64,000 bases of DNA from Opeltia flavorubescens. Lineage: Eukaryota; Ascomycota; Lecanoromycetes; Teloschistales; Teloschistaceae. The notes below the pieces were generated by a model. That model searched no databases, was not told the origin of the DNA, and saw only the letters and a program-made list of their open reading frames with translations. Positions 1-64,000 of the stretch are shown here, one piece after another. The position numbers and the translations under genes were made by a program. Where the stretch lies: positions 868,001 through 932,000 of the forward strand of contig KE546981.1 in the NCBI GenBank assembly GCA_000442125.1. Reading direction: 5' to 3'. The first letter of the stretch is position 1. Each line of letters opens with the position of its first letter.

Positions 1-2174
1 CTCCTTCTGCCAGTGTAAGAAAAGGGCACGTGCTACATGGTACCACGTCTGTGCCTCCTGTGTCTTCGTCGAAAAATGTGCGGACCTGCACCGAGCCCAA
101 GTGGGTCACGAAACCTACTTATTATGCCATTTCTGCTTTCAACGTCTCGATCAGCTGGCTACTGATGCTGGTTCTAAAGCCAAGGAGCTTAAGAGGATAC
201 ATGAAATCAGCTCGGCCAGACAGAAACCAACTAACCCCTTCCGAGTACAAGGGAGAAAGACGACCAGGACTACCGACGGCGGTCATCGCCTTCCATATCG
301 GCTGTGGCTATGTCTGACCGCCGACATAAAGCAGACCCGGGCCTCACTCTCGCGAACTGAGAAGTCTTCCCTAGTCAAGGCCTTGCATCAGGAGATCTTG
401 ACCACTTTCCCTGCTAGACAAGTTGATTTGCATGGCCGATTTTATTGGAAAGATGCATATGCCGCTGAGAAATGCTGGGACGGCGCCCGTGGTATGTCTC
501 CTGTCTCTCAGCATTGCGTGGCTGACCGATCTTATAGATCCGGATGCTTTCTATCCAATGGCATGGAGGCCAAGATTCAATCCATTCTTCGCTTCGCCGG
601 ACGCAATCCGACATGTCGCGTTAGACTCCCAAGGAAGGGTTGTCTGCCATGCACCGGGAAACGTCGCAATTACCTCGTTCGCATTCAACTTTTTTTGTCA
701 GCAGTATCCCAAAGCTATCCTTCCGCTCGCCAATGTTTCCTATTTCGCGAAGTCAGTTCAAGAGCTCGAGTACGTGGCTACTGCGATACGTAACCTGGTC
801 AATACTGCTCGTCAGTTTCCACGGAATAAGAAGGATTTCTGCTACCTTGACATAAGCCCAGCGAGGATGGTCGAGATCCACGAAGCTATGCGCACTGCCC
901 AACCGCTTGCCAACTGTCAGGTTCGAAGACCGTTGAAGGTACAGTTGGAATCGTGGGTGGCTTCTCCGACCGGTTCTTTGGAGGTGCAAGGACCAAATTT
1001 AGCATACCGCTACCGACAACTGTACCAGATTGCAGATCTCCCACAGTACAAAGCAAGGAATATTCCCAAGCGTCTATGGCTCCGACACGGCGTCCTTTAT
1101 TTGTTCTCCGAACGGGCCCGGGTAGAACGATGGACGGAAGTTGATAACGAAGGCTTTTTCAGAAGCCGTCTTCAAACGATGACTACTCAGTGTAACCGCC
1201 GCTGGCTGCACTTGACTACGCACAATATCGATATATTGATGCAGGTATCCCTGCGGAACTTCCTGGACCAAGCGAAACAACTCGACGACGGGACCTGGGT
1301 AGTCCGGGACCAGGTCGGCTTCGAATTCTGGCCGTATTGCGGTACGCCGTGCACACCATCTCTCGGGCACCGAAGGCACGGCGAGGCGATGCACTCAGGC
1401 TACCCGGATGGAGTAGAGTACCCCGAGGATCAAACCTCCTTCGACCCGGATAAGTGCAATATCACCTACGAGACCTGGATCTGGAACGCAGAGAAATCGT
1501 CGTTCAAGAACCCCGACGAGGGCCTCGGAGCTGTCCTACTCGCTCGACACCGGAATCTTCGGAGTGGCCCAGCCGTGAGCAAATTCTGGGCGCTTCCAGC
1601 ACCGGGCGACTTACGACCAAGATTGGATTATGATACTGTAAAGTTCGGCCCTTGGTCTCCACTCTCTAATGTACCACCTACCAAAGTCCAAGATTTCCGA
1701 GCCGAAGTCGGGGCGTGGGCAACCAAGAAAAGCAGGAATTTGAACAAACAGAGCCGCAAAAGCCTTCAGAAGAACCTCGATAAGGAATTGGAAGAGATTC
1801 CAGAGCAAGAGGACGACTTGAACGAAGACGGCGAAGATGACGGGTCCATGGTCGACGACGAAACAGCCCGCTTTCATGGATTCAATGATGAGAAAGACCA
1901 CATGAACGCCTACACCAAAATAGGGCACTCGATCAAGAACCTCGTGTATCGCTATGACGAGTGGGATATACCTGGCTATCACATCCCTAGGTACAGCTCG
2001 TCTCAGAAATCTCGCTCAGGATCGCCACCGACAGATGATGATGACTCCTTCAGTGAGGATTCAGATGAAGATATCGCTCTGAGCGGAGACGAAGGCAAAC
2101 CAAAACCACTGCCAATGAAGAGGATCGATGATGCATACCTTGATGAAAGGAGGAGACGCCGTGGTCCAGGTTGA
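1..2174 (+). CDS. Hypothetical Cys-cluster protein with acidic C-terminus (5' end outside window)
   Basis: Two exons fit: 1-491 (frame starting at base 2, open to the window edge) and 538-2174, joined across a 46-nt GT..AG intron (492-537, donor gtatgt, branch gctgac). The split codon becomes GAT and the frame carries straight on into PDAFYPMAWRPRF. The visible N-terminal part has closely spaced Cys residues (CQC, CASC, C, then CHFC within about 45 residues), which looks like a zinc-binding cluster. A long middle region rich in Trp and aromatic residues matches no family I know. The C-terminal 150 residues are charged, with acidic runs (EEIPEQEDDLNED, DDDDSFSEDSDED) and a basic tail (ERRRRRRGPG). 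This suggests a nuclear or chromatin-associated protein, but that is inference. Stop at 2172-2174. The start codon lies upstream of the window. Confidence 0.7.
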
Positions 2175-2948
2175 ATGATAGAATGCTTGAGAGGAAGGTC
2201 TTGAAGGATAGATGAGGCAATTGCAGGAGTTCGGTATCATTCTAGGCATGTACATTAAATCAATTATAGACTTCACTTCTTTATATTGCTCCCAAGACAT
2301 AGAGACTTCGTGAAGCACTCATCCGCAGTCTGATAGCAGAATGCGTTTTATGGGGTCCTCAGTCGCAGGAATCTAAGTCTCACGTGGTTTTCTTTTCTGG
2401 CGTAGCAGAAGATACGTGTAGGTAGGACGGGCAAAGGGGAGCCGAGCCAAGTCAATAAGCTCAGCTAAGCTGGCGAAGCATTGTACCTTGACCAAAGCGT
2501 TGTTGTCAGCAAAACCAAAGATTTTTGGCGGTCAGGAAACAGCGGAAGCCAAACCAACTGAGTACTTCTAGGCAATATTAGGCTTAGCGCCGTTCAATCA
2601 TGAAAACCATTATTAGCCTAGTAAGTCATAGATTCCATTGCATTTTGTATCCAAGAACGACCTGCACAGCAATAGCGGGAAAGTGTGACCGTACAAAGCT
2701 TTCCAGTGCTTCCAATCCAAAGTTTATCAACCAACAGCGGCGTGCTCTAAAATATCTGAGAAGCTCTCGACCAAAACAACAAGACTTTCGCAATTATTAT
2801 AACTAGGAATCAAGACGAAGAGTACAAGGTATGCCACATCTGCTTTCCCCATCACTCATGCAGGAGCAAAAAATGGAAAGTCACACCAAAGAGCCATGAT
2901 ACAACATTTCGAATAAGCAACATAGCTTTTGCGAACGCGCTGCAGTCC
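2175..2948. other. Intergenic region, no supported gene
   Basis: Normal-GC sequence between two genes. A 68-codon open frame at 2600-2806 has no domain, no signal peptide and no splice partner. I see nothing else in it. Confidence 0.6.
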
Positions 2949-3638
2949 CTACGAGTCTGCCCCGGTCCAGCCAATATTCCAATTGATGAAACGATACCAT
3001 ATCAGATTCAAGAAGACCCATAAAATGGACCAAACAGTCTGTATGGCGTCCCAGATTATCGTCGAGGTGTCCCAAGCCAGTTTCTTACCCGCAGGCAGGA
3101 TCTCTTTCCGATCGACGGGTGGCTGCGACCAAGGGAAATATCCATAGTATTCCTCCGGCGCGATATTCGGGTTTGTGAGTTGACGACGACTCGGTGACGA
3201 GCTCCCCCGCCATCTCGTCCGGACAGACGTGAGTATGCTTTCTTTCTCGCGGGTTTCTTTGGTGAAAAAGTCGACACGTCCCCTGACATATCCTGCGAGA
3301 AATATGGTGTCCCAGCGAAGGAATCTGGAAGCAGGCTTTGGCGATTGGAAGATCGGTAAGGACCAGCTCGCACGACGACGCCTCTTGAGAGGTTGTTTGA
3401 TCCTATATTTCCGCTCCAGGTGTTTACCGAGCTCCTGGATGTCTGCAGCGCTACGTCTTCTTTCCTTCAGCGGCATCCAGTCTTTGGGAAGTTTGTCTCC
3501 CTTCTTGATGAAAGTGACCAACGTCGCTGATGGTGACGCTTCATGACCATGTTCGTCCACATTTGGCGGATCTTGAGCAACGTGAGCTTGCAAGCGCTGC
3601 GTTGATGTTCCAAAGCCCAGAGCAAGAGCACGTGACAT
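2949..3638 (-). CDS. Hypothetical basic protein with C-terminal membrane segment
   Basis: Single-exon frame of 229 residues with a true ATG at 3638. The N-terminal 110 residues are polar and very basic (LKRRRRAS, KERRRSAADIQELGKHLERKY). The middle carries Arg/Ser-rich stretches. Residues about 195-220 form one hydrophobic, Trp-rich segment (TIIWDAIQTVWSILWVFLNL) followed by a short tail. This is the layout of a tail-anchored or single-pass membrane protein. I do not recognise the family. The neighbouring gene (1-2174) is convergent with it, 775 bp away. The reading frame is intact and GC content is normal, so it is probably functional. Confidence 0.6.
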   Translation of the reverse strand: MSRALALGFGTSTQRLQAHVAQDPPNVDEHGHEASPSATLVTFIKKGDKLPKDWMPLKERRRSAADIQELGKHLERKYRIKQPLKRRRRASWSLPIFQSPKPASRFLRWDTIFLAGYVRGRVDFFTKETREKESILTSVRTRWRGSSSPSRRQLTNPNIAPEEYYGYFPWSQPPVDRKEILPAGKKLAWDTSTIIWDAIQTVWSILWVFLNLIWYRFINWNIGWTGADS

Positions 3639-4312
3639 TGTTTGGCTGCGAGAGCTGGACGTTGTGAAAATTGGACAAAGGTGAAGAATCGAGCGAAGGG
3701 CTTAGAGGTACGAGGCAGTCGGAATTGCTGTTCGGAGTATTGGCTGTCTTTCTGAATCTACGGTGTTCTGAACACAAGGGAAGTTGATTTGAAGGGCAAG
3801 AAGGGAAATGACGAGCAGGACAACCTCTAGACCTACGCTTGATTCGTCATTACGGAAACCAATAATGAAATCATGCTTGACATCCGGAAATTGGCCGTAA
3901 ATGGCAAGTTTCCACCCCTGCAACGAGATCCGGATCTCGGTACACAATAATATGACGCCCAGGAAAACATGCTCAGTGGTTTTCAATTCATTCTATCGCA
4001 ATCATCTAAGCGACGATAGAGCCTCTTTGGGTGCAACATAAGCATGGAGTACCACACCAAAGAGCTTTCTGAACTGTATGGGCACCTAATTGGGAAGTAC
4101 AGTCTCTGAGATCCGGAACCCCTGGTATGCACTTACCCGGCGGCACTTCTGAAACACATCATTCTTGTCACTGTCGCCGGCATGACTCACCGCTCTTTTT
4201 AGATACGATTTCTCAAAAATCGTACAGCAAAGGAGACTGTAGGAGGTACATCTGCTTAGAGGTTCGACGTTGGAGTTTTCAGTGCACGGGTGGTATCTGC
4301 AGTGGACTGAGG
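3639..4312. other. Divergent intergenic region
   Basis: Lies between the minus-strand gene ending at 3638 and the plus-strand gene that begins near 4313, so it should hold both promoters. The open frame upstream of 4313 reaches back to an ATG at 4127. An earlier start at 4127 for the next gene therefore remains possible. No other structure seen. Confidence 0.45.
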
Positions 4313-6207
4313 ATGATCAGAATGGCATCGGACCTGGAGATGCCAGCGCCTCGCTGCACTTCTAGGGTCCGCAACGGACTCCCTGCCTTGGAAACAGGGG
4401 CGTCCGGAAAAAAGGCAGAGACGCAGGCTTTGTCGTTCCAGAGTCATGAAAACAACGGTGGTAAGCTGATCCCTCGCTTGAGAATTTTGGCTTAATGTAG
4501 GTGGCACCCAAACACCGAGATTGACAGTGTCAGGTCGCCGGTGTGGTGCTCCGAAGGAGAAAGGCAAGGGTCCATGTACCAATCAACGCAAGACTTCGCT
4601 CGGGACATGCAAGATTGCATCCCATATCCGATGGGCTGAAGCCAAAAACGAGGTGGTCCATCATCAAGCACACTCGGAGCCAAGGGCTTCAAAGAGTAAG
4701 AACGAGGATCGTAAGTAAAACGCTCGGCCGTCCGATAAAATACGACGACTAACGGTTCTTGAGCAGCTGGAATGCTATACCGAGTGACTTCATCAAACAA
4801 CAAGCCCTGCATTCACAAATGTGCGGAAGGCTTTTTGGCCTGTCGCATCGCGGAACACCAAGAGCAGGAATCCTCTCTCCAGGCGGAGGGCAATTTCGCC
4901 GGGCGGAGTGTGCAGTCACCATTACGGCTCGAGGATGAACCAACTCGGCAGAGACGCGATCTATCAGGTGGAAAGGACAGTCGTTCGAACTTCCAGCGCT
5001 CATTGGAGAGCTCGGGGATAGCTAGCCCAGACCATGGAGCGACGTTTGACGAGGACATCCACATGTCGGACAGAAGCCCAGATGTTCACCAACCCCTCAC
5101 ACAGTCTACACAACACCCTGACCATGTACGAGAGCGGCTAGACGAACTGCACAAAACAGTCAACAATTTCAAGGATCGGTATGCGGACCACGATAGCCAG
5201 ATCCAAACGCTTTCCCAGGCTCCTCCAAGTGGAGATCTCCATGCTTTAGTACAGGACTATCAACGCCTAAACGCGGGACTGGGGCGAGTGCAAAAGGAGG
5301 CCAAAAGAGGCTCTCGATTGGGGCCGCAGACAGGATCGAACGGAGACCTGGCAGCAAAGGGAAAACAGTTTGTTGGTTCCACGGTGTCCATTCAAGAAGA
5401 GATACAAGAGCAAGTTGCAGACCATGACGCGCGAATCGAGGATTCACTTTCGTGGTACGGCGACATCAAGATTGACCAAACGCATCAATCGTCTTCCTGG
5501 AAACAAGAAGCGGTGCAGACAATGATGTTGGAGCTTCAGCAAGACCAGTCACTCGCAGGCCAACACGACCAGCGACTCGAGGAGAAAGTCCACGAACTTG
5601 AAATGAATTGTAACACATACTTCAGCGCACACATTGATTTCGTCCAATCCCACACAAAGACTATGGAGACCTACAACAAAAGTCTGGTGTCCTTCAAAGA
5701 TACATTCAACAACCATGCAAATGAGGTAGAGATCAAGACTGACGCGGCCGGTTGTGGCATGGCAAAATTGGCAGCTGCATTAGACCTTCTGAAAATACAG
5801 ATGGATGCTGAGATTTTGTATGTCAGAAAGATCGCTCAGGACGAGCGGACTTCCGATAAGGAGGAGATCAGCAAATTGAGGTTCTTGGTGGATTCTCAAG
5901 GCCGTCAGCTGAGTGACTTAGTTGATCAACAAGTACAAGATCGCATAAAAACCCGGAGAATTTTGAAAGCGTTCAGGGCTGAAGTCTCAAAATCCCGCCA
6001 GACGGCCAAGTTCCCGGATGTATCTCCAGGCGATTCGGGGCGGCAATGGGAGTTCTCTGCAGCCCATGATCAAGAGCGGGAGAAACAGGTATGTAGCCTA
6101 CTCATGCACCTGGCCCAGAGAAAAAGCTGATATTTTCTGTGAGCTTCTCAAACTTGAGGCTCTGATGGACGATGTAGATTGAACACCGGGGTCACATGGG
6201 GCACTGA
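4313..6207 (+). CDS. Orphan coiled-coil protein with two N-terminal C/H clusters
   Basis: Spliced model: exons 4313-4460, 4534-4710, 4767-6088 and 6178-6207. The introns at 4461-4533 and 4711-4766 preserve frame exactly (phase 1 each; second branch point gactaac). The last intron (6089-6177) is less certain; without it the frame simply stops at 6130. An in-frame ATG at 4127 could extend the start. The protein has two successive Cys/His clusters: GRRCGAPKEKGKGPC followed by C-x4-H (CKIASH), then KPCIHKCAEGFLACRIAEH. They resemble small zinc-binding motifs. A long heptad-rich region follows from about residue 170 to the end (QEEIQEQVADHDARIED, QRLEEKVHELEM, KEEISKLRFLVDSQGRQL). I do not know the family. 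Nuclear adaptor or structural role is only a guess. Confidence 0.6.
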
Positions 6208-6884
6208 CGAGATCGCTACTCTTGGCCCTGGAGGGGTGTGTATCGTTACGTATCTTGGGCTGGTCTTTCGTTTTCAATTTGCTTGGGGCTCCTTGTTAAA
6301 ACGTAAGGAGATAGAATCGTTTTTGACAATGAACATCGGTGATGGAGCTCCTCCGCTGTAATTATCTGCGTTTCTAGAAAGCCCAATACGGGGCTCGAAC
6401 GAGTTCTTCCTGATCAAGTCGTCGGAATCCACACCGTGAATTTGGTAAGACATGCTCCCTATCAGGATCCGATTATCCGAATGCTTCCCGGCCCAACACA
6501 CCGGGCGCCATTCCAAGATCGATAGAGATTCAGGCAGGGGTTGATCTATGGCTTATGTTTGCCCCTGTTCCCCCATCACTCATCTAGTGACTCCACGCTG
6601 GCTCTTGAGATTCAAAGCAACACCAACCTGACTTGATCGTTGTACCATTGAGTATCCCACAGGTTGTTTGAGTGTCCTGTAGGGTCGTTGAAAGCATCCA
6701 CACGCTCAGAAAGCAGGCATTGTCATATCTCCGAAAATGAGCGATAAAATTACAGGTGAGGTGGCGGACATTAGTCCTCACAATACTCAGAGTCACTTGG
6801 AGGCAGGAGAGATGGGAGGAAAAGATATCGTTTGCCCAACAGAGGATAACCTGTGAGGTCTGAAGAAACTTTTCGGCGAGAGCC
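6208..6884. other. Intergenic region
   Basis: Contains only short overlapping frames on both strands without consistent codon structure or recognisable motifs. Nothing supported here. Confidence 0.5.
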
Positions 6885-7550
6885 ATGGACTTACTCCGTT
6901 CGCTAGAATGTTGTTCCCTATCCGCCAAAAGCGACAGGCCTCGTCATCGTCCGACACAGAAATGCGCTCACCATCTGAGCAGGGTTCTACCACCGAAGAG
7001 ATCCAGTAGGCCGTCTTCGAACACGCCAGGGGGTTTTGCTGATAATATTCTCAGGTCTCATGGTCTTCCTGCAGGGGCGATCAGCCCTCCGCCTCTCCGG
7101 AGAAGAGTGCGACTTCCAGACAGCGCCTCACCATCTCACCCTGTGGGATGGAATCCCGACTTTGCTTTCGGTGGCCCTGATTGGGTGAACTTCCAGAACC
7201 TGACAGATCTATTGTCGCGCCTCGAGGCTTTACTGACAGAGCGCGATCCGATTGCTGTGACCCGTGCAGACATGGAGGCCCAGCAGAATCGAACCCGGGC
7301 CGAAATCCAACAGATCAATGCAGAGAAAAGAGCGCTGGAACTCCGACTCAACATCCTGCATGCAGACTTAATGCAGAAAGAGAACAGCCTGCGGGAGCTT
7401 AAAGATACTACCGACAACATCAACCAACACGGTCGAAGACGCTCTACCATTGAACGATGCCTTCGGCAAGAGATTGACAAAGTCAAGAACATCATTCAGA
7501 GGAAGAATAGAGAGAGAGCAGTCGGAGCGACTCGCCCTGAAGTGCGTTGA
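6885..7550 (+). CDS. Orphan coiled-coil protein 1 of a tail-to-tail pair
   Basis: Open frame of 221 residues from the ATG at 6885. The first 95 residues are basic and Pro/Ser-rich (low complexity, PPPLRRRVRLPDS). Residues about 100-215 form a continuous heptad-pattern coiled coil (ALLTERDP, EAQQNRTRAEIQQINAEKR, RLNILHADLMQKENSLREL). The C-terminal half resembles the convergent gene at 7882-8298 in spacing: an (A/E)DM..(Q/H)QN..xAEI core in the same place and a basic end. An alternative frame at 6890-7010 is also open, so a short 5' exon with an intron cannot be excluded. No catalytic motif is visible. Confidence 0.55.
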   Translation: MDLLRSLECCSLSAKSDRPRHRPTQKCAHHLSRVLPPKRSSRPSSNTPGGFADNILRSHGLPAGAISPPPLRRRVRLPDSASPSHPVGWNPDFAFGGPDWVNFQNLTDLLSRLEALLTERDPIAVTRADMEAQQNRTRAEIQQINAEKRALELRLNILHADLMQKENSLRELKDTTDNINQHGRRRSTIERCLRQEIDKVKNIIQRKNRERAVGATRPEVR

Positions 7551-7881
7551 CAATTATCAGGATCAGCATCGCAACTAGTTTTTAGTTGGGGGCTCTATGG
7601 CTGTATGGCTGTATGGAAGGAAGGAAGACCAGGGAATTTCAAACTGGTGACTGGTACTGGACGCTGTGTTGTGAAGGATGTGGTAATAGTCTGTGATCTG
7701 TGTGATTCCTCCGAGTAGTATCGTAGCGGAAGCATTCCGCTCTTCCTACCCAGGCGAGCCAGGGGACTTCACTTAAATTTTCTCGGTAGGCTTAGACAGG
7801 TTTGACAGGTATTGCAGATATCATCAAATACAGTCTATAGTACCCCATCAACGCCTAAAATAATCACTGTTTCCTTCCTCC
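7551..7881. other. Convergent 3' intergenic region
   Basis: Lies between the stop codons of two convergent coiled-coil genes. It holds a short imperfect repeat (ggctgtatggctgtatggaa, about 7597-7616) and AT-rich stretches suitable for 3' end formation. No gene. Confidence 0.5.
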
Positions 7882-8298
7882 TCACAAAATACTGCTCAGT
7901 AAATCCTGCACGGTCTCTCGCTCCGTCCGGTCCCGGATCCTACTCTTTACCTGCTTGATCTCCGCTATAAGCCGGCGCGCCTTTCGGCCCCTAATGATAT
8001 CTGTGAATTCCAAATCGTCCAAAGTGAAGAATAGCAAGTGCATCAATTCGTCCTCCTTCTCGTCGATCTCCTCTTCCAATCTATGCAAGCGGAGCCTGCT
8101 AGCCGACCATGCAGCGTTACTCGTCCTGGCCTCGCTCTTCAATGCCCGGAGCTCGCTCCTCAATCTCCGGATCTCAGCCCCCAGCCAGTTCTGATGATGC
8201 AACATATCTTCCCGAGCGACACGGGCATCTCGGCGTGCATCCAGTATGGTACGAAGCTCCATCGCGAGCTCGGACAATTTACTGACGTCGGGCCCCAT
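7882..8298 (-). CDS. Orphan coiled-coil protein 2 of a tail-to-tail pair
   Basis: 138 residues from the first true ATG at 8298 (MGPDVSKLSELAMELR); the frame extends 10 codons further back but only to a TTG. Almost the entire protein is a charged coiled coil (REDMLHHQNWLGAEIRRLRS, ELRALKSEA, RLHRLEEEIDEKEDELMHLL) ending in a basic helix (AEIKQVKSRIRDRTERETVQ). It appears to be a diverged paralogue of the gene at 6885-7550, which lacks only the Pro/Ser-rich N-terminal part here. Orientation is inverted relative to its partner, so the pair may have arisen by inverted duplication. No function can be assigned. Confidence 0.55.
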   Translation of the reverse strand: MGPDVSKLSELAMELRTILDARRDARVAREDMLHHQNWLGAEIRRLRSELRALKSEARTSNAAWSASRLRLHRLEEEIDEKEDELMHLLFFTLDDLEFTDIIRGRKARRLIAEIKQVKSRIRDRTERETVQDLLSSIL

Positions 8299-9525
8299 GA
8301 AAGAGATGGAGAAGGAGGTGCTGTACAAATTGATCGGTGCAGGAACTCACGAGGCAGGCAGCGCTTCGTGTCGTGAGCTTTCGCGCGCTGATGCGGAGAC
8401 CGTGGACACTGAAGACGTTAGCTGGAGGTCCTTCCAACGGAGGTAGATTCTCACCGGATCGGAGCTTGGATGGGGCCTTTAAGTGCTGGTGAATGACCTC
8501 TGTGCTTGATAATGCTTTGCTGGCTGTAAGGCCCTCTTGCCTCAGTATTCTCTTAGAGAGGCTAATTCACACCAGGATATCTTTTCAACAGTCCCTGAGA
8601 ATCGTCTGACGATAGCGATACTTGCCTTTTGTGTATTCAATAATTGTTGGAAATCAGAGTGTTGACCTGGTCAGCAATTTATGTAAGGTCTCGCTTGGAA
8701 CAGAAGGCTTGATTGCAGGATTCAGCAGTCAAAAGCCAGAAGAAGCCAATGTCTGGAAAATGTCCCGGGAAGCGGCATATTCTGGGTGACCTAAATTTAT
8801 CTAGCATGTCTTATTGTGGAAGCCAACCTGATCAGCACAACTATCTACACTTTACAACGCTGTCCATATGCGCCAAACGGCACAAAACCTGTCAGGCATC
8901 CTGCGTAAGGGAGAATCTCAAAGGCTGTCTGGGTCCTTGTCTTGGTTGAGAGATAACAAATACATCATATGTTTTTGTCACGTCGATGAACCGGCTTGCT
9001 CTGACCGCAACGGAGTATCCTAATCTCTTGCTTCTTCAAACAACGCATCTGCACATCATAATCAACGGGTATCTGCAATGCTCGTCCTTTTTGCCGTCTC
9101 TTTGTCTTCTCCAAGATCAGGTCAGGGCATGGAAACAGAGCGTTTGCTGTACTAATTGTCACAGCGGATTTGGTCATCTTTGTGCACGATACTTCAGTGG
9201 TATATACTGGCAGCACACCTCTGCAATGAAGCTTTGATACCACAACGGGGCAGATGCATGGGCTGGCATGTGTTTGCTGACTGGTCTACAGCTTCTTTGT
9301 TCAGTGTATGATTGGTGGGTCTCTGTCCATATACTGAAGCTATATCCTCAACTCCTTCTGCCGAAATCTAATATTTCCAAGAATCAAGCGCTTACATCTA
9401 CCCTCAACATACGATCCCTATCTATCCTGAGCACGGTCAAGTCCATACCCTTGCAGCACTAGCCCACATACATCTCGCAGCCGTGATCTCCATTTCTATT
9501 GGTGCTTGGCAGCGAGCCTATAACG
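8299..9525. other. Intergenic region, no supported gene
   Basis: 1.2 kb of normal-composition DNA. Several 60-90 codon frames occur on both strands (for example 8713-8949 and 8986-9243), but none has a domain, signal peptide or usable splice partners. It should contain the promoters of the two divergent flanking genes. Confidence 0.5.
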
Positions 9526-10491
9526 ATGTCGATGGAAGGGATACAAGCAACAAGCACCTCTGTCGACGGATCTTCTCCAGCGACTCACGAAGGATCAGGA
9601 CAAACCGGAATCAAATCGAGTGCCTCCAGGAAGCGCCGAGCAAGCGGATCGCCTTCCCCACCGGACAACCAGAAGCGAACCCGCCTTGACGGTCCTACAG
9701 CCTCAGACAACGCTCCGGTGGACCCTTGCTGTTTGCAATGTGCTATGTACTATAAATTATACCCGTCAGCTCTGTCAATCCGATTCTAGTCGATACCCTG
9801 ACCGTTGTTGCAGTGGTTTGGTTTGCTCAAAGCCTCAAGATTCTGACGGACCATGTCTATCTTGCGTGGTAGGGTACAAGACTTGTGTGTCTGTAAAGGT
9901 AAGTAGGGTGCGACGTTCCATCCGAGTCTAATAATTCCATCCACTGACATCGCCTAGCCCTCTGTCCAAACTAGACTCGCGAAGCTACAACATGCCGCCA
10001 AGGCCTACCTAGTCGCTCCCTCTCCAGAGAATTTCAAGACTCTTGAGGACGCTCAAGACAAATACACCAACTACGTGGAACCTTCAAAAGGTAATCCGTC
10101 AGGAGGTGGTCAGCCAGTGAATGAAAAGTCCCTCGATGAATTCCTTGTCAAATGGATTTACGAGCAGCAGCAACCTTCGAAGACCGCGACGAATATGGAT
10201 ATCCTCCGTCTGCTACCGCGAAAACGTGCCTCATTCGCCGTCAGCCAAGGCCGTTCCTTGAGCGTCCTCAATTTTAATCAGCCGCCGCACATGGACATTG
10301 CCGCAACACACTTGGTAGGCGAACAAATGGTGCAGCCTTGTACAGAGTGCCAGAAGAGCCAGGGGCTATTTAGTGAATGTGTTGTCATGACTTGTGCATC
10401 TGGACCGAAATCGCTCAAGGGCCACTGCACCAATTGCTTAAAAAAAAAGGCCGATTGCAGTTATGACCGAGGAGATAGCGAAGAGATCTAG
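9526..10491 (+). CDS. Protein with two DUF3716-like cysteine clusters
   Basis: Three exons fit precisely: 9526-9746, 9814-9898 and 9958-10491, with introns of 67 nt (phase 2, branch ctgac) and 59 nt (phase 0, donor gtaagt, branch actgac). The product is 279 residues. After a Ser/Thr-rich basic N-terminus (SRKRRASGSPSPPDNQKR) comes one Cys cluster (PCCLQCA..GLVC..GPCLSC..YKTC). The C-terminus carries a second, similar one (PCTECQKSQGLFSECVV, then GHCTNCLKKKADCSY). This C-x2-C, G-x2-x-C, C-x2-C, C layout is that of the fungal DUF3716 Cys-rich domain, of unknown function and probably zinc-binding. The assignment is by pattern only. The first cluster is complete only after splicing, which supports the intron model. 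Confidence 0.65.
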
Positions 10492-11550
10492 GCTTGGTCC
10501 TATGAATGGATAGATGGAGCGCTCTAGTATACAAAGGGTGGATATCAAACTTTGATTGCTTTTAATGTAAACCCACAGAATAGCCACTATCTTCTCAGCG
10601 CCATTCAACTTCTCACATCGAGCTCTTCCTCGCTTTTTGCCTTTATCTGATTTACTGATATTTAAGCGGAACAAATAGCAGTCAATCTTGATCGATTATC
10701 ATCTTTTAGTAGAGCTTCTCAATTTTTCAAGATCGGGCTTTAGAACTCGAAGAGTAGTATTTCCTGAAACCAACAACATTGCTCCCAAGACGCGAAGTTC
10801 CAGGAGCTTCGACCTTTCAAAAAGGGGAATACTGCTTCGAAAAGTAAACCTTGACTTACAATTAGTGGCTAAGAGAGCTTTTCTGTATTTTAATAGACGC
10901 TAATGACTGTTATTCTCGTTGGGCCCGCATAATTGAATCGATACCTCGGTATAAAGCAGATTACTAGTAGAGACGAAAGCCTCTCAGAACAAAACCGTGG
11001 CAGAACAAGAATCTACTTCTTTTTCTCGGAATCTAGCTAGCTGAAAATCGTTATCTTTTTTTCGAGATCTGCGCTCGTACCTCTAGAAAACATGGCGGTC
11101 ATGGCTTTAGTACGAGCAATTATTCGCCGGAGACAAACGAGTAGGGATTTCGCGCCGATTTTGGTACAATCTGGCTGCTTATTGTCTTACAAAAGGCTTA
11201 CAAATGGCTATCTAAAAGTCCTTACGCGAGGGAAAAGAAAAGGCTTCGAAAAGTGGTTTGTCCAATGTTTGTGAAAGATGTCGAGATTGGAAACTCATTA
11301 TAGTAGCTTTTTTTCGTTTGAGTAGGAACCGAAAACAATTCTCTATTAAAGAAGAGGGGGATGGGAGACGGAGTGAACCGGTTGGCTTTTCTTGAGTATC
11401 TTCTTTGAAACTTGTCAGAACCACTCCAATACACTAACAACTCTTTTAACATCAAGCCAAAGACTAACATAAAAAGCTCAATAGGCCTATAAGGTAATAC
11501 TCAATAGAACTGTTCTAAAATCGGCGGGAAATACCCACTCAATGTATCCA
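10492..11550. other. Moderately AT-rich intergenic region with mild RIP-like bias
   Basis: Composition shifts toward A+T here, ahead of the duplicated unit. Short open frames (10688-10903, 11092-11274) have no coding character. It may be a decayed gene or repeat, but no identity can be read. Confidence 0.4.
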
Positions 11551-11909
11551 CCCTTTATCTAATTTCGGTAAAGAACTAGGCTTAGGCACCAGCTAAAAGC
11601 GTGCCCATGTTACTCTTACTAAAGCCTGGGCCGAAAGGTGCCCAGTAATGTAAGCACGGAGCTCTCAGAAACAAAGGAGTTGCAGCTAGCCAGATCCGGA
11701 ATTCAAGAAATATTTCTTTGTTGTCATATTCGGCACGTCTTTGTCTTGAAAGGCTTCCATCTCTGCTGAAGTCCTGACATATGGAAAGAGAATTTTTCAG
11801 TGGCCACTCGGCTATATAAGCTCCAGGTAGATCCAGCCACAGAAAATTCACATCATTTTCCCCGGTAAGGAAGAAGTAATGTATAGTACCGCACCGAATC
11901 CGCGCCAAA
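11551..11909 (+). promoter_or_regulatory. Conserved upstream region of MLRR-family copy A
   Basis: About 360 bp ahead of the ATG at 11910 matches the upstream regions of copy B (22660-23084) and copy C (24635-24977). Shared blocks include gagttgcagctagccagatc (A and B), ggcacgtctttgt in all three, and aaaggcttccatctct in A and C. Similarity begins abruptly at about 11551 and marks the left edge of the duplicated unit. Such upstream conservation shows that the copies arose by DNA duplication and not by retroposition, and it probably includes the promoter. Confidence 0.6.
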
Positions 11910-13280
11910 ATGCTTAGAAGAAGATCTAGGCGTTTAGCCCAATCCCAGCCGTCGTCTAGGACTAGTGATGAGCCTGCTCAAACCTTTTCAACGACTTTTC
12001 TTGAGAAAAGTGATAGTCTCTCGAAACGGTCTGTTAATTTTGCAGATCTCTCCGCTACGGGATTAAGAACATTCTGGCCACCGCTTAGCGTCTGCTCTCG
12101 CTCCCTCGCCTGGAGGCTCTGGTATATACTGCGATAGCCTATAACAGTATTACTAATCGTATAGATATATCTACAATATCTAGCCATCAAGTATACAGTC
12201 ACGGGTACGGCGTTCCTCTCCAGCGTTTGCAAGCACGAGGTACCGATGATACGTAACCGGGTGTGCAGCTCGTGGGACCAGTACCGCCTTCGGAAGCACC
12301 CTGGGGATTCGACGGCAAATCTTAACCGTCCATTAGAGAGTATCCTTAAAGGCAGTATCACGGATTAATTCTACAGACTTCCATACCGTCTCGCGGAATA
12401 TGATATTCAGGTGCGCTCGATCCAGTCAAGGTTTTCTAGGACGGAGTACGAATACGCGCCCAACGACGAGGAATACTTTGACGAAAGCTTTTCCAAACTC
12501 ATCAGCGAGTGCCATGTTGCAATGACGGCTGCGCAACGCTTCCAGTCGCATATCATTATAACAATTCATATCCAGATCTCCAACACGGAGATTATCATGC
12601 GGGCGCTTGAAGATAAAAAACATCTATCACCAGCAGACAGTGTGAATGACGGACTGCTTGTACGGAGCATAGCATGGCTCGATACACATTATCTGATCCA
12701 CCTCCCCGTAGGTATTGAGCCGTTCAAGGAAGGTTCGCGACGATTGGATCGCCTCAAAGATATCACCTTTATAGAAGACCATGTTCGTCAGATTGCGAGC
12801 CGATTAACCAAGGACATTAAACTTCTCCGTGATCTTCAGGACTCCTTTGAGAAAATTGGAGAATGGTCATTGGAACTTGCGAAGCGGATATCCCGTTACC
12901 AGAAATCTGATAGAGCACACGATGCCGTGAGGGACTCCAAGAATTTGTTTTGGATTGATGGAGACACTCAAGATCATAATCGCGAGGTCTACCAGATCTC
13001 TCATCGGCGCAGGTGGTTGGATACTCTGGGGCCTACGTTTGACAATACCGCTCTCTTCCTCACGAATGCCGCGTATCAGTTGAATGATGCCAGTCTTATA
13101 TGTCAAAATATCTTGGTTGAGCTTGATTATGAGGCAAAAGCTGCGAGATACCGAAGCAACGAGTCCGTGGGGATCGGACAGCAGTTCCAAGAGCTAATAG
13201 AGGGAATGGAAGATCTTGAGGAGCAGTTGAAAATACTCAAGGAGGAAGAGTTGAGATTCCGCGACCGAGCTTTTAAATGA
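11910..13280 (+). pseudogene. MLRR-family gene, copy A (intronless, three in-frame stops)
   Basis: The frame from the ATG at 11910 aligns from end to end with the intact copy B: MLRRRSRRLAQSQ start, a hydrophobic segment near residues 75-100, then the conserved EYFDESF, HYLIHLP and coiled-coil C-terminus. It is interrupted by TAG at 12135, TAG at 12162 and TAA at 12366, all of the kind RIP makes from CAG, TGG or CAA. From 12411 to 13280 it is open for 289 codons and barely damaged. It has no introns, including at the site where copy B has one. The C-terminal part could still be expressed from an internal start, but I judge it a pseudogene. Family function is unknown; a membrane-anchored coiled-coil protein fits. 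Confidence 0.75.
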
Positions 13281-13373
13281 ACGGATACGAAGGGTGCCTA
13301 ATTAAAGCACGTACGGTTGATAAGATTGCCATTCTCAACGCAGAATTCTAAAACTCATAAGAGAGTGCAGATT

Positions 13374-15440
13374 CATCGCGGCGAGTAAGCTGCGAATAGT
13401 TCGTAAAATGCCGTCATGTCTTCTATTAGTAACTGGTCGCCAGCTAGCTCCATATCGAAGAAATAATAGCCATCACTCTTAATTAAAAACGAGGTAGAAG
13501 CCTTATAATTATTTTTCTAAGGTTACTCTAATAATTTAATATTTCCTAAATCGAGTTTTAAAATCTATTTAATATAACCCGGATAATAATCCTTTAAAAA
13601 TATCTATATAAATCGTTTTACTATAAGGTTAATTATAGTAATAGATTTATCTAAAAAGCCCGCTTCTTTCTTTACTATTTTTAGAATCTATTAATATTAA
13701 TCTAGTCGTTACGTATTTATTTTAATATCTTTTTTTTCTATAAATAACGTTAATAATAATATTTTAAAAATATTAATAAGCTTAAAGCTAAATTTAAATA
13801 AAAAATATTAAAAATTATATTAATATTCAAGCTTTAAATTCTTAATAAAAACTATTATAAAATTTAATTAAGCCGATATAATTTACTAATAGATTTTTTT
13901 AAACTTAAAATTAAGGTAAGTAGCTAATATACGAACGATCCTTCTATATAAAGTAATTTCTACTATTTAGTAGACTAGATATAAATATTTATTAAAAAAA
14001 AGCTTTCTAATTATAACGTATTTAATATTTAAATAAAAGGGTAATTTTAAATATTATTCTTTTAATTTTATTTATAGAGGTTTTATTTTAAAAAAAGATT
14101 AAATAATTACTTTAATTAGATTTTAGGATACTTTTTTATTAATAGTAGCTAAATATAATAATCCTAGAATATTTAAAAGAATTTAAATTAGAAATATTAT
14201 ATAAATAAATAGTTACCGACTTTTTTTTATTTTTATATTTTCTTTTTCGTTGTTTTTATTAGTAAAGTTCTCCGGGAAATTTTATATAAAAAAAGGCTTA
14301 GTATATTAATCTAACTAAAATATATAAAAAGATTGTTTTTATACTAGGCTTACCTATTTATTTTATATATATAATATCTATATTAAACGTTTTCGCAGGT
14401 TTTATTTCTAGTTTAGAATATTTTAATTAAAGTAATTTTAATATAAATTTATATTTTAATTAATAGCTATTAACTATATAGTAAACGGCTAAGATATTTC
14501 GTTCGATCTTTATAATAAAAGTAGGTTTATTTTAATTATTAAAAGTTTAAAACGATTTATAATATATTATAAAGATTTTATTACTAATTTTACTATTAGA
14601 TTAATTTTTAAAATTAAAAGATATAATATCTTTAAATTATAATTTTAATAGTTTATACCTAATAAATATATAATAGCTAGTAGAACTAGAAAAAACTCGT
14701 AATAAATATAATCGTATTTTTCTAGAAAAACTTTTTTATAAAGGATTAGGAAATTTAAGTAAATAATATAGAAGTATAAATTAATTAAAATAAATTTATA
14801 AAGTATTATAATATCTTTAATTATATTAAAGTCGTTTATTTTATTTTTAAAAAGTTTAGTACTTTTATTAAAATATAATATAAATAGATTATTAATATTA
14901 ATACGTTAAAACTTTTTATTAAATAGTATTAGAGCCGAATTAATTAATATATTTATTATAATTAATATCGGTTTAATCCTATTATTTAAACTAATATAAA
15001 AGGTATAATAATAGCGTTATAAATTTAAAATATATTTTAATAAAGTTAATATTTTAAAGTCGGTATAATTTCTAACGATAATATTTTTATTATAGCGTAT
15101 TAAAAGCTTTTTATAAATAGTATCTTTTAAAAAACTATTAATACAATCTATATTAAATTAATAATACTATATTATAAAATTATACTAGTTACCTTTTAAA
15201 TATATTTTTATAGCTAATAGACTTCTATTTTTAAAAAAATAGGTACTTTATAAATATATAGTTCTAGTTATAGAATTAGTATAGTATATATTTAATAGTT
15301 CTAGTATTTAATATATAACAACTTTTCCTCCTTTTATAAATATTATAAAATCGATTTTTAAATACTTTTTACTTATTAAAAGTATTAATAAGGTCTCTTT
15401 TAATAATATTATTATTTATTATAAAATATACTATAAAAAA
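13374..15440 (-). pseudogene. RIP-destroyed copy of the DAL81/TamA-like Zn2Cys6 regulator (unit 1)
   Basis: Colinear with the better preserved regulator at 26927-28960. The C-terminal coding end is still readable near 13374-13480 (rc gives the same VYSPR-type end as unit 2, then stop). From about 13480 on, the sequence is above 75% A+T with nearly all CA and TG changed. The region of the zinc cluster falls near 15240-15350. Nothing is translatable over useful length. It is identifiable only by comparison with unit 2. Confidence 0.65.
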
Positions 15441-18400
15441 GACGGCTTTAAATAATAAAGGTTAAAAATATTAATTAAAAAGGAAATAATTTTTTTAAAG
15501 TTATAAATTATATAAAACTATCTAAAATTATATTATTATATTTTTATCTAGATATATCTAAAATAGTATATAATAAATATAATTAATTAAGTCTATCCGC
15601 TATTAAAAATATAGGTTATAAATAATATATATACTCGGGAAAAGTTAGATAATATCCTCGCTGGATATAATAAATTCGAAAAGCTAATATAATAAATTTT
15701 AATCTAATAAACGTAAACTTTATATATTATATAAACAATAAAATTATTATTTATAATAACGCGATTTTTTTATAAAAAACTATTATAATAGCTCTATATA
15801 TATAATTATAAGGTACTCGATTTCTCTATATCTTAATTTCGAAGCTATCCATTCCTTCTAGTATTTTTTATTCGAGGTCCCGACTAGATTAGACTAGTAA
15901 CCTCTTTAATTTTTATAAAAACTTTATTTTTAGTTTAATATATTTTATTATTATTAAAACTAACTTTATTTTTTTATAATAAAAGTACTACCTTTTTTAT
16001 TAAGGCTTTAATAATAAATAAAATATAAGTATAGATTATATAATAATTTAAAAGAATAATAAAAAATTTAAAAAATTAAATAAAAATATAAATCTTTAAA
16101 TATATTAGCGAATATTTATAATAATAATATTTTAATTAATTTATTTTTTAAATTCCTTTAATATTTAAATTATTATTAATTAACCTTATAAATCTAGATA
16201 TTAAAGGAAAAAAGCCTATATTAAAAATAATATATACTCTTTAATTTATACCGCTAGTATAATAATAAATATTATAATTTTTATAAAATTTATAAATATT
16301 AAGCTTTTTTTTTTAATTAAATAAAAGTTTAAAATTATAATACTAGCTAAAGGTTCTATTAAATAAAAGTAGCTAAAAAAAAATATAAATAAATTAGTAG
16401 TATTTTTAATAATATTTTATAAAGTATAAATAATATAAAAAATTAAAATAATTATTATTATTTAAAAAATATTAATATATTTAAAATATAAACTAGATAT
16501 ATCGTTATTAAAAGAGTAAATATTAATTATAATTTAATTATTAATAATCGCTAGTATAAAAGAGAATATAATAAAAAACTAGATAATTTAATTATTAAAG
16601 TCCGTAATAATAGTAGATATATATTATTAAAAATCGCTTTAAATATAACTATAAGCCGATATAATAAAGATTAATATAAGTACGCTAAATATTTTAATAA
16701 TTAGTAGTATAAAAAATTAATAATATTTTATAAAGCTATTTTTAAAAAAATAATTAAAATTAAGTATATTAATAGTTATTAAAAAGAAAAAGCTAATAAT
16801 AATATTTAAGCTAGTTAATATAGAATAGATTATATTTATATATATACTAGTTATTTTAATATAACTAGTTATAAATAATCTATCCCCTTTTATTATAATA
16901 ATATTTTAAAGAAATAAAGCTATAAAAATTAAAAATATAATAATTATTTTAATAAAAAATAGAATATAAAACTTTTAAATTAATATCTAAACTAATATAA
17001 TTTAAAAGATTTAGTAGATAAAAAAGTATAAAAGCTTTATTAAAATAATATTTATATTTAATAAAAAGTAATTAAAAAATTTTTTAAAACTTAATTAAAT
17101 AGTTTTAATATAATTCTATAAAAAGGCTAAAATTTATATATAAAAAATAGCTATTTATATTACTATAATAAAAATTTTAAAATAATTTATTAAATAAAAT
17201 TTATATATATTAAAGACCGAGCGGACGATAATAAAAAAAAAAATATTATATTAGACGTTTATTTTACTAATAAAAGTAACGACTACGCTATAAATAGTAA
17301 AGCCGAAAAAAATAATTAATATTATCTTTCGAGCGGTAAATCTAAACGATATAATAAATAAAACTATATTAGTAAGTAATAATATAAGTATATTAGATAT
17401 TTAATATATCTAATAGTTTTAAAGGTCTATTAATATATAAAATCTTTAATAGCCCCTCGCTTATTAGTATATTTTAACTTCGAGGCGAGAAAATATAAGG
17501 GGGTTATTTACCGGTCCACTCTAGGTTTTTATATATACCGGTATTAAATTTAAATCTATTATATATTATTTAAATAATAAACGAATATCTTTATTAGATA
17601 TATAATAAACCTTTATTTAATTATTATAGGCTATTAGTATAAATCCCAGCTTTAAATAGCACCCGTTAATAAAAATAAAAAATAAGCCGGGCCTTTAAGC
17701 GGTTTAATTTAAAAAAAAGTATAAATTATAAAATATTAATATAAAGAATTAATAAAATATAAAATACTAAATCTTATATAAAAAATATATAAGGTAGTTA
17801 TAAAAGGATATAATACTAATATATATATAATTTTAAGTATTTTATAAAAGTAAAATAAAAATTTAAATAGATAAAATATTAAATATTTTATTTTTAATTA
17901 TAAAAAATTTAGATATATTATTATAATAATATTTTTAAATTTATATATATATAAATATTATTAGTAATAGCTAGTAAATAATCGAGGTTTAAATAATTAA
18001 AAAGCCTTTATATAAACTAATATAATTTATATTAATTATTATTAATTATTAAGTACTATCTATTATATAAAAAATACTTTATATCCTATTTCTAATCTGG
18101 CCGTCGGCGGCGCCGTCGGGTTTATTTTATATATTTAGATTCGATTCTACGGTAAATATAAATTAAATTATAATAATATTAAAGATTTTAAAATAATATC
18201 CAGCGCTATAAAAAACGAATTTTTATATTTATAGTAAAACTCCTTTACTATTATAAATCTACTATTATTAAATAATCCATTAATATTTTCTCTAATTACT
18301 TTCTTATTATAATAGTATCCGTAAAGTTTATTTTACTACCTATATTTATTATATTAATTAAACTATATAATTTTTTTTTTCTTTATTAAAAACAGCTTTA

Positions 18401-19140
18401 TTTATAATTAATATATAACGCGATTTTTTATTAAAAAATAGCTTTAAATATATTTAAAATAGATGTTTTAAAATTATATAAAATTTAATAATATTAATAA
18501 AAAGGCTATTAAATATTTTTAAATAGGCTAGTTTATTTATTTTCTATATAAAAAAAAGCTATAAGCTAAATTTATTAAATTATCCTTTATTTAAATTAAT
18601 TTATTAAATTATAGCCTTTAGGAATATATAATATTCTAAAATTATTAGTAATATTATTAAAATAGGCCGTCTATTAATTTAAAGGAAATACGGCTATAAT
18701 TTTATAAATATTTTATAACTATTACTTAATAAAGTTATTATTAATAAATTAAAAAAAAAAATATTCTAAAATATAATTTTATTAGATAAATTTAAAGTAA
18801 AAATTATTATATATTTTATTATAAACGGAATTATAATAGAATATTATTTTATTATTATATTTTATAAAGTTTATAATAGGGGCTTTAATTATTATATATT
18901 CTTAAATTTATATTTTTTCTTTTATTTATTATTATTCGTGAATTCTAGTTAATCTAATATAAAAATAAAATTAAAAAAGCTATTATAAGCTATAATAGAG
19001 AGTTTAAGGATTATATACTATAAATATTATATTATTTATAAAACTTCTTCGGTTTTATAATAAACCTAAAATTTTTTTTAACCTATTTTACGCTTTATAT
19101 TAAATAACTAAAAGCTAGTATTAATTAAACGCTTTTATAA
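15441..19140. repeat. RIPed AT-rich block of unit 1
   Basis: Matches 28990-32660 of unit 2 and is more heavily mutated. It is almost devoid of CA dinucleotides while CG persists, the CpA-directed RIP pattern. No terminal repeats or protein motifs could be recognised, so I do not name a transposon. Small GC islands (about 18100-18120) serve as alignment landmarks with unit 2. Confidence 0.6.
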
Positions 19141-19434
19141 ATTTTTTTAAATTTTAATAAAAGTTTAAATATTAATAACCTTTAATAGACTTATTAATAA
19201 AAACTCTCTTTAGTAAATATTATAAAAAAGGTACTAAATCGAATTAAAAAGTATACTAAGTAGAATCTAGTAGTTTAAATATACCGAGAGTTTAAAAAAT
19301 TTATTCTAGACTAAACGAAATATCTATATATTAAATAGTTAAACCTCGAGGGCCTACCTTTATTATTTAGAGTTCCTTTTAGTATTAAAGACAGTATCGA
19401 TATTATAGGGCTGCTAATAACGATAGCGTGTCCG
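19141..19434 (+). pseudogene. Truncated, RIPed 5' stub of the allophanate-hydrolase-type amidase (unit 1)
   Basis: Matches the first ~100 codons of the amidase at 32679-34124: the FGVPFSVKDSIDIAGLP region is visible as (L/F)(R)VPFSIKDSIDII with many RIP substitutions. It stops abruptly at gcgtgtccg, where unrelated DNA begins. The fragment shows that the duplication breakpoint fell inside the amidase gene. Confidence 0.75.
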
Positions 19435-19830
19435 TCCTATTTAGAATCACGCAGCAAACAAAATATCCATTCGTCTGTAGTTACCTCTTTGATTTCCGAC
19501 GAGCTAAGACGTGCAATAAATGGAACGGCAGTCCTAAGCCAGCAAGGTACACCACCATTACCAAGGCCATTCAACATTCCGACCACCAAATCTAATACCC
19601 GAGAAAACCGTATTACCACATTGATCAGGCAGCGTTTCACTGGTAAAGGTCTATTAAATCCCTTCATTAACCAGGGCAGGGGCAGGGGCAGGGCTTACCA
19701 CTGAGTCCTCACAGAAGCTGCTAGACGGCTTGGCAGATCCAGTAATACCTCTTTACACGGCATTCAAGTCCTGGACAACAGGGCGGCAGAGACTGTCCAT
19801 AACAGTCTTCATATTCCGCTAAACAAGTGG
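19435..19830. other. Spacer with short GGCAGG tandem repeat
   Basis: Normal-GC DNA right of the duplication breakpoint. A ggcagg motif is repeated about four times at 19674-19696. Otherwise nothing recognised. Confidence 0.5.
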
Positions 19831-20105
19831 CTAACGAAGGAGTTTGTAAGCTTTCGCGTGCAGGTCAATCTGAAACCTTCTACCAGTAAAGGCAGAAGAA
19901 GTGGGACTTTACCATGGAAATCTTTTCCCTCGAACCTGTGCTGCCCGATATTGGCGCGGGAGAAGGCGTGAAAGCCTTCATTCGGGGTATGGGTTTGATA
20001 ACCGGAGTCTTCCTGGATACTGACAACAACATCAGGAAGGGCAGCTGCTTGGACGTGGCCCATAAGGAAGGGGAGACTAAGGGCGATGAAGTTGGAAAGC
20101 TTCAT
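19831..20105 (-). CDS. Candidate small secreted protein
   Basis: ATG at 20105 opens a frame with a convincing signal peptide (MKLSNFIALSLPFLMGHVQA, likely cut after AQA/AAA). A 62-nt intron fits (19912-19851, donor gtaaag, branch gattgac, acceptor gcgaaag). Exons are then 20105-19913 and 19850-19831, giving a 70-residue preprotein with no cysteines in the mature part. Without splicing the frame would run to 19809 (98 residues). Small, secreted, lineage-specific and sitting beside repeats, it has the profile of an effector candidate, but no homologue is recognised. Confidence 0.45.
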
Positions 20106-21990
20106 AGTGAAGAAGTACTCGGGCTGTGCGTGAGGGTAAAGTCTGTTGTATTGGATGTAAAGAGAATGGAGGTTGAGTGTGGAGTTTCTACGACTTGGAG
20201 AGGCACTTGATAGTCTTATATATCTTGAATACTAGACTGATCCACCGTTTTGAGCTCAACAGCTATCATCGATGAGCTGGTGATATCCGCTAGTGATGTT
20301 AGGTTTCGTTGCATTGCTGCCGGCCGATGCAGTCTTTGTGCATAGATTCGATGCAATTCATCGAATGCGTGCAGAAGTACTGCGAGATTTGGCCTCTCAT
20401 CAACGGATATTGTTATCGTAGTCCATTGAAGCGCCTGCAGACCTTCTCCGCATCCGTTCCTCTGCTTTGCAGCAAAGCTAGTATGGTCGATTGGAAAGCT
20501 CCAGATCTCCGCGCCCGCATTTGAGTTATTTATCGCTCCTCCAGGATGGAATATGCTAACAAGGCCATAGGTTCGCTTACAAACCCGTTCATCTATGGTG
20601 CTTTAGCAGTTAATGAAGCTCATGTATGACGTGTACAACTCTCACCCGTGGGGGACACAGGCCTGGCGATTCATCTCTTTGACCTAGGCTTCGATCACTC
20701 CATAGGGTTTTCGTACCACTGTTAATACAGTGCAACCGCGTGGACATGATCGCGGGCGAACGCACCTATATGCAGGATAGCATTAGACCGTCTCGCAAGG
20801 GATGCATGACACGGAGGAGGTAGACATTACCACTAATACCAACCTTCGCCCTCCACCATTACCACTCTAGGTTTCGAGGGTGGGCAATGCTCTCGGTCTA
20901 TGCAATGAGATAATGTTTATAGTAGGACAGGGTACGAATGTAACGAAGTGAGAACGGCTCGAAGAAGCAATCTTAACAGGTCATCCCGTATGATATCCTA
21001 CCAGCGAATACTGGCGAGCTAGCCTTGTAGGAAACATTCCAAGTACTATTTGTACATGCATGGGTGCTCGCGAAGTTACCCGATTCACTAGACGAACATA
21101 AAGTGGAGTGGGAAGAGCGTTCTTACATTTCTTCGAACTCTGATGCAGCAAAGCACGAGATCTGTGAGTGGGTGCATAGAGGTAAGATGATCGAGAAAGG
21201 AAAGCAGGTTCCCCTCTTACTTGACGCATGTTCCCCTCACTCACCACGTCTCATCAATGGATTCGCTCGCCTGGTGGTTCACTTTCTGTACGTTGCTAGG
21301 AGATGATTGCGCTGCGAGAGACTCGCGTGTCGCTCCTTGGTGTTATGCTCCCGGGACACAATGCTCCTTGTGGTCCAAAGTATCTATGGAAAGACGGTTG
21401 GGAGTAAGCGCTGCCGCCACGATGCGGCTGTCTGATTGGCTAAATAGGTACTCGTAAGCTGCACCCTTTGCAACACGCTAGTCAGCCAAAGGCTTAGCGT
21501 CCCCTCTCTAGCTGCAATTTAGTCTTGGCGCTTTGTCGATCCCCCATCAAAAGCTTAATGAACTTTACTTTAGACCAGAATAACGTAATAACCACACGAT
21601 AGATTCTAGTAAAAACTGAATTAAATTACTGCGCAAGTATAGTAGTCTAGTATATAGGACTACTGGAAACCTGGGCGTTGCTATTAGCGGTGGTGAAAAT
21701 TTGTTGCAAAGGTTCTCAAGTATCCGCTCCCTCCAGGGCTATAACCCTATATCCTGCTTTTACAAGATCCCTATCATATCCTATCAACAATTATATACTT
21801 CTATTAGCTAGACAGCAGTCGTATATACTTAGTAACACCAACGATCATTACTAAACACCGAGAAAAAGAAATCCAGTACAAAATATCAAGCATCCTTTTC
21901 CTTTCAGCCGAGCAATGCCTTATCAATTTATAAGCTAAGTAGTTTTGGGATTTTCCAGTTCTATCGAAGACCAACTAAACTCTTCTCAGC
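20106..21990. other. Gene-poor spacer
   Basis: 1.9 kb of mixed composition with several 70-90 codon frames (20309-20524, 20981-21306, 21221-21457), none with domains, ATG-supported starts or splice partners. Nothing supported. Confidence 0.45.
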
Positions 21991-21997
21991 CTCATTC

Positions 21998-22423
21998 TTG
22001 ACCTCGTCCTCTGATGACTGGCCTTCCTCCAATTCTGCCAATCAGGACCTACTGATTGCACCAAACTCCACTCTCCATCCATGGGACGATTACATAGCAT
22101 TCAGGGTGCTAGCTTTCTTCCTGGCTGCAGCGTTTCTGTATTTTTCATTCTGGAATGCGCGATATGGAATACTCTTCTTGCTCGTCGCCGTGCTCCTTTC
22201 AAACAGACGGGTCTATCGCTACTGAGCTCTCATGGGAGTAATATCTGTGGTCTTGCTGCTGTCGAGAGTTGGATTGATTTTGGTTCTGGTCTTGCTGTTG
22301 TGCCTGGCCTTGGGTCTTCTTTCCGGGCTATTGGTGTTCGTACACCCGTTGTTAGTTCCGGTCTTCTGGGTTTTGTGCGCAGTGTATGGCTTGGTTCGGC
22401 TGCTGAAATGGTTGATCAAGTAG
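21998..22423 (+). pseudogene. Small multipass hydrophobic protein interrupted by one TGA
   Basis: One continuous frame runs from 21998 to 22423 with a single TGA at 22223-22225. Before the stop there is one hydrophobic span (FRVLAFFLAAAFLYFSF..ILFLLVAVLL). Two codons after it the frame continues through two more (VISVVLLLSRVGLILVLVLL and LLVFVHPLLVPVFWVLCAVY). The stop is what RIP would make from CGA (Arg). No ATG begins the upstream part, which opens with TTG, so a 5' exon is probably missing from this model. The ATG at 22232 could start a 63-residue product. I do not recognise the family. Confidence 0.4.
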
Positions 22424-22659
22424 CTCGTGGAGGGACTCCGTCAATGTCTGCAGCAGAGCTTCAATCGCAGATAGACATTGGAAGGTCGTCCTGCGTGTAA
22501 GATAATTAGCAGATTTCGCAAGCTACATTCTGGGCCACAAAATCCAAAATTGAATCCTGCAATCCACACAGTTCAGCGGGTGTATTGAGGTCATCGTTTG
22601 TCGTCGGCATGAGGTTTTCTCACGTGCGGACTGAGTCATGACCCTCGCTTCGAGTGTAT

Positions 22660-23084
22660 AGGCGTTTGGATTTCAGCAATGAAATAGCCGGATACCGACG
22701 AAAACATGCCTATATCGCTCGTGCTAAACCCAGGGCCGAAAGGTTGCTCAGTAATACGAGCACGGAGCTCTCAAAAACAAAGGAGTTGCAGCTAGCCAGA
22801 TCCGGAGAACAAGTAATAAGGCAGATCCTCGTTTTGCCGCTTTTGGCACGTCTTTGTCCTGAGGGGCTTCCAACCTTTCTCCTTCTACACAGAGAACCAA
22901 CCATGTATCTAACTCTCTTTCTCGTCAAGGAAAATGATACAATTCTTCGAGAGGTGACTGAAAATTGCTAACCAAATCTCCGAGTCAGCGTTTTTCCATT
23001 CCTAGATAAATTCTGCGGTCAGCATTTCCTGCTCAAAGTGGGATCGCTTCTCCAGGCAAGGGAATATACCAACCACGCATCGAA
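22660..23084 (+). promoter_or_regulatory. Conserved upstream region of MLRR-family copy B
   Basis: Aligns to the upstream regions of copies A and C, including ggccgaaaggt, gagttgcagctagccagatc and ggcacgtctttgt. About 50 nt is inserted or diverged near 22905-23080 relative to the other two. Likely contains the promoter. Confidence 0.55.
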
Positions 23085-24507
23085 ATGCTTAGGAGATCCA
23101 AACGTATTGCTCAATCACAGCAGCAGTCCCGGCCTGCAGTACTTAAGACCAGTCACGGGCCTGCTCAAGTCTCTTCAACTACTGTCATCAAGAAAGGTGA
23201 TGACTTCCCAATACGACGGACGTTCTGGTATTCACTACGGTGGCCTACCATCGTGTGTCTGATGATCTGGTTGTGAGTAGTTTTGATCCCTAAAGGAAAA
23301 TGTCTCAGAAGTACTGGGACATGTACTTGCTCTTTCCGTTTACTCCAATAGGAGATGCTGACTACGATATTTGCTCAGATGTCTGCAGAGCCTGGCCATC
23401 GGGTATTCAGTCACTAGTCCGGTGTTTGTTCCCGGTGTCTGTGACTGGAAATTGCCGATCGTCAGGAATTGGCTCTGTAGCTCCTATGATCAGTTCTTGC
23501 GCGAGAGGCAGCAGAAAATGGAGCCAAAGAACCTTAATAAACCCTTAACTCGTCTTCTAAAGGGTGATAAGAGAGCAATGGTGTATGAGCTTCCGGATTA
23601 CCTCATTCGTTACGAAATGGTCATCCGGTCCTTACGATCTTCGCTTCCGGAGACCAGGTTCAACGCCTCTGATAAGGAATATTTCGAGGAGAGGTTTACT
23701 GACTTCATTGACCAATGTCAACCCACGATGGATAGCTCGCAGAATTTCCATGCTCAAGTAACCAGGACGATTGGCAGTCACGAAATTGAAACGCTAGTGA
23801 TTGTTAACAGGCTCAACGACCATATTTTGTTCCCCCAGGCGAAGCCGACTGAACCTGACTCCCTGGCAAAGATCATAGCATGGTTTAGGAACCATAATCT
23901 GATTTGGCTCCCCGCCAGTGTTGAAATTCCCCAGGAGTACTCGTACCAGCAATTCAACACCTCGGCTTTCCAGGCATTGGAACAATATTTAGACTCGACA
24001 GCCCTCCAACTGATCATTGGTATAAATTTAGTCCTCGAGTTGCAAAGAAAATTAAATGGGCTCTGGTCGACATTAGAGGAGATAGGCTCAAAGCTTACAA
24101 AGTGTAAGGCCGAAGCTGGATACCGGAACTACATTGAAGACGAGAAGTGGCTGCCGTGGTTGCGCAGGATGTTTGCGACCCCTACCTATAATAGTCGTAA
24201 GGATCTACAGCTCGTGCAGCCTGTTAAGTGGACAGACAACATAAAACCATTCTTCAAAGAAGCCTTAGGTTTTACTACCGCGGCCGTGGACTGTCTCCAG
24301 GAGGCATACAAGAACTCCCAAGAGCTGAAGCAGCAGCTAAAGATTGAGGAGAGGGCTGAAAAGTATGGGCCTTCCACTGAATGGATGAAGCTGCAAGCTC
24401 AGAACTTGAATGAGGGATTGGCAGAACTTGGAGCTCAGTTCAGAGCTATTAGGTTAGAGTACCTGCATTTCAGCCGTCTGTCCAGGAAGCATGCCTTTGG
24501 CCTGTAG
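23085..24507 (+). CDS. MLRR-family membrane/coiled-coil protein, copy B (intact)
   Basis: Exons 23085-23272 and 23379-24507 join in phase 2 across a 106-nt intron, giving 438 residues. The N-terminus is basic (MLRRSKRIAQSQQQSR). A hydrophobic segment spans the splice site at about residues 55-78 (RWPTIVCLMIW then LCLQSLAIGY), followed by a second weaker one (VTSPVFVPGV). The rest is soluble and largely helical, with a coiled-coil C-terminus (QAQNLNEGLAELGAQFRAIR). The layout is a membrane-anchored helical protein. No family that I know matches. It is the only copy of three with no in-frame stops. It sits between the two units of the large duplication, in the same orientation. Confidence 0.7.
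23273..23378 (+). repeat. Introner-like element in copy B
   Basis: 106-nt spliceosomal intron, donor gtgagt, branch gctgac, acceptor gctcag. Its 5' end (gtgagtagttttgatc) and its last 45-50 nt (ctctttccgtttactccaat, then agatgctgac..atttgctcag) match the four introns of copy C. Copies A and C are continuous in coding sequence at this exact site. Confidence 0.75.
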
Positions 24508-24634
24508 CCCAAGAGTTCACTATAAAGAGAGTACCTTAGGTATAAAATTGTGATTCTCACAAAGCACCGTCGGCGCGTGAAGTTCGTTGTATGTTCCAGA
24601 AATGGCGAGAAGAATATAGTAAATATCAATACCT

Positions 24635-24977
24635 CTTTCCGATTCCGTCAAAAAATGAGCTGGGTACCTGCTGGAGACGTGCCTGTATTGCTCGTGCTAA
24701 AGCTGTCGCCGAGAGAGGTACAAGTCTTCGCAACAACAATCGGCTAACCAGATCCGGCGAACAAGGTAATACCTTAATTCTCATTTACCACTTTGGGCAC
24801 GTCTTTGTTCTGAAAGGCTTCCATCTCTCCTGAAGTCCTGACGTTTGGAAAGAAAAACTTCCAGTCACCACTCAAGAATATAGACTCCAGGCCGGCCCAC
24901 CCACAAAGAAATTCGGGTCGTTTTTTACCCCGGCAAGGTGGAAGCCGAGTATAGTAACACACCAAACTCGCACCAAG
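24635..24977 (+). promoter_or_regulatory. Conserved upstream region of MLRR-family copy C
   Basis: Matches the region ahead of copy A most closely in its last 200 bp (ggcacgtctttgt, aaaggcttccatctct, cctgaagtcctgac). It marks the left edge of duplication unit 2. Confidence 0.6.
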
Positions 24978-25575
24978 ATGCTTAGAAGAAGATCCAGGCG
25001 TTTAGCCTAATCCCAGCGGTCGTCCCAACCTGCAGTACTTGAGACTAGTCACGAGCCTGCTCAAGCCTCTTTAATAACGTTCATCGAGAAAAAAGATGAC
25101 CTCCTAAAACGATCTGCTAATCTTTTTAATCTTGTAAATCTCTCTTTAATAGGATTAAGAACGTTTTAGCGACTATTTAGTAACTACTCTCGCTCCCTCG
25201 CTTAAAAGTTCTGGTATCTACTATAAAGGCCTGCAATTATATTATTAATTATATAGACGTATCTATAAAATCTAGTTATTTAGTATATAGTTACGAGTAT
25301 AGTATTCCTCTCCAGCTACTATAAGCACGAAGCATCGATTATACGTAATTAGGTGTGCAGCTTTTAGGACCAGCGCTAGGTAATTCGCTTTCCGGAGCTT
25401 TCCGGGTTAACGGCGAATCTTAACTATCTATTCGAGAATATTATTAAAAGTAGTAATACGGAATTATCGTTTAGACTTCTATATTATCTAGTCGAGTATA
25501 AAGGTTAAATTCGTTTATTTCGATTAAAGCTTCCGGATATAGATTACGAACTTAACGACGAGGTAGAATTTAAAG

Positions 25576-25692
25576 GTGAGTACTTTTTCGAGTAATAGTA
25601 CCTTAGAGTAAATTAGCTTATAAGTTTTAAGATTTATACTCTACTTTTTCCGTTTACTTCGCTGGGAAATACTAACTCCGAAATTTACTTAG
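25576..25692 (+). repeat. Introner-like element 1 of copy C
   Basis: 117 nt, donor gtgagtac, branch actaac, acceptor acttag. The 3' segment tttttccgtttacttcgctg then gaaatactaac is close to copy B's intron. Interrupts codons that are contiguous in copies A (EYFD/ESF) and B. Confidence 0.75.
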
Positions 25693-25828
25693 AATTATTT
25701 TCTCGAATTATCGACTAATACCTACCGGCGATTAATACTTCCTAATATTTTTAAAATTATATTATTATAATTATTAACGTTTAAATCTCTAGTACGAAAA
25801 CTATTATATAAATAATTAAGAAAAAAAA

Positions 25829-25943
25829 ATAAGTATTTTTCTAAATAAAATTCTCTAACGTAATTTATCTTATAAATTCTAGGATATATACTTATTTTTT
25901 CTATTTACTCTAATAGAAAATACTAACTATAAAATTTACTTAA
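25829..25943 (+). repeat. Introner-like element 2 of copy C
   Basis: 115 nt; splice ends now read ataagt and acttaa, consistent with RIP of gtaagt and acttag. Shares the ttttctatttactctaatag segment and aaaatactaac branch with the other copies. Absent at this place in A and B. Confidence 0.7.
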
Positions 25944-26171
25944 AGGCCTATTACTACTATTTAACCTAAATTTAAATAATAGACTACTTTTAAAGATTAT
26001 AGTATAATTTAATATATATTATCTAATCTACCTTCCCGTATTTATTAAACTATTCTAGAAAAATTTATAATAATTCTCTCGCTTTAAAGCTATCGAGTTT
26101 ATAAAAAATTATATTAAATTAATAATAAGCTAATTAATAATAGATTTTAAAAATATTATAAAATTTTAAGA

Positions 26172-26285
26172 GTAAGTAATTTTCTAAGCGATAATATTTT
26201 TAAACGACGTTTTATAAGTATTAAAATATATATTTATTCTTTCTATTTATTTTATAAAGAATTACTAACTTTAAAATTTATTTAA
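26172..26285 (+). repeat. Introner-like element 3 of copy C
   Basis: 114 nt; donor gtaagtaattttct, branch attactaac, RIPed acceptor atttatttaa. The ctttctatttattttataaa segment aligns with the family consensus. Absent at this place in A and B. Confidence 0.7.
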
Positions 26286-26472
26286 ATCTTTTAGTCTTAT
26301 TATTAAAAACTTATCGGTAGTTATAATATAGATAACTAGTATAAGGAAATCGAATGCAGTATATAATATAATAAAGTAATTTTATCTTTTATTCGAAGTT
26401 TGTAAAGAGATTTAAAGTTAAAATTATAAAAGCTACTAGATCTTTTAATAATATTAATAGTCGGATATTATA

Positions 26473-26549
26473 ATAAGTAGTTTTCTTAAATAATAGTTCC
26501 TTTTTTTTATTTATTTTAATAGGATTTACTAACTCTAAAATTTATTTAA
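26473..26549 (+). repeat. Introner-like element 4 of copy C (internally shortened)
   Basis: 77 nt; donor (RIPed) ataagtagttttcttaaata, branch tttactaac, acceptor atttatttaa. It keeps both ends of the family but lacks about 35 nt of the middle. Absent at this place in A and B. Confidence 0.65.
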
Positions 26550-26926
26550 AGACCTATTTTTACCGAAACTATAAATTTCCTTATAAATATTCACGCTAAG
26601 TTAGATATAGCCTATTTAATATATTAGACTCTAGAAGAAAAGCTTAATTATAGAGAAGCTATTATAAAATATAAAAATAGATATAACGAATCCGTATAAA
26701 TTAAACGGTAGGCTCGAAAGCTAATAAAGGGTATAAAAGATTTTAAAGAGCAGTTGAACAGCTTTAAAAAGGAAAAATCAAGATTTCGGACCGAATTTTT
26801 GCACCAAAGCTTTTAGATATAGGGATACGAAGGATAACTTACAGGCTAAGAAATTATAGTATATACAGTCGATTAGATTACCACTTTTAGAATAAAGTTT
26901 CAGGATATATAAGACGATTTGCAAGC

Positions 26927-28960
26927 TTATCGCGGCGAATAAACCGTAAATAGCTCGTGAAATATCGTTATATCTTCTATTAATAATTGATCGCTAGCTG
27001 GCTCTATATCGAAGAAAAAGCGGCCGTCGGGATCCTATAGGCCATCATTCTCAATTGATAGCGAGGCTTCTGTCTCGCTATAATCCCTCCAAGTATGCTT
27101 TATAGGTTTAACGTTTCCTAGACGGAGCTCTAAAATCTGTTTAATACAATCCGGGTAAAGGTCCTTTAAGGATACTAGTATAGATCGTTTTACTACGAGG
27201 TTAACTATAGTAATAGATTTATCCAAAAAGCCCGCCTCCTTTCTTACTATTTTTAAAGTCTATTAATATTGATCCAGCCGTTTCGCGCTTTCTATTATAT
27301 CTTCTTCTTCGATAGATAACGCCGATAGTAACATCTTAAAGATCCTAATAAGCCTAAAGCTAAATTTAGACGAAAAGTACCAGAAGCTATACCAATATTC
27401 TGGTTTGAGGCTCTTGACGAAGGCTATCGTAGAACTCGATCGAGCTAATGCGGCTTGCTGGCAGATTTTCTTAAGCTTAAGATTAGGACAGGTGGCTAGG
27501 GTACGCGTGATGCTCCTATGCAGGGTAATCTCTACTATCTAGTAGACTAGATACAGGTAGCCGCTTGAGGAAAGCTTCCTGACCGTAACGTACTCGATAC
27601 TTAAGCTGGAGGGAAGATTTAAATACCATTCCTTCAGCCTTATCTGTAGAGGTTTCGCCTTGAAGAGAGATTGAGTGGTTACTTTAGCTGGATTTTGGGA
27701 TACTTCCTTATTAGCAGCAGCTGAGTATAAAGATCCTAGGATATCCGAAAGGATCTGAGTCAGAGACACCATGTACGTGAATAGTTGCCGACCTTTCTCG
27801 ACTTCTGTACTCCCTTCCTCGTCGTTCTCATCGGTAGAGTTCTCCGGGAAATCTTATGCGAAAAGTGGCTTGACACGCCAGTCTGATTGGAAGATGTGAG
27901 ATGGTCTACCCTGCACCAGGCTTGCCCATTTGTCTTGCATGTACAATGCCCAGGCTAGACGCTTTCGCAGGCCCCGCTCCCAGCCTGGAATGTCCCAGTT
28001 GGAGCAGTCGCGATGCAAGCCTATATCCTGGCTGATAGCTACCAACTGCGCAGTAAGCGGCCAAGACGTCTCACTCGATCTCTATAGTAAGAGCAAGCCC
28101 GCCTCAACGGTCGAAAGCTTAGGACGATTCATAGCATATTGCAATGACTTCATCGCTAGCCTCACCAACGGATCGACTTTTGGGGTTGGTAGGTGCGATA
28201 TCTTTAGATTGTAGCCCCAGTAGTTTATACCTAACAAGTATATAGCGGCTAGCAGAGCTGGAGAGAACTCGCGATATATACGCTCGTACTTTTCTAGGAA
28301 GACTTTCTTGTGAAGGATTGGGAAACTCGGGTGAACAATGCGGAAGTACAGGTTGACCAGGATAATTCTATAAGGCGCTACAAGATCCTCGATTGCATCG
28401 AGGTCGTCTATCTCGTCTTCGAAGAGCTCAATGCCCTTATTAGGATACAACACGAACAAGTCGTTGGTACTGACGCGTCGAAATCTCCCACCAGGCGGCA
28501 TTGGAGCCGAGTCGACCGAAACACCTATCGTGGTCAGTGTCGGTTCAATCTTACCACTTGAGCCAACATGAAAGGTATAATAACAGCGTTATAGACCCAA
28601 GGTGCGTTTTAGTAGAGTTGGTACCTCGAGGTCGGCATAGTCTCCAGCTACGATATCTTTATCGTGTCGTTTAGAGAGCCTCCTACGAGTAGTATCTCTA
28701 GGGAAGCTGCCAACACGATTTGTGTTAGATTGACGATACTATATTATAGGACTGTACTGGTCACCTCTCAGGTACATCCTCGTAGTTAACAGACTTCCGC
28801 TTGTGGGGCGGGAGTTGCTCTACAAATGTACAGTCCTAGCTATAAAATTGGCATAGTACACATTTGGCAGCTCCAGCGTTAAGCACACAGCGACTTTTCC
28901 TCCTTCTATATATATCGCACGGTCGAACTTTAGCCACTCTCTACTCATCGAAAGTATTGA
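26927..28960 (-). pseudogene. DAL81/TamA-like Zn2Cys6 transcription factor, RIP-inactivated
   Basis: Reading the minus strand, a zinc cluster lies at about 28940-28820: VRPCDIYRRRKSRC, then AKCVLCQFYS, a stop, and DCTFVE. One cluster Cys has become Tyr (CDIY for CDIC) and the CAG/CGA before DCTF is now TAG. A fungal_trans domain follows: VNLYFRIVHPSFPILHKKVF, AIYLLGINYWGYN, RPKLSTVEAGLLLL and GLHRDCSNWDIPGWERGLRK then RLAWALYMQDKWASLVQGRP. The C-terminal end DPDGRFFFDIEP..LFTVYSPR stops at 26927. This sequence style is that of the DAL81/TamA group, which activates nitrogen-catabolic genes such as urea, GABA and allantoin pathways (known for yeast and Aspergillus). Several further stops make it non-functional. 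The N-terminal start is not resolved. Confidence 0.7.
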
Positions 28961-28989
28961 TAAAGTCTTGTCCGAGAATATCGTTGTCT

Positions 28990-31900
28990 ATCGTAAGATA
29001 TATAGTGAGCAGGACGGCTCCAAATTATGGATCTCACGAATGCCAGTCGGAGAGGAAGCAGTCCTCTCAAGGCTGCGAATTGTATAAATCTACATGGAGC
29101 CACAACGTTAAGCCTCCGTCCAGACATACCCAAGGTAGTACATAATGGATATAGTTAATCATATCCATCCGCCGTTGAGAACATAGGTAATGGGTAGTGT
29201 GTACGCTCGGGCAATATCCTCGCTGGATACAGTAAGTCCGAAAAGCTAGCACGATAAGTTCTTATCCAATGAACGTAAGCTTTATGTATTATATAAGCGA
29301 TAAAATCATTTCTTTACAAAAAACTACTATAACAGCTCTATATACACAATCACGAGGTACCCGATCTTCCCCACATCTCAATTTCGAAGCTATCCACCGT
29401 CACTCTCCAGTATTCTTCGTTCGAGGTCCCGACTAGACTGGACTAGTAACCTCTCTGGTCTCTACAAGAACTTTATCCTTGGTTTTATATATTTCACTAC
29501 TATTAAAACTAACCTTATCTTTCTACGGTAGAAGTACTACCTTTTCTACTAGGGCTTTAATAATAGGTAAAACGTAAGTATAAATCACGTAATAATTTAA
29601 AAGAGTAATAAAAAATCTAAAAAATTAAATAAAGGTATAAATCTTTAAATATATTAGTAAATACTTATAATAATAAAACTTTAATAAATTTACTTTCTAA
29701 GCTCCTCTAATATTTAGGTTATTATTAATTAACCTCGCAAATCTAGGTATTAAAGGAAAAAAGCCTATATTAAAAGCAATATATACTCTTTAATTTACAC
29801 CGTAAATATAGTAATAAATATTATAGTCCTTATAAAATTTATAAATATTAAACTTCTTCTTCTTAATTAAATAAAAATCTAAGACTATAATACCGGCTAA
29901 AGACCCTATTAAATAAAAATAGCTGGAAAGGAATATAAGTAAACTAGTAGTATTTTTAATAATATTTTATAAAGTATAAATAATATAAAAAATTAAGATA
30001 ATTATTATCGCCCGAAAAATATTAATATATTTAGGATATAAACTAGATATATTATTGTTAAAAAGGTAAATACTAATAGTAATCTAATTACCGATAGTCG
30101 CTAGTATAAAGGAGAACGCGGTAAAGAATTAAGTAGCCCGGCTATTAAAGTCCGCGATAATAGTAGATATATACTACTAGAAATCGCCCTAAATATAACT
30201 ATAAGCTAATATAATAAAGATTAGTATAAATATACCGAGCGTCCTAATAATTAATAATACGAAAAACTAATAATACCCTACAAGGCTATTTTTAAAAAAA
30301 CGATTAAAGTCGGGTATATTAATAGCTATTAAAAAGAAAAAACTAATAATAACGTTTAAGCTAGTAAACGTAGAATAGGTCGTATTTATATACGTGCTGG
30401 TTATCTTAGTATAGCTAGTTATAAATAGTCTACCTCCTTTTATTATAATAACGCCCTAAAGGAATAAGGTTGTAAAAGTTAAAAGTACGACAACTACTTT
30501 AATAAGAAATAGAATACGGAGCTTCTAAATTAGTATCTAAGCTAATATAGTCTAAAAGATCTAGTAGATAAAGAAGTATAGAAGTCCTGCCGAGGTAATA
30601 CCCGTATCTAGTAAAAGGTGATTAGGAAACCTTTTAAAGTTTAGCTAGATAGCTTTAATACAATTTTACAAGAAGGCTAAGGCCTATATATAGAGGATGG
30701 CTGTCTATATCGCTGCGACAAAAGCTCTAAGGCAGATTACCGGGTAAGACCTATATATGCCAAAGACCGAGCGGACGATAACAGGGAAGGAGATGCTGTA
30801 TTAGGCGCCCATTTTACCGGTAAGGGTAACGACTACGCTGCAAATGGCAAAGCCGAAAAAGACAATTGGTATTGTCTCTCGAGCGGTAAACCCGAGCGAT
30901 ATAACAGACGAGACTGTACTAGCAAGTGGCGGTGCGAGCATATCAGAGGTCCAATATACCCAATAATTCTAGACTTCTATTAGGTTATAGCATCCTCAAT
31001 ATCTGGGGCGAGAAAGAATAAAAGGGCCACCTATCAGTCCACTCCAGGTTCTTATATAAACCGGTACTGGGTCCAGATCTATCATATATCGTCTGAGTAA
31101 CAGCCGAATATCTTTACTAGGTACATGACAAACCTTTATTTGACTATCGTGGACTGTTTGCATAAATCCCAGCCTCAAACGGCACCCGCCAATAGAGGTA
31201 AGGGGCGAGCCGGGCCCTCAAGCGGTTTGAAGCGAGAAACGATATAGAATACAGAACACTAATATAAACAGTTAATAAAATATAAGATACTAATTCTTAT
31301 ATAAGAAGTATATAAAGTAGTTATAAGAGGACGTAATACCGATATATATATAATCGCAGGCATCTCGTAAAAGTAAGATAAGAATTTAAATAGATAGAGT
31401 ATTAGGTATTCTACCTTTAGCTATAAAGAGTTTAGATATATTATTATAGCGGTATTTTTAAGCTTATATATATATAAATATTATTAGTAGTAGCTAGTAA
31501 GTATTCGAGGTCTAAATAGTTAAAAAGCTTCCGTATAGACTAATATAACTTACACTAATTATTATTGATTATTAAGTACTATCTACTATATAAGAAATAT
31601 TTTGCATCCTACTTCTAATCTGGCCGTCGGCTGCGCCGTCGGGCCTATCTCGTATACTCAGTTTCGACCCCGCGGTAGATACAGGTTGTTTAGTATCCAA
31701 TTATAATAGCGTTAAATACTTTAGGATAATATCCAGCGCTATAAAAAACGAATTTTTATATCCGTAGCAAGACTTTTTTACTACTATAACTCTACTATTC
31801 TCTATTAAATAATCTATTGAGATTTTCTCCGATTAATTTCTTATTATAATAGCATCCGTAAAGTCTATTCTACCACCTATACTTATTATACTAGCTAAAC

Positions 31901-32660
31901 TATATAACTTCTCTTTCCTTCTATTAAAAACGGCCTTACTCGTAATTAATATATAGCGCGATTTTCTACTAGAAGATAGCTTTAGATATATTTAAGATAG
32001 ACGCTTTAAAGTTATATAGAATTTAATAATACTAATAAAGAGGCTATTAAATACTTTTAAATAGGCTAGTTTATCTATTTTCTATATTTAAAAGGGCTAT
32101 AAGCTAGATTTATTAAATTACTTTTTATCTAAATTAACTCGTTAAGCTATAACCTCTAGAAATATATAGTATTCCAAAGTTATTAGCGACGTCGCTAAAA
32201 TAAGCCGTTTATTAATTCGAGGGGAATACGGTTACGATTTTATAAACACCTTATAATTATTATTTAACGAGGTTATTATTAATAAACTAGAAAAAGGGGT
32301 ATTCTAGAATATAACTTTATTAAATAGACTTAAGGTAAAAGCTATTATATACTTTATTATAAGCGGAGTTACAATAAAATACTACTTTATTATTATATTT
32401 TACGAGGCTAGTAATAGGGGTTTTAAATACTATACGTCCTTAAACTAATATTTTCCTTTATATTTACTATATTTCGCGAACCGCAGCTAATCTAGTATAA
32501 AGGCGGGATTAAAGAGGCTATTATAGGCTATAATAGAGAGTTTAAGAATTATACGCTATAGATATTATACTATTCGCAGGGCCTTTTCGATTTTATAGCT
32601 AACCTAGAACCTCTTCTAGCCTGCTTCGCGCCCCACATTAAGTATCTAAGAGCCAGCTTA
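28990..32660. repeat. RIPed AT-rich block of unit 2
   Basis: Homologous to 15441-19140 but less mutated. A less damaged part at 30690-30960 (plus strand) reads for about 90 residues with only RIP-type stops, including the segments AVYIAATKALRQITG and KTIGIVSRAVNPSDITDE. I do not recognise this protein. It may be a third gene of the locus or part of a repeat inserted before the duplication. The ggccgtcggctgcgccgtcg landmark is at about 31620. No terminal repeats identified. Confidence 0.5.
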
Positions 32661-32678
32661 GATTATACGCCTCCGTAG

Positions 32679-34124
32679 ACCCCTCCAAGCTTCGATAGAA
32701 ATCTAGCTATCGAGAGCCTCCAGCAAGCTTACCGACAAGGACTCTCGCTAGTAACTGTTATGGAGGAGGTGCTGAATCGAATTGAGAAGCACGCTAAGCT
32801 GGATCCAGCGGTCTAGATACACCGAGAGTCTAGGGAGTCTGTTCTAGACTAAGCGAAACATCTACACATCAAATGGCTAAACGTTGAGGGCCTGCCTCCA
32901 CTGTTTGGAGTCCCCTTTAGTGTGAAAGACAGCATCGACATCGCAGGGCTGCCAACAACGACAGCGTGTCCGCCGCTGGCACATGTACCTTCCAAGTCCG
33001 CACCAGCTTATGAGGTCTTGCTATCGCAAGGAGCTATATTCGTTGGCAAGACCAACCTTGATCAGCTGGCTACAGGATTGACAGGATGTCGCTCACCATA
33101 CGGTATTCCGCGGAGTGTCTTTAACACCGATTACATCTCTGGAGGATCATCGAGTGGAAGCTGCGTCAGCGTTGGTGCCAATCTTGTGTCTTTCTCACTG
33201 GCAACGGACACGGCTGGATCGGGACGAGTACCGTCAGGTTTCAATGGAGTAGTAGGCTACAAACCAACCAGAGGGCGAATCTCTGCTCGAGGCGTCACAC
33301 CTGCTTGCCTATCACTCGACTGCATTGCCATCATCGCAAGTCAAGTTGACGATGCTCGGATCGTGTGGGACGTAGCTACTGAGTTCGATGAGGAAGATCG
33401 ATATGCCAAAAGCTGCGCACCAATCACGAGGCACATCAACTCCACCGGACCACAGGCCGCAGTCTTTAAGTTTGGCATTCCCCCTCCGGATGCATTGCAG
33501 GTGTGCAGCCCTATCTACCGCCGCATGTTCAACGACATTGTACAAAAGCTGCAACAGCTTGGCGGCCGCCTACAACCGATCGATTGGACGCCGTTCCAAA
33601 AGGCTGGAAAGCTGCTCTATGAAGGCAGTTTCGTCTGTGAACGCCTGGCCAGTCTACCCGACGGTTGGCTAGAACAGAACCGTAACCAGCTCCATCCTGC
33701 GATTGAATCCACATTCTCAGCTGTCGTGGCCAGGAAAAGCACCGCTGTTGACGCCTATCGTGACCTCCAAGCAAAAGCCCTTTACACTCGTCAGGCAGAA
33801 CGAGTCTTCGAGTATAGCGCCGCCGGTGTCGACGTGGTCGTTGTGCCAACGGCTCCGACGCACTGGACCGTCAAGGAGGTGCTAGCGGACCCTATATTTA
33901 CGAATAGCAAACTCGGAGAATTCACACATTGTGGCAACGTGTTGGATCTATGTGCGGTGGCCGTTCCAGCTGGCACATATCCCGTAGAAGACATTCAGGG
34001 AGTTGCTGATGGTGCAGGCGGAGATTTGCCATTCAGTGTTACGTTCCTGGGGGGTTCTATGCTGGATGCTGAGACCTTGGAGATTGCCCACAGGTTCGAT
34101 CGGGCAATGAAAGATGTTGCATGA
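32679..34124 (+). pseudogene. Allophanate-hydrolase-type amidase, N-terminal part broken by RIP
   Basis: Amidase-signature protein close to allophanate hydrolase (the step that turns allophanate from urea into ammonia and CO2). Seen: PPLFGVPFSVKDSIDIAGLP with catalytic Lys, KTNLDQLATGLTG, YISGGSSSGSCVSVG with the cis-Ser, ATDTAGSGRVPSGFNGVVGY with the nucleophile Ser, and GVTPACLSLDC. Reading starts near 32679 (PPSFDRNLAIESLQQAYRQG). TAG at 32676, TAG at 32814 and TAA at 32850 lie in the same frame, all before the duplication edge at 32972. After that the frame is open to 34124. No good ATG exists between 32850 and the catalytic Lys, so a truncated product would lack the N-terminal helix and probably that Lys. 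The separate C-terminal domain of bacterial AtzF is absent. Confidence 0.8.
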
Positions 34125-34207
34125 GCATGTTGAAAAAGCACACATCGGGCGATCGACAACTTCGTCTGGTCAATATATTCAATTTTCGTTATTAATTATC
34201 GCCCCAT

Positions 34208-34840
34208 TCAACAACCCGTAACCTCCTCAACCACCTCCCTCGTCACGATATCAACCCTAACATTCACATGCGGATCGACAAATGCAAAACACCAACTGAG
34301 CGGATATCCCATCCACAGCGCTACCATCGCCTTCGCAAACGTCCCCGTATACCCCGCATCCTTCAGCAAAACATCTGCCTCATAGATACTCATCCGCTCA
34401 TTAATCTCTTCCCAGTGCATCGGGTGTTCAGGGTGGTCAGCTCTCACCCGTATGCTCGCCGGTGGAAGCCAGTGCTCGTAATCGTCCGGGTCGTTTTGGA
34501 TGCTGAGGAACTCTTTCGTGTTACCGTGGGATGGTCTGTGGGGTCGGAACATTACGTCGAGGGAACGGAGGGCGGAGACGTTGGTTGTGGTTTCGAGGGC
34601 GCCGGCGGTGAAGGCGTAGACGGCGAGGAGGGGGGCTGTGCTGATTGCTGGGTCGGGGGAATGGTGGATGGTGGTTATTAGGTTCTGGACGTTTTGGAAG
34701 AGGGATGTTGAGTCGCCGAGGGGATGAATAGTGGTGGGTTTGGAGATTCTCGGTGGAGGTTTGATGGAGAGACCGAAGGAATGGATTATTAGATTTGAGT
34801 GTATAAGCAATTTTACTGCGAGAGCGATACACCTGACCAT
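34208..34840 (-). CDS. Hypothetical protein with possible signal sequence
   Basis: Single-exon frame of 210 residues, ATG at 34840. The first 25 residues are hydrophobic (MVRCIALAVKLLIHSNLIIH) and may act as a signal peptide or membrane anchor. A Pro-rich linker follows. The C-terminal 100 residues are aromatic and acidic (NDPDDYEHWLPPASIRVRAD, GYTGTFAKAMVALWMGYPLS). The frame is intact and GC normal. It lies tail to tail with the amidase, 84 bp apart. No family recognised. Confidence 0.5.
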   Translation of the reverse strand: MVRCIALAVKLLIHSNLIIHSFGLSIKPPPRISKPTTIHPLGDSTSLFQNVQNLITTIHHSPDPAISTAPLLAVYAFTAGALETTTNVSALRSLDVMFRPHRPSHGNTKEFLSIQNDPDDYEHWLPPASIRVRADHPEHPMHWEEINERMSIYEADVLLKDAGYTGTFAKAMVALWMGYPLSWCFAFVDPHVNVRVDIVTREVVEEVTGC

Positions 34841-35650
34841 GATAATCTAAACGCTGATTGAAAAAAGGATACTGTGACGTTTTTAAACATAGCATTGAGT
34901 ATATATCTGGGAATGAGGTCTAAGTGGTTTTGTCGCTTGTTAAGGATCGCTGTTTGCCGCAAGTCAAAGCTCTGAAAAGAGGCGTTGCGTTACCTAGTTA
35001 AATGCTATAGCCGCTCTCCATCTCCTATGGAATTTCATCCGACAGTAAAGCAATATGAAGTTTTTAGAATAGGAGGACACACCATACATAATGGCTGGTC
35101 TCGAAAATTGATCGTCCGGATATAAATCTTTTCCATCGGGAACGACAGATGGTGTTATCAATGTCTATATGATGAAGGGAATTATTTTTTTGACATGTAG
35201 ATGTTGAAACGTCTTTTTACCGTCTTGATCGGGCTTTTGTGATCTCTGCCTCAATATATTGCTCAACAGGAGAAGCAATTCCGCTGAGGAAGTAGCCATA
35301 AAGCAATATAGGTAAAACCGGCAAATTTCAGGTCCTTCATTGAAAGGATTGAATAAGTCAAGTCAGGAACAGTGATTCAGAGGGGACCTCAATGATTGAC
35401 TATGTTATGCAGCTAGATTCGCCGCCGTTATTACGGTTTACGGAAGAATTTTAGATGATCACCCAGTGGTGGGATGATAAAGTAATATAGAACAATTTCA
35501 ATTTAAAGAGACTTGATATCATGTCCTTCCACGCTAAAACGCTGTGAATGATACGTGGTTGACTATATAAATTTCATAAGTACTCACGAAATGATATCGG
35601 AGAAAATATCCATGAGATGTAAATACGGCCACTGCCATTCAGCCAGCCAG
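34841..35650. other. Intergenic region
   Basis: About 0.8 kb with somewhat raised A+T and no open frame of note. Nothing recognised. Confidence 0.5.
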
Positions 35651-36886
35651 TCAAGCATGCACACGTCCACTACTCTCTCTATATCTACAAACCCTCCGAT
35701 GATCGACCATCTTATCATTCCTGTCGAAACCTCTGACCCCTCCTCGAGGACACCCACTATTAACGTATGGACATTCAAACTTCTTGGATCCTGCTTCATG
35801 CTTCTGCTCGTGACGGCGGAGATCGCCACGCCGGGCACAGGTGGTAAGGCAGCCGGGGTAGTGGCAATGAAAGCGCTCGGAGTGTGGCGGCGTGGATGGT
35901 GGTGGGTTAGGAATTGGCACAGATGGCTTGGGGGTGAGAGGTGGCATGTTTCTATTGATAGACGTAGCCGAGCTGACGGCGGTCATATCGGATATCGGTC
36001 TATTTGACCTGTCCCGATAAAACCTACGTCAATAGATTAGCTAGACAAGGATTGGCATTTGCGATGGCCTCCAGACCGTCAAGATTACCAAGCAAGTCTG
36101 GCATGGGATCTGGGCTGAACCCTTGGTAATCTTCGTGAATTGTCACGGGTGGCTTGGAGGCAAGGGCTTCCATGTCTCCGTTGATGGATAAATCGTTTTC
36201 GAAATTCATTAAAGTCTGGTCAGTGGCCGAGCTGACGGCGGTCACATCGGGATACCTGTCTGTTCGACCGGTCCCGATGAAACCTACGCCAATGGATTAG
36301 CTGGAAAAGGATAGGCATGTTCCATGAATTCCGGACCGTTGAAATTATCCAGGAAACCTAGCATGGGATCCAGTGTGAGCCCTTGGTGATCTCCCGGGAT
36401 CTGGTTTACCTTGGTATCAGTACATATGGAAGATGACTTGTCACTCCTGGGATATTTGTACATGAACTGGGGTGCGTACCATCTCCAGGGTGCTCCACGG
36501 CGTTGTCGATGACCATCAAATTCATCCCAACGATCTGGCTGTCCTGGGCCACCTTGGAGTCCGCCAGCCAAATCCATGGCGAGTGCAAGACCGGAGGGAT
36601 CATCATCCAAGGAGTTGGGTTCGAAGGCATCTTGTTCAATGATGCAGCTCGGCAGATCCGGGGAAAAGGATGGTCCATCTAGATCATAGTTGTGCGAAAA
36701 GCCGTATTCCTGATCGAGCAAATTGGCATTCAAGAAAGTGGCCAGACATTGGCAGGTACGATGGCAGACATGATCATGAGGCCTTGAAATCCGGTCATCA
36801 CGATCGTACTGATACTTTGTAATCCGAACGCAATATACGATGGAGACTCACGCATTGAAATTTCGACTGAGCCAAGCAGGTTCCAT
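35651..36886 (-). CDS. C2H2 zinc-finger protein with duplicated exon
   Basis: Four exons fit on the minus strand: 36886-36852, 36782-36288, 36231-36028 and 35972-35651. All three introns are phase 2, and the ATG at 36886 reads MEPAWLSRNFN. The product is 351 residues. The C-terminal exon carries two fungal C2H2 fingers: FHCHYPGCLTTCARRGDLRR..H and FECPYVNSGC..FDRNDKMVDH..C, preceded by a Pro-rich stretch. The N-terminal part is acidic and contains a repeat: DHQGLTLDPMLGFLDNFNG..FPANPL in exon 2 and DYQGFSPDPMPDLLGNLDG..CLANLL in exon 3. Introns 2 and 3 (56 and 55 nt) are also near copies of each other, so an exon end plus its intron was tandemly duplicated. It is probably a nuclear DNA-binding regulator with an acidic activation region (inference). 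Confidence 0.7.
35973..36440. repeat. Tandem duplication of exon end plus intron (about 260 bp)
   Basis: Plus-strand blocks starting at 35973 and 36232 share ctgacggcggtca, the acctacg(c/t)caat(g/a)gattag block, and gcatgggatc(t/c). Each contains one complete intron and about 120-200 nt of coding sequence. Divergence is moderate. Many differences are C/T or G/A. Confidence 0.7.
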
Positions 36887-37203
36887 GGTAGCTGGTTATC
36901 CGAACAGGAGGTATGACTCTGATGGCCCTGCGGGAAAGGAACGAGAAATAAAATGTGCTAGTCTGAAGCTTCGAATCGATGCCAGAAAAAAAGAAATAGA
37001 TCTAAGGAAGGAGAAAGATTTAAATGTAAAAAGAGCGACCTAGAGTATACAAGAAAGGGGCGCCAATGGCGTGATGGGTAAACAGGGCTGAAGACAGGGC
37101 TGAGCGCCCGCAGAAAAAACATTGGCAGAGAATGAAGCCACGAAGCGCGGATTGAGCCCGGGCGACCTACATACCTACTTCAGGGTCTGCATCATGTGAG
37201 ATC
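36887..37203. other. Intergenic region
   Basis: Likely promoter of the C2H2 gene. A short basic frame at 36840-37043 overlaps its first exon on the other strand and is not supported as a gene. Confidence 0.5.
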
Positions 37204-37596
37204 TTACAACTGAGTCTGATGTGAAACCCACCCTCTAAGAGATGTAGAAAAGTGAGGCTGCGAATAATAAGTACATGTAGGCCTTTTGGCTCGGACCTGA
37301 TTGAATGGTGTAACGAAGTATGCAATAATAGCTCCGGTCACGACGATAAAGACGAGGGCTTTCCAATGTGGGTGTGGACTGGCTTCAGGATCCGGAGGTA
37401 TGCCCAACGCAAGGCGGCCTTGACAACCAAAGATTCCAATCGCTGGATCTTCCAGGTGACACAGATCGTGGTTGCTCAAGAGATGTACTTCCGACTTTTC
37501 ATGACTATTATGATCATAAGGACAAGAATGCACAAGATTGAACCACCCTTTCATAGTTATCCGTAGAACGGAGCAGCCTAAAAGCGTGCAGTGCAA
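37204..37596 (-). CDS. Possible small membrane protein
   Basis: Open frame of up to 130 residues; an internal ATG gives MKGWFNLVHSCPYDH. It has a Cys/His-rich first half (NHDLCHLEDPAIGIFGCQGR) and one clear membrane span near residues 84-103 (HWKALVFIVVTGAIIAYFVT). No homologue recognised and no splice partner found. It may be part of a longer gene or a chance frame. Confidence 0.3.
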   Translation of the reverse strand: MHCTLLGCSVLRITMKGWFNLVHSCPYDHNSHEKSEVHLLSNHDLCHLEDPAIGIFGCQGRLALGIPPDPEASPHPHWKALVFIVVTGAIIAYFVTPFNQVRAKRPTCTYYSQPHFSTSLRGWVSHQTQL

Positions 37597-38193
37597 GGAA
37601 GTCTCTGCCGAATTTCGGCCGGAACTAAGCTCTTTATTGACTCAGTGCATCAAAAAGTGCAAGAGCTCAGCAGGCATGATTCCGGTAGCCCCAACACAAC
37701 ATCCTTCTGCAAATGTTTTGTTAAAAAGATGACTATACCCCGCTGCCATTCTTTCCGAATCTTGCAGCCTAGATACGATAACTCCAGCAACCAGGCTAAT
37801 CGAATCGACAAATACCTTGGCAAACTGCCTTGATCAACCTTTGCCTAAACGGATTCATTGCCCAAAGATCAACATCGGCAGGTGAGTATTGTCGCGAGCG
37901 TTGACTTTCGTCTTTCGTATTGGTTGCGCTGATGGTGCATAGTATGCTGAAGGCGGGCGAAACCTGCGTGCATGCTGTCTGAACGGTCTGCCATGATATT
38001 GTGGTCTTGTGTCAGACACTAAAACGTAATCATTCGTGCCGATGTATGGATCTTGTATCCACTATGTCTGGATTTCAGGTTGGCCCATAGCATTACTCTC
38101 CGGTCACCTGCTCTTCACTGTAGCTACGCTAGAACCCGTCGCATCCAGGAGCAAAGATGCTTTCTATGCACAAAGTCTAGAAAGAGAGACCAC
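37597..38193. other. Intergenic region
   Basis: No supported gene. Short frames on the plus strand (37538-37833, 38036-38406) run antisense to, or abut, the membrane protein gene and lack coding features. Confidence 0.5.
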
Positions 38194-39156
38194 TCATTCC
38201 ACTTCCGATTGCTCCTTCGTAAGATGAATAGTCCCAGCCGCGACCGCAGCACGAAGCCCGTAAAGTTCATACATCAAGATCAATCTGCACAAGATAGCCG
38301 ACGCAGCGTACCTCCCCACGATCTGGAACGCATCCTTGGTGTTGATCAGGGTCGAAGCACTGAGCACCAGCGTACCGAAAATAATCTGTATTATTGCTCC
38401 GTGTGACAACACCCAATCCAAGAAGAGTGAAAGATAAGTGTCTTCCTTCAACGAGTAGGTGATGCCGCTATTTGATGCCGAATGCTTGGTCTCGCTGACG
38501 ATCCAGTTTCTCCGGTGTGATTCGCGTGTAATGCGCACCCGTGACCAGAAGGTGAACAGGGCGAGGGGATGGAGGATCAGGCACAGATACATCCAGAGAA
38601 AGGCGTACCAAGTCCGTCCGCAATTTGGCACGTAGACGGCTTTGGTGGAGATGTCGAATGCAAGTAGTGCAACATTGACTGCTGCCGCCGCAGCCAGAAC
38701 GTATTCGACCGCGGCAATCAAGACTGATTTGACGCCGCTAAATGTTTTGAAGGGGGACTTGCCACCTCCATAGGTCAAGACCTCGAGGGGATGCTGGTAT
38801 TTAAAGGTTCCAGCCACGGCAATGACGGGAGCGCCCACGTTGAGCAGGAAAGCGAGTGCTGGCCGCCCCGAGAACGCCAGCAGAGCGATCTCAGGCGGGG
38901 CATTACCCAGGAGGGACAGCATTGTCGGAGTGATACCGAGTAAGACGTTGGCGGCTTGTAGATTGTAGGCCGTCGTCCCATCCAGGTGGTCCAAGATACA
39001 GTTTAAGGCATTAGCACAAAGATCTCTCGTTACCTGAGCTCCAGATTCTCGACGGTTCTTCCGGTAGTCATCAAATTGAGCATTGCACTGATCTCCCACC
39101 TGGCTCGTGATCATACCCCATGTATAGGGCATGTAGTCGTTAAAGTGGACGGGCAT
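38194..39156 (-). CDS. Multipass membrane protein of unknown function
   Basis: Single-exon frame of 320 residues, ATG at 39156. After a Cys-bearing N-terminal part (DQCNAQFDDYRKNRRES, DLCANALNCILDH) there are about six hydrophobic segments: AANVLLGITPTMLSLLG, PALAFLLNVGAPVIAVAG, KSVLIAAVEYVLAAAAAVNV, TWYAFLWMYLCLILHPLALF, WVLSHGAIIQIIFGTLVLSA and IVGRYAASAILCRLILMYEL. This resembles uncharacterised polytopic proteins common in filamentous ascomycetes. Transport or signalling cannot be inferred. The gene looks intact and is 0.7 kb from the LINE insertion. Confidence 0.65.
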   Translation of the reverse strand: MPVHFNDYMPYTWGMITSQVGDQCNAQFDDYRKNRRESGAQVTRDLCANALNCILDHLDGTTAYNLQAANVLLGITPTMLSLLGNAPPEIALLAFSGRPALAFLLNVGAPVIAVAGTFKYQHPLEVLTYGGGKSPFKTFSGVKSVLIAAVEYVLAAAAAVNVALLAFDISTKAVYVPNCGRTWYAFLWMYLCLILHPLALFTFWSRVRITRESHRRNWIVSETKHSASNSGITYSLKEDTYLSLFLDWVLSHGAIIQIIFGTLVLSASTLINTKDAFQIVGRYAASAILCRLILMYELYGLRAAVAAGTIHLTKEQSEVE

Positions 39157-39824
39157 GTTGCTCGATTCGCCGTTGCTTGCGGAGTCGCTGTGGCAGTCGG
39201 AAGGGTGGCTTCACCAGGCGTGTCTCGAAGGATAACGCGTGGAAGTCTCTCTTGGTATGAATGACAGGACGAAGGAGCCTCTCCAGAGCAGTCTGGAGGT
39301 TTGTAAAGGAACACAGGCATTGTTAAATGGAAGGACCTCGGCTAGGTACCGAGCTCAAAGTTGCTGTCAAATTGTCGCATTAATATAATCAATGCCGGTA
39401 GTAAGCTCCTGGTCTCTTGGCATCGTATTCATTATTGGTCGTTGATGATCCGAAAAGCTTAAGCTTCGTGCGCTATTGGAAACCGTCATCTCGGCGCATT
39501 CAGCTGAACGCCTGAGGCAAGTAGACTTCGCGGCAAAGAAAGGCCGAGCAAAGTGTTGATTGACGCGACAAGGTGACACGAGTCTAGACTCAGGACTCCT
39601 CGAGCTCTGAGTCAGTTCGGCTGGACGCACATTGGGTGAGAAAGGTACATGACTTATGAAGAAAATGGCGAATGTGGGAATCCTGGCAGACGCCAAGGCT
39701 GAGCGAAGGATCAGCCGCATTGGCCCCCAATAGAAGCCACACACCCCTGAACGCAACTCCCAAGATTTAGAAAGCTCAAGTGCTTGTGGCTGTCGACAAG
39801 TGTTTCATTAATGCTCAGTAGCAT
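39157..39824. other. Intergenic region upstream of the membrane protein
   Basis: Likely holds the promoter of the gene ending at 39156. A 129-codon frame at 39367-39756 lacks domains. Nothing else recognised. Confidence 0.5.
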
Positions 39825-39837
39825 CCTCAAGCACAGT
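39825..39837 (+). repeat. LINE target-site duplication, left copy
   Basis: cctcaagcacagt directly before the (GTT)n tail. An identical 13-mer lies at 47969-47981. A further shared tcattaatg upstream of both copies hints that the duplicated target may have been longer. Confidence 0.8.
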
Positions 39838-39861
39838 TGTTGTTGTTGTTGTTGTTGTTAT
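39836..39861 (-). repeat. LINE 3' simple-repeat tail (AAC)n
   Basis: Eight GTT triplets on the plus strand, equivalent to an AAC tail at the 3' end of the minus-strand element. Typical position for a LINE tail. Confidence 0.75.
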
Positions 39862-42800
39862 CCTACGCGGAGGGGCGCCGTTAGGCGCCCCACTCGGCCT
39901 TTCGGCTATGTCCGGTTAAGTTACATATGGTTTTTAGGCCTTTACCCCGCCATTAAAGTACCTATTCTATAAAAGCCCGCTCCTAATATCTTACGTCTAC
40001 TAAAAGTTTAAAAGTTTAAAGGCTTAAAAGTTTAAAAATTTAAAAGTTTTAAAACCCGTCTACCTTTATATCTATATTATATTCTATATAGTTTATAAAA
40101 TAGCTTTATTAGTAATAAGCCCTTTAAAAGTTATATTATACCTATTCGGTTAGCTAATAAATAGGTTTCTATCTTATATATTAAAGTTTTTTTATAATTA
40201 TTAACTATTTAATACTTTTATTAGTTTTTAAATAGTAATTTTTATAGTTAAATATTAAATAAATATTTAATAATAACTAAATTAAATATTTATATTTTTA
40301 ATATTACCTTAAATTATTATAAAATAAAAAAATATTTATTAAAAAATATAGTTTTAGCTTTAAAATAATTATTAACGAGCTTTTATTTTTATAAATTTAT
40401 AAATAATTTTTTAGATATTATCTAGTTATACATTTAATTTCTAAATATTTATTTTTTTATAATTAATTAAAACTTAAAATTATATTTTAAATAATTTAAT
40501 TAATTATTTTTCTATAATAATATTTAATAATTAAATATATTAAAGTTAATATTATTTATAATTAACCGCTTGTTTATTATATTTTTTATACTTTAAATAT
40601 TAAGTAATATATTTAAAAGGTAAACGCTTTAAAAATACTAATTTAAATTAAAATTATAAATAGGTTATATAAACTTTTTATAATTATAAAACCTATTATA
40701 TATTTTTAAAATTTTTATCTCGCCCGCCTATCTAAATAAATTTAATATTCGTTAATTTAGGTTTCGTATTTTTTTATATTAGTAGTAGTAATAGTAAAAA
40801 TAAAAAAAAAATTTTTTTTATATTATCTATTATTATATTTAATTTTTATAATTTTAAAAATCTTTTATATATATTAATAATAACTTTTTAATAAAAATTT
40901 AAAAGTTTATAAATTTTTTAAATAGTTTTAATTTTTATTAAATTTTTATTTTTTATAAAATAGAATTCGATTAAAAAGTAAATTAATTAATAAAAGCGAT
41001 TTAAATATTAAATTTTATTTAAATTTATTATATTTTATTTTTAAAAAGGTCTTATTTCTTTTATTTATTTATATATTTTAGGTATTATAATCCGATAAAA
41101 TTCTATTTTTTTAATATTAATTTTAAATTATATATTATTATAATATTATAAAAAAGGCTTTAATAAAATTATTATTACTATTTTTTTATTTTTAAAATAG
41201 ATTATTACTTTTATTAAAAGCGGGTTTATTTATTCTTTTAATATTTTCTATAATTTTTCACGCGAGATATATATCCGTTTTTTATAAAAAATTATAATTT
41301 TTTTAAAATAGTTAGTTTATAATATCTATATAAATTATTATAACGTTTTATTTAATAATATTTAATAAAATTATATATTTTATTTTAAATATATTTTTTA
41401 AATTTATTTAAATTAGTATACCGAATAATAATTATATTTAATAAATTTAAATTATATATTCTAGCTTTAATAATTATAAATAGAAAAAAAAAAAAAAAAA
41501 AAGGCTATATATTTATTAAATAGGTAGCGAGGCCGGTAATTAAAAAGCGCTCTAGTTATTATTCTACTTCGTTTTTTATTTAAAAATAAAAGGCTAATAT
41601 TTTAAATAATATAATTATCGTTTATATTTTTATTATTAAATTTAAAATTTTTATTTTTACTTTTTAATATCGGCTGCTAGATTATCTATATAGATATTTA
41701 ATATTTTTACTTTATTTTTATTAGATTCCTTATTTTTTAATAGTTATTTTATAAAATATTTTTAAAATTTATATTTTAATTATAAATTTAGTAGCTTTTT
41801 TAATCTATTTTAAATTTTTAAAAATTTTATTAATATTAATAAATTAGCGATTTTATATTACTTTTTTTTTTATTAAAAAAAGAATAAAATATTAAAATAT
41901 AATTTTAAATTTATTAGCTTTTTTTATAAATATATTTTAATAAAACCTTCGCTTTATATATATAAAATAAATTTTTTAATATAATTTTTTTTATTTATAA
42001 TTATATAATAATAAAATTTATCGCTTTTTATATATTTTTATAAAACTTTAGTATAAAATAATATAATATTTTAATATATTTTTTAAATTTTTATTCTATA
42101 ATATATACTTTTTAAATAACTTTCTATTAATTATTAATAAGCTTCCTAATATATTATATAGCTAAAATAAATAAATAAATTAGGTTTTTTATATTTAATT
42201 ATTACTTTATTATTTATTTTACTAATTTATTTATAATTTTATTACTAAATATATTTTTATAAATAATTATCTAATAAATTTATATTAATATTTTTAATTA
42301 TTTTAGTATTTTTAAATATTAAATAATATTTTTAATAATATATTATTTTAATTAGTCTTTCGGCTTTATAACCGTCTATATAGCTATTTAATTATCTATT
42401 TATATTATTAATATAAAGAGTTTTTCGTCTATTATTAGTTTATAAACTATATTTATATTTTTTAATTTTTTTAAATATATTATAAATTTTTTATCCGGCT
42501 CTAGTTTTTTTATCTATTTAATTTTTATCTATAATATATATACTACCACTTTAACTATATTATTTATACCGCTATTATCGATATAAATATAAAAAATATT
42601 TAAATAATTTTATTTTTCTTTATTATATTTTTTTATTATCCGTTTTTTTTTATAGTAATATAAACCTTTAAAAGCTTCTATTAAAATAATACTATAAATA
42701 GGATTTATATTTTTATTATTTTTTATATTTATTTTTTTACTTTATTATCTAGTTATTTTAATAAGTTTTTTAATTTATTAATTTTCTTTTTAAATTTTTA

Positions 42801-45800
42801 TAGCTTTTCGAGTAGAGTTTATCTAATCTAGTAAATTTTTTAATAATTAGGATATATATAAATCCTAATTATATTTTTTATAATAGCCTTTTTTAATAAA
42901 AACCGGATAGATAATAAATAATATTTTGTATTTAAAATTATTTTTATAACGTTTTTAAATCCTTTTAATATAATATATACTATTTTTTTTTAAATAATTC
43001 TTATTATTTATAAAATTTTATTTTTTTTAATAGTATATTTATTTACTAATAGTATATACTATATAATATATTTAAAAAAAAATATAAAAGAAATTAATTC
43101 TTTATATAATTTCTATAAATTTTTAAAAAATATTTTCTATATTAAATTTATATAGTTTATAAGCCTATTAAATTTTATAATAGCTCTAGTTTCTAGTAGC
43201 TATAAATAGTTATTCTAGTTTAAATTAGAGTTTAATATTATTTTTAATAATTTTACCGACTGTTTTAATTTAATTTTATATATTTTAAAATTTAATACTA
43301 ATTCGAAATTTTTTATTTATTTAAAAATCTTTTTTATTATTTATAATTTTAGCTAAAAGTAGATTAATTTATATTTATTAATTTTAAATTTTAAAATATA
43401 TTTAGTAGCCTATTATTATATATTTTTATAAAAGCTCTTTAAAATTTTATAATTCGCTTAAATCGATAGCCTCTTTATAAATATACTAGTATTATCTATA
43501 TATAATAAAACTATATAGTTTTTTCGGGCGTAAATTTCCGGTATATCTATATTATAGAATAAATAAAGGATAAATAATAAAAATAAACCTTAAAGAATAC
43601 CTATTTAAATATTATATTAGAATAATTCCTTTTTTAATATTATAATTACTATAGATTTATTAGTTAAAAAATTACTAATTTAATAAATTACCTTTTTATT
43701 AATATTTTTTTTTTAAATTATATAAAAGATATTAATAAAATATATTATCGAAAACTCTTTTAATATCTAATAATAGTAGAGTTATTATTTAAAAGGCTTC
43801 TAATTTTTAAATTTTATAAACTCCCTCTATTATTATATAAATAGTATTTTTAATAGAAAAAAGTTTTTTTTTATTTATATATTTTTTTAATAATAGCTAG
43901 AACTCTTTTATTAAATAATTTAACCTAGTAATAATTACTTTTTTTAGATTTTTTTCTAAAATACTAAAAAATATAATAGGTTTATATACTTTTAACTATA
44001 TATAGTCGTTTTTTCTAGATTTTTATAGTACTACTATTTTTAAATATTTAAAGTATTTTAAATAATATCTTAAATCTATATATATATTATATATTTTTAT
44101 AAACTAAATATTTATATATTTAAAGGCGTATTATAAAATTCTAAAAATTAAAATATTCTCCTCTATAGTTTTATCCGGATAATTTATTTTTATAATTATC
44201 CAGATTTTATATTCTATAATAGTTAAAAAATTCTTTAAAAAAAAATATTTATATTTTATTATATTTTTTATATTAGCTTTTTTTATTAAAAAGAAAAAAA
44301 TTTTTTTATATATTTTTATTTTATTTTTTATATTAGTAGTAACCGATTTATTTTTTTAATATAATTTAGAAATAAAAATTACGGATTTTATTTATTTACT
44401 TTTTGTTTTTTTATTTAAATTTTATATAGTTTTATTTAAATCGATAATTTTTATATAGTTTTTCTATCTTTTTATATACTTTTATTTTATTAGCTTTTTT
44501 TTATAGTTTCTTATTATATTAAATTCTTTTTTATTTATATTTAATTTAATTTATTATTAGCGTTTTTTAAACTTTTTTATCTAAACTATAGTTTATTTAT
44601 AAATATTATCTATAAATAGTTTAAATTTAACGGTAATTTTATTAATTAAAATAGTTTTTTTTACTACTTTAATTAATATAATTACTAGTTATTTTATTTA
44701 TAAGTCTAGTTCCTTTTTATTTATAATTTATAATATATACTATAATAGTTTTTTCTATATATTTTTTAAAAATACTTTTTTATTTAAATATTTTTAATTA
44801 TAAATTTTTTAGTTTAAAAAGCGGATTAATATAATAATATCTAATTCTATATCTATAGTTTTATAATTAGAATTAAAATTTATTAAACTTTTAATAATAT
44901 ATTTAACTATTTTATTTACTATATTAATTATTATTATAATAAAATTAATTATAGTTATTTTACTTTTTATTTTTTATTTAAAAATTAGAAAGCCTTATTT
45001 AATTAATAAATTTAAGCTAGTATTTTATATAATATTTATTAGTTTATTCGTTTTACTATATTTGTATTTATTAGATTCTATTTATAACAGGTAATATAAA
45101 TTAAAATCGTTTATTATTAAATATTTATTTTTTTTATTCTTTTTAATTACTATTTAAAAATTATCTAGTAATAAAATTTTATAATATTTTTTAATTTTAT
45201 ATATTTTTTAAATCTATATTTTATTATACGCCTCCTACTATTATAATAATAAAATATTATAGATATTATTAATATAAAGTAGTTTTTATTTTTTTATCTA
45301 GAATTTAAATATAATTATAATTATATTTTCGCTAATTATTTTAAATATCTAATTATTTATAAAAATCGAAGTATTAATATAAATATATATTTTTATTTAT
45401 TTACTTTCGATTAAAAGGAATATTATATAGTATTATAATAGTTATAAGTAATAGATTTAGAACTTTTTTAAATATTTCTAGGGCTTTTAAATAGTTAGAA
45501 TTCTATAATTATATATTTATTCCTCTTTAAATAAGAATATTATAATATTTATAAATTTTTTTATATTATATTATAGGACTTTAATTTTTTATAATAATAA
45601 CTATATTAAATCTTTTTAAAGATATTTATTTATTTTAATTACTAGGATATAATAGTTTATAAAAATATAACGCTTTTTATCCGCAGGCGGTTAGCGGAAA
45701 AAAAACCCGAGAATTTAAATAATAATATTAGATTTTCGTTTATTTATATCTATAATAATATATTTAATTTTAATAATATTAATATATAATTATTATTCGC

Positions 45801-47968
45801 TTTATTTTATTCTTTTTATTTAGTTTTTTACTTTTTTATCTACTTTTTTAAAAAGAATAATATATTAGTTATCTTAATTTAAGTTTTTATAATTTTTTAT
45901 ACTTTTTATTAATTAGCTTTTATTATTTATATTAATTATTTTAGCTATATAGCTTTTTATATTTATATTTATAACCGTTTTTATAAAGGTATTTATTTAT
46001 TTTAATTTTTATAAATTTAAAAAACGGAAAAACAATTTTTTTTATTTACTTTATTATTAAAATTTCCAAAGTTAAAATCGGCGGGAGTATAATATATATT
46101 AGCTTATTATTATAAAATATTATATAAAATTAGGAGTTTTTTTATATTTATTTTTAAACTTTTTATTCTATTTTTATTAAAGAAGTTTTCTATATTTTAT
46201 ATCGTTTTATTTTTTTTTATACTTTTTATTTTTTTTTATTATTTTTTATTTTATATATTTATAATTTAAAACTAAAAAGTATTAATTTCGAAGGTTTATT
46301 TTTAGATCTTTTAGTTTAATAATAATATATTTATTATTTTTATAATATTTAATTAAATATTTATTAGGGTTATAATTCTTTATATATTTATATTTTCTAG
46401 ACTAATTATTATTTTAATTACCGGTTTTTTCGCTATAGCTTTTTTTATTTTTAACTTTTATATATTTTCTTTCGATATAAAATCGTTTTCTATTATTTAT
46501 TATATAGTTTAAAACTATAAAAATTAAATAGTAAATATAATAGATTTTATAACTATTTTTATTAATTAAAAATAGAAGTTTTAAATCTATTATTTTTTAA
46601 TTATAGCGGAGGTAATATTTTAAATATATTTATATTCTTTATTAAATATTTTATAAGGTCTATTATAATTTATATATTTAAATTTAAAGCTTTTTTTATA
46701 TAATTTTTTATAATTATAAAAATTATATTTTTATATATAATATATATACGTTAATTTTAAATAAAACTATTAAAAAATAATATAACTAGGTTTTTAATAT
46801 TTAAAATACCGGATAATATAACTTTTATAGATATATTTTTAATAAAAATAATATTTATTATTATATTTTAAAAGTTAATTAAAGTTTTTAATTATTATTT
46901 TATTTATATATTTTAGATTTATAAATTCTATTATAATAGCTAAAGCCTTTTAAACCCTTTTTTTAATTTTATTTTTATCTAACTAGCTAATATAATAAAT
47001 AACTACTTTAATAATCCGGTATATATTTAAATTAATAATTAATTTAATTAATTTTTCGCTTTTTTTAAATAGCTATTAAATTATAAAAATATTATAGACG
47101 ATTATATTAAAAGTAGAAATTAAAATAAACGCGTTTTTATTAAAATATACTACCTATTTTTAAAATTCTTTAGCTTTTTTTAGAGTTTTAACGTCCCTTC
47201 GATTTTTTATTAAAAAATATATATTATTAAACTTTAAATATTAAATTATTTTAATATTTTAGATTATTTATAATATTAAATAATCTTTTAAATAGTTTTT
47301 AATAAAATTTTAAATAATTTTTAAATTTTAGTATTTAAAGCTACTAATAATATTTTAATTTTTAATTTTAATAGTAATTTCGCGTTTTTTTTTAGATTTT
47401 ATATTTAAAGAAAAGACTAATTAAAAGGATAAATATAATATTATACTCTATTTTTATAATTAGAATACTACTTTAAAAGCGCTTTATTATATAAATAAAA
47501 GGCTTTTAAAAATAGTATTTAAATATATTTTTATAATTATAACCTCGCCTTTAATATATTTAATAGATATTTTTAAATATTAAATAACTATTAAAAGGGT
47601 ATTATTATTAGGTTAATTAATTACTTTCGCGATTACCGCGTTTATTATTTCTAGAAGGGCTTTTATAAAAGCGCGAGGTACGTTTTCGCGGGCTTTACTA
47701 TTAGGACTATTTTTAAAATACTTAAAAAAGGCTACCGATATTTACTATATAAGAAAAAACTATTTATAAATAATAAAAGTCTATAGATGTATTAATATAA
47801 TCGGTTATTATAATTTATTATTTTTACTTATAATAAACTACGATAAAAAAAACAAGTATCCTAATATTAATATACACGAATAAATAGGTATAAATAGTAG
47901 GTAGTAATAATATTAATAGTACTACAGATGTCTGTTTAAATCATTAATGATAGCGTATAAGTAGAGTT
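39838..47968 (-). mobile_element. RIP-degraded full-length LINE (non-LTR retrotransposon, Tad1-like)
   Basis: 8.1 kb of very AT-rich DNA flanked by the 13-bp direct repeat cctcaagcacagt (39825-39837 and 47969-47981). The low-coordinate end carries (GTT)n, which is an (AAC)n tail when read on the minus strand. Minus-strand translation shows a reverse transcriptase: around 43615-43560 a G-I-(P)-x-G-(S)-(P)-L-x-x-L-L-F-type motif, and around 43510-43470 a Y-(V)-D-(D)-T-S-I-F motif, the catalytic core of LINE polymerases. The element is thus in reverse orientation, and RT lies in the middle to 3' half as expected. RIP has left essentially no open frames. Tad1 affiliation is inferred from host and size and was not tested. 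Confidence 0.75.
39872..39891 (-). other. 3'-terminal stem-loop of the LINE
   Basis: Perfect 8-bp GC stem ggggcgcc / ggcgcccc with a 4-nt loop, 10 bp inside the tail. Such stem-loops at LINE 3' ends can be recognised by the element's own reverse transcriptase (known for several LINE groups). It has escaped RIP, being CA-poor. Confidence 0.55.
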
Positions 47969-47981
47969 CCTCAAGCACAGT
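47969..47981 (+). repeat. LINE target-site duplication, right copy
   Basis: cctcaagcacagt, identical to 39825-39837. Marks the 5' end of the minus-strand element. Confidence 0.8.
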
Positions 47982-49260
47982 AGATCCAACAATGAGTAGA
48001 AACGGCCTAGGCAATCTGAAAAAATGTGTCCACATAGTGAAGAAGCTTGAGGTGGGACAGTGTCCTATATCAGCGTCTTTTTATCGCCGTCAGCTTAGCA
48101 ATGTGGACGTTGTTTCAGCTATCGCATATGGAGTAGCTTGGGTACGTTTCTTTAGCCATTTGTATACAATGATGAGATGCGGGTGGGATTCAAATTATCG
48201 TCATTAAGCGTACCTGTGAACTCTGTACGAAAAATCTCGTATTGGCATCATGTACTTTGATAGCCTGCACATGCAAGGCCCAGTAGTCAACAGTCGCGCA
48301 AGTCGATGTAACGATGCTTGGCCTGGGAAGATCCATCTTCTCTACAAAAGACATAGAGACGTCTGTCAGATATCGTTCGACAAGCCACGCATGAGATTCC
48401 ATATGTTATTCTAGTGTTGATAAGGAACACCGAGTCAATCTATTGAAATGACCAATGGATCCAGCGATGCAGGTCACAGCATCGACTCCCTTCTTGGTGA
48501 AGGACGTGGAGACGGACCCACCTTTTGTCGTCGGTGAGAGATCAACCAGAGTAGTCTACTGGACAGATTGTTCTACGGGTTGATCGGGGTAGTTGATATA
48601 CTGCGACTCATTACCGTCCTTGGAGATAAACTCCGACCTTACACCTCCAGGCGGTATCTCTGGGTGCAACTCCTCGTCAATTGGGGGTGGTAGCAGGGTA
48701 TGGCGGCATTCACCATTTCGGTTTAAGTACGCACCGCCTGCACCGATCGACCAGCTTCTGCAATGCGATCTCAATTTTTTCTATCACCACAGCCCATTCG
48801 CTACATGCTCTCTGTGCATCGGGCTTTTTTAAAAGTGTGTTCCTTTTTCTATGGGACGCCCACGACAAGAAGATCGTGGATGTCCAAGGTAGTTTTACCC
48901 GTCAACGCTACATCTAATACCATTAAATGTTTCCAGATCGAATGATGAAACAAGCAATCAGCAGGCGGGAATACAGCAGCTTTGCTTACCAATGACGCAT
49001 AGAATGTCATTAAAAGTCTCCAGACGAACTGATGAAACAGGTAACCAGCACGCAGGAGGGTTCCTGTTGTGTAAAGTCTTCATACAACGGACTGGTGAAG
49101 CCACATACCATCTTCTTCGAAGAAGCATTGCTAGAGGATCGTCATCGTGATAAGACGCTACCAAGCTGCAGCCAACATCACCGTTATAGGAACAACCTTG
49201 ACAGTCTAGCCATCCGCAAACCTCGAGGATTTCAAGCTGAGACGTCCCGAGAGTACTGCT
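47982..49260. other. Gene-poor region with a short direct repeat
   Basis: Only short frames without domains. Two related blocks (about 48924-48968 and 49009-49055, both with cattaaa.gt.tccaga, ga.tgatgaaaca and cagca.gc.gg) form an ~86-bp spaced direct repeat. A minus-strand segment near 48735-48774 has CRRC and a Lys-rich context but no gene model could be built. Confidence 0.4.
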
Positions 49261-49269
49261 AAGTTCAGA

Positions 49270-49514
49270 GTGCGTTGACCGCCAGCCTATCAAGTTTGAA
49301 AACTCGAATATATCTAGCTACTGCGAATCTTGTAGCTGGTGAAAAGGCTGATTATACTATATATGCTGCCTACATTCAAAATATACATATTTCAGGCGGT
49401 ATTACGATAGCTCTGTACAACTCTGACGCGAAGAATATCGCAGCACATAAAGAGGACGAGCAAATGATTCCTAGCTTGGATATTCAAAATTCAAATTCTC
49501 AACCGCCAATTTGA
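49270..49514 (+). pseudogene. Partial paralogue of the gene at 52498-53742
   Basis: Its last 60 residues match the C-terminus of the 414-residue orphan protein: NIHISGGITIALYNSDAKNI against DMHIPGDIRMASYNSAAKGI, then AAHKEDEQMIPSLDIQ against AAHKEDEEMTPSLDVQ. Nothing upstream of about 49270 matches the rest of that protein. It is in opposite orientation, so this is a truncated, inverted duplicate. It could be expressed as a short peptide, but most likely it is a gene fragment. Confidence 0.65.
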
Positions 49515-49590
49515 GTAGTGTCGATCCACTAAACTGATGGCTGCCCATGATTTCGCAGCTTGATCAACATAGTGATCGTCTTCTCGACAC

Positions 49591-50456
49591 TTACCTCACG
49601 AGCAGCACTGCTGAGCCGAGAACAGCCGATAGCAGCCAGGCTCGAGCCTCGAATTTCTCAGCAGTGCCAGTGAACGGGCTCGGTGAAGGCGCGGTCACAT
49701 TCCCAGTCGCAGACGTCGTTGGTGAAGTAGCAGTAGGTCCGGCGGTACCATTACTCGAGCTACCGCCCCCACTACCTGATGGAGGGTTTTGAACCTGAAT
49801 GTAATTCGCGGCAACAAGACTGCCCACGCCTCCCTCGGAGGCGAAGCGTTGGACGTTGAAGCTCATCCGATTGCCTGGCGCGGCATTCACATTATTGACA
49901 TTGAAAGGACTATCCGCAGGCGGTGGCGCGAATCCGGCCTCTTGCTCGAATAGATAAAAGACGTAATCGTGTGCGATGTCGCCTGGGGGCGGCGCTGGAC
50001 CATTGTAGAGCGCTACAGGCTCTGTGGTATTGATAAGGGTACCATTAAGAGAGAAGGTGAGTCCAGCTTGCCAGAAATGCAGGCGGGTTGTTCGGCCCGC
50101 TCCAAGGCCCGGGGCGAGGGGAAGTTGTACCGGGTCTAGCGCGGAAGCGTTGACTCGGGAGGATGGGATAGAAAGATCGATTAAGAGAAGAGTGTAAGTC
50201 TTGGATGTTGATCCAGCTTGGTAGTTGATCGTCGGGATTGACGATGTCTCTACTGAGAGTCAGTGCAACTGAACAGGAACAATTGACGGAAGTGAAACCG
50301 ACGCATTTGCCCAAGCCTGATACCTGGTGTCACTATAGTGGAGCCATATTTTACCGACAACGGTGAATCTGTTGCTGGCGTGGTTCCCGCTGGTGTTTGT
50401 GATGACGCACACGCGACAAGTAAAGAAGCTACGATGACGCGGATGATGGAGTACAT
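49591..50456 (-). CDS. Secreted PEBP-family protein, probably GPI-anchored
   Basis: Exons 50456-50324 and 50252-49591 join in phase 1 over a 71-nt intron (donor gtatca, acceptor ctctcag), giving 264 residues. Signal peptide: MYSIIRVIVASLLVACASSQ. The PEBP fold is visible as YTLLLIDLSIPSS, then TTRLHFWQAGLTF, then YNGPAPPPGDIAHDYVFYLF and GNRMSFNVQRFA. The usual DPDxP and GxHR boxes are replaced by LIDLS and HFWQ, as in the diverged secreted fungal branch. A Ser/Gly/Thr-rich linker and a hydrophobic end (ARAWLLSAVLGSAVLLVR) suggest a GPI anchor. It would act at the cell surface; the ligand is unknown. Confidence 0.8.
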
Positions 50457-51244
50457 AGTTGTTGTCTGGTTTTCGATTGTACAAAAAGTTCAATATGACT
50501 GTAATGAATTTAGTATCAATGATATGCAATTGCGAACAATCCCCAATTGATCCTTTTATCTTTTTCTTCATGATATCATTGGTGCTAACTCCGTGCGGCA
50601 GAGTATTTTATAGCGCCGGCAATTAATTTTTACATCCGAATGCAACCCAAGAACCCTAAAATGATGCGTAGGAAATTAAAGGATCATGTTTTGACTTCTG
50701 TCAGGGATGCTGCCTGGATGCCTTCCTCCGTAAAGGCCGGCATCTCTTCAGTTTCCTGGGATTTAACGGGGAAAGCTTCCAGGCAACGAAAATTCAAGGA
50801 CAAGGATAGCGCGTGCGACCTTTTGTCAAACTCACGTCTCCCATTGTCTGTGCCGTATTTTGCTGTACCCTCAAATTGCTTTATTATCAATAGTATCGAA
50901 TGTGCGGTCAGGCAGTATCCATCCAAAATTCAGAGATCAGCGCAACAAATGAATGCAGTAGGCAATCGCTCCGCAGAAAACGAAGTAAGTTGCCACTACC
51001 TGTCGTTGAGGCTGCGCAACAGTGTACCACGGTAATGTTGGTAAATTGGAGAATATGGAATGACTTTTTCCGACTCAAGGACATGGGTATTGGCTCTATC
51101 TTGCTCTTTTCCATCACTTGTGCGTTTTCCAAATTTCAATTGAATACAGAGTCCAGTGTCATATGCGTAAATCATAAATAAATTCTTTCGTTTCTTCTGT
51201 CTCTATTCCGCAAGTCGCAACATCGAGGTCTCGATTCACTGGTC
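50457..51244. other. Divergent intergenic region
   Basis: Promoter region between the PEBP gene (minus) and the F-box-like gene (plus). Frames at 50640-51035 and 50908-51132 have no domain evidence. Confidence 0.5.
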
Positions 51245-52312
51245 ATGTTTGCCAAGCTACAGCAATTTGGGCCTCCGACTCCAAAACCACCCTTTCTTTT
51301 GACAAGTCTTTTTGCTATATTCGATGGCGATCATGTAGTTGCAGATCGCCATGAGCGGAGATCAGATTCAGCGTTCATTGATCTGCCAGTGAGCATTATA
51401 CGGAATATTCAAAGTTCCCTACCACTGGCATCTGTTGTTAGTCTTGTCCTCACCAATCGAAGCCTACTTAAAATATTGGGAGTTGAGTCATTGCGTTCTA
51501 TAAATCTCCCGGAAAACAACGACCAAAGGACAGATTTCCTTTTGATGTTGCAAAGAGATCTGCCGGACTGGCAACTCTGTCACCCATGCTCTGCTTTCCA
51601 CCCAGTAGAGAAGAAGTCGAATCCTACGGCTATGTGGCGACGGATGGACGAGCCAGAATGTGTGCAGACGAGCGGCTATATAACTTTGGGATACCCGTAT
51701 AAATTAAAATTCCAGCATGCGCAAGCAGTGATGAACCGCTACCGATTCGGTACGCTCAACGGAGATGACTTGGAGACGCTGTCATTTGAATATGACCGTT
51801 TTACTTCTCGGAGCGTAATCACTGCCTCCATCGAGGCCGGCGGTCTTGTCTTGCGAACGACCTCGATGATGCGACTGAAGAATCCGTGGAGTATGGGAGA
51901 GAAGAAGACTGTGTTGACTTGGCCTGAGGTATGTATACATATGTCTCGTCATCCGGAGCCCTTGGCTGCGGCAATCCGATGCCAGCTCAAGCACGGTACC
52001 ATGCAATCTTGCGTCGAATGCAGCAGATGGAAATCCTGCGCCGAATGTCAAAGTTTATTTCATGTGCAGGTACACGGAGTGGATGCAGATGAGATCACTG
52101 TACAACTTGTGATGCGGAAATCGCTTGGGCCTTGCGAAACACCATTCGATCCGGCTTGGCGGAGACATATTGATCGTGTGAGGGTATACAGCAAAACCGA
52201 GAGGGATCTTTGGAAGGCAAAATTGGCTCTGGAGATGGCAGAATACAATAGGAGCCAAGAGAAGTATACCAAGAGTGAACCGAGCACTGATGTCCATCTG
52301 AAAAGCGAGTAG
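51245..52312 (+). CDS. F-box-like protein
   Basis: Single-exon frame of 355 residues, ATG at 51245. Residues about 44-80 form an F-box-like helix set (FIDLPVSIIRNIQSSLPLAS then LVLTNRSLLKILG). It is followed by the WQLCHPCSAFHPV motif that often comes after the F-box in fungal proteins. A C-terminal Cys motif CVECSRWKSCAECQ sits near residue 255-270. F-box proteins bring substrates to SCF ubiquitin ligases by binding Skp1; the substrate is unknown. Intact and normal in composition. Convergent with the gene at 52498-53742. Confidence 0.7.
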   Translation: MFAKLQQFGPPTPKPPFLLTSLFAIFDGDHVVADRHERRSDSAFIDLPVSIIRNIQSSLPLASVVSLVLTNRSLLKILGVESLRSINLPENNDQRTDFLLMLQRDLPDWQLCHPCSAFHPVEKKSNPTAMWRRMDEPECVQTSGYITLGYPYKLKFQHAQAVMNRYRFGTLNGDDLETLSFEYDRFTSRSVITASIEAGGLVLRTTSMMRLKNPWSMGEKKTVLTWPEVCIHMSRHPEPLAAAIRCQLKHGTMQSCVECSRWKSCAECQSLFHVQVHGVDADEITVQLVMRKSLGPCETPFDPAWRRHIDRVRVYSKTERDLWKAKLALEMAEYNRSQEKYTKSEPSTDVHLKSE

Positions 52313-52497
52313 CATCAGACGTTGTAGTAGCAATAGTCTTTATGTGATTTGGCTTGATGTATATAGTAAATCATTGGGTTGGCATCTCTATTGCATGCAC
52401 AAGGAAGAATACCGTTAAGGCCCCAAATAATATTACAAGCTACAAGTAACAATGATCGCATATCGACATACAGCTCGTAATCTATCAGAAACAAAGC

Positions 52498-53742
52498 CTA
52501 AACAAACTTGTGGTTGAGCATTTGAACATCCAAGCTAGGAGTCATTTCCTCGTCCTCTTTATGCGCTGCGATTCCTTTCGCGGCAGAGTTGTAAGAAGCC
52601 ATCCTAATATCGCCTGGGATATGCATATCTTTGTTACAGGCAGCGTAAATAATGCTGTCAGTCCATTCAGCAGCATCACGCTCAGCGGCTGGGATGTACT
52701 TCCCAGCGATTGTCAATTTCTCATATTGATTATTTGCTTTCTCTGCTATATTAGAGGTCGCTACGGACTCTCGATGCTGGAGATCCAAGATGAATTGCAT
52801 GGCGATGTCCAGCGGTATTCGGACTACATCATATTGCTCCGACGCCTCGTCGATGATTCTTTGTTGTAACGTAAGTGATTTTGACTCGATAGTGTCGAAG
52901 CATATGGGAGCGCTGAGACCATGATCATCGCCTGTCAGCACCAGAAGTACGTTTTGCCGCCGCGCCTGCCTGTCTAGTAGTATTCGATTATGAGGCTCCC
53001 CCTCAATGTCTGATATGATCAATTCGTCGAAGACAACGATAAGAGCCCGAGAGAGCGGGAATAGGTGACGGTGCTGTGGGGAGCTGCAATCTACCGGGCA
53101 AGTTCCATCTTCGGATTCCTGATGCATTTTGTTCATAAGTGATGTCACTTGTTTGATCAGATGCCTGTGTGCCTTCACGATCCCATCAATCGTATCAGGA
53201 CCAGTAGCTGTGATTTTCACCAAGTTCGCAAAGAAGTGTCTGTAATTGAGGTTTGGTCTGTTGTTGTAGTAGCGGAACCAGAATTTGTAGATGGTGCCGA
53301 GGATGAAAGACGGACATTGGCCGAATTTTTGAGCGGATTGGGCCCAATAGAATGTCGTTGGCTTATTACAAAACTGAACATAATTCCAGTAGTGTATCGC
53401 CTCTGGTGGTGCGGTTGCGCCCTGGAGTTTAAAAGCCAATTCTGTTCGCCAATTATCTTGGATGTCGCGACAGTGATCACATGTCCTATCTTCATAATAC
53501 TGCCTTTGGAGTTCAGTTCTGATTCTAGCTTCCATCTCTGGCGTCACTGGATAATGTACCGGACTCGGTGACTTTATTGGAGAATATGGCGTAGAGCAAA
53601 TTTTGGGGTTCTGGATGCGTAATCTTGGGATATTTATTGCTCCATCTTCATCTCGCCAGAGACAAAATCTGTGGGAACGGAGAGTGAATGAAGGACGTGT
53701 AGGGACTGGGATGCGTGATGCTTTTCTCTGATTTGAATCCAT
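52498..53742 (-). CDS. Orphan 414-residue protein
   Basis: The frame is open back to a TTG at 53748, but the first ATG is at 53742 (MDSNQRKASRIPVPTRPSF). It has a basic Pro-rich N-terminus, one Cys pair (TCDHCRDI) near residue 92, an aromatic region (NYVQFCNKPTTFYWAQSAQK, YKFWFRYYNNRPNLNYRHFF) and a C-terminal segment AAHKEDEEMTPSLDVQ that is duplicated in the fragment at 49270-49514. The middle stretch HLFPLSRALIVVFDELII..LVLTGDD has alternating hydrophobic strands, perhaps an alpha/beta fold. No family recognised. Confidence 0.6.
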   Translation of the reverse strand: MDSNQRKASRIPVPTRPSFTLRSHRFCLWRDEDGAINIPRLRIQNPKICSTPYSPIKSPSPVHYPVTPEMEARIRTELQRQYYEDRTCDHCRDIQDNWRTELAFKLQGATAPPEAIHYWNYVQFCNKPTTFYWAQSAQKFGQCPSFILGTIYKFWFRYYNNRPNLNYRHFFANLVKITATGPDTIDGIVKAHRHLIKQVTSLMNKMHQESEDGTCPVDCSSPQHRHLFPLSRALIVVFDELIISDIEGEPHNRILLDRQARRQNVLLVLTGDDHGLSAPICFDTIESKSLTLQQRIIDEASEQYDVVRIPLDIAMQFILDLQHRESVATSNIAEKANNQYEKLTIAGKYIPAAERDAAEWTDSIIYAACNKDMHIPGDIRMASYNSAAKGIAAHKEDEEMTPSLDVQMLNHKFV

Positions 53743-55411
53743 ATCCAACGAAGCCGTTATGATTTAGAAGCCGTAGTCGCTGTAGCTTAGTTATACGAAG
53801 GTTGGTAAGAGGGTTTGATGAAGAGGAAAGAGGTTTTAGCTATGTAGTATTACTGACTATGTCTGATCTGAGTTATTTTGAGGGAATTCTTAATCGTATT
53901 TGAATCAAATTGGACTAGATTTGGATAAAGGCTTAGTACCTGATCTTTGATTATCACCTATGCTTGATATCTTTCATCGGTTTCCACTAGATACGCATTG
54001 AATAAACCTTATGACTCGTGCATGAGGGGCAGTTTTATTTGCAATCAACGTTTTCTGCAAACATATCGCTGTTGGCTTCTTCCCTTGGCATCGGTAAAGT
54101 CTCAAGCATGATACGGCCAGGACTTCTCGGAGCAGGTCTCTAGAGGATTCTTCTTGGACTTTTCATGACATTGCTTGTCAAGTCTTGCCTTAATTACATT
54201 CTATACTGGATTTGCAAAAGAACTCCAAAATGCGCGGAATACCACTGTACTCCCTTCCGTGGGGAAGAGGAGAATTGCTAATATCGAGATTTATTCGATT
54301 CTACACTTTAATATACCGCTTCGCGTACTTGAACGCCGAGAAGAGGTGAAGATATTAGTATGGTAATTCAACCTGATCAAACCGCAAAAGAATCCGTTTG
54401 AAAGACTGAGATAAATCATCTATCTCTAAGAAGCTGCTGGACTATATCTGACTTTGCTAATATAAAAATGAGTTGTTACCGTGGCCTACGTCTTCTAAGT
54501 AGGTTGTTACGTTTAAAAACGTCCATGATTCCTGACCAATAGAGAAGGACTACAATTGAAATTTTTAATTCGCCCGTAAACTGATCGCAATAGTCTGCAC
54601 AAGCCTGTACTTGTGTTTACTTAGAAGCCTATGTAGTTGACTGACAGGAGCAATATATTGACGAGAATAGTCAAAGTTAGCAATTTTGGATATGCAAAAT
54701 GGACATTTACGACTGGTATACCTTTTACTACTGTGTGCATTATTCGAGTCTGTAATATCGATACCTCGATTTCCTTCGAATCGAATCCTGAAGCCTAGCA
54801 ACTGATAGTTTCTATGTGCCCACACCATACTTGTGATGATTGCTAGGCTTGAAAATCACAGGTAACATAGGTCTCCGTGCGAGTAACTCCATTGTCACTT
54901 CGAATTCCTGATTTGAACCTTTGATAAATTCCCACAGGTTTGGGCTCTGTAGATCAACAACCTTGATCACAAATCTAATGTCCTGGATCTTCATGTGTGA
55001 TCTTGTCCGACAAAGGAGCACCAGGAGGTTACATCGTGCGGCACTGACAAGGCCAGAAGAAGGGCACCGCTCCAGCAGAGACTGCAGTGTCTTCTGGGCA
55101 AGGGGATCTGGAATCTGAATGTGACACCTCAAGCGAGTATAATCGCCTGTGATTCGGTACCTCATCGCTAAATACCCGTCGATCTGACAGAATGAGCTTA
55201 GCGGTCAGCATGCACGCTGCATGCACGTAATCTTCCTCTCGAGGGAACATTTATTTTGCAGGACTTTTTAAGATGTTGAACTCCGAGCGACGTATTTAAG
55301 AGGCAGCAACCACAATGTACCTGAGCAGAAGTCAACCTCGCAAAGCGTACGATCTCAACAATAGGAGAAGTCATAAATCAGACCAAGAATATCTGACAAA
55401 AAATTGCAGTC
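53743..55411. other. Mostly non-coding; one weak minus-strand frame
   Basis: 1.7 kb. The best frame is 54812-55165 minus (117 residues, ATG at 55165), with alternating hydrophobic segments but no domain. It might be a relic of a longer gene. The last 300 bp should include the promoter of the secreted-protein gene at 55412. Confidence 0.35.
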
Positions 55412-55838
55412 ATGTTGTCGAGAGCATTCCTAGTGACCATCCTTTCCGCAACCGTAGCTCTTGCAACCTACACCTGCCCGGCAAACAAGTACCCCTACTG
55501 CTGCACATCATATATGTATTTCAATGACTGTAAGGCATTGAGGCTTCTACTTCCTATTTTATTGCAGCAAGGAACTAATGGAACGTGAGGCGAATACGAA
55601 ACCATCACGTCAGGAAGCGAGTTTGGAGAATTCACTGGAACGTGTACATCAACGCGTCCGTACGCTTTTTGCTGCTATAGTGTAAGCTTATTCTGTTGAG
55701 ATAATCAAGCAACGGCAAATCACTCGTCGAAGATGAAGCTGATTATGTATGACTTTTTCAAAGTCAGCGGATCCGTCGACTCGTTGCAGCGGTCAGATTC
55801 AAGAATATTGTACAGTCACCACAACGAAAGCATGTTGA
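55412..55838 (+). CDS. Hydrophobin-like cysteine-rich secreted protein
   Basis: Three exons fit by frame: 55412-55529, 55590-55681 and 55797-55838 (introns 60 nt phase 1 with branch gaactaat, and 115 nt phase 0). The 83-residue preprotein starts with a signal peptide (MLSRAFLVTILSATVALA). Its cysteines follow the order C, CC, C, C, CC, C (YTCPANKYPYCC, FNDC, GTC, FCC, YC) plus one at the end. This is the hydrophobin order of eight, but the protein is shorter than class I or II hydrophobins, with small loops. It may be a hydrophobin-like or other disulfide-rich secreted protein. The second intron's acceptor is less certain because two other AGs occur nearby. Confidence 0.5.
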
Positions 55839-56439
55839 AGCAGTTGAACACCAATACAAGAGGAAATGTTTGAAAGTGCAAAGGGCATAGCATTGCTGCT
55901 CCTTTGCTAGGATCACTGACTCAATAATGACGAACATGGTCTTTCCTTTTTCCGGTGGTATATGATAGAAGTTTGATAATGTGTGCAGGAAGAATGATAT
56001 GTTTTTTGATCAAACAGGCTCGAGGCCTATCAAACTATTGCTTTAAGTCGTTCATGAATGCAGCGATTTTGAGGCGTAAGCAAAAGGCTAGGGGACCAGG
56101 GAACAGGCCAAATTGAATTATCTATCACCTTTTGACTGTTGTTTGTCAAAAATCATATCAGCCTTTGGATTGTCCCAGTTCAGGTCATCTTAAAGATTAT
56201 ATTCCAGTGCAGGATACCAGACTAGTCACTCGAGCTCTGCGTTTCGTGGAGTATAAAAGGAATTTGAAAGTCTCAGAGCGATTACAGTAGCGCAATAGTA
56301 TCGATGAGTCATGATCGCAGCTACGCCGCGCATGATGAGATTTACGCGCTGCATTCTGTGACGTCTGTCTTGGCGTTTGTCTTAGACTTCCGAAGCTCTT
56401 TTCTCCGAGCACTCCATCCAAGCATCCTCAAATGAGGCC
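55839..56439. other. Intergenic region
   Basis: No supported gene. The minus frame 56197-56421 has no recognisable features. Promoter of the following gene expected here. Confidence 0.5.
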
Positions 56440-57111
56440 ATGTCCATACATTTCAGCCTCAGCAGGCTATTCAGTTGTTGCTTTAAGCGCCCTCAGAAGT
56501 ACCATGTCAAGGAGAAAGCAATCCCAGAGCTCCAACCGCATNGCTATCAGCTGTATCCCCCACCACCACCTCAAGTAATCCTCGCCAGCCGGTCCGAATA
56601 CTACCAGAAACTCCGATACCGCAAGTACTGGCCACCAGAAAATACCCCTGATACACCACTGCTGTGCTTGTATCGTCTATACGAGTTTCTTGTTGTCGAT
56701 GACGTCACAGCTTATCGGAATACGATCGAATACTTTTGCAGGCAACGGACCTGGGCTGTTCGTGGCATTCCAGATCCAAAGGACCCCGATCCATGTCGAT
56801 ACGCTTTTCTTGCCTGTCTGCCGGCTCTTCTAAAGGCTGCGTTCAATGAGAGGATCAAGCTTGGGCTCGTGCGGGATGTTCCAGCCATAATGTCGCCAGA
56901 ACAAGCCGAGGCATACCGCACCGCTCCAGAGTCATCTAAAACCTACGAAGAAGAACCGGAATGGACCAGAAGTGTGAAACCCCTTGAGAGCACCTTGTTT
57001 ATGGTCTCGCACGATGGCGTGACGATGAAAGGATTCGATGACCCAAGAGCGTCAAACTATTTTAAGCCGAAGAATATCCTAATCTGGGGACCTCATATCC
57101 ACTTCACGTGA
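56440..57111 (+). CDS. Hypothetical protein with N-terminal Cys pair and Pro-rich linker
   Basis: Frame of 223 residues, ATG at 56440. The N-terminus MSIHFSLSRLFSCCFKRPQK has a CC followed by basic residues, which would allow palmitoylation and membrane attachment (inference). A PPPPPQ linker precedes a helical, aromatic domain (SEYYQKLRYRKYWPP, CLYRLYEFLVVDDVTAYRNT, LACLPALLKAAFNERIKLGL). One base at 56542 is N, so one residue is unknown. It is convergent with the nucleotidyltransferase-like gene, 115 bp apart. Family not recognised. Confidence 0.6.
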   Translation: MSIHFSLSRLFSCCFKRPQKYHVKEKAIPELQPHXYQLYPPPPPQVILASRSEYYQKLRYRKYWPPENTPDTPLLCLYRLYEFLVVDDVTAYRNTIEYFCRQRTWAVRGIPDPKDPDPCRYAFLACLPALLKAAFNERIKLGLVRDVPAIMSPEQAEAYRTAPESSKTYEEEPEWTRSVKPLESTLFMVSHDGVTMKGFDDPRASNYFKPKNILIWGPHIHFT

Positions 57112-57226
57112 TCCCCAGCAATTCGCAGGGTTATTAATTAAAAAATACAATCGCCAGCCATGAGTGCTATGATACTCGTCAAGAGTTTATCGCCAACGAG
57201 CATGCGGCACTGGACCAAAGTCTTCA

Positions 57227-57973
57227 CTATCTAGTGATCCCGTTTGTATGATAACGTTTCCGATATTCAGATCCAATCAGTTTCAAGACGTCATCACTCG
57301 TATCTTTCTGATAACGGCGGCACCAGTCTCGTATGACTGCTGCAGGCACAGGACCACCATGCTGCTCAATGTAGCGCCGAAGATAGGAAACTGCATCAGG
57401 CAAATCATAAGCGCGAGCTTGATCAGGCCGAACAAGGCGATTCATCTTCCCACAGAAAGCATAATTCCACGGCGCAGCTATCACCCGCAGGCCTTTCTTG
57501 TAAAATACTACTTCATTCTGATGCATTGCTTCCTGGGTGACAACACGATGCACATCAGGTGGAATCCACAGCATGGTCTGATTGTTGAACCACTCTGCTC
57601 CCAAAGGGGTTGCACTCCGGCGTTGTGCGTATTTAGCGGCTTCGTCGAGCAAGACTCGCTCAGTGTTGTTGAGATTGGTCCCAAAGAAATCGACGTCGTG
57701 CGTGGAATCTCGGGTTCGTAGTAACATCGTATTGACGGCGCCTCCCACGGTGATGACTGTTATTTCCTGATGATGGCTGTCGATGTAATCGGCCATTATG
57801 TTCAAGGCGGCTCGTAACGTCTGTCGATCCAGCTCATAGTCTTCGACATGGATGGGTCTATCGTTGTAATCCAGTTGAGGTCTTGGTACCTGCAATATCA
57901 ATTCATGAGGACGCGAGATGGTGGTGCCCCCCCGCGGCTTGGCCTTGACCGATATGGACATGCCACACCCCAT
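57227..57973 (-). CDS. Nucleotidyltransferase-like protein with N-myristoylation signal
   Basis: The open frame reaches 58072, but only with a TTG. The first ATG is at 57973 and gives MGCGMSIS, a good N-myristoylation motif (Gly2, Ser6) with a nearby Cys. The product is 248 residues. Residues about 74-97 read VITVGGAVNTMLLRTRDSTH then DVDFF, the GG..(D)xDx signature of the polymerase-beta-type nucleotidyltransferase fold (metal-binding Asp pair). The rest (VVFYKKGLRVIAAPWNYAFC, GKMNRL, AYDLPDAVSYLRRYIEQHGG) matches the layout of fungal proteins with such domains. The substrate is unknown. Membrane tethering of a nucleotidyltransferase is unusual. Confidence 0.65.
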   Translation of the reverse strand: MGCGMSISVKAKPRGGTTISRPHELILQVPRPQLDYNDRPIHVEDYELDRQTLRAALNIMADYIDSHHQEITVITVGGAVNTMLLRTRDSTHDVDFFGTNLNNTERVLLDEAAKYAQRRSATPLGAEWFNNQTMLWIPPDVHRVVTQEAMHQNEVVFYKKGLRVIAAPWNYAFCGKMNRLVRPDQARAYDLPDAVSYLRRYIEQHGGPVPAAVIRDWCRRYQKDTSDDVLKLIGSEYRKRYHTNGITR

Positions 57974-58735
57974 GATTAGCGGTGAGAGGATCGTCACTTC
58001 AGGATTTCGCAATGCCTTTGAGGTATTTGTTAGTCGTGGTATTCTGTATGTGAGCACAGAGATCTCACTCAATTATTTTACATGATCCGTTTCCGCTTCG
58101 ACGTCGTAGCAGCTGACTTTCGATGTTCGAGTCCAAGTCTACATGAAAGATCAATGGGGTAAGTATGAGATGTGATACTAATACTTTACTAGCGCCTGAC
58201 AGTTGCTCATGTTGTCCCAACAATCGAAGCATGGATACCTTCAATCAGTTCTAGCTAACCTAGTGAGCTTCGTCGAAACCAATCGTATGAGACGTTGGAT
58301 GACGTTGATCGTCCAATGTCCCAGTAACCGCTTCATGTTGACCACAGTTGAACACGATCTCCATATCACGAGGTTTGTGTGACCGTAAATGGTGCAACGG
58401 TATAAATGTATTGATAAAGATCGGGAGACGGCGTCGGATGGGATTATACTGAATAACATTGACTATGCTTAGAACCTAGAGCTTTTCTATGAAATATACG
58501 GCGGTTCGCCGCTGCAATTACAGGCTGCCAATTTACCAGCATGGACGCTAACTCCTCTTCTCGTGCGGACGGCTTATCACATACTGTTGTGTGTCTCTTC
58601 ATATTTCATCACCCCACAGAAGTTACTAAAATAGGAGTATCATTACCTTGGAAGGCGGTTATCTGCATGGTTGGTCGGGGTATCGAGTGATGATACAACG
58701 AATCCGATCTGATGACCGAGGCTTAGCGGCGTTTA
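57974..58735. other. Intergenic region up to the DNA transposon
   Basis: Likely promoter of the nucleotidyltransferase-like gene, then unclassified sequence. The minus frame 58241-58459 and plus frame 58648-58863 (the latter runs into the transposon end) are not supported. Confidence 0.5.
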
Positions 58736-58852
58736 CTGTCATATTCATAATTCTTAAGCCTGGGAGGCACGGGAGCCATTTGGTTTTTTTTAGTGCCCTA
58801 TACACACAAAATAACGATAGAAATCCTATTACTCCTACTACTACTATAGCTT
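58736..58852 (+). repeat. Left terminal inverted repeat
   Basis: Matches the reverse complement of 62071-62184 with few differences, mostly C/T. Normal GC, in contrast with the interior. Confidence 0.8.
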
Positions 58853-61800
58853 TTTTAGGCTAATTTAAAGCCGTAATTTTATTAAATTATTATTTTTTTA
58901 ATATTATTTTATATATTTAAAAGTTTATTTTATCTAATATATCTCTACTATTTTTAAAATTATTTTAAAATAATATTATTTTCCGGCTATTACGCGGTAA
59001 TAATAATAAAGTTAATATTATTATTATAAATATTAGTCTAGTTTAAATTAAAAAAATAAAAAATAGTTTAAAGTTATATAATAATATAATACCTTTAGAA
59101 TTAAATAATAAAAGTAGATTATTAATATTAAATAATTACTATTATTAATATTTTATAAACTTTTTCTACTCTAAACTTTTTATTTATTAGGATAAAATAT
59201 AATAATTCCTTTTTAATATATTTGGTATTATTATTTTATAATTAATAATTAATAAAGTTTTTATTTAGTTTAAATATAATAAAAAAAAGATTTAATATAT
59301 TATAAAGTAGTAAAATAATAATTTATAGAAAAAATAAATAAAAAAACTCGCGGAATAATAATTAAATTAGCTAGTTTTTTTTAATAAAAATACGGTTTAT
59401 AAATAAACCGGTTAGTATTAATTATATTAAATTTTTTAGTAATAAAATAATTAATTACGATTTTTTTAATTAATAAAAAATTTAAATAAAATTTTTAAAA
59501 CGAGTCTTTAAAAATTAAATAAAATTTTAGTCGAAGTAAAAAATAAAATATACTATTAACGTTTATTATTAATAGTTATATTATTTAAAAAATTTTTTAT
59601 AGTTTTTATAATATAAAATTATTTAATATTTTTATTAAAAATAAAATATTATTTAATTATAATAATAGTAATAATTTTAAATTAATTATTATAATAAATA
59701 ATTATTTTATTTATTAATTAATAGAATTTAAAGTAATATATATTAAAATAAAAATAAAGCTAGTATATTTACTATTTTATTCGCTGGATTTAAATTTAAT
59801 AAAAATTTTATTTATAATTTTAAAAATATATATAAAGTATAATTATAAATTAACTAGTTTTTATATAAAAAAAATAGATAATTTTAATTATTTTTTATAT
59901 AATATAGTAAATAAATAAAATAGGGTAGATAAACTAGATAATTTATTTTTTAATATATATATTATTTATAAAAATAAGTAATAAATTAAAAAAAATTTAT
60001 ATAATTATTTAAAAAAAAAATTAAAATATACGACTAATTTAATAAAAAAATTTCCTATAATTTTTTATTCTAATTTTTAAGTAATTATATCCACCGGATC
60101 TATTTTAAATTTATATAGTTTATTTTTATCTATTTTTTCTTTAATAATAGTAGTTATTTATAATAATAAAAGCTTTTTTATTATATATTTAAATAGAGAA
60201 TTTCTATTTTTTTATTAGCGAGATTAAAGAGAAAAAGTAAAAATTAAATATTATTATTTTAAATATATAAGTACTTTTTATAAAATTTTCTATTAATAGC
60301 GCTTTTACTTTTTATAAAATTTATTTATATTACGCGATATTATTATTTAAATATTATAAAATATATTTAAATCTTTTTATTAATATTTTATTATAATATT
60401 ATTTTTTTAAATTTAAATAATTGAAAAATTCTAGTTTTTATTAAATATTTTTTAAAATGCTTTTTTTAACGCCGCGCTTTTATATAATAACTATTAAAAA
60501 AGCTATTAAAAATATTTATTAAACTTATTAGGTTTAATAAAACTATTTATTTAAAATAATTTTTATAAAAAACTTTAAAACGGAAAAAATAAAGAAAAAA
60601 AATATTAAATAAATAAAAATATTATATAAAAATATAAAAAAGGTATATAATAATTATATAATATTATAAACGGTATTTAAATAGATTTTTTATTTTTTTT
60701 CTCTAGTATATTTTTAATAAATAGAATTTATAATATTAAATTAATTAATTTATTTATATTTTATATAATAAATAAATTTATTTATTTTTTTTTATTTTTT
60801 TTATTTTTTTTATTATAATTTAAATAATATTTATAGATAATCTATTATATAATTAAATATAAAAGAGCTTTATTTATTATTAGGCCCTTTTTAATTATAT
60901 TAGTCTATATAATAACTAGAGGATATATAATTTTATAATAGATATTTTTTTTATTCTAATAGTATATAAAACCTGTATTTTTATATAATTTATAAAAATA
61001 CTTTTATTTATAAAATAAAGTATTTTAAAATATAGTATTTAATTTTTTTATTTTATTATATAATATTATTTATATTACTAATTATTTTATAAAAATACCT
61101 TTTCTCGATAAAACCGGAGCGGTATTTTTATATAAAAGAGTACTATTATTTATATATATATAAATAAAGCGAATATTTAATATTATATTTTTTTTTTAAT
61201 ATAAAAGGTACTTATTATTTTTAAATATTTATTTTATTTATTTATAATAGTAAAATCGTTTTTAATATTATAAATATATTTTTTATATATAAAAATTCTA
61301 TAAAATATAACCTCTATTTAAATAGAAATAAAATAATATAATAAATATTTATTATTAATATACTATTAAATAAATTTATAATATATTAATTAAATTATTA
61401 TCTTTTATTTATATATAAAAATTTTAATTTTTTTTAATAAAATTTTTTTTAAAAATTATCTTTTATATTAATTTATATAATTTTATTACCTTTTTTTTAT
61501 TATTTAAAAAAAACGCTAGTTAAAATATTCTATTATTAAATTAATAATAATACTAGCTTTATATAATAATTATAGTAGATATTTTCGTCTAATTAAGCGG
61601 ATTATATTAAAATTAGATAAAAAGAAACTAGTTATTATAAAGATTTAAGCGGTAATTAAATAAAATATTAGGTTAAATTATATTTTAATATATAAATATT
61701 TCTATTATATTATAAGTATTAGAATCTATTATATATAAAAAATAGGTTTAATTAGTATTGATCTCTATCGGCGAAAAAATATATATATTTTTTATTAAAT

Positions 61801-62070
61801 TTATCTCTTTTATTTCCGTTTAAAATAGTAATAACGGTAGTAATAAATTTTAAAAGGATTTTTTAATATTTAATCTAAGTTTAAGCTTAAAAAAAGTAGT
61901 AGAATATACTTATAATAAGCCTTTTTTATATTAGCGAGGTACCTAAAAAAGTTCCTCTAGCAGTTATAAAAAAAAAAGCTTTAGATTTTTAATAAGAAAA
62001 TATATAAAACGGTATTACGGCTTTAAAATTTCCTAATTAGGCTATAAAAATAGTCTAGGAATTTATATAA

Positions 62071-62184
62071 CTATAGTGGTGGTGGGAGCAATAGGATTTC
62101 TATAGTTATTTTATGTGTGCGGGGCACTAAAAAAAACCAAATGGCTCCCGTGCCTCCCAGGCTCAAGAATTATGAATATGACAG
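62071..62184 (-). repeat. Right terminal inverted repeat
   Basis: Inverted partner of 58736-58852. Ends 183 bp before the metallophosphoesterase start codon at 62368. Confidence 0.8.
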
Positions 62185-62367
62185 TAATGACGCGCTCGGA
62201 CGCGCTTATGTTTCATAGACTTCGGAAGCACTCACATCGAGTCTGACAGATTCTGGTGATTGAAAGGAGGATTCGAAAAGCCTCCCCAAGGCTTGAGGCG
62301 CAGCAGAATTCCGGCTACAACGCCTTGGAACTGGAATGCTGCTACTCCTGCCAACACATCCAATTTC

Positions 62368-63348
62368 ATGCCACTGAAGAATGAACCCACACCGCAACCT
62401 CGGCAAGTGAAGCTTCCTCGCCATCGACTCCGGGCCTGTTCCGCAAGCCTTCTATCTTTCTATCGCCCGCCACCATCTGCTCTTCCGCACCCAACACCCA
62501 TCAAAGTCGTCTGCATCTCGGACACCCATGGGACTCACCCTCCAATACCACCAGGGGACATCCTCGTACATGCCGGAGACCTAACACAATGGGGCACTTT
62601 CTTAGAGATACAAGAGCAGTTGGACTGGCTCGATGCTCAATCGCACAAGCATAAGGTCGTCATCGCTGGGAACCATGATCTACTTCTTGATCCAGAGTTC
62701 CGCACCAAACACCCAGATAGATGGCATCAAGCTTTAGGAGCAGTGCGCGGAACTCAATTCGAGGAGACCAGGGCAGAGCCAAGAAATGAGAAAGATCTAC
62801 AGTGGGGTGGGATCATTTATCTTCAAAATACCTCCACGACTTTGACCTTCGCCCACCATGGTGATGTACCCGCACGAACAATCACCGTCTACGGATCTCC
62901 TCTCACACCTCAACATGGCATTTCAGCGTTCCAGTACCCCAAGGACGAAGACGTCTGGACCTCTACCCTCCCTGCCAATACCGATATCCTCATCACTCAC
63001 GGCCCACCTTGGGGGCATCTCGACGGTATCAAGAAAGCTGGATGCCCCCTCCTTGCTCGCGAGGTGGCCAGAGTACGACCACGTCTGGTGGTATTCGGGC
63101 ACATACACGTTGGCTACGGCGTCGAAGAAGTGGTATTTGATACAGTGGGACGGATACATGAAGGCATCCTTGGAGGCTGGGTTGGATGGGCAGGCTTAAT
63201 GGAGATGGCTGTATCGACGATGTTGAGTTGGATTGTACCAAGAATATGGAGGAAAGCAGTTCATGCGACTACGTTTGTGAACGCGGCTGTCATTGAGGGG
63301 TGGCAAAACCTCAAGGTGAAAAATGAAGCGGTGGTTATCACGATATAG
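62368..63348 (+). CDS. Calcineurin-like metallophosphoesterase (MPP_239FB/MPPED-like)
   Basis: The frame is open from 62260, but the first ATG in frame is at 62368 (MPLKNEPTPQPRQVKLPRHR), giving 326 residues. The five metallophosphoesterase motifs are in order: VCISDTHG (residues about 49-56), HAGDLTQWG (68-76), IAGNHD (99-104), ITHGPPWGHLD and VFGHIHVGYG. The pattern and the GNHDLLLD and HGPPWGHLD signatures are those of the MPPED/239FB branch, which has two metal ions and acts on phosphodiesters such as cyclic nucleotides; the fungal substrate is unknown. A C-terminal hydrophobic stretch (ILGGWVGWAGLMEMAVSTML) may contact membranes. The transposon's right end lies in its promoter region. 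Confidence 0.85.
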   Translation: MPLKNEPTPQPRQVKLPRHRLRACSASLLSFYRPPPSALPHPTPIKVVCISDTHGTHPPIPPGDILVHAGDLTQWGTFLEIQEQLDWLDAQSHKHKVVIAGNHDLLLDPEFRTKHPDRWHQALGAVRGTQFEETRAEPRNEKDLQWGGIIYLQNTSTTLTFAHHGDVPARTITVYGSPLTPQHGISAFQYPKDEDVWTSTLPANTDILITHGPPWGHLDGIKKAGCPLLAREVARVRPRLVVFGHIHVGYGVEEVVFDTVGRIHEGILGGWVGWAGLMEMAVSTMLSWIVPRIWRKAVHATTFVNAAVIEGWQNLKVKNEAVVITI

Positions 63349-63428
63349 GAATGAGATACAGCAGTCTGTTTATTTGATGGAATTCATGGTTCTATGTGGA
63401 AAGGCAACTTCCTACAATCGGCGCTAAC

Positions 63429-63986
63429 CTAAGCCGTCGCAGTAACAGCCTCATTGCCGCGAGGATCGGGTTGCAAGTACATTGAGACTTCGGCAACGAG
63501 TACGTTACTCTGGAACATCTGAAACGAACGTGCGGCGTCTTGACGACTGGCAACCTGGGTAAGCCAGGTGATGAGGTTCCTTGCCATTGCATCCCACGTC
63601 AGCTGCGTCGGACTCCCTGCATTGGCGGCGGGATAGATGAAGAGGTCGACGCGATCTGCAAATTCCGGGGTACCACAGGAAAACGGGTATTTTTGTATAC
63701 CTGGCCGTGGGGCAAAATGAGGATCCGTCGTCACTAGCTGCGCCGGGTAATGGATAATGGGTAGCTGGAAGGCCGCCAGGAAACATCTTGCCCATCGCTG
63801 CTCGCGCTTGAAATCCGAGTTGAGTAGGTCGTTTGTAATATTCACGCCAGAGTTGTCAGGGACCGATGGCGCTCCAGCAATTGGCTCGATGGTAATGTCG
63901 ATAGCCCCAATCTGTTGTGTGTACTCTTTGATCACTGTGGCCGTGTGCGATGGCCAACGATCGAGCTGCAACATACTGAACAACAT
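63429..63986 (-). CDS. Hypothetical protein, 5' end outside window
   Basis: Open frame from the stop at 63429 back to ATG at 63986 and beyond, so the true start is probably outside. 185 visible residues: an acidic, Asn/Pro-rich domain (AIDITIEPIAGAPSVPDNSG, QKYPFSCGTPEFADRVDLFI) with no catalytic signature that I recognise. It is convergent with the metallophosphoesterase, 81 bp between stops. Confidence 0.5.
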   Translation of the reverse strand: MLFSMLQLDRWPSHTATVIKEYTQQIGAIDITIEPIAGAPSVPDNSGVNITNDLLNSDFKREQRWARCFLAAFQLPIIHYPAQLVTTDPHFAPRPGIQKYPFSCGTPEFADRVDLFIYPAANAGSPTQLTWDAMARNLITWLTQVASRQDAARSFQMFQSNVLVAEVSMYLQPDPRGNEAVTATA

Positions 63987-64000
63987 CCAGCAATACGTTA

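Follow-up and report, generated by a model that had tools for sequence, protein, structure and literature searches.

The window analysed here, a stretch of 64,000 nucleotides of DNA (C17:868001-932000, within an assembly of 34.4 Mb and 23 contigs), holds three paralogous genes that pose a question about how introns arise: how did one of them, copy C, come to carry four introns and another, copy B, a fifth, all resembling each other, when copy A has none at the four C sites? A sequence-only reading had answered it with a recent multiplication of introner-like elements (ILEs), taking C and A as a striking before/after pair and pointing to the ILEs of Dothideomycetes. Our analysis upholds an introner-like family, but neither the before/after pair nor the Dothideomycete setting. 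We assign a probability of roughly 80% to the explanation, built on sequence comparisons, that an intron family has multiplied, that copy C is a mosaic and that RIP, the fungus's defence by mutation of repeats, has caused the decay of introns within it. The features concerned are collected in Table 1.

Table 1. Paralogues, introns and duplicated flank at the locus. Positions refer to the window unless prefixed with C17.
Feature	Position	Strand	Remarks
Copy A (approximate span)	11910..13320	+	Paralogue; all four C/D sites lack an insert
Copy B, exon 1	23085..23272	+	ATG at 23085
Element in copy B	23273..23378	+	106 nt; GTGAGT..CAG; GT..AG intact; GC 0.42
Copy B, exon 2	23379..24507	+	Downstream of element
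Tract of copy C resembling D (ends approximate)	25300..26780	+	Contains elements C1-C4; strongly mutated by RIP
Element C1 in copy C	25576..25692	+	Partner of D1; GTGAGT..TAG; both splice sites intact; GC 0.31; profile E 4.4e-16
Element C2 in copy C	25829..25943	+	Partner of D2; ATAAGT..TAA; GC 0.16; profile E 1.5e-5
Element C3 in copy C	26172..26285	+	Partner of D3 (subfamily 2); GTAAGT..TAA; GC 0.14
Element C4 in copy C	26473..26549	+	Partner of short form D4; ATAAGT..TAA; donor and acceptor mutated; GC 0.14
Flank common to C and A	26719..32972; second copy 13192-19434	.	Transversion difference 0.023
Copy D, fourth paralogue	C17:~862,020-859,850	-	~6 kb left of window

On re-reading the sequence, we found the coordinates of all five introns, one in copy B and four in copy C, to be as claimed. 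Their likeness also exceeds chance: the real introns had a mean pairwise score of 30.95, against 16.0 (sd 1.06, maximum 19.5) in 500 shuffles of the interior that left 8 nt at the start and 26 nt at the end in place. The likeness among the four C introns is, however, inflated by RIP; in a tree the four C introns cluster together, whereas their unmutated partners in copy D (D1-D4) do not. Only C1 has kept both splice sites, the other three having lost letters through G-to-A changes, including both the donor (GT to AT) and the acceptor (AG to AA) of C2 and the acceptor (AG to AA) of C3. C2 is nevertheless matched by a D2 query at E 1.4e-11 and C3 by a donor-side pattern; neither C3 nor C4 has a profile match at E<=1e-3, and both were assigned by alignment. 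Taking the element out of copy B leaves an open reading frame of 438 amino acids, with the intron in phase 2. This element matches the family profile at E 2.5e-26, although B is itself one of the ten source sequences of that profile; as the sole blastn query, it matched seven other places in the genome. The copy B protein matched no Pfam family at the cut-off, and only itself in a search of 5.8 billion proteins.

Searches of the whole assembly indicate that the five window introns are almost certainly members of a single family of spliceosomal introns, or ILEs, dispersed in the genome. A consensus of ten copies gave 35 matches in the 34.4-Mb assembly, corresponding to 34 elements (one was matched in two pieces), and the reversed consensus, used as a control, gave 0. 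A subfamily-2 query gave 19 matches and two internal patterns 22 and 28, with 0 for the reversed patterns; all counts from these genome searches are lower bounds. A profile made from ten copies, B and D1-D4 among them, recovered 42 elements at E<=1e-3 in 187 kb of sequence, ten of which are its own sources. Adding C3, C4, the consensus match at C1:1415703 and C12:785647, which matched the donor pattern only, brings the total to at least 46 elements on 13 of the 23 contigs, or about 42 separate insertions, since the four in copy C are copies common with D. Five of the 42 profile matches are degenerate (C5:1089740, C13:110264, C19:46176, C17:851997 and C12:1318238). A candidate at C3:763671 had one pattern match and no profile match and was dropped. 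One diverged member used as a query matched only itself, and other diverged queries added little.

Elements are typically about 116 nt long, with shorter forms of 76-97 nt, and across the family pairwise identity averages 72%, the best pair (97%; C1:420879 and C8:355669) lying in two different genes. A donor, an RCTRAC-like element and an AG are present in alignments of 10 and of 31 copies, from which degenerate or RIPped copies depart. Three family elements lie within 7.4 kb of one contig (C11:484710, 487622 and 492092), and another two, one of them degenerate, are 178 bases apart at C12:1318060 and 1318238, flanked on either outer side by long open frames. The degenerate element at C17:851997 (profile E 4e-5), 16 kb left of the window, adjoins an ORF with a weak, below-cut-off AA9 match.

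The check that had been proposed, a profile and a genome search, thus yielded dozens of dispersed copies inside unrelated genes, with reading frames continuing across them. Most of the elements occupy coding sequence in sense orientation: in 38 of the 42, the ORF that spans the junction after removal of the element is longer in sense than in antisense (medians 193 and 73.5 codons), and 38 of the 42 carry an in-frame stop. Intron phases are spread as 15, 16 and 11 across these elements, some being uncertain because ends were set automatically, and those of C17:766994 and C8:435949 being unreliable. A Pfam search (E<=0.01) with 40 pieces of exon, flanking 27 elements in 26 loci, gave a family on at least one side in 21 of the loci; in 15 of these the match reached the curated cut-off. 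For thirteen elements the search covered both sides, and in four of these a single domain (Peptidase_M19, dihydroorotate dehydrogenase, carnosine N-methyltransferase or the nucleoside transporter C-terminus) runs continuously over the junction, losing no more than the split codon. At C1:420879, MFS_1 was found on both sides with coordinates that are not continuous, and the remaining 8 of the 13 were one-sided, had different domains or were empty. A predicted protein, P0002, reads as though the element at C17:766994 had been removed. Candidate empty sites are offered by paralogues A and B, which are without the four C/D introns, and by domain continuity in four genes.

The history of the four introns in copy C involves a fourth paralogue. 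Copy D is free of RIP mutations. At each of the sites known from C it has an intron, 116, 119, 114 and 76 nt in length for D1-D4, and their phases of 1, 2, 2 and 0 are consistent; a model of the first exon of D meets a stop at codon 198, and the start of D is accordingly approximate. The statement that no intron position is shared therefore holds for B against C but fails for the C positions, since D has introns at every one of them. The alignment shows that copy A indeed lacks an insert at each of the C sites. Read from its first ATG without modelling introns, A meets stops at codons 75, 84 and 152.

Comparison of transversions, which are blind to RIP, places the coding sequence of C close to D (0.058) and as far from A (0.134) as D is (0.136), while the 6.3-kb flank of C differs from that of A by only 0.023. 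The grouping of C with D and of A with B is favoured by 49 sites, against 17 and 13 for the other groupings, and by 1000 of 1000 bootstraps. Because the flank of C is A-like and its coding sequence D-like, flank and coding sequence of the A/C locus have different histories. The informative sites change sides accordingly: C equals A at 24 of 28 between 24,970 and 25,300, and equals D at 118 of 145 from 25,300 to 26,780. This 5' breakpoint has a Fisher P of 1.4e-11, but it was picked among eight tried (P 2.4e-6 to 1.4e-11), in a region where D aligns poorly and a D-specific stretch was left out; the 3' end of the tract is only approximate because sites past 26,700 are mixed. The A/C locus is thus very probably a mosaic. 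Since C is D-like in its coding sequence and has its four intron sites in common with D, A is not simply C before insertion, and on the coding distances, the site pattern and the sharing of all sites with D we ruled out the before/after pair that had been proposed.

It is possible that gene conversion or ectopic recombination put a four-intron, D-like tract into the middle of an A-like copy, giving C. Transfer from D to C is the simplest reading and the one we lean towards, with odds lowered by the poor alignment of the 5' part of D; in the reverse history, the middle of A would have been replaced by another paralogue. The N-terminal parts of A and B differ by transversions at 0.10, against 0.28 in the rest, and the paralogue family may recombine its ends.

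Around these genes, the 5' regions of B (22640-23060) and A (11610-11900) look, by reading, far more alike than the coding sequences. The two copies of the 6.3-kb duplicated block (13192-19434 and 26719-32972) are RIP-mutated unequally, and pieces at 27539-28588 match a fungal transcription factor domain.

Between the introns of D and those of C, 93 of 110 substitutions are C>T or G>A, which shows the decay of C by RIP; the mutation would have followed the tract transfer and broken the splice sites of introns 2-4. RIP generally needs longer repeats. The 31 dispersed copies have a GC content of 43%, and their rates of C>T (0.137) and G>A (0.159) are only somewhat higher than those of T>C (0.097) and A>G (0.110); at TpG, however, G>A is more frequent (48 of 215) than in other contexts (64 of 490), and some dispersed copies may have undergone light RIP.

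How the elements reach new sites is a separate question, for which we considered two routes. New copies could come about through RNA: once excised, an intron would reverse-splice into another transcript, which would then be copied back into DNA. Such a route, which has been proposed for ascomycete introners (PMC9860276), fits the family because the elements are in sense orientation, lie in coding sequence and show no target-site duplication, and we regard it as an even bet. In the less probable alternative, the elements would be small non-autonomous DNA transposons that carry splice sites by chance. The same survey reads most introner families outside the ascomycetes as DNA elements, and the ends of the element can pair as RNA, as that alternative would allow; the ascomycete families, however, appear there as an outlier without such DNA marks (PMC9860276). 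Our own data also weigh against a DNA-borne element. Among the 44 listed elements, with weak and RIPped ones left out, none of the remaining 35 has a target-site duplication: the longest run across the ends is 4 nt, in one element, and 3-nt matches occur in 5 of the 35 against 2.2 expected, a slight excess. Terminal inverted repeats at the DNA level were no better than in shuffles, 354 of 1000 being at least as good. The 35 elements show a mild preference for G at -1 (16) and +1 (15) and no other target motif.

At least five end bases are pairable in the RNA of 18 of 31 copies, against 15% in controls that retain the donor (6 nt) and acceptor (3 nt) (P 6e-8) and 38% in those that retain nine bases on the acceptor side (P 0.017), with both P values overstated because the copies share ancestry. 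RNAalifold gave no common fold on the 31 copies and, on ten, only a donor-to-branch-point pairing without covariation. Folding z scores were -1.35 and -2.23 for two consensus sequences and -0.79 on average for the copies, and structure mapped from the consensus shows weak covariation, with pair counts slightly above column shuffles. It is tempting to combine these processes into a spread at two levels, with single insertions by the RNA route followed by recombinational transfer of a block of four between paralogues, and with RIP largely sparing the short elements and destroying them inside longer duplicates; as a whole, we hold this scheme to be tentative and rather doubtful.

The four introns were probably gained rather than lost, as their sequences suggest. 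On this view, the D/C lineage would have taken up four insertions once it had separated from A, and B would have taken up one. An unlikely alternative is that the four already stood in the common ancestor of A, C and D, possibly of B too, and that A and B later lost them, for example by recombination with cDNA. By parsimony, two bulk losses would do at least as well as four gains, and A is without all four together. Yet the D introns look younger than the A-D split, since their transversions against the consensus (0.026-0.039, compared with 0.075 for B and a family median of 0.0525) fall below the exon value of 0.136, or about 0.068 per lineage, although part of each intron is constrained. Moreover, B retains an element of its own and the family is dispersed in unrelated genes, neither of which favours loss.

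Gain by insertion leaves the concentration of four elements in one gene, an arrangement for which random placement gives about 6e-7 genome-wide on assumed gene numbers. This could suggest that the D introns were duplicated from each other inside the gene. D1-D4, however, are only 70-80% identical to each other, whereas D3 shares 90% identity with C8:355669 and D4 87-89% with C1:1392666; these closer outside relatives rule out intragenic duplication as the main source, and we consider such local copying very improbable, the rejection covering D3 and D4 rather than D1 and D2 and tree support being modest. Separate insertions into one favoured gene are thus likelier than copying within it. Finally, an artefact of composition, whereby AT-rich, RIP-mutated introns would look alike by chance, may be dismissed: C2-C4 have 14-16% GC and the four C introns do cluster artificially, but B and D1-D4, which carry no RIP mutations, align along their length, and the empty reversed controls, the genome-wide matches and a shuffle test exceeded by far exclude it.

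ILEs of Dothideomycetes were reportedly described by van der Burgt in 2012. In a further paper, they are treated in Fulvia fulva, Dothistroma and Zymoseptoria, and our family resembles them as a set of repeated spliceosomal introns in unrelated genes, with subfamilies of different age (PMC4457414). The same paper mentions four genes with two ILEs each and one gene seemingly attractive to ILEs, so that several elements per gene are common to both systems (PMC4457414). Compared by description only, our family differs in its host, which is near Gyalolechia, in its tens rather than hundreds of copies (a lower bound) and in its mean identity of 72% with a best pair of 97%, known ILEs being usually near-identical.

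The sister stwintrons of Hypoxylaceae and Xylariaceae, and the canonical introns related to them, also reach new sites without flanking duplication (PMC8469720, PMC12403724), and the possible pairing of RNA ends in our elements, with a 3' arm between branch point and acceptor, recalls the near-terminal stem of stwintrons in Xylariales (PMC12403724). Unlike stwintrons, our elements are single rather than nested, and their end pairing is weakly supported. A [D1,2] stwintron, in which an inner intron splits the outer donor and the whole begins with GGU, was rejected, as removing a single GT..AG intron restores continuous domains and G stands at -1 in only 16 of 35 elements; by reading, no second donor was seen after an inner AG in the family consensus. 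With introners of algae and other eukaryotes, as presented in PMC9860276, the family has in common that repeats create introns in genes. It is unlike introners of the DNA type, and was not classed with the DNA-transposon-like ones, in having no target-site duplication and no convincing inverted repeat in its DNA. By title and abstract, a literature search found no paper on ILEs in lichen fungi, although the species lists of PMC9860276 may include this family; ILEs as a kind are known, and the family is apparently undescribed.

The origin of new spliceosomal introns is an old question, and intron families in the act of multiplying give one of the rare chances to observe it. The present family, from a lichen fungus, comprises subfamilies that differ in age and four apparent hits on a single gene, and its insertions can be tested. 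The C locus separates insertion one by one from possible bulk transfer, which a count would wrongly score as four gains in parallel. To judge from its mutated splice sites, it also appears to show RIP making introns unspliceable and lending four diverged introns a false likeness.

The setting is that of a lichen fungus rather than a Dothideomycete. An element-bearing MFS transporter at C17:767 kb, the one protein on which this placement rests, has one match at 100% identity and shares 91-92% of its residues with proteins from Gyalolechia sp. 2 and G. ehrenbergii, its next relatives being further Gyalolechia (G. fulgens is represented) and other named lichen fungi among the best 120 of 3721 matches. 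Gyalolechia belongs to the Lecanoromycetes (Teloschistaceae) and is lichen-forming. In one paper, Gyalolechia flavorubescens is listed among fungi with moderate RIP (PMC7882544), and we found RIP-type indices in window blocks of 9-18% GC. The window has a single N at 56542, and more very AT-rich blocks with 9-18% GC and RIP-type indices lie at 40001-48000 and 59001-62000.
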